From Plasmopara viticola (lineage: Eukaryota; Oomycota; Peronosporomycetes; Peronosporales; Peronosporaceae), in contig MBPM02000085.1 in the NCBI GenBank assembly GCA_001695595.3, positions 62,001 to 126,000 on the forward strand: 64,000 bases of DNA. Direction: 5' to 3'. Under the pieces are notes generated by a model. It had not been told where the DNA came from and did no database searches. It saw nothing but the letters and a program-made list of their open reading frames with translations. Both the position numbers and the translations under genes were made by a program. Shown here piece by piece: positions 1-64,000 of this stretch (positions are counted from its first letter, which is position 1; every line of letters starts with the position of its first letter).

Positions 1-14
1 CGCCAACTTTCAGC

Positions 15-986
15 ATGGAAATGGCGGAAGGCGACAACGTCCTGCATCACTGCAATGAGGTTCTCAACATCAGCGCCAAGCTAAGCAGTATCGGTGCCAA
101 GATGGAGGATGAGGACGTCGCGATTTGTCTGCTTCGGAGTCTACCAAAAAGCTACGAGAACGTCGTGCTTAACTTGGAGATGAGCAGTGCAGAATTGCGG
201 ACGCAAGACGTTGTAAAGGTGCTGACAAATGAGCACATCAAGCGACAAGGTGAGAGGACTCCGGCGGTAAAAACTGAATACGCAGTCAAGGCGTTCAGTG
301 CCGAAAGAGAGTCCCGCCAATGCACATATTGTGGCAAATTGGGGCATACGATGGAACGATGCTGGACCAAGCAAAAGGATGACAATCGAGGAGCTCGACG
401 CGGCGTACAAAATCGTGGACGCGGAGCAAGCAATGTACAGTTTCAGTACAACAACGACAACGATTACGATCTGATCGCATTTGCAGTATCATTGGAATGC
501 GAACTGTCTTCAGGCAAAGATATGCCAGGCATGTGGGCCAATGACAGTGGTGCCACGCACCACATTTGCTACGATAAGTCCAAGTTTCGGACTCTCGATG
601 AACAAAATTGTGGCGAACTTGCGGTAGCAGATGGAAGCAAAACTGCAATTATGGGTGTGGGAACCATTTTTGAGCGGGTGGTGCTACCCAACGGTGACAT
701 ACGTTACATTGAAATCAAAGATGCGCTTTACGTTCCAAAGATGAGCAAGAACCTGCTCTCTGTCCCGCAGAGCAACAAAAGCGGTTGCTTCCAAGTGGTA
801 TTTGACGGTGCCCGCATGGACATTGAGTCGAAGAATTCAAAAGGGATAGTGGCAACAGCCGACCTGGTTGACGGTCTTTACTGGCTACAAACCTTACGGC
901 CATCGGCTAATATGACTGAATCAAGTACAAGATTGACCTGCATGCACGGTTGGGTCACGCGCCTAATGATGTGCTCCGCAAAATGA
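15..986 (+). pseudogene. gag-pol: Gag C-terminus and protease of element A
   Basis: Starts inside the UBN2-like Gag domain ([34 protein letters not shown]). A CCHC zinc knuckle lies at 321-362 ([14 protein letters not shown]), followed by an Arg/Gly-rich tail. The aspartic protease motif DSGATHH has its catalytic Asp-Ser-Gly at 543-551. In intact relatives Gag packages the RNA and the protease cleaves the polyprotein inside the virus-like particle. The ATG at 15 is internal, not the true start, because the frame upstream is lost by a one-base deletion. The last ~19 codons are out of frame after an A deletion near 929. The residue before the catalytic Asp is Asn, where relatives have Ile. Confidence 0.9.
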
Positions 987-1821
987 TTACTGGTGAAATG
1001 ATTAAAGACGTTTGTGATGCATCAATGTCAAGTTTGCCGAACATTTGTCGTGGGTGCCAAGAGGGCAAGATGGTCTAGAAATCGTTTCCAATTAATCCTG
1101 ACAAGCGTCGATTTGCCTCCTTTGAGCTTCTCCACTTTGACATCTGCGACCCAATGGAGCAAGTATCACTTGGGGGAAGCAAGTATCTAAGACTAATTGT
1201 GGATGAGGCCAGTTGATGTATGAAGGGTTTCTGCTTGCAAGCCAGATCGGACAGCGAAGATGCAATCAAAACTTACATTTTGTAGGTTCAACCTCAATTT
1301 GAAAAGAAAGTCAAGTTTGTACGTCATGACGGAGCTCGTGAGTTTGCAACCAACTCGTTAAAAGTGTTTTACGAGAAGAAGGGTATCGAGAGTATCAGCA
1401 GGTAACAGTCCCATACGCGCATCAAACCAACGGAACAGCTGAGCGTGCAATATGAACGATTGTGACTATTGGACGCAGCATACTACATCACGCTTAACTG
1501 GACAAGAATTTTTGGGGAGAGGCCGCTATGACTGCAATATACATCAAGAACCGCCTTCCCTCACCAAAAATGAAGAACAAGACTTCATTCGAGATCATTC
1601 ACAAGCTCAAGCCAAGCGTTGGACATATGCGTGTCTTTGGGTGTCGGGCCTACGTTTTGACTTCGAAAGAAAAGAGGCTCAAGTGGAACTCCAAGTCTCG
1701 AGTTGGTGTGTTTGTTGGCTATAAAGAAGTGTCCAAAGCATACCGAATCTACGACCATCAAACTCAGCAAATAGTGATCAGTCGGGACGTAAAGTTTGAC
1801 GAATCAAGTTTGGTGATTTAG
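930..1821 (+). pseudogene. Integrase remnant of element A
   Basis: Translating across stops gives the GAG-pre-integrase HHCC region ([20 protein letters not shown]). The catalytic core follows, with RHDGAREF around the second Asp and VPYAHQTNGTAERA around the Glu, then FWGEAAMTAIYIKNRLPSPK. The C-terminal part is open from 1528 to 1821 (VFGCRAYVLTSKEKRLKW). Stops interrupt it at about 1075, 1213 and 1281, and there is a frame disturbance near 1391. Only the last ~97 codons form an uninterrupted frame. It cannot make integrase. Confidence 0.85.
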
Positions 1822-1856
1822 AAGTCATTATTTTTGACGAAATTGAGGAAGCAAAC

Positions 1857-3623
1857 ATGGACTTCGACTCACTCGAAATAGAAGCCGAAGGCTTCACATA
1901 CACGACGAACTTCAGGCAAACAGGTAAGCGCAAGCAGCGTCAATCAGATAGAGCTTCAAGTCCCGAGTATCGTGAAGCAGGACTGGATGAAACAAGTGCT
2001 CCTGAAGAAATGGACTCACGTCGAACCAAGGGACAATCTCGTATGCAAACAGGATCTAGCGTTGGCCGAGAAGCTCATGCTTCCGAAGACGAAAACACAG
2101 ACTCAACTTCACCGACATTCTGGCGTGCGAGTGTAACCGCTGTCAAAGCTTACGACTTATCCGAGCCAACCACTTATCAAGAAGCTATAAGTGGACCCGA
2201 TCAGCTTCATTGGCGCAAAGCCGTTCGTGCGGAACTTGATTCAATGCGGCTTCGTCAAGTCTTTCGAGCTGCAAAGTTACCATCAGGACTTCAAGCTATC
2301 GGAACTAAGTGAGTTTTTAAGATCAAGCGAAAGGCCGACGGCTCAATTGAGAAATACAAGGCTCGACTCGTGGCAAAGGGTTTTCGACAAAAATACGGAA
2401 TCGACTATACAAAAACGTTTTCGCCTGTGGTCAAGTACGTGACGTTACGGATGGTCATCGCTTTGACGAATTACTTCGAGTGGCCACTTGATCAATTGGA
2501 CGTTGTGACAGCTTTTCTGTATGGGAGGATGAAGGAAGTTGTCTACTGCACTTCGCTAGAAGGAGTTAAACTTGACAAAGAATTTGACTGTCTTGTACTC
2601 GAAAAGGCAGTTTATGGTCTGAAACAATCTTCTCGCGTATGGAATGAGACTTTTGATGAAGATGTGTGCTCGATTGGATATCAAGTTTCAGCCTTCGATC
2701 CGTGCCTTTAAATCAAGGTCTCGAGCAACGGCTGCGCGCTACGTCTGGTATATGTCGATGATGTCTTGATTACCGGGAGTTCAACAGCATTAATTGTGGA
2801 TACGAAAATTGCCTTAAAGAATCGCTTTGAGATGACCGATAGTGGCAAGTGCGCGTTCGTCCTGGGCATTGAGCTTGTAGACAATGACAACGGCAGTGTT
2901 ATTATGCGTCAGCGGCGATACATCAACGACATTCTCAAGAGATTCGGTATGGATGATTGCAAGTCAATTATAAGTCCAACAGACATTAGCACAAAGCTCG
3001 TGCCAGGTGCTTCTCCAACCAAGGTTAACGCGCCATTTCGAGAAGCGGTCGGAGCTCTAATGTATCTGACGACAGCGACGCGGCCGGACATTGCGTTTGC
3101 AGTTGGCTACGTATTACGGTTTATGGAAAACCCACAGATTGAGCATTGGACTGCAGTCAAGCGTATATTTCGCTATCTGCAAGGTACAAAGTCTCATGGA
3201 ATCTGCTTTCAGCCCGGCAACAAAGTCAATTTTTGTGGATACTCGGACGCTGATTGGGCAGGTGATCACACCGACCGCAAGTTGACTTCTGGATTCGCTT
3301 TTATGCTGATGAGTGCTTCGGTAAGCTGGGGAAGTAAGAAGCAGTCAAGCGTTTCATTGTCAACCAGAGAAGCTGAGTACATTGCTCTAAGCTTAGCGGT
3401 TCAAGAAGAAAAGTGGGTTCATCGCTTACTGTGTGAGATTCTGGATGCGGCAGGTGAGCCTGGACCGGAGCTCAAGATTCTTGATGATAACCAGTATTGC
3501 CTCAAGAAGACCAAGAATCCTGTCAATCACGGCCGAGCCAAACATATCGACATCAAGTACCACCACATTCGCGACGAAGTCAAGCGTGGCGAAATACATC
3601 TTGAATATTGCGAGACCGAAAAC
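1857..3623 (+). pseudogene. Reverse transcriptase and RNase H of element A
   Basis: The acidic linker and start of RT (1857-2312) end at a TGA in place of the Trp of TKWVFKIK near 2311. RT continues at 2370-2711 (KARLVAKGF, DQLDVVTAFLYG). After another stop near 2711 it resumes with the catalytic YVDD at 2751-2762. RNase H has its DADWAGD motif at 3246-3266 and reads to HIRDEVKRGEIHLEYCETEN. There it is cut by the LTR of element B, and the frame runs on for a few foreign codons. The two in-frame stops make it non-functional, although the YVDD and DADWAGD motifs remain. Confidence 0.88.
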
Positions 3624-3932
3624 TGTTGTTTATGGAATACCTCGTGCTGAAGGTATGACGCCTCGACCAGCAGCACATGACCGGTAGGCTACCGGTATTG
3701 ATACCAGTAGACGGTGCGACCAAGCGACAGTGACGTTATGGAAAGGCGCATGGGACACGCGCGCTTGAGATGATCGCGCCCGGATGGGAAGATGCTTGCG
3801 CCCGGATGGTAAGTCGTCCTGATTGGTTTAATATAACATTGGCTTAGAAGTAGCATGTAGTTGCGAACTTAGAACCTATATATATATTCACTTTGCATTT
3901 TGCCATCTTCCGCTCAAGTGACCTTTTCAACA
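3624..3932 (+). repeat. 5' LTR of element B (309 bp)
   Basis: Begins TGTTG and ends CAACA, a perfect 5-bp terminal inverted repeat, with the primer-binding site immediately after it. Its first 64 bases (to a TAG at 3685-3687) are the LTR-encoded tail of pol seen across the F2 lineage (TPRPAA). It carries two copies of the ~22-bp GCGCCCGGATGG repeat near 3775-3812 and a core promoter near 3877-3901. Confidence 0.92.
3877..3901 (+). promoter_or_regulatory. LTR core promoter: TATA-like run plus oomycete-type Inr
   Basis: TATATATATATT (3877-3888) runs directly into ATTCACTTTGCATTTT (3886-3901). The second motif matches the Phytophthora initiator plus flanking-promoter consensus GCTCATTYYNCAWTTT at 13 of 16 positions. 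Its place about 30-45 nt before the LTR end and the gag AUG fits a short R/U5 and a short leader. Promoter function is inferred. Confidence 0.6.
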
Positions 3933-3948
3933 GGTTATGAGCCCAAGC
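3933..3948 (+). other. Primer-binding site overlapping gag start codon
   Basis: GGTTATGAGCCCAAGC directly follows the LTR end. It is complementary to the anticodon stem-loop of an initiator Met tRNA (loop CUCAUAACC), as in Drosophila copia, where an internal half-tRNA primes. The ATG at 3938 is both inside the PBS and the first codon of Gag (MSPSPAD). Confidence 0.75.
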
Positions 3949-4828
3949 CCCGCAGACTTTGCCTTCTTCGCCCCCACCCCTGACACCGCGTTCGCCGCCA
4001 CTATGGACGCCACGCCGAGCCGCATCAACAAGTTCGACGGAACGAACTTCCATACGTGAAAGTTCAAAATGCGAATGGTGTTGGAGGAGCGCGACCTCTG
4101 GGAAGTTGCGAGCGGGGAGATAAAGCTTGAGCAGCTGAGTACCCGATGGACCAGTCGACCTTTAAGCGTAAGGCTCGAAAGGCGCTGGCGATAATCTGTC
4201 TTGCGATGGAGGACTCGCAGCTGCCGCTGGTTCGCTCGGCCAAGGATGCGTACGATGCGTGGTCAAGGTTGGAGGGACACTTCGAGAAGAGGAGCTTGGC
4301 GAATAAGCTCTTTCTTCGTCGCAGGTTCTTCACAACGATGATGGAGGATGGCGACGGTGTGCTTGAGCACATCAACAAGCTCAAGACACTAGCTGATCAG
4401 CTAGACGCGGTGGGCGCTCCGGTGAGTGGGGACGACCTGGTGATCACGCTTCTTGGAAGTTTGAGTGATTCGTACCAGTTCCTCATCACGGCGCTGGAGT
4501 CGCGTTCTGACACGCTGACGTGGGAGCTTGTGATGTCGCGCCTGTTGCATGAAGAGATGAAACGTAAGGAGCAGAGCGGCGACGGAGCTGTGTCTGGTCA
4601 AGCGTTTATGTTACGAGACAACAAGCGCAAAGGACGACCGGTGAAGAAGACCGGGGCGTGCCACAATTGCGGCAAACAAGGGCATTGGATGGCAGAGTGT
4701 CCACTGCGAGCGAGCAACGACTTTGAGAGACATCGTTCACAGCGTGCAAACTTTGCTAATGGGGACGACAGTGATGACTACTTGTTTTCGGCTAGCGATT
4801 GCGATAGCTCTGTCAAGTCGAGTGACAT
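3938..4828 (+). pseudogene. gag: Gag of element B
   Basis: The start is set by the PBS-embedded ATG. The conserved F2 N-terminus RINKFDGTNFHTWKFK is interrupted by TGA in place of Trp near 4058, and the frame shifts near 4135. It is then open from 4146 (FKRKARKALAIICLAMEDSQLP) through the UBN2-like domain to a CCHC knuckle at 4659-4700 (CHNCGKQGHWMAEC). A further frameshift just before 4829 separates it from the protease. Confidence 0.87.
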
Positions 4829-6400
4829 TGGCTGGTCGACTCAGGAGCGACGCAGCACATGTCAAACTCAAAAAGGTTCATGAGGAACTACAAGGTCTTC
4901 ACTCCAGTGGACGTGCATCTAGCAGACAACGGTGTCGTGCAAGCAATCGGCAGTGGAGATGTCGTTATGTCCATGAAGACATCGAATGGAGTGAAAAAGG
5001 GAGTGCTCACTAATGTGTGGCATATTACGATGTTGTCTCGCAGTTTGTTTTCGGGTGGTCGGTTTACCAAAGACGTTGGTCCGGTAATGTTCGACAATGA
5101 TGGATGCTTCGCGGAGACAAAGGGGGTGAAATGGAAAATTGGTGCCCGTGAAGGAAAAGGATTGTTCAAGCTTCATATGATTCCTGAAGCTCCTGAGAAA
5201 GTGTGTGTGGCCGAGCTGTCTGGCTGCGTGGGGGACACCAATTCGTACCTCTGGCACCTACGGCTTGGTCATATCGGGTTCGAAGGTTTGATGCAACTGT
5301 CAAAAAGAAACTTGCCACATGTATTGCATTAACATCGGTGAGCAAATGGGAGCTTTGTGACGGGTGTGCGCTGGGAAAACAAACTCGTGTGCACTTTTAA
5401 ACATCTTCTCTTGATCGAGCTAAAGACATTCTTGAAGTTGTGCATAGTGACGTGTGCGGTCCAATGCAATCGTCTACGTTCAGTGGAAAGCGCTATTTCG
5501 TTACGTTCATCGATGACAAGTCACGTTACTGCGTTATCTACTTAATGCTTTTCAGCAAAGGCAACAAACTCGGCAAACTTGTCTACAACTTTAGTCCAAG
5601 TCTGAAGTTGTAGACAAGTTTGCCGAGTTTGTTGCCTTTGCTGAAAAGCAGACTGGCAAGCGAGTCAAGACTCTTCGAAGTGACAATGGAGGCGAGTACA
5701 CGTCGGGTAAGATGACCAAATTTTGCACGGATCGAGGAATCGTACTCAAGTTTTCGCCACCGTATACTCCCCAGTTAAACGGAGTAGCTGAACGCATGAA
5801 TCGAACATTGGTTGAGTGTGCAAGATGCATGTTAGAGCATGCTGGAATGTCCAAAGGCTATTGGGGTGAAGCAATTATGACCGCAACGTTTCTCCGTAAT
5901 CGGTGTCCTACTCGTGCAGCTGGATTGAAGAAGTCACCACACGAGCTTTGGACAACGAAGAAACCGCTCTTGGCCAATCTCAAAGTGTTTAGATGTCATG
6001 CGTATGTCCACGTTCCGAAAGAGAAGCGTTACAAAACTTGACGCAAAAGCCATCTTATGTCGCTTTTTGGGCTATTCGGAGCATACAAAGACATACCGGT
6101 TCGAAGAAATTTCGACCGGGCGCATTATAATGAGTCGCGATGCACAGTTCAAAGAGGACGTTTTCGACAAAGGAAGGCAGGACTATAACAAGATTGTTGA
6201 GCTGCTGGATGAAGAAAACGACAGTATTACTGATGCCGACACAGAATCAAGCACCAAAAAATGGCCGTGAAGAGGCAAAGATGGATGATGATCAGGTGCC
6301 AGAACGCGACGTTGACTTCGAGTCCGGGGCTAAACGGCACACAAGGAATCAGTCGCTCGAAAAGGTAACAAAAACTCCAAGATCCAAGTGACACGCGCCA
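4829..6400 (+). pseudogene. Protease and integrase of element B
   Basis: The protease DSG is at 4838-4846 (WLVDSGATQHM). The pre-integrase motif LWHLRLGHIGFEG follows, with the frame lost after 5332. The HHCC Cys pair is CDGCALGKQTRV. In the core, HSDVCGPM carries the first Asp and DNGGEYTSGK carries the second at 5682-5684; the Glu lies 36 residues later in GVAERMNR. Between them a 46-bp inverted duplication (5546-5650) disrupts the frame. The C-terminal domain reads KVFRCHAYVHVPKEKR, then shifts frame near 6035. The acidic linker runs to ~6270 and has further stops beyond it. Confidence 0.85.
5546..5650. repeat. Perfect 46-bp inverted repeat (13-nt loop) inside integrase
   Basis: The left arm (5546-5591) is the exact reverse complement of the right arm (5605-5650), with loop 5592-5604. 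The right arm is the normal coding sequence (VVDKFAEFVAFAEK). The left arm replaces a few codons that relatives such as element F have. It therefore looks like a locally templated, snap-back inverted insertion. Confidence 0.93.
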
Positions 6401-7976
6401 TGTTACCAGCGGTCGACCCTTGAAGAAATGTCAGCCTTCGCAATAAGTGAAGAAAATGGAGGGTTTGAAGCAGCACACGTCATGTATTTAGTGGGGGAAA
6501 TGCCGACGACGTACAAGTCGGCAATGGAATCCGATGACGCGTGCAAGTGAAAGGAAGCTTGCGATTCCGAAATTGACTCCTTGATAAGGAATAAAACATG
6601 GGATACAGACCTACTGCCGAAGGGACGAAGAGCGATCGGTTGTCGCTGGGTTTTTCGCGTTAAAGAGAACCAAGATGGGGACATTGAGCGGTTTAAGGCA
6701 CGGCTGGTTGCAAAAGGTTTCTCGCAGAAGTATGGTGTGGATTACGAGGAGACGTTTGCACCTGTAGCCAAGTTTACGTCAATTCGCATTGTGCTAAGCC
6801 TGGCTGCCAAGAATGATCTCAAGCTTCACCAAATGGACGTCAAAAGTGCGTTTCTAAATGGTGTTCTGGATGAAGACATTTATATGCAGCAATCGGATGG
6901 ATATGCTGACCCAAGTCGACCGGAGCATGTGTGCAAGCTAAAGCGTTCGCTCTACGGTTTAAAGCAGTCACCACGGATGTGGAACCGAACGATTGACGAT
7001 TTCATGGCCAAGATGAGTTTTACCAAGAGCAAGTCAGATCACTGCATATACAGCAAACGCAGTGACGAGTCAATGATTTTTGTGGTACTCTATGTCGACG
7101 ACTTGATTATTGCGAGCAGTGACGGCATCTTGCTCTCAACGACAAAGCAAGCGCTAAGCGAACGATTCGAGATGACGGACCTCGGCGAACTAAAGTTTTT
7201 TCTCGGAATGGAAATCAATCAGGATAGCACTAAAGATCAAGTTACGATGCGGCAAACCAAGTTCCTCAAGTCAATTTTGCTAAAGTTTGGGATGCAGGAT
7301 TGCAAGCCAGTAAAGACTCTTCAAGATCCAATATTGAAGCTGACAAAGAATATGTGCAATGGTGGATGCAAGCACGAGGACACAATGAAAAACGTGCCAT
7401 ATTGAAATGCTGTCGGTTGCTACTCGTCCAGATCTTGCAGCAGCAGTGGGAGTGCTGAGCCAATTCGCAGCCGATCCGTGTCCGACACACTGGCAGGCTT
7501 TGAAGCGCGTACTGCGATATTTGAATGCCATCCAGACGCATGGACTAGTGTTTTCTCGGAATGGTGCCTCATTAATTCAAGAATTTTCAGACGCTGACTG
7601 GGCAGGAGACATTGAGTCGCGTCGCAGCACAAGCGGCTATGTCTTCGTCGTGAACAACGGATGTATCAGCTGGAGAAGCAAAAAGCAGCGCACGGTAGCA
7701 CTCTCGTCAACTGAGGCAGATTATATGGCCCTATCAGAAGCAGCTCAAGAAGCTGTATGGCTAAAAGTCTTTTTGTGCGAGCTTAAAGAAATGGATGACG
7801 ATGAACCTATCAAGATACTTGAAGATAATTAAGGCTCAATCGCGCTGGCCAAGAATCCGAAGTTTCATAAGCGCACCAAGCATATTGACATTCGGTACCA
7901 CTTTGTTCGTGAGAAGGTTGAGGACGGTCAAGTGTTGTTAGAGTTCTGTCCAACTCAAGACATGCTGGCTGACATA
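6401..7976 (+). pseudogene. Reverse transcriptase and RNase H of element B, truncated
   Basis: After a stop near 6550, RT is open at 6581-7405: GCRWVFRVKENQDG, RFKARLVAKGFSQKYGVDYEE, HQMDVKSAFLNG and the catalytic YVDD at 7091-7102. A stop near 7403 coincides with a small deletion (VPYRN to MLSVATRPDL). RNase H follows at 7407-7832 with DADWAGD at 7590-7610 and an EDN motif, ending at a TAA where relatives have Gln. In-frame sequence continues to LADI, where it is cut at about 7976 by an inverted junction with C. Confidence 0.88.
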
Positions 7977-9255
7977 AACTGTTTCCACGTGTAGTCGCAT
8001 TTGCCGAGCGCTGAGCCGTACGAAGCCAATATAGTCCATCCACAAGATCTGCTGTGGCCACCACTTGATGCGAAGATTTCCGTGCAATGTGCATGTGTGC
8101 GCCATCAAACACCACTTTAAACTTGCCACTTTTGTTGATCTGAGGTACTGATAGCAGGTTCTTGTTCATCATCGGCACGTATAATGCATCCTTGATTTCG
8201 ATGTCGCGTTCTTCACCATCGGACAGAACCACTCGTTCAATGATGGTGCCAACGCCCTTGATCTCGGCCTTGTTGCCGTCAGCCACCGATAGCTCGCCTT
8301 TATCTTGCTCATTCAGCATGACGAACTTGGCCTTGTTGTTGCAGATGTGATGAGTAGCACCACTGTCAATCGCCCACATCCCTGACATATTCTTGCCACT
8401 TGAAAGTCCACATTCCAGCGATACAGCAAACGCAACACGGTCGTACTCGTAATCATCATTGGGTCGATAGTAGATATTGTTGGCTCCGCGTCCACGAGCT
8501 TGGCCGCCGCGTCGAGCACCTCGATTGTCGTCTCTTTGCTTGGTCCAGCACCTCTCCACGGAGTGCCCCAATTTTCCACAGTATGTGCATTGGCGAGACT
8601 CACGCTCAGCACTAAATGCCTTCTGTGCATCTTCAGTCTTAACCACCGGAGTCTTTGCACTTTGACGCTTGACATGCTCATTCGTGAGCACTTTCACAAC
8701 GTCTTGCGTCCGCAGTTCCGCGTTGTTAATCTCCAAGTTAAGAACAACGTTCTCAAAACTTTTAGGGGGACTCCGCAGCAAGCAGATCGCAACATCTTCA
8801 TCCTCCATCTTGGCACCAATACTGCTGAGCTTGGCGCTGATGTTGAGAACTTCGTTGCAGTGGTGCATGACGTTGTCGCCTTCCGCCATCTCCATACTGA
8901 AGAGTTGACGCTTCAAGTAGATGCGCCCAGCCTTCTGTGATCCACCGTAAAGTGTCTTGATACGCTGCCACGCGACCCACGCTTCCTCGCAGTCATCAAC
9001 CACGTGATGGTAGTTGGCCTCCATATGCAAGAGCATCAGACCAAAAGCAACGTTGCTGGTCTTGACATACTCGTCCGCAGCACGTGCGTCGGCGAAGGTC
9101 GGAGTCACCTCCCGGTTGACTACGTGCCATACCGACTTGGTCAGGAACACGCCACGCATGTAGCGGTTCCACGTGGCAAAGTTGTCGCCGTTGAATTTCT
9201 CGATGGCGATCTTGGCCGAGACGTTGTGCGCAGAAGACATGGTCGTTGGGCTCAT
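7977..9255 (-). CDS. gag-pol: Gag-protease of element C (3'-truncated)
   Basis: The longest undamaged F1 gag in the window: about 426 codons from the PBS-embedded ATG (9253-9255, reverse strand; MSPTTMSS), with no stop or frameshift. The Gag domain reads [19 protein letters not shown] and [12 protein letters not shown]. The CCHC knuckle is at 8548-8589 ([14 protein letters not shown]), followed by an Arg/Gly-rich tail. The protease Asp-Ser-Gly is at 8359-8367 (AIDSGATHH), with flap-side sequence [15 protein letters not shown]. Translation continues past 7977 into unrelated antisense sequence of B, so integrase onward is absent here. Gag would assemble particles, and the protease is attached without a frameshift. 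Confidence 0.9.
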
Positions 9256-9259
9256 AACC

Positions 9260-9610
9260 TGTTGAATGAGCTGAAGAGGACGAAGGAGAAAAACCGAAGA
9301 GTCTGCGCGGAGGAAAACCGGAGCGAAGACACTTGAGTAGAAGAAGGTATATTTGGAAGTGAATTTATTAATTTGGTCCTTAGTTCACAACTCCTTGCTA
9401 CATCTAATCCATTCAATTATCTAAGCCAATCAAAAGAGCTTACCATCTGGGCGCAATCATCTTCCCATCCGGGCGCAATCATCCTGAGTGCGCCTGTCCG
9501 TGTGTCTGTCCATGGCGTCATCGTTGTATGTTTGAACCGTTGGACAGCCGCTCGTATTGGACAGCCTTGGAAACCGGAATAAAACGGAGGGAAACCGGTT
9601 ACCTTCAATA
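9260..9610 (-). repeat. LTR of element C (351 bp)
   Basis: On the minus strand it runs TATTGAAGG ... CAACA. It is followed by the PBS (9248-9259) and differs from the J/K LTR at 28363-28713, also 351 bp, by about 6 substitutions by eye. The U3 holds two copies of the ~22-bp GCGCCCGGATGG repeat and the module shared with F2 LTRs. Confidence 0.92.
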
Positions 9611-9847
9611 GGGAGGCTGAAAAAGCGAAGTGAAGGGTCGTTTGCGTTGACGCGAAGACACTTGACTGAGAGGAAGTAAACTTGGAAGTGATTGATTTAT
9701 TGGGGTTTAAAGTCCTACAACTCGTAACCACTCATTCTACATAACGTAATTACCTTAAACCGTAAAAAGTAAAATCTATGTTGAACCGCGGTTCGGATTG
9801 GACCGAATTGGGTTGTGTACATTACCTGAAACCCATAACCCTCAATA
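9611..9847 (-). repeat. 3' LTR of element D, last 27 bp missing
   Basis: Matches the 264-bp LTR at 23230-23493 from its 28th base (window orientation) to its end, with about 4 substitutions. On the minus strand it starts TATTGAGGG directly after the polypurine tract TTGAGGGGGTG. The missing 27 bases are where the C LTR abuts, so C was inserted into this LTR. Confidence 0.9.
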
Positions 9848-10090
9848 CACCCCCTCAATGCGAACCGGCTTGTATGCCAAGCGCCGCTGTCATGGTTTTG
9901 TGGCGCGGTCCTGGTAAGCCTTTCGTCATAATGTCCGCCAGTATGTTTTCGGTCTCACAGTACTCAAGATGTATTTCGCCACGCTTAATTTCGTCGCGAA
10001 TGTGGTGGTACTTGATGTCGATATGTTGGCTCGGCCGTGATTGACAGGATTCTTGGTCATCTTGAGGCAAGACTGGTTGTCATCAAGAAT
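9848..10090 (-). pseudogene. C-terminal end of D RNase H/pol
   Basis: Encodes the end of RNase H: KHIDIKYHHIRDEIKRGE, then YCETENILADIMTKGL and PRHKTMTAALG. The stop is at the polypurine tract. The N-terminal continuation lies at 14739, on the far side of element E. The last five bases (AGAAT, 10086-10090) are repeated at 14739-14743. Confidence 0.88.
10086..10090. repeat. Target-site duplication AGAAT of element E
   Basis: AGAAT at 10086-10090 is repeated exactly at 14739-14743, flanking the two E LTRs. Five bases is the usual Copia target duplication. It also explains how the D pol frame is interrupted and resumed. Confidence 0.93.
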
Positions 10091-10382
10091 TGTTGGATTT
10101 CCGAAGCGAAGGAGTGGGGAGCGAAGCTTGCGGGGAGCGAAGAGCGAAGAAGGCACTTGAGCTGTTGAAGGAAGATTCGAAAGTGATTCATTTAATGTTA
10201 GTTCTAGCTGATGAGTCATGCACTAGCTCTTACTATCAATTAGTTCGTCTAATCAGAATCATTCCTTACTCGTCCAATCATCCTACTCGTCTAATCAACG
10301 TGCGATCGTATTGGACCGGTTCGGGCTAACCGGTTAATGTGTGCAACTGGTACATTGTACCATAAACCGGTTACCCTTAACA
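10091..10382 (-). repeat. 3' LTR of element E (292 bp)
   Basis: On the minus strand it runs TGTTAAGGG ... CAACA, the same length as its partner at 14447-14738. It has no copy of the GCGCCCGGATGG repeat. Instead the U3 holds several ACTCGTCYAATCA-like short repeats. The Inr-like motif ATCACTTTC lies close to the R region. Confidence 0.93.
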
Positions 10383-10389
10383 CGCCCCC

Positions 10390-13300
10390 TCAATGCGAAC
10401 ACGCGTGGATGCCGAGAGCTGTCGTCATGTCCTTGTGACGTGGTCCTGGAAGAGCCTTGGTCATGATGTCCGCGAGCATGATGGCTGTCTCGCAGTACTC
10501 CAGCTTGACTTCACCGCGTTTGACTTCATCACGGATGTGATGGTACTTGATGTCGATGTGCTTGGCACGTCCATGGTTCACTGGATTCTTCGTCATCTTG
10601 ATACATGACTGATTGTCCTCAAAGATCTTGAGTTCCGGCGTGGTCTCATTCGCAGCCGTCAAAATCTCGTGCAGAAGATGATGGATCCACTTGCCTTCTT
10701 GTATAGCCAGACTCAAAGCGATGTTTTCTGCTTCGCTGGTGGAGAGCGACACACTTGACTGCTTCTTGCTTCCCCAACTGATGGGTGCGTTCATTAATAT
10801 GAACGCGTAGCCCGAAGTCGACTTGCGGTCCGTGTGGTCGCCTGCCCAGTCCGCGTCCGAGTATGCGCGGAAGTCCACTTTGTTCCCGGGCTTAAAACAG
10901 AGTCCATGCGACTTGGTTCCTTGGAGGTAGCGAAGAATTCTCTTGACTGCAGTCCAATGCCCGTCTCGAGGGTTTTCCATGAATCGCGACGCATATCCAA
11001 CGGCAAAGGCGATATCCGGGCGAGTCGCTGTCATTAGATGCATAAGTGCACCGACTGCTTCACGGAACGGAACGCTTGTTGCTGTCGGCCTGTCACTTGG
11101 CACAAGTCGAGTGCTTGGATCCGCCGAGCTTACAACGGGCTTGCTGTCGTGCATACCGAGGCGCTTGAGTATGTCTTCGATGTTACGCCGCTGGCACACT
11201 GTCACACTGCCTTCAGGATTTTTCACCAGATCCATACCCAGGACGAAGACGCATTCACCGCTGTCCGTCATCTCGAAGCGCGTCTTCAAGTCATTCTTGG
11301 TGCGCGCGATGAGGTCGGTCGAGCTTCCTGTGACGAATACATCGTCGACGTAAACCAGAAGCAGTACGCAGTGGACATCCACAATCTTGATGTACAGGCA
11401 GGGATTGAAAGCCGAAACTTGGAAGCCGATGGAGCACACAAACTCGTCGAAGGTCTCGTTCCAAACTCGCGAGGCTTGCTCGAGTCCATAGATAGCCTTA
11501 ACCAGCTCGAGACAGTCGAAGTCATCATCGAGCTCAACTCCTTTTGGCGTTGCGCAAAACACTTGCTCCTTCATGACGCCGTACAAAAATGCCATCACCA
11601 CATCCAGTTGGTCGAGAGGCCAGTCGAAGTACTTGGCAATTGCAATGACCATTCGTAAGGTTACGTACTTGATAACAGGTGAGAATGTCTCCGTGTAGTC
11701 GATGCCGTACTTTTGCTTGAACCCCTTCGCAACTAGGCGCGCTTTATATTTCTCAATCGATCCATCAGCTTTGCGCTTGATCTTGAATACCCATTTGGTT
11801 CCAATGGCACGTTGTCCATTCGGGAGTTTTGCCGCTCGAAATACTCCACGAAGCCGCATCGACTCAAGCTCGCCTTGAATGGCTTTGCGCCAGTGCACCT
11901 GTTCCGGTCCATTAACTGCATCTTGATATGTCGTTGGCTCGGAAAGGTCAGTAATTTCCACAGCGTTGGCGCTTGCTCGCCATGATCCATCCGCTGGAGA
12001 CGTGCCGTCTTCGTGAACTTGGCCGTCTTTTTCTTCTTCATCCACCATAGTGGGCATGCCTGGTCGGCGTTTGGCTTGAGGCTGAACGGGATCTTCGGGG
12101 GCACTTGCTTCTTCCAAACCGATGTTTTGACTCGTTGAGCGCGTATTTGAGATCCTGTTACGCGAGCTTGAGTGGTTGGGCTTGCGCTTTCCTGTGTGTT
12201 TGAACTCCGTTGGTCCCGAGTCGTCGATATCGAGGGTGTCGAAGTCGAACAGCGAATCATGGTCGTCATCGTCTAAGCCTTCCGCAAAGTTACCGAAGCT
12301 GGATTCGTCGAAGATGACGTCGCGACTGATCACCACCTTCCCTGCTTCGATCTCAAAGACGCGGTATGCCTTAGAACGTTCCTCGTAGCCGATGCAAATT
12401 CCCTCACGAGCCTTAGCGTCCCACTTGAGTCGTTTTTCTCCTGGTGTTAGGATGAAAGCCTTGCACCCAAATACTCGCATGCGTTTGACGCTTGGTTTGG
12501 TCTTGTACACAATTTCGTAAGGCGTTTTGGCGGGAACTTTCGGAGACGGCAGTCGATTCTTGATGTAGATCGCTGTCATTGCCGCTTCAGCTCAAAACGT
12601 TTTGTCCAAACCAGCGTGATGTAACATGGTGCGACCGATCATCACGATAGTCCGGTTGGCTCGCTCTGCAGTGCCGTTTGTCTAGTGCGCGTAGCGAACT
12701 GTGGGCTGCACCTCGATTCCATGATCGTCGTAGAAATTCATTAGGGAGTTGGTTGCAAACTCCTTGGCCCCGTCATGACGCACAAACTTGACCTTGGCAT
12801 TGAACTGTTTCTCCACCTTGAGAATGTACTTGCGCAGACAGTCTTCACTTTCCGACTTGGCGCGCAGTCAGAATCCAGCCATACACCCACTTGCCTCGTC
12901 CGTGATGATCAGCAAATATCTGCTGCCACCAAGCGACTCGTGCTCCATTGGACCGCAATTGTCGAAGTGTAGAAACTCAAACGGGGCATACTTAGGCTTG
13001 CTTGGATTGCTCGTGAATGGTTTTTGAACCATCTTCCCTTGCTGGCATCCTCGGCACAGACCAGGTGACTTAGAGGGTGGTTTGGCGTCCTTGATCATGT
13101 CGCTGTTGATCATTTTGCGAAGAACATCAACCGGAGCATGACCCATGCGAGCGTGCAAGTCTTCACCGCTACCTTGCATGACTGCATTGGCATAGCGTTG
13201 CGGCGTTCGAAGCCAGAAGAGTCCGTTGATGAGATCCGCAGTCGCAACAACTTGCTTGGACTTCTTGCGAGCAACGTGCATCTTGGACCCGTCAAATACA

Positions 13301-14442
13301 ACCTGAAACTTTCCACTCTTGTTGATCTGCGGAATCGACAGCAGATTCTTGCTTATGCTTGGCACGTATAGCGCATCCTTTATTTCGATTTCACGCTCGT
13401 TGCCATTGGGTAGAATCACCCGTTCGATGATGTTCTCTACGCCCTTGATTTCAGCCTTGTTACCGTCGGCAACAGACAATTCGCCTTCGTGGTCTTCATG
13501 AAGCACGGCGAACTTGGTCTTGTCGTTGCATATGTGGTGCGTGGCACCACTATCAATGGCCCAGAGTCCCGATGCGTTGCTAGTCGTTGATATGCCGCAT
13601 TCCAGCGAGACAGCAAAGGCGACTCGATCGTCGTAGTCGTTGTAGTCGTTACGTCACTGGACATTGTTGACCACGCGTCCACGGTTGTTGCCGCCGCGCT
13701 TAGGGCCTCGATTCTCGTCCTTCTGCTTGGTCCAGCACCGCTCAGCCGAGTGCCCCAATTTTCCGCAGTACGTGCACTGGCGAGGCTCCCGATCAGTGCT
13801 GAATGCACGTGCCGCGTCTTCAGTCTTGATCGCCAGAGTCTTCTCGCCCTGCCGCTTGATATGCTCGTTCGTGAGCACCTTGACAACGTCTTGCGTTTTC
13901 AGCTCCGCAGTGCTCATCTCCAGATTCAATACCACGTTCTCGTAGCTCTTGGGGAGACTGCGCAGCAAGCAGATCGCCACATCCTCGTCCTCCATCTTGG
14001 CGCCGATGCTGCTGAGCTTGGCGCTGATGTTGAGGACCTCGTTGCAATGTTGTAGCACATTGCCGCCTTCCGACATCTCCATGCTGAAGAGCTGTCGCTT
14101 GAGATAGATGCGACCAGCCTTTTGGGACCCACCGTAAAGTGGCTTCACACGCACCCATGCGACCCATGCTTCCTCGCAGTCATCGACAACGTGATGATAA
14201 TCCGCGTCCATGTGGAGCAGCATAAGTCCGAAGGCGATGTTGTTGAGCTTGACGTACTCATCCTTGGCACGAGAGTCGGTGAAGGTAGGAGTCGTCTGGC
14301 GATTCACCACATGCCACGTTGACTTAGTCAGGAACACGCCACGCATGTAGCGGCTCCACGTCACGTAGTTGTCTCCGTTGAATTTGTCGATGGAGACTTT
14401 GGTGGAAACGTCTTGCGCAGTGGACATGATAGTTGGGCTCAT
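10390..14442 (-). pseudogene. gag-pol: Gag-Pol polyprotein of element E (1,350 codons, in-frame stops)
   Basis: One continuous frame from the PBS-embedded ATG (14440-14442, MSPTIMST) to a TGA at 10390-10392, with no frameshift but at least four stops. One is just after the knuckle tail (near 13656). Three are in integrase: GFC to stop near 12869, AHQTNG to AH-stop near 12682, and FWGEAA to F-stop near 12592. Domains: Gag 14442-13790; CCHC 13735-13776; protease Asp-Ser-Gly 13546-13554; integrase ~13170-12200; RT with YVDD at 11341-11352; RNase H (DADWAGD, near 10850) to LADIMTKALPGPRH. The last 729 codons (10390-12579) are undamaged. It is a recent but dead copy. Confidence 0.93.
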
Positions 14443-14446
14443 AACC

Positions 14447-14738
14447 TGTTGGATTTCTGAAGCGAAGGAGTGGGGAGCGAAGCTTGCGGGGAGCGAAGAG
14501 CGAAGAAGGCACTTGAGCTGTTGAAGGAAGATTCGAAAGTGATTCATTTAATGTTAGTTCTAGCTGATGAGACATGCACTAGCTCTTCCTATCATTTAGT
14601 TCGTCTAATCACAATCATTCCTTACTCGTCCAATCATCCTACTCGTCTAATCAACGTGCGATCGTACTGGACCGGTTCGGGCTAACCGGTTAATGGGTGC
14701 AACTGGTACATTGTACCACAAATTGGTTACCCTTAACA
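14447..14738 (-). repeat. 5' LTR of element E (292 bp)
   Basis: Starts (window orientation) directly after the reverse-strand PBS at 14435-14446 and ends TAACA before the AGAAT duplication. About 10 substitutions separate it from the 3' copy, several of them in the U3 near 14715-14726. Confidence 0.93.
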
Positions 14739-16317
14739 AGAATCTTGAGCTCCGGTCCAGGCTCACCTGCCGCATCCAGAATCTCGCACAGTAAACGATG
14801 AACCCATTTACCTTCTTGAACCGCTGAGCTTAGAGCAATGTACTCAGCTTCGCTGGTTGACAATGAAACGCTTGACTGCTTCTTACTTCCCCAGCTTACC
14901 GGAGCAATCATCAGTATGAAAGCGAATCCAGAAGTCGACTTGCGGTCAGTGTGATCACCTGCCCAATCAGCCTCCGAGTATCCACAAAAATTGACTTTGT
15001 TGCCGGGCTGAAAGCAGATTTCATGAGACTTTGTACCTTGCAGATAGCGAAATATACGCTTGACTGCAGTCCAATGCTCAATCTGTGGGTTTTCCATAAA
15101 CCTTGAAACATAGCCAACTGCAAACGCAATGTCCGGCCGCGTCGCTGTTGTCAGATGCATTAGAGCTCCGACCGCTTCTCGAAATGGCGCGTTTACCTTG
15201 GTCGGAGAGTCGCTTGGCACAAGCTTTGTGCTGATGTTTGTTGGATTTATAACTGACTTGCAATCATCCATACCAAATCGCTTGAGAATGTCATTGATGT
15301 ATCGCCGTTGACACATTATAACACTGCCGTTGTCACTGTCTACAAGCTCGATGCCCAGGACAAACGCGCACTTGCCTCTGTCGGTCATCTCAAAGCGATT
15401 CTTTAAGGCAATTTTTGTATCCACAATCAATGCTGTTGAACTCCCGGTAATCAAAACATCATCGACATATACCAGAAGTAGCGCGCAGCCGTTGTTCGAG
15501 ACCTTGATGTAAAGGCACGGATCGAAGGCTGAAACTTGATATACGATCGAGCACACATCTTCATCAAAAGTCTCATTTCATACGCGAGAAGATTGTTTCA
15601 GACCATAAACTGCCTTGTCGAGTACAAGACAGTCAAATTCTTTGTCAAGTTCAAATCCTTCTGGTGAAGTGCAGTAGACAACTTCCTTCATCCTCCCATA
15701 CAGAAAAGCTGTCACAACGTCCAATTGATCAAGTGGCCACTCGAAGTAATTCGTCAAAGCGATGACCATCCGTAACGTCACGTACTTGACCACAGGCGAA
15801 AACGTTTTTGTATAGTCGATTCCGTATTTTTGTCGAAAACCCTTTGCCACGAGTCGAGCCTTGTATTTCTCAATTGAGCCGTCGGCCTTTCGCTTGATCT
15901 TAAAAACCCACTTAGTTCCGATAGCTTGAAGTCCTGATGGCAACTTTGCAGCTCGAAAGACTTGACGAAGCCGCATTGAATCAAGTTCCGCACGAATGGC
16001 TTTGCGCCAGTGAAGCTGATCGGGTCCACTTATAGCTTCTTGATAAGTGGTTGGCTCGGATAAGTCGTAAGCTTCGACAGCATTCACACTCGCACGCCAG
16101 AATGTCGGTGAAGTTGAGTCGATGTTTTCGTCTTCGGAAGCCTGTGATTCTTGATTAATGCTAGATTCTGATTGCATACGAGATTGTCGCTTGGTTCGAC
16201 GTGAGTCCATTTCTTCAGGAGCACTTGTTTCATCCAGTCCTGCTTCACGATACTCGGGACTTGAAGCTCTTTCTGATCGACGCTGCTTGTGCTTTCCTGT
16301 TTGCTTGAAGTTTGTCG
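14739..16317 (-). pseudogene. Reverse transcriptase and RNase H of element D, middle segment
   Basis: Continues D pol upstream of E. RNase H is at 14739-15200 (ADWAGDHTDRKSTSG). RT has YVDD at 15458-15469 and DQLDVVTAFLYGRMKE, then the linker rich in Ser/Glu to 16317. A TGA replaces the Trp of RVWNETF near 15583. The right end is the insertion point of element F, and the coding sequence resumes at 20980. Confidence 0.9.
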
Positions 16318-16598
16318 TGTTGAAAAGGTCGAAGTGACCACTAGTTGGCAAAATGCAAAGTGAATATATTTAAACAGGTCCTTAGTTCACAACTACATGC
16401 TACCTCTAAGCCAATGATTTATCTAAGCCAATCAGAACGACTCACCATCCGGGCGCAATCATCTTCCCATCCCGAAACCGATCTTTTGCCCATCTTGAAC
16501 CCGCTCCCTCAGTCAGTCATCAACTGATTGCAGATACCGATACTTACCGATATGTAGTCGCTGGTCGAGGCGTATCATCACCAGCATCTTCGACAACA
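16318..16598 (-). repeat. 3' LTR of element F (281 bp)
   Basis: TGTTG ... CAACA. It has one copy of the ~22-bp GCGCCCGGATGG repeat where the 5' LTR has two, which explains most of the length difference. The end of the pol frame (stop near 16544) lies 55 bases inside this LTR. Confidence 0.93.
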
Positions 16599-18037
16599 CT
16601 CCCACTCGACTCGGCAACGGCAACGCCTTGTATCCCAAGTTTAGAACGCAGAACATCGAACTGCGCGGATGGAATTGGCGTCGTCATTATGTCGGCCAGC
16701 ATGTCTTGCGTAGGGATGTACTCAAGGTTGACTTCGCCGTCCTCAACCTTTTCTCGCACAAAGTGGTAGCGAATGTCGATATGTTTTGTGCGCTTGTGAA
16801 ATTCTGGATTCTTGGCCAACGCAATAGAACCTTGATTGTCCTCAAATATCTTGACAGACTCATTAGAAGTCATCTCACCAAGCTCGCACAGAAATACCTT
16901 GAGCCAAACCGCTTCTTGAGTGGCTTCTGATAAAGCCATGTACTCCGCCTCTGTTGAGGAAAGCGCCACACTTCGTTGCTTCTTACTTCACCAGCTGATG
17001 CATCCATTATTAAGTGTAAACGCATAGCCGCTTGTACTTCGGCGAGATTCGATGTCTCCAGCCCAGTCTGCATCCGAATACCCAAGTAGCTTAGCCAGAC
17101 TGCACCTTGAAAACTGGAATCCATGCGTTTCCGTTGCCTTTAAGTATCGCAGAACCCGCTTGAGTGCTTGCCAATGCGTCGGACACGGATCAGCAGCAAT
17201 CTGGCTTAGAACTCCCACAGCCGCAGCAAGGTCCGGTCGCGTCGCAACCATAAGATACATTATGCCACCAACACAACTTCGATAAGGCACATTCTTCATC
17301 GTAACTTCATGCTTGCAGCCGCCTTCACACATGTTCTTTGTCAGCTTGAGCCCTGCTTCTTGAGGCATCTTGACCGGCTTGCTATCTTGCATGCCAAACT
17401 TGCTCAGAATTGACTTGAGAAACTTGGTTTGTCGCATCGTGACTCGACCGGATACTTGGTCTTGACCGATTTCCATACCGAGAAAGTACTTAAGCTCGCC
17501 GAGGTCAGTCATCTCAAATCGGTCGCTTAGCGCACGCTTGGTGGAGACAAGGAGCGAGTTGTTGCTGCTTGCTACAATGAGATCATCCACGTACAGCACA
17601 ACAATAACCATATCGTCGTCCACGCGCTTGATATAGACACAGTGATCGGACTCACACTTGCTGAAACTCATCTTGATCATAAAGTCGTCGATGGTTTGGT
17701 TCCACATGCGCGGTGATTGCTTAAGACCGTACAACGAACGCTTCAGCTTACATACATGATCTTGTTTGTTTTCGCTCACATATCCTTCAGGCTGCTGCAT
17801 ATAAATTTCTTCATCCAGAACTCCGTTTAAGAAAGCAGTCTTCACGTCCATCTGATGTAGCGTCAAACCGTACTTGGCAGCCATACTCAACGCGATGCGA
17901 ATTGAAGTAAACTTCGCCACCGGCGCAAATGTCTCCTCATAGCAACTCCAAACTTTTGTGAAAATCCCTTGGCAACGAGTCGCGCCTTGAACCGCTCGAT
18001 AATCCCATCTTGGTTTTCCTTGACTCGAAACACCCAT
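16544..18037 (-). pseudogene. Reverse transcriptase and RNase H of element F
   Basis: RT spans about 17941-17000: CYEETFAPVAKFTSIRIALS, HQMDVKTAFLNGVLDEEIYM, YVDD at 17582-17593 and RFEMTDLGELKYFLGMEI. A TGA near 16986 replaces Arg in ISWRSKKQR. RNase H then continues ([44 protein letters not shown]) and ends with TPRPATTYR encoded in the LTR. A frameshift near 17945 separates it from the upstream RT start. The third RNase H Asp (EDN) is intact, unlike in the tandem array. Confidence 0.9.
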
Positions 18038-19368
18038 CTGCAGCCGATCGCTTTGCGTCCTTTAGGCAGAGGAACAACATCCCAAGTCTTGTTCTTGTGG
18101 AGTGACTCTAGCTCCGAGTCGCATGCAGCTTTCCATTGGCCCGCGTCACTGGATTCCATCGCCGACTTGAACGTTGTCGGCAATTCTCCCACTGAATACA
18201 CGACGTGTGCGGTTTTGTAGCCCTTTTCGCGAATTGTAGCCAGAGCCGACATTTCTTCGAGTGTCGAGCGTTGGTATTTGGGCACATGACGCTTGGGCTG
18301 CGGAACCTCAGTCACCTTTTCCAAAGATTGAGTACGAGTGTGCCGCTTGCTTCCCAATTCAAAGTCCGTACTTGCGCCGTGTGTCTCATCCTGCTCTTGC
18401 TCAATCTCGTTTTCGTCGTCCGTCGATATTCCTTCATCCTCATCATGAATCTCGACAATAGTGCTTTTATTTTTGAAACTCGTTCTTCCACTGTCGAAAG
18501 TGTCTTCCTTGAACTGAGCATCACGACTCATAACGATTTGACCAGTCGACAATTCTTCAAAGCGATACGTCTTTTGGTGCTCCGAGTAGCCCAAAAATCG
18601 ACACAATATTGCTTTCGAATCCAGTTTCGAGCGCTTTTCTTTCGGAACATGCACAAACGCGTGACAACCAAACACTTTCAAGTTGGCTAATAGTGGTTTC
18701 TTGGCTGTCCAAAGCTCGAAAGGTGGCGTCTGGTGCTCGATAGCACGCGATGGACACCGATTTCGAAGAAACATTGCTATCATAACTGCTTCTCCCCAGT
18801 AGTGTTTGGCGAGACCCGCGTGCTCCAACATGCACGTTGCGCATTCCACAAGCGTCCGATTCATACGCTCCGCAACTCCGTTAAGCTGTGGTGTGTACGG
18901 CGGCGTATACTTGAGCACAATTCCATTATCCGAGCAAAACTTGGCCATTTTCGTGGATGTATACTCGCCACCGTTGTCACTGCGAAGAAATTTTACGCGT
19001 TTGCCGGTCTGCTTTTCTGCGAATGCCACAAAATTGGCGAACTTGTCCACGACTTCTGACTTGCTCTTGATCAGATAGACGACGCAATATCTTGACTTGT
19101 CGTCGATGAACGTCACGAAGTAGCGCTTGCCACTAAACGTTGGAGACTGCATGGGACCGCACACATCGCTGTGTATAACCTCCAAAAGCTCATTCGCTCG
19201 ATCCGTCGACATCGATTGGAACCGTACACGAGTCTGCTTACCCAGTGCACAGCCATCACAAATCTCCCACTTGTTCACAGACGTAATGTCGATTCCAATG
19301 GCGAGATTCTTCCTCACGATTGCGTTCAGCCCGTCGTGACCAATATGACCAAGTCGAAGATGCCACAA
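17941..19368 (-). pseudogene. Integrase and RT start of element F
   Basis: A long open frame holds LWHLRLGHIGHDG, the Cys pair CDGCALGKQTRV, HSDVCGPMQS (first Asp), DNGGEYTSTK (second Asp) and the Glu in GVAERMNR, 36 residues after the Asp. The D,D-35-E triad is therefore complete. The C-terminal domain (VFGCHAFVHVPKEKR), an acidic linker and the first RT block (GCRWVFRVKENQDG) follow. It joins the protease frame near 19345 by a frameshift. Confidence 0.9.
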
Positions 19369-20672
19369 ATATGAGGATCCTCGTTGCTTGTCAAAGTCTT
19401 GACCGTATTTGCTTCTTCACGAGCAACCGGAGTCATGTGCAGCCGAAATAATCCTTTTCCTTCGCGCGCACCGATTTTCCACTTGACACCTTTTGTTTCG
19501 GCAAAGCATTCCTCCTTGTCGAAAACAACAGGCCCGACGTCCTTGGTAAAGCGACCAACTGAGAACAAATTTCTCGACAACTTGGGGATGTGCCACACAT
19601 TTGTCAACACACCTTTCTTAATTTCGTGCGACGTCATCATAGCCATCACAATGTCACCGCTGCCAATAGCTTGTACGACGCCGTCGTCTGCCAGATGTAC
19701 GTCGATAGGGGGAAAAGTCTTGTAGCTCCTCATGAACTTCTTGGAACTTGTCATATGCTGAGTCGCCCCCGAGTCGACCAGCCAGACGTCATCCGGCTTG
19801 ACAGAGCCACTGCTACCGCCGACTTGAGAACAGATAGTCACTAGAATCCTCAATCTGTGCGACGTTTGCTTGCTGCGATCGATATATCGCTCAGCATCAT
19901 TTTGGACTCGCGAGGGGCGATCTGCAATCCAGTGTCCTTATTTATCGCAAATATGGCACGCACCAGTCTTCTTCACCGGTCTTCCTTTGCGCTTCGTATC
20001 CTTCATCATGAACGCTTGGCCAGACGCAGCTCCATCGCCGCCCTGCCCCTTGCGTTTCATATCTTTATGGAGAAGTCGAGACGTCACCAGCTCCCAAGTC
20101 AAAGTATCTGCACGAGATTCGAAAGCCGTGATGAGAAACTGGTTCGAGTCACTAAGACTCCTAAGAAGCGTGATAACCAAGTTGTCCTCGCTCACCGGGG
20201 CACCCACAGCATCGAGCTGCTCCGCTAGCGTCTTGAGCTTGTTGATGTGTTCCAGAACATCATCACCTTCTTCCATCATTGTTGTGAAAAACCGTCGACG
20301 AAGAAAGAGCTTGTTTGCGAGGCTCCTCTTTCAAAGTGTCCTTTAGTCGCAACCATGCATCATGTGCACCACTTGACGACCGAACCAGTGGCAGTTGCGA
20401 GTCTTCCATCGCAAGACAGATTATTGCTAGAGCTTTCCGAGACTTCCTCTTGTAAGTCAACGGGTCCATCGCATTCGTGCAGTGCTCCAGCTTGATTTCA
20501 CCACTTGCAACTTCCCACAGGTCCCTCTCCTCCAGCACCATCTGCATCTTGAACTTCCAGATGTGAAAGTTGGTGCCGTCAAACTTGTTGATTCGACTCG
20601 GTACAGACGCGTCCATGGTGGCGAAGGCAGAGTCAGAGAAGGTGGAGGCAGAGTCGGCGGGGCTTGGGCTCG
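19326..20672 (-). pseudogene. gag-pol: Gag and protease of element F
   Basis: The position of the F2 start codon is ACG, not ATG, because the PBS reads GGTTACGAGCCC on this strand. One change thus damages both the primer site and initiation. Gag: FDGTNFHIWKFKMQM (20616 downward), a frameshift near 20270, and DQLDAVGAPV-type sequence to 19938. The CCHC knuckle is hit by a stop (CHICDK-stop-GHW, near 19938). The protease Asp-Ser-Gly is at 19767-19775 (WLVDSGATQHM). Confidence 0.88.
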
Positions 20673-20677
20673 TAACC

Positions 20678-20979
20678 TGTTGAAAAGGTCGAAATGAGCA
20701 CTAGTTGGCAAAATGCAAAGTGAATACATTTATAAGGTCCTTAGTTCACAACTACATGCTACCTCTAAGCCAATGATTTATCTAAGCCAATCAGAACGAC
20801 TCACCATCCGGGCGCAATCATCTTCCCATCCGGGCGCAATCATCTTCCCATCCCGAAACCGATCTTTTGCCCATCTTGAACCCGCTCCCTCAGTCAGTCA
20901 TCAACTGATTGCAGATACCGATACTTACCGATATGTAGTCGCTGGTTGAGGCGTATCATCACCAGCATCTTCGACAACA
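20678..20979 (-). repeat. 5' LTR of element F (302 bp)
   Basis: Follows the mutated PBS. It has two tandem copies of the ~22-bp GCGCCCGGATGG unit (20812-20856) against one in the 3' LTR, plus about five substitutions. The reverse-strand Inr/flanking motif CACTTTGCATTTT is retained near 20710-20723. Confidence 0.92.
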
Positions 20980-23225
20980 CGTCGTGTATGTGAAGCCTTC
21001 GTCTTCTATTTCGAGTGAGTCGAAGTCCATGTTTGCTTCCTCAATTTCGTCAAAAATAATGACTTCTAAATCACCAAACTTGATTCGTCAAACTCTACGT
21101 CCCGACTGATCACTATTTGCTGAGTTTGATGGTCGTAGATTCGGTATGCTTTGGACACTTCTTTATAGCCAACAAACACACCAACTCGAGACTTGGAGTT
21201 CCACTTGAGCCTCTATTTTTTCGAAGTCAAAACGTAGGCCCGACACCCAAAGACACGCATATGTCCAACGCTTGGCTTGAGCTTGTGAATGATCTCGAAT
21301 GAAGTCTTATTCTTCATTTTTGGTGAGGGAAGGCGGTTCTTGATGTATATTGCAGTCATAGCGGCCTCTCCCCAAAAACTCTTGTCCAGTTTAGCGTGAT
21401 GTAGTATGCTGCGTCCAATAGTCACAATCGTCCTTATTGCGCGCTCAGCTGTTCCGTTGGTTTGATGCGCATATGGGACAGTTACCTGCTGCTCAATACC
21501 CTCGTTCTCGTAAAGGACCTTTAACGAGTTGGTTGCAAACTCACGAGCTCCGTCACGACGTACGAACTTGACTTTCCTTCCAAACTGAGTCTGAACCTTC
21601 AAAAAGTAAGTCTTGATTGCATCTTCGCTGTCCGATCTGGCTTGCAAGCAGAAACCCTTCATACATCCACTGGCCTCATCCACAATTAGTAGGAGATACT
21701 TGCTTCCCCCAAGTGATACTTGCTCCATTGGGCCGCAGGTGTCAAAGTGGAGAAGCTCAAAGAAAGCAAATCGACGCTTGTCAGGATTACTTGGAAACGG
21801 TTTCTGGACCATCTTGCCCTCTTGGCACCCGCGACAAATGTTTGACAGAGTCGACATTGATGCACACGAACGTCTTTAATCATTCCACCAGCAATCATTT
21901 TGCGGCGCACATCACTAGGCGCGTGACCCAACCGTGCATGCAGGTCAATCTTGTTACTTGATTCAGTCATATTAGCCGATGGCCGTAAGGTTTGTAGCCA
22001 GTAAAGACCGTCAACTAGGTCGGCTGTTGCTGCTATCCCTTTCGAATTCTTCGACTCAATGTCCATGCGGGCACCGTCAAACACCACTTGGAAGCAACCG
22101 CTTTTTTTAATCTGCGGGACAGAGAGCAGGTTCTTGCTCATCTTTGGAACGTAAAGCGCATCTTTGATTTCAAGGTCGCGTATGTCACCGTTGGGTAGCA
22201 CCACCCGCTCAAAAATGGTTCCCACATCCATAATTGCAGTTTTGCTTCCATCTGCTACCGCAAATTCGCCACAATTTTGTTCATCGAGAGTCCGAAACTT
22301 GGACTTGTCGTGGCAAATGTGGTGTGTGGCACCACTGTCAATGACCCACATGCCTGGCATATCTTTGCCCGAAGACAGCTCGCATTCCAATGATACTGCA
22401 AATGCGATCCGATCGTAATCGTTGTCGCTGTACCGAAACTGTACATTACTTGCTCCGCGTCCACGATTTTGTACGCCGCGTCGAGCTCCTCGATTGTCAT
22501 CCTTTTGCTTGGTCCAGCACCGTTCCATCGTATGCCCCAATTTACCACAATATGTGCATTGGCGGGACTCTCTTTCGGCACTAAACGCCTTGGCTGCGTC
22601 TTCAGTTTTCACCGCTGGAGTCCTCTCACCTTGTCGCTTGATGTGCTCATTTGTCAGCACCTTCACAACGTCTTGCGTCCGCAATTCTGCACTGCTCATC
22701 TCCAAGTTAAGCACGACGTTCTCGTAGCTTTTTGGTAGACTCCGAAGCAGACAAATCGCGACGTCCTCATCCTCCATCTTGGCACCGATACTGCTTAGCT
22801 TGGCGCTGATGTTGAGAACCTCATTGCAGTGATGCAGGACGTTGTCGCCTTCCGCCATTTCCATGCTGAAAAGTTGGCGCTTCAGATAAATGCGACCAGC
22901 CTTTTGCGACCCGCCGTAAAGTGTTTTGATACGGATCCAGGCAGCATAGGCTTCTTCGCAGTTGTCGACTATATGATGATAGTCCACGTCCATGTGTAGT
23001 AGCATCAAGCCGAACGCAATGTTGCTGGATCTGACGTACTCATCGCTGGCGCGAGCATTAGTGAATGTCGGCGTGACCTCCCGATTCACCACGTGTCACA
23101 CCGACTTGGTGAGAAACACGCCGCGCATGTACCGGCACCACGTAGCGTAGTTATCCCCGTCGAATTTGTCGACAAGTACTTTTGACGAAACATCTTGTGT
23201 GGAGGACATGGTACGTTGGGCTCAT
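20980..23225 (-). pseudogene. gag-pol: Gag, protease and integrase of element D
   Basis: Starts at the PBS-embedded ATG (23223-23225). Gag is interrupted by TGA in place of Trp near 23097 (SVW-HVV). It is then open through the CCHC knuckle (22517-22558) and protease Asp-Ser-Gly (22331-22339, VIDSGATHH) to a frame disturbance near 21855. Integrase follows ([50 protein letters not shown]), with another stop near 21214 after LTSKK. The left edge continues into 16317 across element F. Confidence 0.9.
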
Positions 23226-23229
23226 AACC

Positions 23230-23493
23230 TGTTAATTGTTTGAGGCCGGAAGGTAAGGGAGGCTGAAGAAGCGAAGTGAAGGGTCGTTTGCGTTGACGCG
23301 AAGACCCTTGACTGAGAGGAAGTAAATTTGGAAGTGATTGATTTATTGGGGTTTAAAGTCCTACAACTCGTAACCACTCCTTCTACATAACGTAATTACC
23401 TTAAACCGTAAAAAGTAAAATCTATGTTGAACCGCGGTTCGGATTGGACCGAATTGGGTTGTGTACATTACCTGAAACCCATAACCCTCAATA
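23230..23493 (-). repeat. 5' LTR of element D (264 bp)
   Basis: On the minus strand it runs TATTGAGGG ... TTAACA, followed by the PBS at 23218-23229. Beyond it, F2 sequence (fragment G) begins at 23494, so GCGAT (23494-23498) is one side of D's target site. The other side is lost. Confidence 0.92.
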
Positions 23494-23711
23494 GCGATAT
23501 GGCTTAAAGCATTCCTGTGCGAGCTTGGTGAAATGAAGAGCAACGAGCCTGTCAAGATTTACGAAGACAATCAAGGCTCGATTGCGCTTGCCAAGAACCC
23601 CGAGTTCCACAAGCGTACCAAGCACATCGACATTCGCTATCACTTTGTTCGGGAGAAGGTTGAAGATGGTCAAGTGGTCCTGCAATACTGTTCGACTAAA
23701 GACATGAAGGC
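23494..23711 (+). pseudogene. F2 RNase H fragment G
   Basis: In-frame F2 RNase H reading [40 protein letters not shown] and [19 protein letters not shown]. It is closest to element L. The left side is cut by insertion of D. The right side ends at DMKA, where it meets the minus-strand fragment H over a shared GCG. Confidence 0.88.
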
Positions 23712-24620
23712 GTTTTCATTTTCCGAGCGGTCGAAATCAGCTGTATCGGTCTCGTCAAATACAGCTTCTGATGACTCGGTACTTGGTATCTTGTCGTCAA
23801 AAGTATCTTCCATAAAATTTTCGTCCCGACTCAATAGAACGCGACCGCTACCGATTTCTTCAAACCTATACGCCTTTTCATGTTCTGAATAGCCAAGAAA
23901 ACGGCACCGAGTCGAACGAGCATCAAATTTGGATCGTTTCTCTTTAGGAACTGAGACGTAAGCATGGCAGCCGAATACCTTCAAATTTGCCAACAAAGGC
24001 TTCTTGCCAGTCCACATCTGAAACGGTGACGCATCATGATCAACAGCTCGTGTCGAACATCGGTTGCGAAGAAACGCAGCAGTTAAACAGCTTCACCCCA
24101 ATAAGTTTTTGGCAGACCAGCGTGCTCCAGCATACACCGTCCACATTCAACAAGTGTACAATTCATGCGTTCTGTGACTTCTTTCATTTGTGGCGTGTTA
24201 GGTGGCGTAAAATTCTGTAAGATGCCACGCTCTGCACGAAACTTTGCCATTGTTCCAGAAGTGTACTCGCCACCATTATCACAACAAAGTGATTTAACGC
24301 GCATGTTCGTCTGGTTTTCGGCCATCGCAACAAAAGTAGCAAACTTGTCGGCAACCTCGGACTTGTTTCGTAGCAAGTACACAGCACAGTAATGCGACTT
24401 CTCATCGATAAAAGTAGCAAAATAGCACTTGCCACTGAATGTCGCCGTTTGCATGGGTCCACACACATCGCTGTGAATGACTTCAACAGGTTTCTCTGCC
24501 TGATTGGGTGAAGACTTCATGTAGCTCACCCGCGTCTGCTTGCCAAGAGCGCATCCTTTGCACAGCTCCCACTTGTTAACAGACTTCAGGTCAATACCTG
24601 ATCCACAGCCTTTTGCAACA
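23709..24620 (-). pseudogene. F2 integrase fragment H (array-type, catalytic Asp intact)
   Basis: Minus-strand integrase almost identical to the tandem-array unit: KGCALGKQTRVSYMKSSPN, HSDVCGPMQTATFSGK, CCDNGGEYTSGTMAK, CTLVECGRCMLEHAGLPKTY, HAYVSVPKEKRSKFDARS. The second catalytic residue is Asp (CCDNGG), whereas all six array units have His. H therefore shows the pre-mutation state of this subfamily. There is a frame disturbance near 24085. It is cut on the right by the LTR of I and on the left by the junction with G. Confidence 0.88.
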
Positions 24621-24965
24621 TGTTGGCATTTTGAAGTGGAGGAGTGGAGGAGCGAAGCTTGCGGTGAGCGAAGAGCGAAGAAGGCACTTGCGGTGTTGAA
24701 TGAAGATTCGAAAGTGAGTTTATTAATTTGGTCCTTAGTTCACAACTCCTTGCTACATCGAAGCCATTCAATTATCTAAGCCAATCAGAGGAACTTACCA
24801 TCCGGGCGCAAGCATCTTCCCATCCGGGCGCAATCATCTTGAGTGCGCCTGTCCATGTGTCTATTCATGACGTCATCGTTGTTTGCTTGAAACGTCGGAC
24901 AGCCGCTCGTATTGGACAGCCTTGGAAACCGGAATAAAATTGAGGGAAACCGATTACCTTTAGTA
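24621..24965 (-). repeat. LTR of element I, mosaic (345 bp)
   Basis: On the minus strand it runs TACTAAAGG ... CAACA. The right part (24718-24965; U3) matches the C/J LTR, with GCGCCCGGATGG repeats. The left part (24621-24717; R/U5) matches the E LTR (GAGCGAAGAGCGAAGAAGG). The switch lies at AAGTGA, the Inr region. CAACA (24616-24620) precedes it as a candidate target duplication. Confidence 0.88.
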
Positions 24966-24972
24966 CTCCCCC

Positions 24973-25557
24973 TCAATACGAGCACGCGTGAATTCCGAGA
25001 GCCCTCATCAGGTCGGCATGGCGTGGTCCTGGAAGTGCCTTCGTCATGATGTCTGCCAACATGACGGCTGTCTCGCAGTACTCCAGCTTGACTTCATCGC
25101 GGATGTGATGGTACTTGATGTCGATGTGCTTGGCACGTCCATGGTTTACTGGATTCTTCGTCATCTTGATGCATGACTGATTGTCTTCGAATATCTTAAA
25201 TTCCGGCGTGGTCTTATTAGCAGCCGTCAGAATCTCGTACAGAAGATGATGGTACCACTTGCCTTCTTGTATAGCTAGACTCAAAGCGATGTACTCCGCT
25301 TCGCTGGTAGAAAGCGATACGCTTGATTGCTTCTTGCTTCCCCAACTGATGGGTGCTCCCATCAATATGAATGCGTAGCCTGAAGTCGACTTGCGGTCGG
25401 AGTGGTCGCCTGCCCAGTCTGCGTCCGAGTATGCGCGAAAGTCAATCTTGCTCCCGGGCCTAAAACAGAGTCCATGCGACGTGGTTCCTTGTAGGAAGCG
25501 AAGAATCCTCTTGACTGCAGTCCGATGCCCGTCTCGAGGGTTTTCCATAAACCGCGT
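24973..25557 (-). pseudogene. RNase H end of element I
   Basis: About 190 codons: RFMENPRDGHRTAVKRILRF, YSDADWAGDHSDRKSTSG, STSEAEYIALSLAIQEGKW, FEDNQSCIKMTKNPVNHG, LADIMTKALPGPRH, with a stop at the polypurine tract next to the LTR. Relative to E there is an in-frame loss of a few codons in IRDEV-KLEYC. It is cut at 25557, where element J begins on the opposite strand. Confidence 0.88.
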
Positions 25558-28355
25558 CGACTTACACGCGCGTATGGGTCATGCTCCAGTCGACGTGCTT
25601 CGCAAAATGGTGACTACCAACATGATCAAGGATGCATGCGTGCCTATTAAGTCAAGTGGATCAAGTGCATGCCGAGGGTGTCAGCAAGGAAAGATGGTCC
25701 AAAAACCATTCCCAAGCAACCAGGACAAGCGCAGCTACGACACATTTGAGCTGCTCCACTTTGACATCTGTGGGCCCATGGAGACAAACTCTCTCGGCGG
25801 GAGCAAGTATCTCTTGCTAATCGTGGATGAAGCTAGCGGGTGTATGAAGGGTTTCTGCCTGCGCGCCAAGTCCGAAAGCGAGGAATGCGTCAAGAAGTAC
25901 ATCTTGATGGTGCAGACACAGTTCAGCAAGAAGGTCAAGTTTGTACGACACGACGGAGCCCGCGAATTTGCAACAAGCTCGCTTCAAGTTTTCTGCGAAG
26001 ATGAAGGTATCGAGCAGCAAACTACGGTGCCATACGCACACCAGACTAACGGCACAGCGGAGCGCGCCATCAAACCATCGTCACAATCGGCCGCAGCATA
26101 CTGCACCATGCCAAGTTGGACAAGTGTTTTTGGGGTGAAGCTGCTATGGTGGCTATCTACATCAAGAATCGCCTTCCGTCGCCCAAGGTTAGCAACAAGA
26201 CTCCTTTTGAGATCGTGCACAAGTTCAAGCCAAGCGTCAAACATATGCGTGTTTTCGGGTGCCGGACTTACGTTCTCACTCCGAAAGAAAAGCGGCTCAA
26301 GTGGGACCCCAAGGCTCGTGCAGGGATTTTCGTGGGTTACGAAGAGGTGTCCAAGGCTTATAGGGTTTTTGATATTGAGGCTGGACAAGTGGTGATTACT
26401 CGCGATGTCACCTTCGACGAATCAAGTTTCGGCATCTTGGATATGAGTAGTGGTGATCATGAAGATGACGATGATGATTTCGACCTCGACTCGCTAAGCA
26501 TCAATGATCTGGATGCAGCTCATCCGATGATCTTGAAGCAGGCGGAAAAGCGCAAGGAGCGTACAAGTGTGACGAATACTGATCGCAACTCGACAAGCAC
26601 GAACCATGAGCATCACGGAGCTGGACTTGAAGAGGGAAGCGCTCCTGAAGGGTCAAACGAACGTCGAGCCAAGCGCAGATCAGTCGAGCGGACATCACGT
26701 TTTCCCGTGGATGAAGAAGAGAAAGCCACACCGGATGATGACGCTACCCCTCCTGTCTTTTGGCGAGCAAGTGCAAACGCGGTCGAAGCCGGCGATCTGT
26801 CAGAGCCAACGACATTTCAAGATGCTGTTAGCGGGCCTGACCAAGTTCACTGGCGCAAGGCTATCCATGCAGAACTGGACTCGTTGCACCTTCGTGGCGT
26901 GTTTCGAGCCGCTAAACTGCCCACCGGACAGCAAGCCATTGGAACCAAGTGGGTGTTCAAGATTAAGCGCAAGGCCGACGGATCCATTGATAAGTACAAG
27001 GCGCGTCTCGTCGCTAAAGGATTCAAGCAAAAATTTGGCATCGATTATACGGAAACGTTCTCGCCCGTTGTCAAGTATGTGACATTGCAAATGGTGATCA
27101 GTTTGACCAAGTACTTTACGTGGCTTCTGGATCAACTGGATGTGGTGACGGCGTTCCTTTACGGCGTTATGAAAGAAGTCGTGTATTGTATGGTACCCGA
27201 AGGTATGGAGCTTGAAGGTGACCACAACTGTTTGGAATTGGTCAAGGCGATTTACGGCCTGAAGCAAGCTTCGCGCGTATGGAACGAGACGTTTGACGAG
27301 TTTGTATGCTCGATCGGATTTCAAGTGTCCCATTTCGACCCCTGTCTGTACATCAAGGTAACGGACGGCAAGTGTGTACTTTTGCTGGCGTACGTCGATG
27401 ATGTGCTCGTTACCGGCAGCTCGAATGAGCTGATCGCGCCAACAAAGAGTGACTTGAAGATGCGCTTCGAGATGACGGACAGCGGCAAGTGTGCGTTTGT
27501 TTTGGGCATCGAGCTAGTGGACAACGCTGATGGCAGCGTGACAATGTGCCAGCGACGTTACGTGGAGGACATTCTCAAGCGTTTTGGAATGGACGACTGC
27601 AAGGCTGTGATTAGTCCGACGGACATAAGTTTACGACTTGTTTCGAGCAATGTAACATCCAAGGTCAACGCTCCATTTCGTGAAGCAGTGGATGCTCTCA
27701 TGCACTTGGCAACAGCGACACGTCCAGACATCGCTTTTGCTGTTGGCTACGTTTCGCGCTTCATGGAGAACCCACAAGCCGAGCACTGGATTGCAGTTAA
27801 GCGTATTCTACGCTATCTGCAAGGAACCAAGTCACACGGTCTTTGCTTCAAGTCTGGCAACAAGGTGGACTTTCTTGGATATTCCGACGCGGACTGGGCT
27901 GGAGATCATGCTGACCGCAAGTCGACTTCGGGCTATGTGTATTTGCTGATGGGTGCTCCTGTAAGCTGGGGAAGCAAGAAGCAGTCAAGTGTGTCGCTAT
28001 CTAAAGCGAAGCGGAGTACATCGCGCTAAGTCTTGCGATTCAGGAAGGCAAGTGGGTACATCGTCTACTCTGCGAGATTCTAGCTGCAGCGATAGATAAG
28101 TCGGACCCCGAGCTAAAGATCATGGAAGACAACCAGTCGTGTATCAAGATGACGAAGAATCCGGTAAATCATGGTCGGGCCAAGCACATCGACATCAAGT
28201 ATCACCACATTCGTGATGAAGTCAAGCGCGGTGAAGTGAAGTTGGAGTGCTGCGAGACTGCGATCATGCTGGCGGACATCATGACGAAAGGGCTGCCAGA
28301 ACCACGTCATGCCGACCTAATGAAGGCTCTCAGGATTCACGCGTGCTCGTATTGA
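25558..28355 (+). pseudogene. pol: Integrase-RT-RNase H of element J (3' half of C)
   Basis: Begins at [13 protein letters not shown], exactly where C stops, minus 3-4 bases. Integrase ([35 protein letters not shown]) is open until a one-base deletion near 26070. Frame 26116-28029 carries FWGEAAMVAIYIKNRLPSPK, VFGCRTYVLTPKEK, KARLVAKGFKQKFGIDYTE, YVDD at 27391-27402 and DADWAGD at 27886-27906. A two-base deletion near 28001 (SLST-SEAEY) shifts the last part. The RNase H end (EDNQSCIKMTKNP, LADIMTKGLPEPRH) terminates at 28353-28355. Only two small indels separate it from an open pol. Confidence 0.9.
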
Positions 28356-28362
28356 GGGGGAG

Positions 28363-28713
28363 TATTGAAGGTAACCGGTTTCCCTCCGTTTTATTCCGGT
28401 TTCCAAGGCTGTCCAATACGAGCGGCTGTCCAACGGTTCAAACATACAAAGATGACGCCATGGACAGACACACGGACAGGCGCACTCAGGATGATTGCGC
28501 CCGGATGGGAAGATGATTGCGCCCAGATGGTAAGCTCTTTTGATTGGCTCAGATAATTGAATGGCTTAGATGTAGCAAGGAGTTGTGAACTAAGGACCAA
28601 ATTAATAAACTCACTTCCAAATATTCCTTCTTCTACTCAAGTGTCTTCGCTCCGGTTTTCCTCCGCGCAGACTCTTCGGTTTTTCCCCTTCGTCCTCTTC
28701 AGCTCATTCAACA
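28363..28713 (+). repeat. LTR shared by J (3' end) and K (5' end), 351 bp
   Basis: Follows the polypurine tract TTGAGGGGGAG, starts TATTGAAGG and ends CAACA. It is directly followed by a PBS and the gag of K. A single LTR between two internal regions means J and K are a tandem pair. It is nearly identical to the LTR of C. Confidence 0.93.
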
Positions 28714-30721
28714 GGTTATGAGCCCAACGACCATGTCTTCTGCGCACAACGTCTCGGCCAAGATCGCCATCGAGAAATTCAACGGCGACAACTTTGCCAC
28801 GTGGAACCGCTACATGCGTGGCGTGTTCCTGACCAAGTCGGTATAGCACGTAGTCAACCGGGAGGTGACTCCGACCTTCGCCGACGCACGTGCTGCGGAC
28901 GAGTATGTCAAGACCAGCAACGTTGCTTTTGGTCTGATGCTCTTGCATATGGAGGCCGACTACCATCACGTGGTTGATGACTGCGAGGAAGCGTGGGTCG
29001 CGTGGCAGCGTATCAAGACACTTTACGGTGGATCACAGAAGGCTGGGCGCATCTACTTGAAGCGTCAACTCTTCAGTATGGAGATGGCGGAAGGCGACAA
29101 CGTCATGCACCACTGCAACGAAGTTCTCAACATCAGCGCCAAGCTCAGCAGTATTGGTGCCAAGATGGAGGATGAAGATGTTGCGATCTGCTTGCTGCGG
29201 AGTCTCCCTAAAAGTTTTGAGGACGTTGTTCTTAACTTGGAGATTAGCAACGCGGAACTGCGGACGCAAGACGTTGTGAAAGTGCTCACGAATGAGCAAA
29301 TCAAGCGTCAAAGTGCAAAGACTCCGGTGGTTAAGACTGAAGATGCAGTGAAGGCATTTAGTGCTGAGCGTGAGTCTCGCCAATGCACATACTGTGGAAA
29401 ATTGGGGCACTCCGTGGAGAGGTGCTGGACCAAGCAAAAAGACGATAATCGAGGTGCTCGACGCGGCGGCCAAGCTCGTGGACGCGGAGCCAACAATATC
29501 TACTATCGACCCAATGATGATTACGAGTACGACCGTGTTGCGTTTGCTGTATCGCTGGAATGTGGACTTTCAAGTGGCAAGAATATGCCAGGGATGTGGG
29601 CGATTGACAGTGGTGCTACTCATCACATCTGCAACAACAAGGCCAAGTTCGTCATGCTGAATGAGCAAGATAAAGGCGAGCTATCGGTGGCTGACGGCAA
29701 CAAGGCCGAGATCAAGGGCGTTGGCACCATCATTGAACGAGTGGTTCTGTCCGATGGTGAAGAACGCGACATCGAAATCAAGGATGCATTATACGTGCCG
29801 ATGATGAACAAGAACCTGCTATCAGTACCTCAGATCAACAAAAGTGGCAAGTTTAAAGTGGTGTTTGATGGCGCACACATGCACATTGCACGGAAATCTT
29901 CGCATCAAGTGGTGGCCACAGCAGATCTTGTGGATGGACTATATTGGCTTCGTACGGCTCAGCGCTCGGCAAATGCGACTACACGTGGAAACAGTGGTGT
30001 CGACTTACACGCGCGTATGGCTCATGCTCCAGTCGACGTGCTTCGCAAAATGGTGACTACCAACATGATCAAGGATGCATGCGTGCCTATTAAGTCAAGT
30101 GGATCAAGTGCATGCCGAGGGTGTCAGCAAGGGAAGATGGTCCAAAAACCATTCCCAAGCAACCAGGACAAGCGCAGCTACGACACATTTGAGCTGCTCC
30201 ACTTTGACATCTGTGGCCCATGGAGACAAACTCTCTCGGCGGGAGCAAGTATCTCTTGCTAATCGTGGATGAAGCTAGCGGGTGTATGAAGGGTTTCTGC
30301 CTGCGCGCCAAGTCCGAAAGCGAGGAATGCGTCAAGAAGTACATCTTGATGGTGCAGACACAGTTCAGCAAGAAGGTCAAGTTTGTACGACACGACGGAG
30401 CCCGCGAATTTGCAACAAGCTCGCTTCAAGTTTTCTACGAAGATGAAGGTATCGAGCAGCAAACTACAATGCCATACGCACACCAGACTAACGGCACAGC
30501 GGAGCGCGCCATCAGAACCATCGTCACAATCGGCCGCAGCATACTGCACCATGCCAAGTTAGACAAGTGTTTTTGGGGTGAAGCTGCTATGGTGGCTATC
30601 TACATCAAGAATCGCCTTCCGTCGCCCAAGGCTAGCAACAAGACTCCTTTTGAGATCGTGCACAAGTTCAAGCCAAGCGTCAAACATATGCGTGTTTTCG
30701 GGTGCCGGACTTACGTTCTCA
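28714..30721 (+). pseudogene. gag-pol: Gag-protease-integrase of element K, 3'-truncated
   Basis: PBS at 28714, ATG at 28718 (MSPTTMSS). TAG replaces Trp at 28844-28846, then the frame is open from 28865. CCHC knuckle 29384-29425; protease Asp-Ser-Gly 29606-29614 (AIDSGATHH). It reads straight into integrase ([14 protein letters not shown]). A one-base deletion in a G-run near 30213 (CGPM to CGPW) shifts the frame, and integrase continues at 30220-30721 to VFGCRTYVLT, where the LTR of L interrupts it. K spans the C/J junction sequence intact (GGAAACAGTGGTGTCGAC) and so shows what C and J once were. Confidence 0.9.
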
Positions 30722-31055
30722 CGTTGAAAAGGTCGAAGTGAGCACTAGTTGGCAAAATGCAAAGTAAATATATTGAATGGTCCTTAGTTCGCAACTACAT
30801 GCTACCTCTAAGCCAATGATTTGTCTAAGCCAATCAGAATGACTCACCGTCCGGGCGCAATCATCATCCCATCCGGGCGCAATCATCTTCCCATCACGAA
30901 ACCGATCTTTTGCCCATCTTGAACCCGCTCCCTAAGTCAGTCATCAACTGATTGCAGATACCGGTACTTACCGGTATGAAGTCGCTGGTCGAGGCATTTC
31001 TTTCACGGCATCTTCGACAACACCAGTATCTTGTCGAGGCGCATTCTTGTCAACA
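30722..31055 (-). repeat. 3' LTR of element L (~334 bp)
   Basis: The minus-strand start TGTTGACAAG follows the polypurine tract GAGTCGAGTGGGAG (31056-31069). The left end reads CGTTG where TGTTG is expected, so that boundary is uncertain by 2-3 bases. It has two ~22-bp GCGCCCGGATGG-type repeats. The pol stop is near 30968, 88 bases inside the LTR. Confidence 0.87.
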
Positions 31056-33303
31056 CTCCCACTCGACTCGGCAGTCCTTGAACCTTGTATCCCAAGCATG
31101 TTGCGAAGAAGCTCAAACTGCACTGCTGGGATTGGCTTGGTCATCATGTCCGCCTTCATGTCTTTAGTCGAACAGTATTGCAGGACCACTTGACCATCTT
31201 CAACCTTCTCCCGAACAAAGTGATAGCGAATGTCGATGTGCTTGGTACGCTTGTGGAACTCGGGGTTCTTGGCAAGCGCAATCGAGCCTTGATTGTCTTC
31301 GTAAATCTTGACAGGCTCGTTGCTCTTCATTTCATCAAGCTCGCATAGGAATGCTTTAAGCCAAATCGCCTCTTGAACAGCTTCTGTCAGCGCCATGTAC
31401 TCTGCCTCCGTTGACGAGAGCGCAACCGTCCTTTGTTTCTTGCTTCTCCAGCTGATGCACCCTGAATTCATTGTAAACGCGAAACCACTTGTACTTCGTC
31501 GAGTATCAGCATCGCCAGCCCAGTCCGCGTCAGAAAAACCTTGCAGCTTGTCCTTGCTTGATTTGTCGAGCTTGATTCCATGTGTAGTCGTGCCTTGAAT
31601 GTACCGAAACACGCGCTTGAGAGCTTGCCAATGCGTAGGGCATGGATCAGCAGCAAATTGAGAAAGAACTCCCACTGCAGCGGCGAGGTCCGGCCGCGTC
31701 CCGACCATGAGATACATGAGGCACCCAACCGCATTTCGGTACGGAACATTTGCCATCGTTGTACTGTGCTGGCAGCCGCCCTCGCACATTGTCTTCGTCA
31801 GCTTGAGGCCAGGCTCTTGGGGTGTCTTGACCGGGTTGCTGTTCACCATGCCGAACTTTGTCAAAATGTCTTTGGCGAACTTGGTCTGACGCATTGCCAC
31901 AATACCAGCAGAACGATCCTGTTCAATTTCGATGCCCAGGAAATACTTGAGATCACCTAAGTCAGTCATTTCGAAACGCTCGCTTAGTGCTTGCTTAGTT
32001 GACTTGAGCATCCTGTCGTCACTGCTCGCGAGAACTAAATCATCAACGTAAAGAGCCACAAAAATCATGTGCTGGTCATCTCGCTTCACGTACACACAAT
32101 GATCGGCTTCGCACTTCTTGAATCCCAGCATAATCATGAACTTGTCAATCGTCTGATTCCACATACGAGGTGACTGTTTCAATCCGTAAAGCGACCGCTT
32201 GAGCTGACAAACATGATCTGGCTGGCGTTCGTCCTCGTAACCTTGTGGCTGAACCATGTAAATGTCTTCATCGAGAGACCTATTCAAGAAGGCTGTCTTG
32301 ACATCCATCTGGTGCACTTTAAGTCCGTACTTGGCTGTCAAACTGAGGAGAATCCGTATTGAAGTAAACTTGGCCACCGGTGCAAATGTTTCATCATAGT
32401 CGATACCGTGCTTTTGCGAAAATCCTTTGGCGACAAGTCGAGCCTTGAATCGCTCGATCCCTCCTGCTTGATTCTCCTTGACTCGAAACACCAATCGACA
32501 GCCAATAGCTTTTCGTCCTTGAGGCAACGGTACCAACGACCATGTCTTGTTTTTGCGGAGGGAGTCGATTTCCGAGTCGCATGCCTCTTTCCACTTGGCC
32601 GCGTTGCTAGATTCCATTGCCGACTTGTACGTAGTTGGCACTTCTCCCACTGATTCTACAACAAAGGCCGCTTCAAAATCGCCATCCCCGTGAGCCACTG
32701 CTGACATCTCGTCCAGTGACATCTGTGGTCGGCTTTGGCGCTTGGGCCTTGGGGAGTCTGCAACCTTCTCTAGCGATCGCGACCGCTGAATGCGCTTGCT
32801 TCCTGGTTCGACCTCCACATCCGGAGCCGAAACTTCTTCTTGCTCTCAGTCAGTCCCGTTAGATCCTGCCGAACAATCGCTTGCATCATCTTGAATAATC
32901 ACTTCATTGCTGTCATAACTTCGTCTCCCACTGTCGAAGACATCCTTCATGAACTGTGCGTCGCGGCTCACAAATACTCGACCACTCACAATTTCTTCAA
33001 AGCGGTACGCTTTTTCGTGATCCGAGTAACCAAGAAATCGGCACCGCACCGATCGAGCATCAAACTTGGTCCGTTTTTCCTTCGGCACTTGAACGTACGC
33101 GTGGCAACCAAAAGCCTTAAGGTTTGCCAGAAGCGGTTTCTTGCCGGTCCAAATTTGATGAGGTGACATGTCGGACTTGATAGCGCGCGTTGGGCACCGA
33201 TTTCATAGGAAAGTGGCAGTCATGACGGCTTCACCCCAGTAAGACTTCGGCAAGTTGGCGTGCTCTAGCATACAGCGAGCGCATTCCACAAGCGTCCGAT
33301 TCA
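30968..33303 (-). pseudogene. pol: Integrase C-terminus, RT and RNase H of element L
   Basis: The integrase end (RTLVECARCMLEHANLPKSY) has a stop in TFL-NRC near 33205. The C-terminal domain and linker end at a TGA near 32847. Then 616 codons are open (32818-30968): KNKTWSLVPLPQGRKAIGCR, KARLVAKGFSQKHGIDYDE, YVDD at 32039-32050, DADWAGD near 31510, [18 protein letters not shown] and the LTR-encoded tail (PRPATSYR). RNase H keeps the Asp of EDN. Confidence 0.9.
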
Positions 33304-33611
33304 TGAAGAAGCTCGAGTGTGCACTAGTTGGTAAAATGCAAAGTGAATATATTTAAAAGGTCCTTAGTTCGCAACTACATGCTACCTCTAAGCCAATGAT
33401 TTATCTAAGCCAATCAGAACAACTCACCATCCGGGCGCAATCATCTTCCCATCTGGGCGCAATCACATCCCGAAACCGATCTTTTGCCCATCTTGAACCC
33501 GCTCCCTCAGTCAGTCAACAACTGATTGCAGATACCGGTACTTACCGATATGTAGTCGCTAATCGAGGCGTCTGTCTGCCAACATCTTCGACAAGAGTCG
33601 TATCTCCAACA
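33304..33611 (-). repeat. Inverted array-type LTR, left arm (308 bp)
   Basis: Full length for this subfamily (TGTTGGAGAT ... CTTCTTCA on the minus strand), the same 308 bp as the inner array LTRs. No polypurine tract or internal region follows on its minus-strand upstream side, so it is not part of a normal element. Confidence 0.9.
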
Positions 33612-33708
33612 ACAGACGCCTCGATTAGCGACTACATGGCGTCTGTCTGCCAACATCTTCGACAAGAGTCGTATCTCCAACAACAGACGCCTCGATTAGC
33701 GACTACAT
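33567..33708. repeat. 71-bp direct duplication at the palindrome centre
   Basis: Two identical units, 33567-33637 and 33638-33708. Each consists of LTR bases 45 to 1 read on the minus strand, then LTR bases 37 to 62 on the plus strand. The same strand switch therefore occurs twice with identical endpoints. Confidence 0.92.
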
Positions 33709-33954
33709 ATCGGTAAGTACCGGTATCTGCAATCAGTTGTTGACTGACTGAGGGAGCGGGTTCAAGATGGGCAAAAGATCGGTTTCGGGATGTGATTGCG
33801 CCCAGATGGGAAGATGATTGCGCCCGGATGGTGAGTTGTTCTGATTGGCTTAGATAAATCATTGGCTTAGAGGTAGCATGTAGTTGCGAACTAAGGACCT
33901 TTTAAAAATATTCACTTTGCATTTTACCAACTAGTGCACACTCGAGCTTCTTCA
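33683..33954 (+). repeat. 5' LTR of array unit 1, first 36 bp missing
   Basis: Plus-oriented LTR ending CTTCTTCA before the PBS of unit 1. It reads CAATCAGTTGTTGACTG, the state also seen in the inverted arm and close to that of other F2 LTRs. All five inner array LTRs read CAATAAGTTGTTGTCTG. Confidence 0.9.
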
Positions 33955-36900
33955 GGTTATGAGCCCAAGCTCCGTCTTCCCTGACTCCGACACCGACTTC
34001 GCCCTTGCCATGGACGCCTCCACCACCAACCGCATCAACAAGTTCGATGGAACGAACTTCCACACTTGGAAGTTTAAAATGCAGATGGTGCTGGAGGAGC
34101 GTGACTTGTGGGAAGTGGTGAGCGGGGAGATCAAGCTGGAACACCTGACTACTGCGCTGGACCAGAACACGTTCAAGCGCAAGTCGAGGAAGGCGCTCGC
34201 GATCATCTGTCTTGCGATGGAGGACTCGCAGCTGCCGTTAGTTCGTTCGGCGAGTGGGGCACACGATGCATGGTCGCGGCTTGAGGGGCATTTCGAGAAG
34301 AAGAGCCTTGCGAATAAGCTCTTTCTTCGTCGTCGCTTCTTCACGGCCAAGATGGATGAGGGGAAGATGTGCTCGCGCACATTAACAAGATGAAGACGCT
34401 GGCGGAGCAGCTCGACGCTGTGGGTGCTCCGATAAGCGAGGACGACCTTGTGATCACGCTATTGGCAAGTCTCAGCGAGTCGTACGCGTTTCTTATCACG
34501 GCACTCGAGTCAAGAGCCGACTCATTATCGTGGAACTCGTCACGTCTCGGCTGCTACACGAAGACTTAAAGCGCAAAGAGCAAGGTGGCGGCGTCGATGG
34601 AGCCGCGCACGGCCAAGGTCAAGCATTTGCAATGGCGGACAATGGACGACGCAAGGGACGACAAGCGTCAGTGAAGGCAAGCAGTACTTGCCACTACTGT
34701 GGAGAGCATGGGCATTGGATTGCCAAGTGCCCAGCTCGAATTCGTGACAATGCGGAACGACAGCGACCGCAGCGTGCTAGTGTCGCGCAAAGTAACGATG
34801 ACGACTCTGGCGACTATCTTTTCTCGGTTGGTGAAGCTGCCTATCCCACCAAGTCGAGCTGTGTGTGGCTAGTTGACTCGGGGGCCACTCAACACATGAC
34901 ATACTCGAAAGAGTACATGAAAAACTACAAGAGAATTGACCCAGTGGATGTGCATCTCGCGGATGATGGCGTGGTTCAAGCTGTGGGGACGGGTGACATC
35001 GTTATGTCGATGTTTACGCCTCGCGGAATGAAGAAGGGTGTTCTCACTTCGGTTTGGCACATTCCAAAGCTTTCACGCAATTTGTTCTCCGTTGGACGCT
35101 TTACAAAGGATGTTGGCCCAGTCACGTTTGAGCACGACGGCTGCTTTGCTGAAGCAAAAGGTCTTCGCTGGAAGTTGGGCGCTCGTGAGGGAAAGGGGCT
35201 GTTCAAGCTCTGCATGAAGCCAATTATTGAAGACGAGGCCAATTTGACTAGCTCGTTGGGATGCCATGGGGACACCACGTCGTACCTCTGGCACCTTCGA
35301 CTAGGTCACATTGGTCACGGTGGTCTTTCGACTATTGTTGCAAAAGGCTGTGGAGCAGGTATTGACCTGAAGTCTGTTAACAAGTGGGAGCTGTGCAAAG
35401 GATGCGCTCTTGGCAAACAGACGCGGGTAAGCTTCATGAAGTCTTCACCCAATCGGGCAAAGAAACTTCTTGAAGTCATTCACAGCGATGTGTGTGGACC
35501 CATGCAAACGGCGACATTCAGTGGCAAGCGCTATTTTGCTACTTTTATCGATGAGAAGTCGCATTACTGTGCTGTATACTTGCTACGAAACAAGTCCGAG
35601 GTTGCCGACAAGTTTGCTGCTTTCGTTGCGATGGCCGAAAACCAGACGAACATGCGCGTTAAATCACTCTGTTGTCATAATGGTGGCGAGTACACTTCTC
35701 GAACAATGGCTAAGTTTTGTGCAGAGCGTGGCATCATACAGAAGTTTACGCCACCATACACGCCACAACTGAATGGAGTCGCAGAACGCATGAATCGTAC
35801 ACTTGTTGAATGTGGACGATGTATGCTGGAGCACGCTGGTCTGCCAAAAACTTATTGGGGTGAAGCTGTTTTAACTGCTGCGTTTCTTCGCAACCGATGT
35901 CCGACACGAGCTGTTGAACATAATACGTCGCCGTTTCAGCTGTGGACTGGCAAGAAGCCTTTGTTGGCAAATTTGAAGGTATTCGGCTGCCATGCTTACG
36001 TCTCGGTTCCCAAAGAGAAACGATCCAAGTTTGATGCACGTTCGACTCGATGCCGTTTCCTTGGCTATTCGGATCATGAAAAGGCGTACAGGTTTGAAGA
36101 AATCGGTAGCGGTCGCGTTCTATTGAGTCGGGACGCAAATTACATGGAAGATACTTTTGACGACGAGAAACCAAGTACCAAGTCGTCAGAAGCTGTATTT
36201 GACGAGACCGAAACAGCCAATTTTGACCGCTCAGAAAATGAAAACGCTATGCAAGATCAGGACATGGAGCCTGAAAAGAAGCAGCACGCAGGCACTCAGC
36301 CTATTGTGGACTTGGATTTTGAGCCTGGCAGCAAACGACACCAGCGGAACCAATCGCTTGAAAAAGCAGCGAATATTCCAACAGCAAAGAGGTCAACTCG
36401 CTATCAATCGCTGGAGGAAATGTCTGCTACGGCCCAAGATTTCGAAGTGGCCTTTGTTGTGGATTCAGTGGGAGAAATGCCGACAACTTTCAAGTCGGCA
36501 ATGGAATCCAGCAACGCGGCCGAATGGAAAGAGGCGTGTGATGCCGAAGTGAGCTCTCTTCGCAAGAACAAGACCTGGGACTTAGTACCTTTGCCGAAAG
36601 GTCGCCAGGCTATTGGCTGTAGATGGGTCTTCCGGATCAAAGAAAATCAAGCCGGAAAGATCGAGCGGTTCAAAGCACGACTCGTGGCCAAAGGCTTTTC
36701 TCAGAAGTATGGAGTCGACTACGAAGAGACTTTCGCTCCAGTGGCCAAGTTTACTTCGATCAGGATTCTACTAAGTCTGTCGGCCAAGCACAATTTAATG
36801 CTGCATCAGATGGACGTCAAGACAGCCTTTCTCAATGGCACTTTGGACGAGGACATTTACATGGCGCAACCGGATGGATATGTCAACGACGTATACCCAA

Positions 36901-38060
36901 ACTACGTCTGTCAGCGAAAGCGCTCCCTTTATGGTTTGAAGCAGTCGCCACGGATGTGGAACCAGACAATTGACGCGTTCATGCTGGAAATAAAGTTTAC
37001 GAAGTGTGATGCCGACCATTGCATTTACGTCAAGCGCAATGACGAAGAATTGATCCTCGTGGCACTTTACGTTGATGACCTGGTGCTTGCGTGCAACAAC
37101 GACTTGCTGCTGAAGAGGACTAAAAAGCACTCAGCGAGCGATTCGAAATGACGGATCTTGGTCGACTCAAGTTCTTTTTGGGCATGGAGATTCATCAAGA
37201 AACTTTGAGTGGTAACGTGTCCATTCGCCAGACAAAATTCGCGAGTGACATCTTGAAAAAGTTTGGAATGGAATACAGCAATCCCGTCAGGACACCGCAA
37301 GATCCGGGACTCAAGTTGACCAAGGCCATGTGCGAAGGGGGTGTTGTCATGAAGAGACGATGGCAAAAGTCCCTTATCGAAATGCCGTTGGTTGCCTCAT
37401 GTACTTGATGGTCGGGACTCGGCCGGACCTAGCAGCCTCAGTGGGAGTTCTCAGCCAATTTGCCTCGGACCCATGTCCAACTCACTGGCAGGCACTCAAA
37501 AGGGTCTTCCGATACATTCAAGGAACAAAGACGCACGGCATTACATTTCAAGCTCAAAACCAAGAAGGACTTCGAGGCTATTCCGATGCAGATTGGGCAG
37601 GCGATTTGGAAACCCGAAGAAGCACAAGCGGTTATGCGTTCATGATGAATGGAGGTTGCATCAGCTGGAGAAGCAAGAAACAACGGACAGTGGCACTTTC
37701 TTCTACAGAAGCAGAGTACATGGCTTTGACAGAAGCAGCTCAAGAGGCAACTTGGTTAAAAACCTTTCTGTGCGAACTTGGTGAACTATCAAGAGGTCAA
37801 GCGATCAAGATCTACGAGAACAATCAAGGTTCCATCGCTTTGGCTAAGAATCCAGAGTTTCACAAGCGCACCAAGCATATCGACATTCGGTACCACTTCG
37901 TGCGGGAGAAAGTAGAAGACGGTCAAGTCATGCTGCAGTATTGTTCGACGCACGACATGCTCGCTGACATCATGACCGAGCCAATAACTGCGGCCCAATT
38001 TCAATATCTTCGGAACAAATTGGGCATCAAGTCTCCAAGCGCTGACGAGTCGAGTGGGAG
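33955..38060 (+). pseudogene. gag-pol: Array unit 1 internal region (gag-pol, most damaged)
   Basis: PBS 33955, ATG 33959. It has the damage common to the array plus its own: a G-run shortened near 34363 (GAGGGGAAG) breaks Gag early, an A-run shortened near 37125 breaks RT after YVDD, and Leu becomes Arg near 36914 (CQRKRSLYG). The long frame is 34530-37151 (second half of Gag to RT) and RNase H is open at 37330-38130. The common 5-G run near 37338 splits RT from RNase H. Integrase carries CCHNGGEY near 35680. Confidence 0.92.
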
Positions 38061-38368
38061 TGTTGGAGATACGACTCTTGTCGAAGATGTTGGCAGACAG
38101 ACGCCTCGATTAGCGACTACATATCGGTAAGTACCGGTATCTGCAATAAGTTGTTGTCTGACTGAGGGAGCGGGTTCAAGATGGGCAAAAGATCGGTTTC
38201 GGGATGTGATTGCGCCCAGATGGGAAGATGATTGCGCCCGGATGGTGAGTTGTTCTGATTGGCTTAGATAAATCATTGGCTTAGAGGTAGCATGTAGTTG
38301 CGAACTAAGGACCTTTTAAAAATATTCACTTTGCATTTTACCAACTAGTGCACACTCGAGCTTCTTCA
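38061..38368 (+). repeat. LTR between array units 1 and 2 (308 bp)
   Basis: TGTTGGAGAT ... CTTCTTCA, preceded by the polypurine tract GAGTCGAGTGGGAG and followed by the PBS. It serves as 3' LTR of unit 1 and 5' LTR of unit 2. It carries the two inner-LTR substitutions relative to 33683-33954. Confidence 0.95.
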
Positions 38369-38372
38369 GGTT

Positions 38373-41300
38373 ATGAGCCCAAGCTCCGTCTTCCCTGACT
38401 CCGACACCGACTTCGCCCTTGCCATGGACGCCTCCACCACCAACCGCATCAACAAGTTCGATGGAACGAACTTCCACACTTGGAAGTTTAAAATGCAGAT
38501 GGTGCTGGAGGAGCGTGACTTGTGGGAAGTGGTGAGCGGGGAGATCAAGCTGGAACACCTGACTACTGCGCTGGACCAGAACACGTTCAAGCGCAAGTCG
38601 AGGAAGGCGCTCGCGATCATCTGTCTTGCGATGGAGGACTCGCAGCTGCCGTTAGTTCGTTCGGCGAGTGGGGCACACGATGCATGGTCGCGGCTTGAGG
38701 GGCATTTCGAGAAGAAGAGCCTTGCGAATAAGCTCTTTCTTCGTCGTCGCTTCTTCACGGCCAAGATGGATGAGGGGGAAGATGTGCTCGCGCACATTAA
38801 CAAGATGAAGACGCTGGCGGAGCAGCTCGACGCTGTGGGTGCTCCGATAAGCGAGGACGACCTTGTGATCACGCTATTGGCAAGTCTCAGCGAGTCGTAC
38901 GCGTTTCTTATCACGGCACTCGAGTCAAGAGCCGACTCATTATCGTGGAACTCGTCACGTCTCGGCTGCTACACGAAGACTTAAAGCGCAAAGAGCAAGG
39001 TGGCGGCGTCGATGGAGCCGCGCACGGCCAAGGTCAAGCATTTGCAATGGCGGACAATGGACGACGCAAGGGACGACAAGCGTCAGTGAAGGCAAGCAGT
39101 ACTTGCCACTACTGTGGAGAGCATGGGCATTGGATTGCCAAGTGCCCAGCTCGAATTCGTGACAATGCGGAACGACAGCGACCGCAGCGTGCTAGTGTCG
39201 CGCAAAGTAACGATGACGACTCTGGCGACTATCTTTTCTCGGTTGGTGAAGCTGCCTATCCCACCAAGTCGAGCTGTGTGTGGCTAGTTGACTCGGGGGC
39301 CACTCAACACATGACATACTCGAAAGAGTACATGAAAAACTACAAGAGAATTGACCCAGTGGATGTGCATCTCGCGGATGATGGCGTGGTTCAAGCTGTG
39401 GGGACGGGTGACATCGTTATGTCGATGTTTACGCCTCGCGGAATGAAGAAGGGTGTTCTCACTTCGGTTTGGCACATTCCAAAGCTTTCACGCAATTTGT
39501 TCTCCGTTGGACGCTTTACAAAGGATGTTGGCCCAGTCACGTTTGAGCACGACGGCTGCTTTGCTGAAGCAAAAGGTCTTCGCTGGAAGTTGGGCGCTCG
39601 TGAGGGAAAGGGGCTGTTCAAGCTCTGCATGAAGCCAATTATTGAAGACGAGGCCAATTTGACTAGCTCGTTGGGATGCCATGGGGACACCACGTCGTAC
39701 CTCTGGCACCTTCGACTAGGTCACATTGGTCACGGTGGTCTTTCGACTATTGTTGCAAAAGGCTGTGGAGCAGGTATTGACCTGAAGTCTGTTAACAAGT
39801 GGGAGCTGTGCAAAGGATGCGCTCTTGGCAAACAGACGCGGGTAAGCTTCATGAAGTCTTCACCCAATCGGGCAAAGAAACTTCTTGAAGTCATTCACAG
39901 CGATGTGTGTGGACCCATGCAAACGGCGACATTCAGTGGCAAGCGCTATTTTGCTACTTTTATCGATGAGAAGTCGCATTACTGTGCTGTATACTTGCTA
40001 CGAAACAAGTCCGAGGTTGCCGACAAGTTTGCTGCTTTCGTTGCGATGGCCGAAAACCAGACGAACATGCGCGTTAAATCACTCTGTTGTCATAATGGTG
40101 GCGAGTACACTTCTCGAACAATGGCTAAGTTTTGTGCAGAGCGTGGCATCATACAGAAGTTTACGCCACCATACACGCCACAACTGAATGGAGTCGCAGA
40201 ACGCATGAATCGTACACTTGTTGAATGTGGACGATGTATGCTGGAGCACGCTGGTCTGCCAAAAACTTATTGGGGTGAAGCTGTTTTAACTGCTGCGTTT
40301 CTTCGCAACCGATGTCCGACACGAGCTGTTGAACATAATACGTCGCCGTTTCAGCTGTGGACTGGCAAGAAGCCTTTGTTGGCAAATTTGAAGGTATTCG
40401 GCTGCCATGCTTACGTCTCGGTTCCCAAAGAGAAACGATCCAAGTTTGATGCACGTTCGACTCGATGCCGTTTCCTTGGCTATTCGGATCATGAAAAGGC
40501 GTACAGGTTTGAAGAAATCGGTAGCGGTCGCGTTCTATTGAGTCGGGACGCAAATTACATGGAAGATACTTTTGACGACGAGAAACCAAGTACCAAGTCG
40601 TCAGAAGCTGTATTTGACGAGACCGAAACAGCCAATTTTGACCGCTCAGAAAATGAAAACGCTATGCAAGATCAGGACATGGAGCCTGAAAAGAAGCAGC
40701 ACGCAGGCACTCAGCCTATTGTGGACTTGGATTTTGAGCCTGGCAGCAAACGACACCAGCGGAACCAATCGCTTGAAAAAGCAGCGAATATTCCAACAGC
40801 AAAGAGGTCAACTCGCTATCAATCGCTGGAGGAAATGTCTGCTACGGCCCAAGATTTCGAAGTGGCCTTTGTTGTGGATTCAGTGGGAGAAATGCCGACA
40901 ACTTTCAAGTCGGCAATGGAATCCAGCAACGCGGCCGAATGGAAAGAGGCGTGTGATGCCGAAGTGAGCTCTCTTCGCAAGAACAAGACCTGGGACTTAG
41001 TACCTTTGCCGAAAGGTCGCCAGGCTATTGGCTGTAGATGGGTCTTCCGGATCAAAGAAAATCAAGCCGGAAAGATCGAGCGGTTCAAAGCACGACTCGT
41101 GGCCAAAGGCTTTTCTCAGAAGTATGGAGTCGACTACGAAGAGACTTTCGCTCCAGTGGCCAAGTTTACTTCGATCAGGATTCTACTAAGTCTGTCGGCC
41201 AAGCACAATTTAATGCTGCATCAGATGGACGTCAAGACAGCCTTTCTCAATGGCACTTTGGACGAGGACATTTACATGGCGCAACCGGATGGATATGTCA

Positions 41301-42546
41301 ACGACGTATACCCAAACTACGTCTGTCAGCTAAAGCGCTCCCTTTATGGTTTGAAGCAGTCGCCACGGATGTGGAACCAGACAATTGACGCGTTCATGCT
41401 GGAAATAAAGTTTACGAAGTGTGATGCCGACCATTGCATTTACGTCAAGCGCAATGACGAAGAATTGATCCTCGTGGCACTTTACGTTGATGACCTGGTG
41501 CTTGCGTGCAACAACGACTTGCTGCTGAAGAGGACTAAAAAAGCACTCAGCGAGCGATTCGAAATGACGGATCTTGGTCGACTCAAGTTCTTTTTGGGCA
41601 TGGAGATTCATCAAGAAACTTTGAGTGGTAACGTGTCCATTCGCCAGACAAAATTCGCGAGTGACATCTTGAAAAAGTTTGGAATGGAATACAGCAATCC
41701 CGTCAGGACACCGCAAGATCCGGGACTCAAGTTGACCAAGGCCATGTGCGAAGGGGGTGTTGTCATGAAGAGACGATGGCAAAAGTCCCTTATCGAAATG
41801 CCGTTGGTTGCCTCATGTACTTGATGGTCGGGACTCGGCCGGACCTAGCAGCCTCAGTGGGAGTTCTCAGCCAATTTGCCTCGGACCCATGTCCAACTCA
41901 CTGGCAGGCACTCAAAAGGGTCTTCCGATACATTCAAGGAACAAAGACGCACGGCATTACATTTCAAGCTCAAAACCAAGAAGGACTTCGAGGCTATTCC
42001 GATGCAGATTGGGCAGGCGATTTGGAAACCCGAAGAAGCACAAGCGGTTATGCGTTCATGATGAATGGAGGTTGCATCAGCTGGAGAAGCAAGAAACAAC
42101 GGACAGTGGCACTTTCTTCTACAGAAGCAGAGTACATGGCTTTGACAGAAGCAGCTCAAGAGGCAACTTGGTTAAAAACCTTTCTGTGCGAACTTGGTGA
42201 ACTATCAAGAGGTCAAGCGATCAAGATCTACGAGAACAATCAAGGTTCCATCGCTTTGGCTAAGAATCCAGAGTTTCACAAGCGCACCAAGCATATCGAC
42301 ATTCGGTACCACTTCGTGCGGGAGAAAGTAGAAGACGGTCAAGTCATGCTGCAGTATTGTTCGACGCACGACATGCTCGCTGACATCATGACCGAGCCAA
42401 TAACTGCGGCCCAATTTCAATATCTTCGGAACAAATTGGGCATCAAGTCTCCAAGCGCTGACGAGTCGAGTGGGAGTGTTGGAGATACGACTCTTGTCGA
42501 AGATGTTGGCAGACAGACGCCTCGATTAGCGACTACATATCGGTAA
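38373..42546 (+). pseudogene. gag-pol: Array unit 2 gag-pol
   Basis: Gag first part 38373-38984 (203 codons), then a one-base loss near 38947 (SLSW-ELVTSR). Gag second part to RT end is open at 38945-41824 (its listed start is internal, not a real start). A G-run of 5 near 41754 breaks MCEGGC, and RNase H continues in another frame from 41746 to the stop at 42544-42546 inside the next LTR. IN reads CCHNGGEY; RNase H reads YENNQGS. Confidence 0.93.
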
Positions 42547-42784
42547 GTACCGGTATCTGCAATAAGTTGTTGTCTGACTGAGGGAGCGGGTTCAAGATGG
42601 GCAAAAGATCGGTTTCGGGATGTGATTGCGCCCAGATGGGAAGATGATTGCGCCCGGATGGTGAGTTGTTCTGATTGGCTTAGATAAATCATTGGCTTAG
42701 AGGTAGCATGTAGTTGCGAACTAAGGACCTTTTAAAAATATTCACTTTGCATTTTACCAACTAGTGCACACTCGAGCTTCTTCA
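42477..42784 (+). repeat. LTR between array units 2 and 3 (308 bp)
   Basis: As the neighbouring inner LTRs. U3 includes two GCGCCCRGATGG repeats (near 42623-42661). The Inr-type core promoter is at 42740-42755, leaving about 40 bases of R/U5. The end is CTTCA rather than the CAACA of other F2 LTRs, so the terminal inverted repeat with TGTTG is degraded in this subfamily. Confidence 0.95.
42740..42755 (+). promoter_or_regulatory. Oomycete-type initiator in array LTR
   Basis: ATTCACTTTGCATTTT matches 13 of 16 positions of the Phytophthora core promoter consensus GCTCATTYYNCAWTTT. TTTAAAAATATT lies just upstream. The same motif recurs in every array LTR and in B, F and others. It predicts transcription starting about 45 bases before the gag AUG. 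Confidence 0.6.
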
Positions 42785-42800
42785 GGTTATGAGCCCAAGC
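42785..42800 (+). other. Primer-binding site with embedded gag AUG, unit 3
   Basis: GGTTATGAGCCCAAGC immediately after the LTR, identical in all six units and in B. It is complementary to an initiator-tRNA anticodon arm. The ATG at 42789 begins MSPSSVF. Confidence 0.72.
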
Positions 42801-43400
42801 TCCGTCTTCCCTGACTCCGACACCGACTTCGCCCTTGCCATGGACGCCTCCACCACCAACCGCATCAACAAGTTCGATGGAACGAACTTCCACACTTGGA
42901 AGTTTAAAATGCAGATGGTGCTGGAGGAGCGTGACTTGTGGGAAGTGGTGAGCGGGGAGATCAAGCTGGAACACCTGACTACTGCGCTGGACCAGAACAC
43001 GTTCAAGCGCAAGTCGAGGAAGGCGCTCGCGATCATCTGTCTTGCGATGGAGGACTCGCAGCTGCCGTTAGTTCGTTCGGCGAGTGGGGCACACGATGCA
43101 TGGTCGCGGCTTGAGGGGCATTTCGAGAAGAAGAGCCTTGCGAATAAGCTCTTTCTTCGTCGTCGCTTCTTCACGGCCAAGATGGATGAGGGGGAAGATG
43201 TGCTCGCGCACATTAACAAGATGAAGACGCTGGCGGAGCAGCTCGACGCTGTGGGTGCTCCGATAAGCGAGGACGACCTTGTGATCACGCTATTGGCAAG
43301 TCTCAGCGAGTCGTACGCGTTTCTTATCACGGCACTCGAGTCAAGAGCCGACTCATTATCGTGGAACTCGTCACGTCTCGGCTGCTACACGAAGACTTAA
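42789..43400 (+). pseudogene. gag: Gag N-terminal ORF, array unit 3 (203 codons)
   Basis: From the PBS ATG: MSPSSVFPDSDTDF, then KFDGTNFHTWKFKMQM, RKALAIICLAMEDSQLP and the UBN2-like core to LITALESRADSLSW. Here a GGG of relatives (TCTTGGGAG in M) is GG, and the frame runs to TAA after 12 foreign codons. The Gag C-terminus, knuckle and pol lie in the -1 frame. I see no slippery heptamer at the break, and M, C and others have Gag joined to protease or knuckle in one frame, so this is a mutation rather than a programmed shift. Confidence 0.9.
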
Positions 43401-46400
43401 AGCGCAAAGAGCAAGGTGGCGGCGTCGATGGAGCCGCGCACGGCCAAGGTCAAGCATTTGCAATGGCGGACAATGGACGACGCAAGGGACGACAAGCGTC
43501 AGTGAAGGCAAGCAGTACTTGCCACTACTGTGGAGAGCATGGGCATTGGATTGCCAAGTGCCCAGCTCGAATTCGTGACAATGCGGAACGACAGCGACCG
43601 CAGCGTGCTAGTGTCGCGCAAAGTAACGATGACGACTCTGGCGACTATCTTTTCTCGGTTGGTGAAGCTGCCTATCCCACCAAGTCGAGCTGTGTGTGGC
43701 TAGTTGACTCGGGGGCCACTCAACACATGACATACTCGAAAGAGTACATGAAAAACTACAAGAGAATTGACCCAGTGGATGTGCATCTCGCGGATGATGG
43801 CGTGGTTCAAGCTGTGGGGACGGGTGACATCGTTATGTCGATGTTTACGCCTCGCGGAATGAAGAAGGGTGTTCTCACTTCGGTTTGGCACATTCCAAAG
43901 CTTTCACGCAATTTGTTCTCCGTTGGACGCTTTACAAAGGATGTTGGCCCAGTCACGTTTGAGCACGACGGCTGCTTTGCTGAAGCAAAAGGTCTTCGCT
44001 GGAAGTTGGGCGCTCGTGAGGGAAAGGGGCTGTTCAAGCTCTGCATGAAGCCAATTATTGAAGACGAGGCCAATTTGACTAGCTCGTTGGGATGCCATGG
44101 GGACACCACGTCGTACCTCTGGCACCTTCGACTAGGTCACATTGGTCACGGTGGTCTTTCGACTATTGTTGCAAAAGGCTGTGGAGCAGGTATTGACCTG
44201 AAGTCTGTTAACAAGTGGGAGCTGTGCAAAGGATGCGCTCTTGGCAAACAGACGCGGGTAAGCTTCATGAAGTCTTCACCCAATCGGGCAAAGAAACTTC
44301 TTGAAGTCATTCACAGCGATGTGTGTGGACCCATGCAAACGGCGACATTCAGTGGCAAGCGCTATTTTGCTACTTTTATCGATGAGAAGTCGCATTACTG
44401 TGCTGTATACTTGCTACGAAACAAGTCCGAGGTTGCCGACAAGTTTGCTGCTTTCGTTGCGATGGCCGAAAACCAGACGAACATGCGCGTTAAATCACTC
44501 TGTTGTCATAATGGTGGCGAGTACACTTCTCGAACAATGGCTAAGTTTTGTGCAGAGCGTGGCATCATACAGAAGTTTACGCCACCATACACGCCACAAC
44601 TGAATGGAGTCGCAGAACGCATGAATCGTACACTTGTTGAATGTGGACGATGTATGCTGGAGCACGCTGGTCTGCCAAAAACTTATTGGGGTGAAGCTGT
44701 TTTAACTGCTGCGTTTCTTCGCAACCGATGTCCGACACGAGCTGTTGAACATAATACGTCGCCGTTTCAGCTGTGGACTGGCAAGAAGCCTTTGTTGGCA
44801 AATTTGAAGGTATTCGGCTGCCATGCTTACGTCTCGGTTCCCAAAGAGAAACGATCCAAGTTTGATGCACGTTCGACTCGATGCCGTTTCCTTGGCTATT
44901 CGGATCATGAAAAGGCGTACAGGTTTGAAGAAATCGGTAGCGGTCGCGTTCTATTGAGTCGGGACGCAAATTACATGGAAGATACTTTTGACGACGAGAA
45001 ACCAAGTACCAAGTCGTCAGAAGCTGTATTTGACGAGACCGAAACAGCCAATTTTGACCGCTCAGAAAATGAAAACGCTATGCAAGATCAGGACATGGAG
45101 CCTGAAAAGAAGCAGCACGCAGGCACTCAGCCTATTGTGGACTTGGATTTTGAGCCTGGCAGCAAACGACACCAGCGGAACCAATCGCTTGAAAAAGCAG
45201 CGAATATTCCAACAGCAAAGAGGTCAACTCGCTATCAATCGCTGGAGGAAATGTCTGCTACGGCCCAAGATTTCGAAGTGGCCTTTGTTGTGGATTCAGT
45301 GGGAGAAATGCCGACAACTTTCAAGTCGGCAATGGAATCCAGCAACGCGGCCGAATGGAAAGAGGCGTGTGATGCCGAAGTGAGCTCTCTTCGCAAGAAC
45401 AAGACCTGGGACTTAGTACCTTTGCCGAAAGGTCGCCAGGCTATTGGCTGTAGATGGGTCTTCCGGATCAAAGAAAATCAAGCCGGAAAGATCGAGCGGT
45501 TCAAAGCACGACTCGTGGCCAAAGGCTTTTCTCAGAAGTATGGAGTCGACTACGAAGAGACTTTCGCTCCAGTGGCCAAGTTTACTTCGATCAGGATTCT
45601 ACTAAGTCTGTCGGCCAAGCACAATTTAATGCTGCATCAGATGGACGTCAAGACAGCCTTTCTCAATGGCACTTTGGACGAGGACATTTACATGGCGCAA
45701 CCGGATGGATATGTCAACGACGTATACCCAAACTACGTCTGTCAGCTAAAGCGCTCCCTTTATGGTTTGAAGCAGTCGCCACGGATGTGGAACCAGACAA
45801 TTGACGCGTTCATGCTGGAAATAAAGTTTACGAAGTGTGATGCCGACCATTGCATTTACGTCAAGCGCAATGACGAAGAATTGATCCTCGTGGCACTTTA
45901 CGTTGATGACCTGGTGCTTGCGTGCAACAACGACTTGCTGCTGAAGAGGACTAAAAAAGCACTCAGCGAGCGATTCGAAATGACGGATCTTGGTCGACTC
46001 AAGTTCTTTTTGGGCATGGAGATTCATCAAGAAACTTTGAGTGGTAACGTGTCCATTCGCCAGACAAAATTCGCGAGTGACATCTTGAAAAAGTTTGGAA
46101 TGGAATACAGCAATCCCGTCAGGACACCGCAAGATCCGGGACTCAAGTTGACCAAGGCCATGTGCGAAGGGGGGTGTTGTCATGAAGAGACGATGGCAAA
46201 AGTCCCTTATCGAAATGCCGTTGGTTGCCTCATGTACTTGATGGTCGGGACTCGGCCGGACCTAGCAGCCTCAGTGGGAGTTCTCAGCCAATTTGCCTCG
46301 GACCCATGTCCAACTCACTGGCAGGCACTCAAAAGGGTCTTCCGATACATTCAAGGAACAAAGACGCACGGCATTACATTTCAAGCTCAAAACCAAGAAG

Positions 46401-46963
46401 GACTTCGAGGCTATTCCGATGCAGATTGGGCAGGCGATTTGGAAACCCGAAGAAGCACAAGCGGTTATGCGTTCATGATGAATGGAGGTTGCATCAGCTG
46501 GAGAAGCAAGAAACAACGGACAGTGGCACTTTCTTCTACAGAAGCAGAGTACATGGCTTTGACAGAAGCAGCTCAAGAGGCAACTTGGTTAAAAACCTTT
46601 CTGTGCGAACTTGGTGAACTATCAAGAGGTCAAGCGATCAAGATCTACGAGAACAATCAAGGTTCCATCGCTTTGGCTAAGAATCCAGAGTTTCACAAGC
46701 GCACCAAGCATATCGACATTCGGTACCACTTCGTGCGGGAGAAAGTAGAAGACGGTCAAGTCATGCTGCAGTATTGTTCGACGCACGACATGCTCGCTGA
46801 CATCATGACCGAGCCAATAACTGCGGCCCAATTTCAATATCTTCGGAACAAATTGGGCATCAAGTCTCCAAGCGCTGACGAGTCGAGTGGGAGTGTTGGA
46901 GATACGACTCTTGTCGAAGATGTTGGCAGACAGACGCCTCGATTAGCGACTACATATCGGTAA
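43361..46963 (+). pseudogene. pol: Gag C-terminus and complete Pol, array unit 3 (1,200 codons open)
   Basis: The best-preserved pol of the window. CCHC knuckle 43520-43561 (CHYCGEHGHWIAKC); protease Asp-Ser-Gly 43706-43714; pre-integrase LWHLRLGHIGHGG; integrase HSDVCGPMQT; RT with YVDD at 45899-45910; RNase H DADWAGD at 46418-46438 and STEAEYMAL. The stop is 70 bases into the LTR (tail TPRLATTYR). Two catalytic residues are lost: the second integrase Asp is His (44507-44509, CCHNGGEY; the Glu at D,D-35-E spacing is kept) and the third RNase H Asp is Asn (46652-46654, YENNQGS; EDN in B, F, G, L, N). Only this unit has the 6-G run near 46150 that keeps RT and RNase H in frame. The open frame has no real start codon. 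Confidence 0.93.
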
Positions 46964-47201
46964 GTACCGGTATCTGCAATAAGTTGTTGTCTGACTGAGG
47001 GAGCGGGTTCAAGATGGGCAAAAGATCGGTTTCGGGATGTGATTGCGCCCAGATGGGAAGATGATTGCGCCCGGATGGTGAGTTGTTCTGATTGGCTTAG
47101 ATAAATCATTGGCTTAGAGGTAGCATGTAGTTGCGAACTAAGGACCTTTTAAAAATATTCACTTTGCATTTTACCAACTAGTGCACACTCGAGCTTCTTC
47201 A
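46894..47201 (+). repeat. LTR between array units 3 and 4 (308 bp)
   Basis: Same inner-LTR type, and no difference seen from 42477-42784. It contains the last 23 codons of unit 3 pol plus its stop (46961-46963). Confidence 0.95.
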
Positions 47202-47205
47202 GGTT

Positions 47206-50200
47206 ATGAGCCCAAGCTCCGTCTTCCCTGACTCCGACACCGACTTCGCCCTTGCCATGGACGCCTCCACCACCAACCGCATCAACAAGTTCGATGGAAC
47301 GAACTTCCACACTTGGAAGTTTAAAATGCAGATGGTGCTGGAGGAGCGTGACTTGTGGGAAGTGGTGAGCGGGGAGATCAAGCTGGAACACCTGACTACT
47401 GCGCTGGACCAGAACACGTTCAAGCGCAAGTCGAGGAAGGCGCTCGCGATCATCTGTCTTGCGATGGAGGACTCGCAGCTGCCGTTAGTTCGTTCGGCGA
47501 GTGGGGCACACGATGCATGGTCGCGGCTTGAGGGGCATTTCGAGAAGAAGAGCCTTGCGAATAAGCTCTTTCTTCGTCGTCGCTTCTTCACGGCCAAGAT
47601 GGATGAGGGGGAAGATGTGCTCGCGCACATTAACAAGATGAAGACGCTGGCGGAGCAGCTCGACGCTGTGGGTGCTCCGATAAGCGAGGACGACCTTGTG
47701 ATCACGCTATTGGCAAGTCTCAGCGAGTCGTACGCGTTTCTTATCACGGCACTCGAGTCAAGAGCCGACTCATTATCGTGGAACTCGTCACGTCTCGGCT
47801 GCTACACGAAGACTTAAAGCGCAAAGAGCAAGGTGGCGGCGTCGATGGAGCCGCGCACGGCCAAGGTCAAGCATTTGCAATGGCGGACAATGGACGACGC
47901 AAGGGACGACAAGCGTCAGTGAAGGCAAGCAGTACTTGCCACTACTGTGGAGAGCATGGGCATTGGATTGCCAAGTGCCCAGCTCGAATTCGTGACAATG
48001 CGGAACGACAGCGACCGCAGCGTGCTAGTGTCGCGCAAAGTAACGATGACGACTCTGGCGACTATCTTTTCTCGGTTGGTGAAGCTGCCTATCCCACCAA
48101 GTCGAGCTGTGTGTGGCTAGTTGACTCGGGGGCCACTCAACACATGACATACTCGAAAGAGTACATGAAAAACTACAAGAGAATTGACCCAGTGGATGTG
48201 CATCTCGCGGATGATGGCGTGGTTCAAGCTGTGGGGACGGGTGACATCGTTATGTCGATGTTTACGCCTCGCGGAATGAAGAAGGGTGTTCTCACTTCGG
48301 TTTGGCACATTCCAAAGCTTTCACGCAATTTGTTCTCCGTTGGACGCTTTACAAAGGATGTTGGCCCAGTCACGTTTGAGCACGACGGCTGCTTTGCTGA
48401 AGCAAAAGGTCTTCGCTGGAAGTTGGGCGCTCGTGAGGGAAAGGGGCTGTTCAAGCTCTGCATGAAGCCAATTATTGAAGACGAGGCCAATTTGACTAGC
48501 TCGTTGGGATGCCATGGGGACACCACGTCGTACCTCTGGCACCTTCGACTAGGTCACATTGGTCACGGTGGTCTTTCGACTATTGTTGCAAAAGGCTGTG
48601 GAGCAGGTATTGACCTGAAGTCTGTTAACAAGTGGGAGCTGTGCAAAGGATGCGCTCTTGGCAAACAGACGCGGGTAAGCTTCATGAAGTCTTCACCCAA
48701 TCGGGCAAAGAAACTTCTTGAAGTCATTCACAGCGATGTGTGTGGACCCATGCAAACGGCGACATTCAGTGGCAAGCGCTATTTTGCTACTTTTATCGAT
48801 GAGAAGTCGCATTACTGTGCTGTATACTTGCTACGAAACAAGTCCGAGGTTGCCGACAAGTTTGCTGCTTTCGTTGCGATGGCCGAAAACCAGACGAACA
48901 TGCGCGTTAAATCACTCTGTTGTCATAATGGTGGCGAGTACACTTCTCGAACAATGGCTAAGTTTTGTGCAGAGCGTGGCATCATACAGAAGTTTACGCC
49001 ACCATACACGCCACAACTGAATGGAGTCGCAGAACGCATGAATCGTACACTTGTTGAATGTGGACGATGTATGCTGGAGCACGCTGGTCTGCCAAAAACT
49101 TATTGGGGTGAAGCTGTTTTAACTGCTGCGTTTCTTCGCAACCGATGTCCGACACGAGCTGTTGAACATAATACGTCGCCGTTTCAGCTGTGGACTGGCA
49201 AGAAGCCTTTGTTGGCAAATTTGAAGGTATTCGGCTGCCATGCTTACGTCTCGGTTCCCAAAGAGAAACGATCCAAGTTTGATGCACGTTCGACTCGATG
49301 CCGTTTCCTTGGCTATTCGGATCATGAAAAGGCGTACAGGTTTGAAGAAATCGGTAGCGGTCGCGTTCTATTGAGTCGGGACGCAAATTACATGGAAGAT
49401 ACTTTTGACGACGAGAAACCAAGTACCAAGTCGTCAGAAGCTGTATTTGACGAGACCGAAACAGCCAATTTTGACCGCTCAGAAAATGAAAACGCTATGC
49501 AAGATCAGGACATGGAGCCTGAAAAGAAGCAGCACGCAGGCACTCAGCCTATTGTGGACTTGGATTTTGAGCCTGGCAGCAAACGACACCAGCGGAACCA
49601 ATCGCTTGAAAAAGCAGCGAATATTCCAACAGCAAAGAGGTCAACTCGCTATCAATCGCTGGAGGAAATGTCTGCTACGGCCCAAGATTTCGAAGTGGCC
49701 TTTGTTGTGGATTCAGTGGGAGAAATGCCGACAACTTTCAAGTCGGCAATGGAATCCAGCAACGCGGCCGAATGGAAAGAGGCGTGTGATGCCGAAGTGA
49801 GCTCTCTTCGCAAGAACAAGACCTGGGACTTAGTACCTTTGCCGAAAGGTCGCCAGGCTATTGGCTGTAGATGGGTCTTCCGGATCAAAGAAAATCAAGC
49901 CGGAAAGATCGAGCGGTTCAAAGCACGACTCGTGGCCAAAGGCTTTTCTCAGAAGTATGGAGTCGACTACGAAGAGACTTTCGCTCCAGTGGCCAAGTTT
50001 ACTTCGATCAGGATTCTACTAAGTCTGTCGGCCAAGCACAATTTAATGCTGCATCAGATGGACGTCAAGACAGCCTTTCTCAATGGCACTTTGGACGAGG
50101 ACATTTACATGGCGCAACCGGATGGATATGTCAACGACGTATACCCAAACTACGTCTGTCAGCTAAAGCGCTCCCTTTATGGTTTGAAGCAGTCGCCACG

Positions 50201-51379
50201 GATGTGGAACCAGACAATTGACGCGTTCATGCTGGAAATAAAGTTTACGAAGTGTGATGCCGACCATTGCATTTACGTCAAGCGCAATGACGAAGAATTG
50301 ATCCTCGTGGCACTTTACGTTGATGACCTGGTGCTTGCGTGCAACAACGACTTGCTGCTGAAGAGGACTAAAAAAGCACTCAGCGAGCGATTCGAAATGA
50401 CGGATCTTGGTCGACTCAAGTTCTTTTTGGGCATGGAGATTCATCAAGAAACTTTGAGTGGTAACGTGTCCATTCGCCAGACAAAATTCGCGAGTGACAT
50501 CTTGAAAAAGTTTGGAATGGAATACAGCAATCCCGTCAGGACACCGCAAGATCCGGGACTCAAGTTGACCAAGGCCATGTGCGAAGGGGGTGTTGTCATG
50601 AAGAGACGATGGCAAAAGTCCCTTATCGAAATGCCGTTGGTTGCCTCATGTACTTGATGGTCGGGACTCGGCCGGACCTAGCAGCCTCAGTGGGAGTTCT
50701 CAGCCAATTTGCCTCGGACCCATGTCCAACTCACTGGCAGGCACTCAAAAGGGTCTTCCGATACATTCAAGGAACAAAGACGCACGGCATTACATTTCAA
50801 GCTCAAAACCAAGAAGGACTTCGAGGCTATTCCGATGCAGATTGGGCAGGCGATTTGGAAACCCGAAGAAGCACAAGCGGTTATGCGTTCATGATGAATG
50901 GAGGTTGCATCAGCTGGAGAAGCAAGAAACAACGGACAGTGGCACTTTCTTCTACAGAAGCAGAGTACATGGCTTTGACAGAAGCAGCTCAAGAGGCAAC
51001 TTGGTTAAAAACCTTTCTGTGCGAACTTGGTGAACTATCAAGAGGTCAAGCGATCAAGATCTACGAGAACAATCAAGGTTCCATCGCTTTGGCTAAGAAT
51101 CCAGAGTTTCACAAGCGCACCAAGCATATCGACATTCGGTACCACTTCGTGCGGGAGAAAGTAGAAGACGGTCAAGTCATGCTGCAGTATTGTTCGACGC
51201 ACGACATGCTCGCTGACATCATGACCGAGCCAATAACTGCGGCCCAATTTCAATATCTTCGGAACAAATTGGGCATCAAGTCTCCAAGCGCTGACGAGTC
51301 GAGTGGGAGTGTTGGAGATACGACTCTTGTCGAAGATGTTGGCAGACAGACGCCTCGATTAGCGACTACATATCGGTAA
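47206..51379 (+). pseudogene. gag-pol: Array unit 4 gag-pol
   Basis: Gag 47206-47817, broken at the shared GG. Gag C-terminus to RT end at 47778-50657, then the 5-G run near 50587 breaks it. RNase H is at 50579-51379. Integrase His in CCHNGGEY lies near 48925, and RNase H reads YENNQGS. I see no difference from unit 2 apart from position. Confidence 0.93.
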
Positions 51380-51617
51380 GTACCGGTATCTGCAATAAGT
51401 TGTTGTCTGACTGAGGGAGCGGGTTCAAGATGGGCAAAAGATCGGTTTCGGGATGTGATTGCGCCCAGATGGGAAGATGATTGCGCCCGGATGGTGAGTT
51501 GTTCTGATTGGCTTAGATAAATCATTGGCTTAGAGGTAGCATGTAGTTGCGAACTAAGGACCTTTTAAAAATATTCACTTTGCATTTTACCAACTAGTGC
51601 ACACTCGAGCTTCTTCA
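51310..51617 (+). repeat. LTR between array units 4 and 5 (308 bp)
   Basis: Inner-LTR type, with boundaries set by the polypurine tract before it and the PBS after it. Confidence 0.95.
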
Positions 51618-51621
51618 GGTT

Positions 51622-54600
51622 ATGAGCCCAAGCTCCGTCTTCCCTGACTCCGACACCGACTTCGCCCTTGCCATGGACGCCTCCACCACCAACCGCATCA
51701 ACAAGTTCGATGGAACGAACTTCCACACTTGGAAGTTTAAAATGCAGATGGTGCTGGAGGAGCGTGACTTGTGGGAAGTGGTGAGCGGGGAGATCAAGCT
51801 GGAACACCTGACTACTGCGCTGGACCAGAACACGTTCAAGCGCAAGTCGAGGAAGGCGCTCGCGATCATCTGTCTTGCGATGGAGGACTCGCAGCTGCCG
51901 TTAGTTCGTTCGGCGAGTGGGGCACACGATGCATGGTCGCGGCTTGAGGGGCATTTCGAGAAGAAGAGCCTTGCGAATAAGCTCTTTCTTCGTCGTCGCT
52001 TCTTCACGGCCAAGATGGATGAGGGGGAAGATGTGCTCGCGCACATTAACAAGATGAAGACGCTGGCGGAGCAGCTCGACGCTGTGGGTGCTCCGATAAG
52101 CGAGGACGACCTTGTGATCACGCTATTGGCAAGTCTCAGCGAGTCGTACGCGTTTCTTATCACGGCACTCGAGTCAAGAGCCGACTCATTATCGTGGAAC
52201 TCGTCACGTCTCGGCTGCTACACGAAGACTTAAAGCGCAAAGAGCAAGGTGGCGGCGTCGATGGAGCCGCGCACGGCCAAGGTCAAGCATTTGCAATGGC
52301 GGACAATGGACGACGCAAGGGACGACAAGCGTCAGTGAAGGCAAGCAGTACTTGCCACTACTGTGGAGAGCATGGGCATTGGATTGCCAAGTGCCCAGCT
52401 CGAATTCGTGACAATGCGGAACGACAGCGACCGCAGCGTGCTAGTGTCGCGCAAAGTAACGATGACGACTCTGGCGACTATCTTTTCTCGGTTGGTGAAG
52501 CTGCCTATCCCACCAAGTCGAGCTGTGTGTGGCTAGTTGACTCGGGGGCCACTCAACACATGACATACTCGAAAGAGTACATGAAAAACTACAAGAGAAT
52601 TGACCCAGTGGATGTGCATCTCGCGGATGATGGCGTGGTTCAAGCTGTGGGGACGGGTGACATCGTTATGTCGATGTTTACGCCTCGCGGAATGAAGAAG
52701 GGTGTTCTCACTTCGGTTTGGCACATTCCAAAGCTTTCACGCAATTTGTTCTCCGTTGGACGCTTTACAAAGGATGTTGGCCCAGTCACGTTTGAGCACG
52801 ACGGCTGCTTTGCTGAAGCAAAAGGTCTTCGCTGGAAGTTGGGCGCTCGTGAGGGAAAGGGGCTGTTCAAGCTCTGCATGAAGCCAATTATTGAAGACGA
52901 GGCCAATTTGACTAGCTCGTTGGGATGCCATGGGGACACCACGTCGTACCTCTGGCACCTTCGACTAGGTCACATTGGTCACGGTGGTCTTTCGACTATT
53001 GTTGCAAAAGGCTGTGGAGCAGGTATTGACCTGAAGTCTGTTAACAAGTGGGAGCTGTGCAAAGGATGCGCTCTTGGCAAACAGACGCGGGTAAGCTTCA
53101 TGAAGTCTTCACCCAATCGGGCAAAGAAACTTCTTGAAGTCATTCACAGCGATGTGTGTGGACCCATGCAAACGGCGACATTCAGTGGCAAGCGCTATTT
53201 TGCTACTTTTATCGATGAGAAGTCGCATTACTGTGCTGTATACTTGCTACGAAACAAGTCCGAGGTTGCCGACAAGTTTGCTGCTTTCGTTGCGATGGCC
53301 GAAAACCAGACGAACATGCGCGTTAAATCACTCTGTTGTCATAATGGTGGCGAGTACACTTCTCGAACAATGGCTAAGTTTTGTGCAGAGCGTGGCATCA
53401 TACAGAAGTTTACGCCACCATACACGCCACAACTGAATGGAGTCGCAGAACGCATGAATCGTACACTTGTTGAATGTGGACGATGTATGCTGGAGCACGC
53501 TGGTCTGCCAAAAACTTATTGGGGTGAAGCTGTTTTAACTGCTGCGTTTCTTCGCAACCGATGTCCGACACGAGCTGTTGAACATAATACGTCGCCGTTT
53601 CAGCTGTGGACTGGCAAGAAGCCTTTGTTGGCAAATTTGAAGGTATTCGGCTGCCATGCTTACGTCTCGGTTCCCAAAGAGAAACGATCCAAGTTTGATG
53701 CACGTTCGACTCGATGCCGTTTCCTTGGCTATTCGGATCATGAAAAGGCGTACAGGTTTGAAGAAATCGGTAGCGGTCGCGTTCTATTGAGTCGGGACGC
53801 AAATTACATGGAAGATACTTTTGACGACGAGAAACCAAGTACCAAGTCGTCAGAAGCTGTATTTGACGAGACCGAAACAGCCAATTTTGACCGCTCAGAA
53901 AATGAAAACGCTATGCAAGATCAGGACATGGAGCCTGAAAAGAAGCAGCACGCAGGCACTCAGCCTATTGTGGACTTGGATTTTGAGCCTGGCAGCAAAC
54001 GACACCAGCGGAACCAATCGCTTGAAAAAGCAGCGAATATTCCAACAGCAAAGAGGTCAACTCGCTATCAATCGCTGGAGGAAATGTCTGCTACGGCCCA
54101 AGATTTCGAAGTGGCCTTTGTTGTGGATTCAGTGGGAGAAATGCCGACAACTTTCAAGTCGGCAATGGAATCCAGCAACGCGGCCGAATGGAAAGAGGCG
54201 TGTGATGCCGAAGTGAGCTCTCTTCGCAAGAACAAGACCTGGGACTTAGTACCTTTGCCGAAAGGTCGCCAGGCTATTGGCTGTAGATGGGTCTTCCGGA
54301 TCAAAGAAAATCAAGCCGGAAAGATCGAGCGGTTCAAAGCACGACTCGTGGCCAAAGGCTTTTCTCAGAAGTATGGAGTCGACTACGAAGAGACTTTCGC
54401 TCCAGTGGCCAAGTTTACTTCGATCAGGATTCTACTAAGTCTGTCGGCCAAGCACAATTTAATGCTGCATCAGATGGACGTCAAGACAGCCTTTCTCAAT
54501 GGCACTTTGGACGAGGACATTTACATGGCGCAACCGGATGGATATGTCAACGACGTATACCCAAACTACGTCTGTCAGCTAAAGCGCTCCCTTTATGGTT

Positions 54601-55795
54601 TGAAGCAGTCGCCACGGATGTGGAACCAGACAATTGACGCGTTCATGCTGGAAATAAAGTTTACGAAGTGTGATGCCGACCATTGCATTTACGTCAAGCG
54701 CAATGACGAAGAATTGATCCTCGTGGCACTTTACGTTGATGACCTGGTGCTTGCGTGCAACAACGACTTGCTGCTGAAGAGGACTAAAAAAGCACTCAGC
54801 GAGCGATTCGAAATGACGGATCTTGGTCGACTCAAGTTCTTTTTGGGCATGGAGATTCATCAAGAAACTTTGAGTGGTAACGTGTCCATTCGCCAGACAA
54901 AATTCGCGAGTGACATCTTGAAAAAGTTTGGAATGGAATACAGCAATCCCGTCAGGACACCGCAAGATCCGGGACTCAAGTTGACCAAGGCCATGTGCGA
55001 AGGGGGTGTTGTCATGAAGAGACGATGGCAAAAGTCCCTTATCGAAATGCCGTTGGTTGCCTCATGTACTTGATGGTCGGGACTCGGCCGGACCTAGCAG
55101 CCTCAGTGGGAGTTCTCAGCCAATTTGCCTCGGACCCATGTCCAACTCACTGGCAGGCACTCAAAAGGGTCTTCCGATACATTCAAGGAACAAAGACGCA
55201 CGGCATTACATTTCAAGCTCAAAACCAAGAAGGACTTCGAGGCTATTCCGATGCAGATTGGGCAGGCGATTTGGAAACCCGAAGAAGCACAAGCGGTTAT
55301 GCGTTCATGATGAATGGAGGTTGCATCAGCTGGAGAAGCAAGAAACAACGGACAGTGGCACTTTCTTCTACAGAAGCAGAGTACATGGCTTTGACAGAAG
55401 CAGCTCAAGAGGCAACTTGGTTAAAAACCTTTCTGTGCGAACTTGGTGAACTATCAAGAGGTCAAGCGATCAAGATCTACGAGAACAATCAAGGTTCCAT
55501 CGCTTTGGCTAAGAATCCAGAGTTTCACAAGCGCACCAAGCATATCGACATTCGGTACCACTTCGTGCGGGAGAAAGTAGAAGACGGTCAAGTCATGCTG
55601 CAGTATTGTTCGACGCACGACATGCTCGCTGACATCATGACCGAGCCAATAACTGCGGCCCAATTTCAATATCTTCGGAACAAATTGGGCATCAAGTCTC
55701 CAAGCGCTGACGAGTCGAGTGGGAGTGTTGGAGATACGACTCTTGTCGAAGATGTTGGCAGACAGACGCCTCGATTAGCGACTACATATCGGTAA
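51622..55795 (+). pseudogene. gag-pol: Array unit 5 gag-pol
   Basis: Gag 51622-52233; Gag C-terminus to RT 52194-55073; 5-G break near 55003; RNase H 54995-55795. It shares the integrase Asp-to-His and RNase H Asp-to-Asn changes with the other units and has no unit-specific lesion that I can see. Confidence 0.93.
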
Positions 55796-56033
55796 GTACC
55801 GGTATCTGCAATAAGTTGTTGTCTGACTGAGGGAGCGGGTTCAAGATGGGCAAAAGATCGGTTTCGGGATGTGATTGCGCCCAGATGGGAAGATGATTGC
55901 GCCCGGATGGTGAGTTGTTCTGATTGGCTTAGATAAATCATTGGCTTAGAGGTAGCATGTAGTTGCGAACTAAGGACCTTTTAAAAATATTCACTTTGCA
56001 TTTTACCAACTAGTGCACACTCGAGCTTCTTCA
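55726..56033 (+). repeat. LTR between array units 5 and 6 (308 bp)
   Basis: Inner-LTR type. It is the last array LTR in the window, because unit 6 is cut before reaching its own 3' LTR. Confidence 0.95.
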
Positions 56034-56037
56034 GGTT

Positions 56038-59000
56038 ATGAGCCCAAGCTCCGTCTTCCCTGACTCCGACACCGACTTCGCCCTTGCCATGGACGCCTCC
56101 ACCACCAACCGCATCAACAAGTTCGATGGAACGAACTTCCACACTTGGAAGTTTAAAATGCAGATGGTGCTGGAGGAGCGTGACTTGTGGGAAGTGGTGA
56201 GCGGGGAGATCAAGCTGGAACACCTGACTACTGCGCTGGACCAGAACACGTTCAAGCGCAAGTCGAGGAAGGCGCTCGCGATCATCTGTCTTGCGATGGA
56301 GGACTCGCAGCTGCCGTTAGTTCGTTCGGCGAGTGGGGCACACGATGCATGGTCGCGGCTTGAGGGGCATTTCGAGAAGAAGAGCCTTGCGAATAAGCTC
56401 TTTCTTCGTCGTCGCTTCTTCACGGCCAAGATGGATGAGGGGGAAGATGTGCTCGCGCACATTAACAAGATGAAGACGCTGGCGGAGCAGCTCGACGCTG
56501 TGGGTGCTCCGATAAGCGAGGACGACCTTGTGATCACGCTATTGGCAAGTCTCAGCGAGTCGTACGCATTTCTTATCACGGCACTCGAGTCAAGAGCCGA
56601 CTCATTATCGTGGAACTCGTCACGTCTCGGCTGCTACACGAAGACTTAAAGCGCAAAGAGCAAGGTGGCGGCGTCGATGGAGCCGCGCACGGCCAAGGTC
56701 AAGCATTTGCAATGGCGGACAATGGACGACGCAAGGGACGACAAGCGTCAGTGAAGGCAAGCAGTACTTGCCACTACTGTGGAGAGCATGGGCATTGGAT
56801 TGCCAAGTGCCCAGCTCGAATTCGTGACAATGCGGAACGACAGCGACCGCAGCGTGCTAGTGTCGCGCAAAGTAACGATGACGACTCTGGCGACTATCTT
56901 TTCTCGGTTGGTGAAGCTGCCTATCCCACCAAGTCGAGCTGTGTGTGGCTAGTTGACTCGGGGGCCACTCAACACATGACATACTCGAAAGAGTACATGA
57001 AAAACTACAAGAGAATTGACCCAGTGGATGTGCATCTCGCGGATGATGGCGTGGTTCAAGCTGTGGGGACGGGTGACATCGTTATGTCGATGTTTACGCC
57101 TCGCGGAATGAAGAAGGGTGTTCTCACTTCGGTTTGGCACATTCCAAAGCTTTCACGCAATTTGTTCTCCGTTGGACGCTTTACAAAGGATGTTGGCCCA
57201 GTCACGTTTGAGCACGACGGCTGCTTTGCTGAAGCAAAAGGTCTTCGCTGGAAGTTGGGCGCTCGTGAGGGAAAGGGGCTGTTCAAGCTCTGCATGAAGC
57301 CAATTATTGAAGACGAGGCCAATTTGACTAGCTCGTTGGGATGCCATGGGGACACCACGTCGTACCTCTGGCACCTTCGACTAGGTCACATTGGTCACGG
57401 TGGTCTTTCGACTATTGTTGCAAAAGGCTGTGGAGCAGGTATTGACCTGAAGTCTGTTAACAAGTGGGAGCTGTGCAAAGGATGCGCTCTTGGCAAACAG
57501 ACGCGGGTAAGCTTCATGAAGTCTTCACCCAATCGGGCAAAGAAACTTCTTGAAGTCATTCACAGCGATGTGTGTGGACCCATGCAAACGGCGACATTCA
57601 GTGGCAAGCGCTATTTTGCTACTTTTATCGATGAGAAGTCGCATTACTGTGCTGTATACTTGCTACGAAACAAGTCCGAGGTTGCCGACAAGTTTGCTGC
57701 TTTCGTTGCGATGGCCGAAAACCAGACGAACATGCGCGTTAAATCACTCTGTTGTCATAATGGTGGCGAGTACACTTCTCGAACAATGGCTAAGTTTTGT
57801 GCAGAGCGTGGCATCATACAGAAGTTTACGCCACCATACACGCCACAACTGAATGGAGTCGCAGAACGCATGAATCGTACACTTGTTGAATGTGGACGAT
57901 GTATGCTGGAGCACGCTGGTCTGCCAAAAACTTATTGGGGTGAAGCTGTTTTAACTGCTGCGTTTCTTCGCAACCGATGTCCGACACGAGCTGTTGAACA
58001 TAATACGTCGCCGTTTCAGCTGTGGACTGGCAAGAAGCCTTTGTTGGCAAATTTGAAGGTATTCGGCTGCCATGCTTACGTCTCGGTTCCCAAAGAGAAA
58101 CGATCCAAGTTTGATGCACGTTCGACTCGATGCCGTTTCCTTGGCTATTCGGATCATGAAAAGGCGTACAGGTTTGAAGAAATCGGTAGCGGTCGCGTTC
58201 TATTGAGTCGGGACGCAAATTACATGGAAGATACTTTTGACGACGAGAAACCAAGTACCAAGTCGTCAGAAGCTGTATTTGACGAGACCGAAACAGCCAA
58301 TTTTGACCGCTCAGAAAATGAAAACGCTATGCAAGATCAGGACATGGAGCCTGAAAAGAAGCAGCACGCAGGCACTCAGCCTATTGTGGACTTGGATTTT
58401 GAGCCTGGCAGCAAACGACACCAGCGGAACCAATCGCTTGAAAAAGCAGCGAATATTCCAACAGCAAAGAGGTCAACTCGCTATCAATCGCTGGAGGAAA
58501 TGTCTGCTACGGCCCAAGATTTCGAAGTGGCCTTTGTTGTGGATTCAGTGGGAGAAATGCCGACAACTTTCAAGTCGGCAATGGAATCCAGCAACGCGGC
58601 CGAATGGAAAGAGGCGTGTGATGCCGAAGTGAGCTCTCTTCGCAAGAACAAGACCTGGGACTTAGTACCTTTGCCGAAAGGTCGCCAGGCTATTGGCTGT
58701 AGATGGGTCTTCCGGATCAAAGAAAATCAAGCCGGAAAGATCGAGCGGTTCAAAGCACGACTCGTGGCCAAAGGCTTTTCTCAGAAGTATGGAGTCGACT
58801 ACGAAGAGACTTTCGCTCCAGTGGCCAAGTTTACTTCGATCAGGATTCTACTAAGTCTGTCGGCCAAGCACAATTTAATGCTGCATCAGATGGACGTCAA
58901 GACAGCCTTTCTCAATGGCACTTTGGACGAGGACATTTACATGGCGCAACCGGATGGATATGTCAACGACGTATATGTTGACAAGAATGCGCCTCGACAA

Positions 59001-59063
59001 GATACTGGTGTTGTCGAAGATGCTGTGAAAGTAACGCCTCGACCAGCGACTTCATACCGGTAG
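56038..59063 (+). pseudogene. gag-pol: Array unit 6 gag-pol, truncated in RT and fused to LTR of M
   Basis: Gag 56038-56649 with one private substitution near 56567 (TACGCA for TACGCG, silent). Gag C-terminus, protease and integrase (CCHNGGEY near 57755) and the start of RT are open from 56610. At 58975, after DGYVNDVY, the LTR of M begins. By chance the frame continues through the LTR-encoded F2 pol tail (DKNAPRQDTG to PRPATSYR) and stops at 59061-59063. YVDD and RNase H are absent. Confidence 0.92.
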
Positions 59064-59309
59064 GTACCGGTATCTGCAATCAGTTGATGACTGACTTAGG
59101 GAGCGGGTTCAAGATGGGCAAAAGATCGGTTTCATGATGGGAAGATGATTGCGCCCGGATGGGATGATGATTGCGCCCGGATGGTGAGTCATTCTGATTG
59201 GCTTAGATTAATCATTGGCTTAGAGGTAGCATGTAGTTGCGAACTAAGGACCATTAAATATATTTACTTTGCATTTTGCCAACTAGTGCTCACTTCGACC
59301 TTTTCAATA
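58976..59309 (+). repeat. 5' LTR of element M (334 bp)
   Basis: TGTTGACAAG ... CAATA, followed by the PBS GGTTATGAGCCC. The first 88 bases encode the F2 pol tail. It has two GCGCCCGGATGG repeats near 59149-59181, and the core promoter reads ATTTACTTTGCATTTT near 59262-59277. Confidence 0.92.
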
Positions 59310-59313
59310 GGTT

Positions 59314-60200
59314 ATGAGCCCAAGCCCCGCCGACTCTGCCTCCCCCTTCTCTGACTCTGCCTTCGCCACCATGGACGCGTCTATGCCAAGTCGAATCAAC
59401 AAGTTCGACGGCACCAACTTCCACACCTGGAAGTTCAAGATGCAGATGGTGCTGGAGGAGAGGGACCTGTGGGAAGTCGCAAGTGGTGAGATCAAGCTGG
59501 AGCACTGCACGAATGCGATGGATCAGTCGACTTACAAGAGGAAGTCTCGGAAAGCGCTAGCGATAATCTGTCTTGCGATGGAACACTCGCAACTGCCACT
59601 GGTCCGGTCGTCAAGTGGTGCGCACGATGCATGGTCAAGGCTCGAGGGACATTTCGAGAAGAAGAGTTTGGCCAATAAGCTCTTTCTTCGTCGTCGTTTC
59701 TTCACGGCCAAGATGGAAGAAGGTGAGGATGTGCTCGCGCATATCAACAAGATGAAGACTCTAGCGGAGCAACTCGACGCGGTTGGTGCTCCAGTGAGCG
59801 AGGACGACTTGGTGATCACGCTTCTTGCAAGTCTCAGTGAGTCGTTCGCATTTCTCATTACAGCATTGGAGTCAAGAGCCGACTCGCTGTCTTGGGAGCT
59901 TGTGACGTCTCGGCTGCTTCACGAGGATATGAAGCGCAAGGAACACGATGGCGGCGTCGATGGAGCCGTGCACGGTCAGGTGCAAGCATTCGTGTCAGCG
60001 GACAATGGACGGCGCAAGGGACGACAAGTCTCAATCAAGCCCACGAGTACCTGCCACTACTGTGGCGAGCAAGGGCACTGGATCGCAAAATGTCCGGCTC
60101 GAATTCGAGAGAATGGAGAGCGTCAAAGGACGCAACGCGCTAATGTCGCGCAGAGTGAGGATTACTTGGCGAATTTTTGTTTTCGGTTGGTGGGAGTACC
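59314..60200 (+). CDS. gag: Gag of element M
   Basis: About 295 codons open from the PBS ATG: MSPSPADSAS, SRINKFDGTNFHTWKFK, the UBN2-like core (HFEKKSLANKLFLRRRFF, LAEQLDAVGAPVSEDDLV) and a CCHC knuckle at 60052-60093 (CHYCGEQGHWIAKC). It passes the SLSWELVTSR position in frame, which shows that the array's break there is a lesion. A small indel between ~60165 and 60200 throws the frame off before the protease, and the ORF ends at 60252 with foreign codons. Confidence 0.88.
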
Positions 60201-61460
60201 ACCAAGTCAAGTTCTGTGTGGCTGGTCGACTCGGGTGCGACGCAGCACATGACGTACTCGCGAAAGTACATGAAGAATTACAAGACAATCTCACCGATGG
60301 ACGTGCATCTTGCAGATGATGGAGTGGTTCAGGCAGTGGGCACGGGTGACATTGTTATGTCTATGGCTACTCCGCGCGGACTCAAGAAGGGTGTGCTTAC
60401 TACAGTGTGGCACATCCCAAAGCTTTCGCGCAATCTTTTTTCCGTTGGACGCTTTACGAAGGATGTTGGCCCGGTCACGTTTGAGCGCGATGGATGTTTT
60501 GCCGAAGTTAAAGGTGTCCGTTGGAAGCTTGGTGTTCGCGAAGGCAAGGGTTTGTTCAGGCTCTGCATGACGCCTGTCAATGTTGACGCAGCCAATGCGA
60601 CCAGTTCGTCGGGATGCCATGGGGACACCACGTCGTACCTCTGGCACCTTCGACTTGGCCACATTGGTTACGGCGGTCTCGATGCCATTGTCAAGAAGAA
60701 GTATGGAATTGGTATCAACCTCAAGACAGCTACTCAGTGGGAAACATGCGAGGGCTGTGCGCTGGGCAAACAGACGCGGGTGAGCTTTATGAACTCCTCC
60801 CCAAGTCGTGCCAAACACGTGTTGGAGACTATTCACAGCGACGTGTGCGGTCCCATGCAATCACCAACGTTTGGAGGCAAGCGCTATTTCGTTACATTTG
60901 TTGACGAAAAGTCGCATTTTTGCGTTGTCTTCTTGCTCAGAAACAAGTCTGAAGTATTCGACAAGTTTGCAGAATTTGTTGCGCTAGCGGAAAACCAAAC
61001 TTGCCGCCGCGTCAAGACACTTCGTTGCGATAATGGCGGAGAATACGTGAACGGCGCCATGGCGAAGTTCTGTGCAGAGCGTGGTATTGTACAGAAATTG
61101 ACACCGCCGTACACACCCCAGCTAAATGGCGTTGCAGAGCGAATGAATCGGACGCTTGTGGAATGTGCTCGCTGTGTGCTAGAGCACGCCAACTTGCCGA
61201 AGTCTTACTGGGGTGAAGCCGTCATGACTGCCACTTTCCTACGGAATCGGTGCCCAACGCGCGCCATCAAGTCCGACATGTCACCTCATCAAATTTGGAC
61301 CGGCAAGAAACCGCTTCTGGCAAACCTTAAGGTTTTTGGTTGCCACGCGTACGTTCAAGTGCCGAAGGAAAAACGGACCAAGTTGATGCTCGATCGGTGC
61401 GGTGCCGATTTCTTGGTTACTCGGATCACGAAAAAGCGTACCGCTTTGAAGAAATTGTGA
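60177..61460 (+). pseudogene. Protease and integrase of element M
   Basis: Protease Asp-Ser-Gly at 60228-60236 (WLVDSGATQHM). LWHLRLGHIGYGG, CEGCALGKQTRV, HSDVCGPMQS (first Asp), CDNGGEYVNG (second Asp, 61029-61031) and GVAERMNR (Glu) give a complete integrase triad. The C-terminal domain reads VFGCHAYVQVPKEKR, after which a T-run shortened by one near 61384 (relative to L) shifts the frame. It has no start codon of its own, so in an intact copy it would be part of the Gag-Pol chain. Confidence 0.88.
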
Positions 61461-62630
61461 GTGGTCGAGTACTTGTGAGCCGCGACGCACAGTTCATGGA
61501 GGATGTCTTCGACAGTGGGAGACGAAGTTATGACAGCAATGAAGTGATTATTCAAGATGATGCAAGCGATTGTTCGGCAGGATCTAATGGGACTGACTGT
61601 GAGCAAGATGAAGTTTCGGCTCCGGATGTGGAGGTCGAACCAGGAAGCAAGCGTATTCAGCGGTCGCGATCGCTAGAGAAGGTTGCAGACTCCCCAAGGC
61701 CCAAGCGCCAAAGCCGACCACAGATGTCACTGGACGAGATGTCAGCAGTGGCTCACGGGAATGGCGATTTTGAAGCGGCCTTTGTTGTAGAATCAGTGGG
61801 AGAAGTGCCAACTACGTACAAGTCGGCAATGGAATCTAGCAACGCGGCCAAGTGGAAAGAGGCATGCGACTCGGAAATCGACTCCCTCCGCAAAAACAAG
61901 ACATGGTCGTTGGTGCCGTTGCCTCAAGGACGAAAAGCTATTGGCTGTCGATGGGTGTTTCGAGTCAAGGAGAATCAAGCAGGAGGAATCGAGCGATTCA
62001 AGGCTCGACTTGTCGCCAAAGGATTTTCGCAAAAGCACGGTATCGACTATGATGAAACATTTGCACCGGTGGCCAAGTTTACTTCAATACGGATTCTTCT
62101 CAGTTTGACAGCCAAGTACGGACTTAAAGTGCACCAGATGGATGTCAAGACAGCCTTCTTGAATGGGTCTCTCGATGAAGACATTTACATGGCTCAGCCA
62201 CAAGGTTACGAGGACGAACGCCAGCCAGATCATGTTTGTCAGCTCAAGCGGTCGCTTTACGGATTAAAACAGTCACCTCGTATGTGGAATCAGACGATTG
62301 ACAAGTTCATGATTATGCTGGGATTCAAGAAGTGCGAAGCCGATCATTGTGTGTACGTGAAGCGAGATGACCAGCACATGATTCTTGTGGCTCTTTACGT
62401 TGATGATTTGGTTCTCGCGAGCAGTGACGACAGGATGCTCAAGTCAACTAAGCAAGCATTAAGCGAACGTTTCGACATGACTGACTTGGGTGATCTCAAA
62501 TATTTTTTGGGTATTGAAATTGACCAGGATCGTTCTGCTGGTATTGTGGCAATGCGTCAGACCAAGTTCGCCAAAGACATTTTGACGAAGTTCGGCATGG
62601 TGAACAGCAACCCGGTCAAGACACCCCAAG
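61340..62630 (+). pseudogene. Integrase end and reverse transcriptase of element M
   Basis: After the frameshift near 61384: DARSVRCRFLGYSDHEKAYR, acidic linker, AIGCRWVFRVKENQAGG, KARLVAKGFSQKHGIDYDE, HQMDVKTAFLNGSLDEDIYM, YVDD at 62396-62407 and FAKDILTKFGMVNSNPVKTP. Insertion of N at 62630 cuts it, with CCAAG (62626-62630) a candidate target duplication. Nine foreign codons precede the stop. RNase H lies outside the window, if present. Confidence 0.88.
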
Positions 62631-62910
62631 TATTGAATAAAGGTCACTTGAGCTGAAGATGGCAAAATGCAAAGTAAATATATTTAATGGTCCTTAGTTC
62701 ACAACTACATGCTACCTCTAAGCCAATGATTTATCTAAGCCAATCAGAATGACTCACCATCCGGGCGCAATCATCTTCCCATCCCGAAACCGATCTTTTG
62801 CCCATCTTGAACCCGCTCTTTAAGTCAGTCATCAACTGATTGCAGATACCGGTACTTACCGGTATGAAGTCGCTGGTCGAGGCGTTACTTTTACAGCATC
62901 TTCGACAACA
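62631..62910 (-). repeat. 3' LTR of element N (280 bp)
   Basis: TGTTG ... CAATA on the minus strand, preceded there by the polypurine tract GAGTCGAGTGGGAG. It has a single copy of the ~22-bp GCGCCCGGATGG unit, like the short LTR of F. The pol stop lies 55 bases inside it. Confidence 0.92.
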
Positions 62911-64000
62911 CTCCCACTCGACTCGTCAGCCTTCGCCTTCTTTATACCAAGCTTGCTTCGGAGTACACAAAACTGCATCGCAGGAATCGGCTTGGTCATT
63001 ATGTCGGCAAGCATGTCGAGAGTAGAGATGTACTCGAGAATCACTTGACCATCTTCAACCTTTTCACGTACAAAATGGTATCGAATGTCGATGTGCTTGG
63101 TTCGTGTATGAGCTTCCGGGTTCTTCGCTAGTGCAATCGAGCCTTGATTATCTTCATAAATCTTGACCGCTGTATCCGGGGACATCTCTCCCAGCTCACA
63201 CATAAACGCCTTGAGCCATATTGCCTCTTGCGTAGCCTCAGACAATGCCATGTATTCAGCTTCCGTAGACGACAGTGCCACCGTACGCTGTTTCTTGCTC
63301 TTCCAGCTGACACATCCACCGCTCATCATAAAGGCGTAGCCGCTTGTACTCCTTCGCGACATTGTATCTCCGGCCCAGTCCGCATCCGAAAATCCTTGCA
63401 ATTGATCATGATTCGCTGCTTGAAATTCAATACCGTGCGTCCTTGTACCTTGGATATACCTGAAGACTCTTTTTAACGCTTGCCAGTGTGTCGGACATGG
63501 GTCTGCTGCAAATTGGCTGAGTACCCCCACTGCCGCAGCGAGATCCGGACGCGTACCGACCATAAGATACATCAGGCAACCAATAGCATTTCGATATGGC
63601 ACACCGATCATGGTTTCACCGTGTTTGCATCCTCCTTCGCACATTGACTTGGTAAGTTTGAGTCCTGGATCTTGCGGAGTTCTGACGGGCTTGCTCTTTT
63701 CCATATTGAACTTGGTTAAAATTTCGCACGCGAACTTGGTTTGCCGCATCGTCAGAGTCCCGATCTTCAAATTTTGCTCGATCTCAATTCCAAGAAAGAA
63801 GTGAAGTTGCCCCAAATCCGTCATCTCGAATCGTTTGCTGAGTGCGTGCTTGGTTTCCTGGAGCATCTTGCTAGCATTGCAGGCCAAAATTAGATCGTCG
63901 ACGTAAAGTGCTACGAACATCATGTCATGGCCATCCCGCTTCACATACACGCAGTGATCAGATTCACACTTCTTGAAGTCCAGGCCCAACATGAAGTCGT
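62856..64000 (-). CDS. pol: RT C-terminus and RNase H of element N (partial)
   Basis: At least 378 open codons, continuing beyond the right edge. YVDD is at 63894-63905, followed by RFEMTDLGQLHFFLGIEIEQ, ATRPDL-type [76 protein letters not shown] and LADIMTKPIPAMQF. It ends in the LTR with TPRPATSYR. All RNase H acidic residues that I can place are present. In an intact element this part copies the RNA and removes the RNA strand. Confidence 0.9.
   Translation of the reverse strand, partial: DFMLGLDFKKCESDHCVYVKRDGHDMMFVALYVDDLILACNASKMLQETKHALSKRFEMTDLGQLHFFLGIEIEQNLKIGTLTMRQTKFACEILTKFNMEKSKPVRTPQDPGLKLTKSMCEGGCKHGETMIGVPYRNAIGCLMYLMVGTRPDLAAAVGVLSQFAADPCPTHWQALKRVFRYIQGTRTHGIEFQAANHDQLQGFSDADWAGDTMSRRSTSGYAFMMSGGCVSWKSKKQRTVALSSTEAEYMALSEATQEAIWLKAFMCELGEMSPDTAVKIYEDNQGSIALAKNPEAHTRTKHIDIRYHFVREKVEDGQVILEYISTLDMLADIMTKPIPAMQFCVLRSKLGIKKAKADESSGSVVEDAVKVTPRPATSYR

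What the first reader, a model, noticed from the sequence alone, without database searches (positions are those of the whole stretch)
44507..46654. Integrase Asp-to-His and RNase H Asp-to-Asn fixed across the array
In unit 3 the second residue of the integrase D,D-35-E triad is His (CCHNGGEY, 44507-44509) and the third RNase H Asp is Asn (YENNQGS, 46652-46654). The His is in all six units, and the Asn is in all five units that retain RNase H. Fragment H, nearly the same integrase, has Asp (CCDNGGEY), and B, F and M also have Asp. RNase H reads EDN in B, F, G, L and N. Such changes abolish activity in related enzymes. A copy with no working integrase that reaches six units argues for DNA-level expansion or cDNA recombination into its own LTRs.
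Basis: partly seen in the sequence, partly recalled or inferred. Interest (0 to 1): 0.9.

Follow-up and report, generated by a model that had tools for sequence, protein, structure and literature searches.

The report
Tandem array of dead Copia elements
A broken retrotransposon in what looks like a water-mould (oomycete) genome appears to have been copied into a row of seven by recombination of chromosomal DNA rather than by jumping, while its relatives elsewhere mostly keep the active-site residues and show the marks of normal jumping; such rows are already known from other organisms, so this is a clear example rather than a new kind of thing.

Summary
The codons are as described: integrase second catalytic residue CAT (His), third RNase H carboxylate AAC (Asn). 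The host assembly (93 Mb; Peronosporales-like by its protein relatives) holds seven units, not six. Unit 6 is not truncated: a 14-kb element with identical LTRs and a 5-bp target duplication interrupts it. His is in 7/7 units, Asn in 6/7; the outermost unit 7 keeps Asp. Among 40 scored integrase matches the 33 non-array copies all have Asp. Of eight with both ends examined, six have perfect 5-bp target duplications. Among the 40 LTR candidates scored, array-type LTRs (97% or more) lie only at this locus. Lesions are nested: His and a gag frameshift in all seven units; Asn in units 1-6; units 2, 4 and 5 identical. Internal LTRs combine one derived site of the right LTR with one of the left LTR, as LTR-LTR exchange predicts. 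This is best read as stepwise DNA-level growth from one already defective copy. Asp-bearing copies here also lie in head-to-tail LTR junctions, so integrase loss is not needed. cDNA recombination is less likely but not excluded. It is a well-ordered case of a known phenomenon, perhaps in a centromere-like Copia cluster (inferred).

The parts
33304..33611 (-). complete LTR in inverted orientation, head-to-head with the array's first LTR; no matching target duplication at its two ends
   Evidence: 99% identical to the array LTR, minus strand; flanks read directly
33567..33708 (.). 71-bp unit repeated twice at the inverted-LTR junction
   Evidence: Tandem Repeats Finder; piece map
33683..33954 (+). 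leftmost LTR of the array, lacking its first 36 bp
   Evidence: LTR positions 37-308, 2 substitutions from the internal LTRs
33955..38060 (+). unit 1 internal region (His and Asn present)
   Evidence: 1 substitution and 3 one-base gaps against unit 3
38061..38368 (+). internal LTR between units 1 and 2
38369..42476 (+). unit 2 internal region
   Evidence: differs from unit 3 by one base of a G run
42477..42784 (+). internal LTR between units 2 and 3
42785..46893 (+). unit 3 internal region, the unit of the finding
44507..44509 (+). CAT (His) at the second catalytic integrase position, unit 3; also 35676-35678, 40091-40093, 48924-48926, 53340-53342, 57756-57758
   Evidence: alignment to Ty1 and HIV-1 integrase
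46652..46654 (+). AAC (Asn) at the third RNase H carboxylate, unit 3; also 37819-37821, 42235-42237, 51068-51070, 55484-55486
   Evidence: conservation; fold
43330..43375 (+). gag reading-frame lesion: stretch one base shorter in all seven units than in the 24 dispersed loci that could be measured
   Evidence: 24 of 33 loci measurable, all 24 one base longer
46894..47201 (+). 308-bp LTR between units 3 and 4 (TG...CA)
47202..51309 (+). unit 4 internal region
51310..51617 (+). internal LTR between units 4 and 5
51618..55725 (+). unit 5 internal region
55726..56033 (+). internal LTR between units 5 and 6
56034..58975 (+). unit 6, left part; interrupted at 58975/58976 by a later insertion and resuming outside the window (C85:135050-136220)
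   Evidence: 5-bp duplication GTATA
58976..64000 (+). start of the 14,074-bp insertion in unit 6: a Copia element with 334-bp LTRs, 334/334 identical, with two further nested LTR pairs inside; continues beyond the window to C85:135049

Best explanation
One Ty1/copia copy already carrying the integrase Asp-to-His change and a gag frameshift was multiplied in place, as chromosomal DNA, by unequal exchange or copying between its LTRs (sister-chromatid crossover or break-induced copying), giving LTR-internal-LTR-internal units of about 4,416 bp. RNase H Asp-to-Asn arose in one unit after the first duplication and was carried into units 1-6; unit 7 at the edge kept Asp. Exchange and conversion keep the interior alike while the edges diverge. 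Two other Copia elements later integrated into units 6 and 7 in the ordinary way. SHOWN: the sequence states, their nesting, the hybrid pattern of the internal LTRs (one site per side), the target duplications, the His motif being confined to the array. INFERRED: that crossover or break-induced copying did it, the order of events, and that His and Asn abolish activity.
For: (1) Seven head-to-tail units share single internal LTRs. (2) Nested lesions: 15 sites (one is His) are common to all seven units and seen in no dispersed locus covering them; 4 sites (one is Asn) are derived in units 1-6 only; 7 are private to unit 7 (outgroup 33 integrase and 23 RNase H loci, at least 8 copies being in both sets; sites with fewer than 5 outgroup loci, 7, and 4 missing in unit 7 were dropped). 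The gag frameshift is in all seven. (3) Internal LTRs 1/2 to 5/6 are identical, 6/7 differs only by a 9-bp gap. Against 12 dispersed LTRs from 7 copies, all six internal LTRs have one derived site of their own (88), one shared only with the right LTR (97) and one shared only with the left LTR (261): the hybrid expected from exchange between a 3' and a 5' LTR, though with one site per side. (4) Units 2, 4, 5 alike; unit 3 one base of a G run; unit 1 one substitution; unit 6 five; unit 7 seventeen. (5) Unit 6 shares 2 clean derived sites (and one unclear) with unit 7 and 4 with units 1-5, a four-gamete conflict expected from exchange within an array. (6) Left edge: inverted LTR plus a 71-bp duplication, a DNA rearrangement. 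(7) His motif 7 in the genome, all in the array; Asp motif 45. LTRs of 97% identity or more only at this locus, next 96% (40 scored of 1,197 candidates). (8) Same genome: RNase H motifs on both strands recur at about 7.04 kb on C8, with four 501-bp samples 499-501/501 identical; judged from motif places and samples, the block itself was not read.
Against: No reads were available, so the number of identical interior units rests on the assembly. The array has no target duplication of its own, because both ends are rearranged, so the original insertion cannot be shown. Unit 3 alone has the G-run length found in 28 of 35 measurable dispersed loci (of 56): a conversion, a reversion or an assembly error, unexplained. 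Of the 15 private sites 7 are nonsynonymous where about 78% (computed on the pol frame) would be expected without constraint (binomial P 0.008), so much of that branch was under constraint and the lesions are probably late; this fits but does not prove the order. The inverted LTR has the ancestral state at all three diagnostic sites, so it is of the array's type but is not shown to be copied from the first LTR. cDNA recombination preferring the array's own LTRs would look much the same, hybrid LTRs included.
Confidence: 0.78

Rival explanations
1. Integrase-independent retrotransposition: cDNA of the array element, made with enzymes supplied in trans, recombined into the array's LTRs and added units.
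For: Known in principle: a review (PMC12786077, passages) says integrase-dead Tf1 keeps about 5% insertion activity and that tandem insertion is a hallmark; PMC11899658 cites Ty5 and Tf1 work for tandems. Asp/Asp relatives could supply enzymes in trans. Hybrid internal LTRs fit this route too.
Against: All 7 His copies sit at one locus although 32 other near-full LTRs of 88-96% identity were listed and 286 pol-end/LTR motifs exist genome-wide. No unit is an introgressed Asp-integrase copy. Every unit has a broken gag frame, six have a shorter pol G run and six have RNase H Asn, so packaging and synthesis would need help in trans. The inverted-LTR edge is not an expected product of this route.
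Confidence: 0.14
2. One-shot insertion of a tandem multimer made during replication (read-through RNA from a one-LTR circle).
For: Proposed for plant tandems in PMC11899658 (discussion read).
Against: Predicts equal units at insertion that then diverge at random. Here the lesions are hierarchical, the interior is alike and the edges carry ancestral states.
Confidence: 0.04
3. Assembly artefact: one or two defective copies expanded by the assembler.
For: Units 2, 4 and 5 are alike and no reads are available.
Against: Units 1, 3, 6 and 7, LTR 6/7 and both edges have private differences; units 6 and 7 carry separate insertions with 5-bp duplications.
Confidence: 0.04

Closest known systems
Tandem LTR-retrotransposon structures of plants (PMC11899658; parts 1, 3 and 4 of 6 read)
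   Same: alternating LTR and internal regions sharing internal LTRs
   Different: those are described as flanked by target duplications; here both array ends are rearranged. Here catalytic and frame lesions order the steps. Host looks like an oomycete.
Cassandra TRIM arrays (PMC7215508, abstract read)
   Same: long tandem arrays with the LTR as part of the unit, attributed to recombination
   Different: Cassandra lacks coding regions; here coding units with changed active sites
Tf1/Tf2 and Ty5 cDNA recombination (passages of PMC12786077 and PMC4981269; the original Ty5 and Tf1 papers are not held)
   Same: LTR elements entering homologous sites without integrase
   Different: those act through cDNA; here the pattern favours DNA copying, with no spread to other homologous sites seen
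CoLT Copia clusters of Phytophthora sojae centromeres (PMC7082073, abstract and passages read)
   Same: Copia elements clustered in some regions of an oomycete genome; most copies with frameshifts
   Different: identity of this family with CoLT not tested; 'tandem' does not occur in the main text held

Membership tests
Ty1/copia LTR retrotransposon | integrase core of the retroviral/copia type | tested here: met
   Pfam rve PF00665 and PF25597; Ty1 integrase 7z0h E 1.3e-23
Ty1/copia LTR retrotransposon | integrase upstream of reverse transcriptase and RNase H | tested here: met
   order integrase, YVDD motif, RNase H along the unit; YVDD recognised from memory
Ty1/copia LTR retrotransposon | LTRs TG...CA and 5-bp target duplications in dispersed members | tested here: met
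   6 of the 8 dispersed copies examined, out of 33 (the C120 duplication read by eye from the printed flank)
Ty1/copia LTR retrotransposon | all catalytic residues of integrase and RNase H present in the array units | tested here: not met
   His 7/7, Asn 6/7; array units are defective relatives by descent
Tandem LTR-RT array (PMC11899658) | units share internal LTRs | tested here: met
Tandem LTR-RT array (PMC11899658) | whole array flanked by one target duplication | tested here: inconclusive
   both edges rearranged
Product of integrase-independent cDNA recombination | same copies also found at other homologous sites, or mixed donors in the array | tested here: not met
   His motif confined to one locus; array LTR type too, among 40 scored of 1,197 candidates
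CoLT centromere element | sequence membership of CoLT / Copia-24_PIT | not testable with these tools
   the reference sequence lies in a supplementary file; no supplement look-ups were available
CoLT centromere element | clustered genomic distribution | tested here: met
   29 of 45 Asp motifs have another within 50 kb, 2.1 expected if uniform; local tandem arrays inflate this

The most novel reading that the evidence does not exclude
The locus is a coding-element satellite being born inside a centromere-like Copia cluster of an oomycete. Once an element loses its own enzymes it stops spreading and grows as a tandem DNA repeat instead, so inactivating catalytic changes are kept and homogenised rather than lost. 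Two catalytic hits among 10 nonsynonymous changes in the array's history (P about 0.003 by a simple count that assumes 11 catalytic residues, recalled, in 1,404 codons, and picked after the fact) would then reflect tolerance of, or preference for, silent arrays.
Probability: 0.12. Interest if true: 0.6.

Novelty: new member of a known kind. Interest (0 to 1): 0.36.

Why it matters
How LTR-retrotransposon tandems arise is stated as open in the 2025 plant study (PMC11899658). This array carries independent lesions in nested order, which makes a single insertion and stepwise DNA growth distinguishable, and the same genome has other repeat blocks and head-to-tail junctions bearing Asp as controls. 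It also warns that copy number within an array is no evidence that an element is active.

Tried and rejected
Rejected: 'unit 6 truncated' (it is interrupted). Rejected: 'integrase loss is needed for tandem formation' (head-to-tail LTR junctions also follow Asp-bearing copies). Rejected: Asn as a unique marker. The degenerate Asn motif also hits four places outside the array, C19, C278, C148 and C187. The translated stretches of C19, C278 and C187 contain stops; C148 is about 79% identical and open in the piece read. Results against a clean picture: one of the 33 non-array RNase H copies has Gly (L091), and one of the 33 non-array integrase copies has lost the third residue (L024) while keeping the second Asp. 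Dropped on re-checking: that the inverted LTR was copied from the first LTR. The site I had used is ancestral.

Led nowhere: Pfam and PDB sequence searches for the RNase H piece found nothing useful, hence the fold prediction. A genome-wide count of LTR-sharing junctions by gapped pattern did not complete. Three papers were not held. I did not test the primer-binding site against a tRNA.

Full report

THE ARRAY IS LARGER THAN THE WINDOW SHOWS. Mapping LTR and 400-bp pieces on 98 kb of C85 gives seven units from C85:95683 to 145642, LTR 308 bp, spacing about 4,416 bp. Unit 6 stops at window 58975 and resumes at C85:135050; the 14,074-bp insertion starts and ends with identical 334-bp LTRs, is flanked by GTATA on both sides, and holds two further identical LTR pairs. 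Unit 7 is split by a 4,730-bp element with 339-bp LTRs (3 differences), flanked by AAGAC, with Copia-type gag and reverse transcriptase domains (PF14223, PF07727). These look like ordinary integrase-type insertions, later than the units they split.

WHERE HIS AND ASN OCCUR. Of the 40 integrase matches scored (of 407 candidates), 7 have His, all array units, and 33 have Asp. Of the 40 RNase H matches scored (of 512), 6 have Asn (units 1-6), 33 have Asp (one is unit 7) and one fragment has Gly. Degenerate motifs over the whole assembly: His 7, all in the array; Asp 45. Asn 10, six in the array and four in other, more distant copies; Asp 173. Patterns of this kind miss copies with other neighbouring residues.

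DISPERSED COPIES JUMP NORMALLY. For 8 of the 33 Asp copies both ends were examined: 6 have perfect 5-bp target duplications (C104, C103, C50, one on C8, one on C54, C120); the other C8 copy and the other C54 copy lie in head-to-tail junctions. LTR pairs differ by 0, 1, 2, 3 (plus a 1-base gap) and 18 (plus a 22-base gap) substitutions in the five pairs compared, so several insertions are recent.

HISTORY OF THE ARRAY. Polarised by dispersed loci (33 integrase and 23 RNase H loci; at least 8 copies are in both sets), 15 substitutions including His are common to all seven units and in none of the dispersed loci covering the site; 4 including Asn are derived in units 1-6 only; 7 are private to unit 7; 24 further sites carry in all seven units a state that is a minority among the dispersed loci. 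The gag stretch is one base shorter in all seven units than in all 24 measurable dispersed loci. A G run in pol is one base shorter in six of seven units; of 35 measurable dispersed loci 28 have the unit-3 length, 6 are one base shorter and one is much shorter. Units 2, 4 and 5 are alike; unit 7 is the most diverged. Unit 6 mixes derived states of unit 7 (2 clean sites, one unclear) and of units 1-5 (4 sites), which needs exchange between units or parallel mutation. The order inferred is: defective copy, first duplication, Asn in one unit, growth to at least six, then the two insertions.

THE LTRs. Against 12 LTRs from 7 dispersed copies, the six internal LTRs share one derived site found in neither terminal LTR, one found also in the right LTR only, and one found also in the left LTR only. 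A 3' LTR joined to a 5' LTR by exchange would give this hybrid. With one diagnostic site per side it is supportive, not conclusive. The right LTR has several changes of its own.

EDGES. On the left a complete inverted LTR abuts the first LTR, which lacks 36 bp, with a 71-bp segment repeated twice. The inverted LTR is 99% like the array's but has the ancestral state at all three diagnostic sites, so its source is not shown. On the right the last LTR changes type near its end and leads into what looks like the gag start of a different element; three of 23 dispersed RNase H loci show the same kind of switch.

WHY DNA-LEVEL GROWTH. Among 40 LTR matches scored of 1,197 candidates, LTRs of 97% identity or more are only at this locus, so no spread of this lineage was seen, although 32 other near-full LTRs of 88-96% were listed as possible recombination targets. 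Other repeat blocks exist: RNase H motifs of both strands recur at about 7.04 kb on C8 (four 501-bp samples 499-501/501 identical), and Asp-type integrase motifs recur at about 2.95 kb on C54 (samples 497-501/501). The C8 block seems to contain oppositely oriented pieces and would then not be one cDNA; it was judged from motif places and samples only. The cDNA route remains possible in principle, since it is reported from yeast (review passages).

CONTEXT. The copies are clustered: 29 of 45 Asp motifs have another within 50 kb against 2.1 expected, though tandem blocks inflate this. In P. sojae clustered Copia elements mark centromeres (PMC7082073, abstract and passages). That this locus is centromeric is an inference only.

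PRINT STATUS. Tandem LTR-retrotransposon arrays are known (PMC11899658, PMC7215508). My searches for oomycete cases showed 12 of 16, 10 of 160 and 10 of 341 papers; none names such an array in its title or abstract start, though one is on satellite DNA of Phytophthora parasitica (PMC7290008, listing only). This is not proof of absence.

Noticed in passing
G000:C8:3279-40993 (L097-L100 are samples): About five copies of a 7.04-kb block with RNase H motifs on both strands, spacing near 7,040 bp: probably a segmental tandem duplication of nested retroelements.
   Followed up: partly
G000:C54:423162-446785 (L101-L104 are samples): Integrase motifs with Asp repeated at about 2.95 kb, six hits fitting perhaps nine periods: another tandem array, not changed at this residue.
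   Followed up: partly
G000:C6:578729 and 583146: Two RNase H motifs with Asp exactly 4,417 bp apart on one strand, probably a tandem dimer.
   Followed up: no
window 33304-33708: Head-to-head LTRs with a 71-bp duplication, a fold-back type junction at the array edge.
   Followed up: partly
window 7978-9610 and 28363-29995: 1,633-bp inverted repeat, 99% complementary, 18.8 kb apart: two copies of another Copia subfamily by their ORFs.
   Followed up: no
unit 3, window about 46155-46190: Only unit 3 has the longer G run, and hence the long open frame; units 1, 2, 4, 5, 6 and 7 are one base shorter.
   Followed up: partly
proteins P0009, P0029, P0031, P0035, P0042, P0060, P0063, P0065: Source names 'RxLR effector' on proteins that match Copia RNase H: possibly misannotation of retrotransposon fragments.
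   Followed up: no
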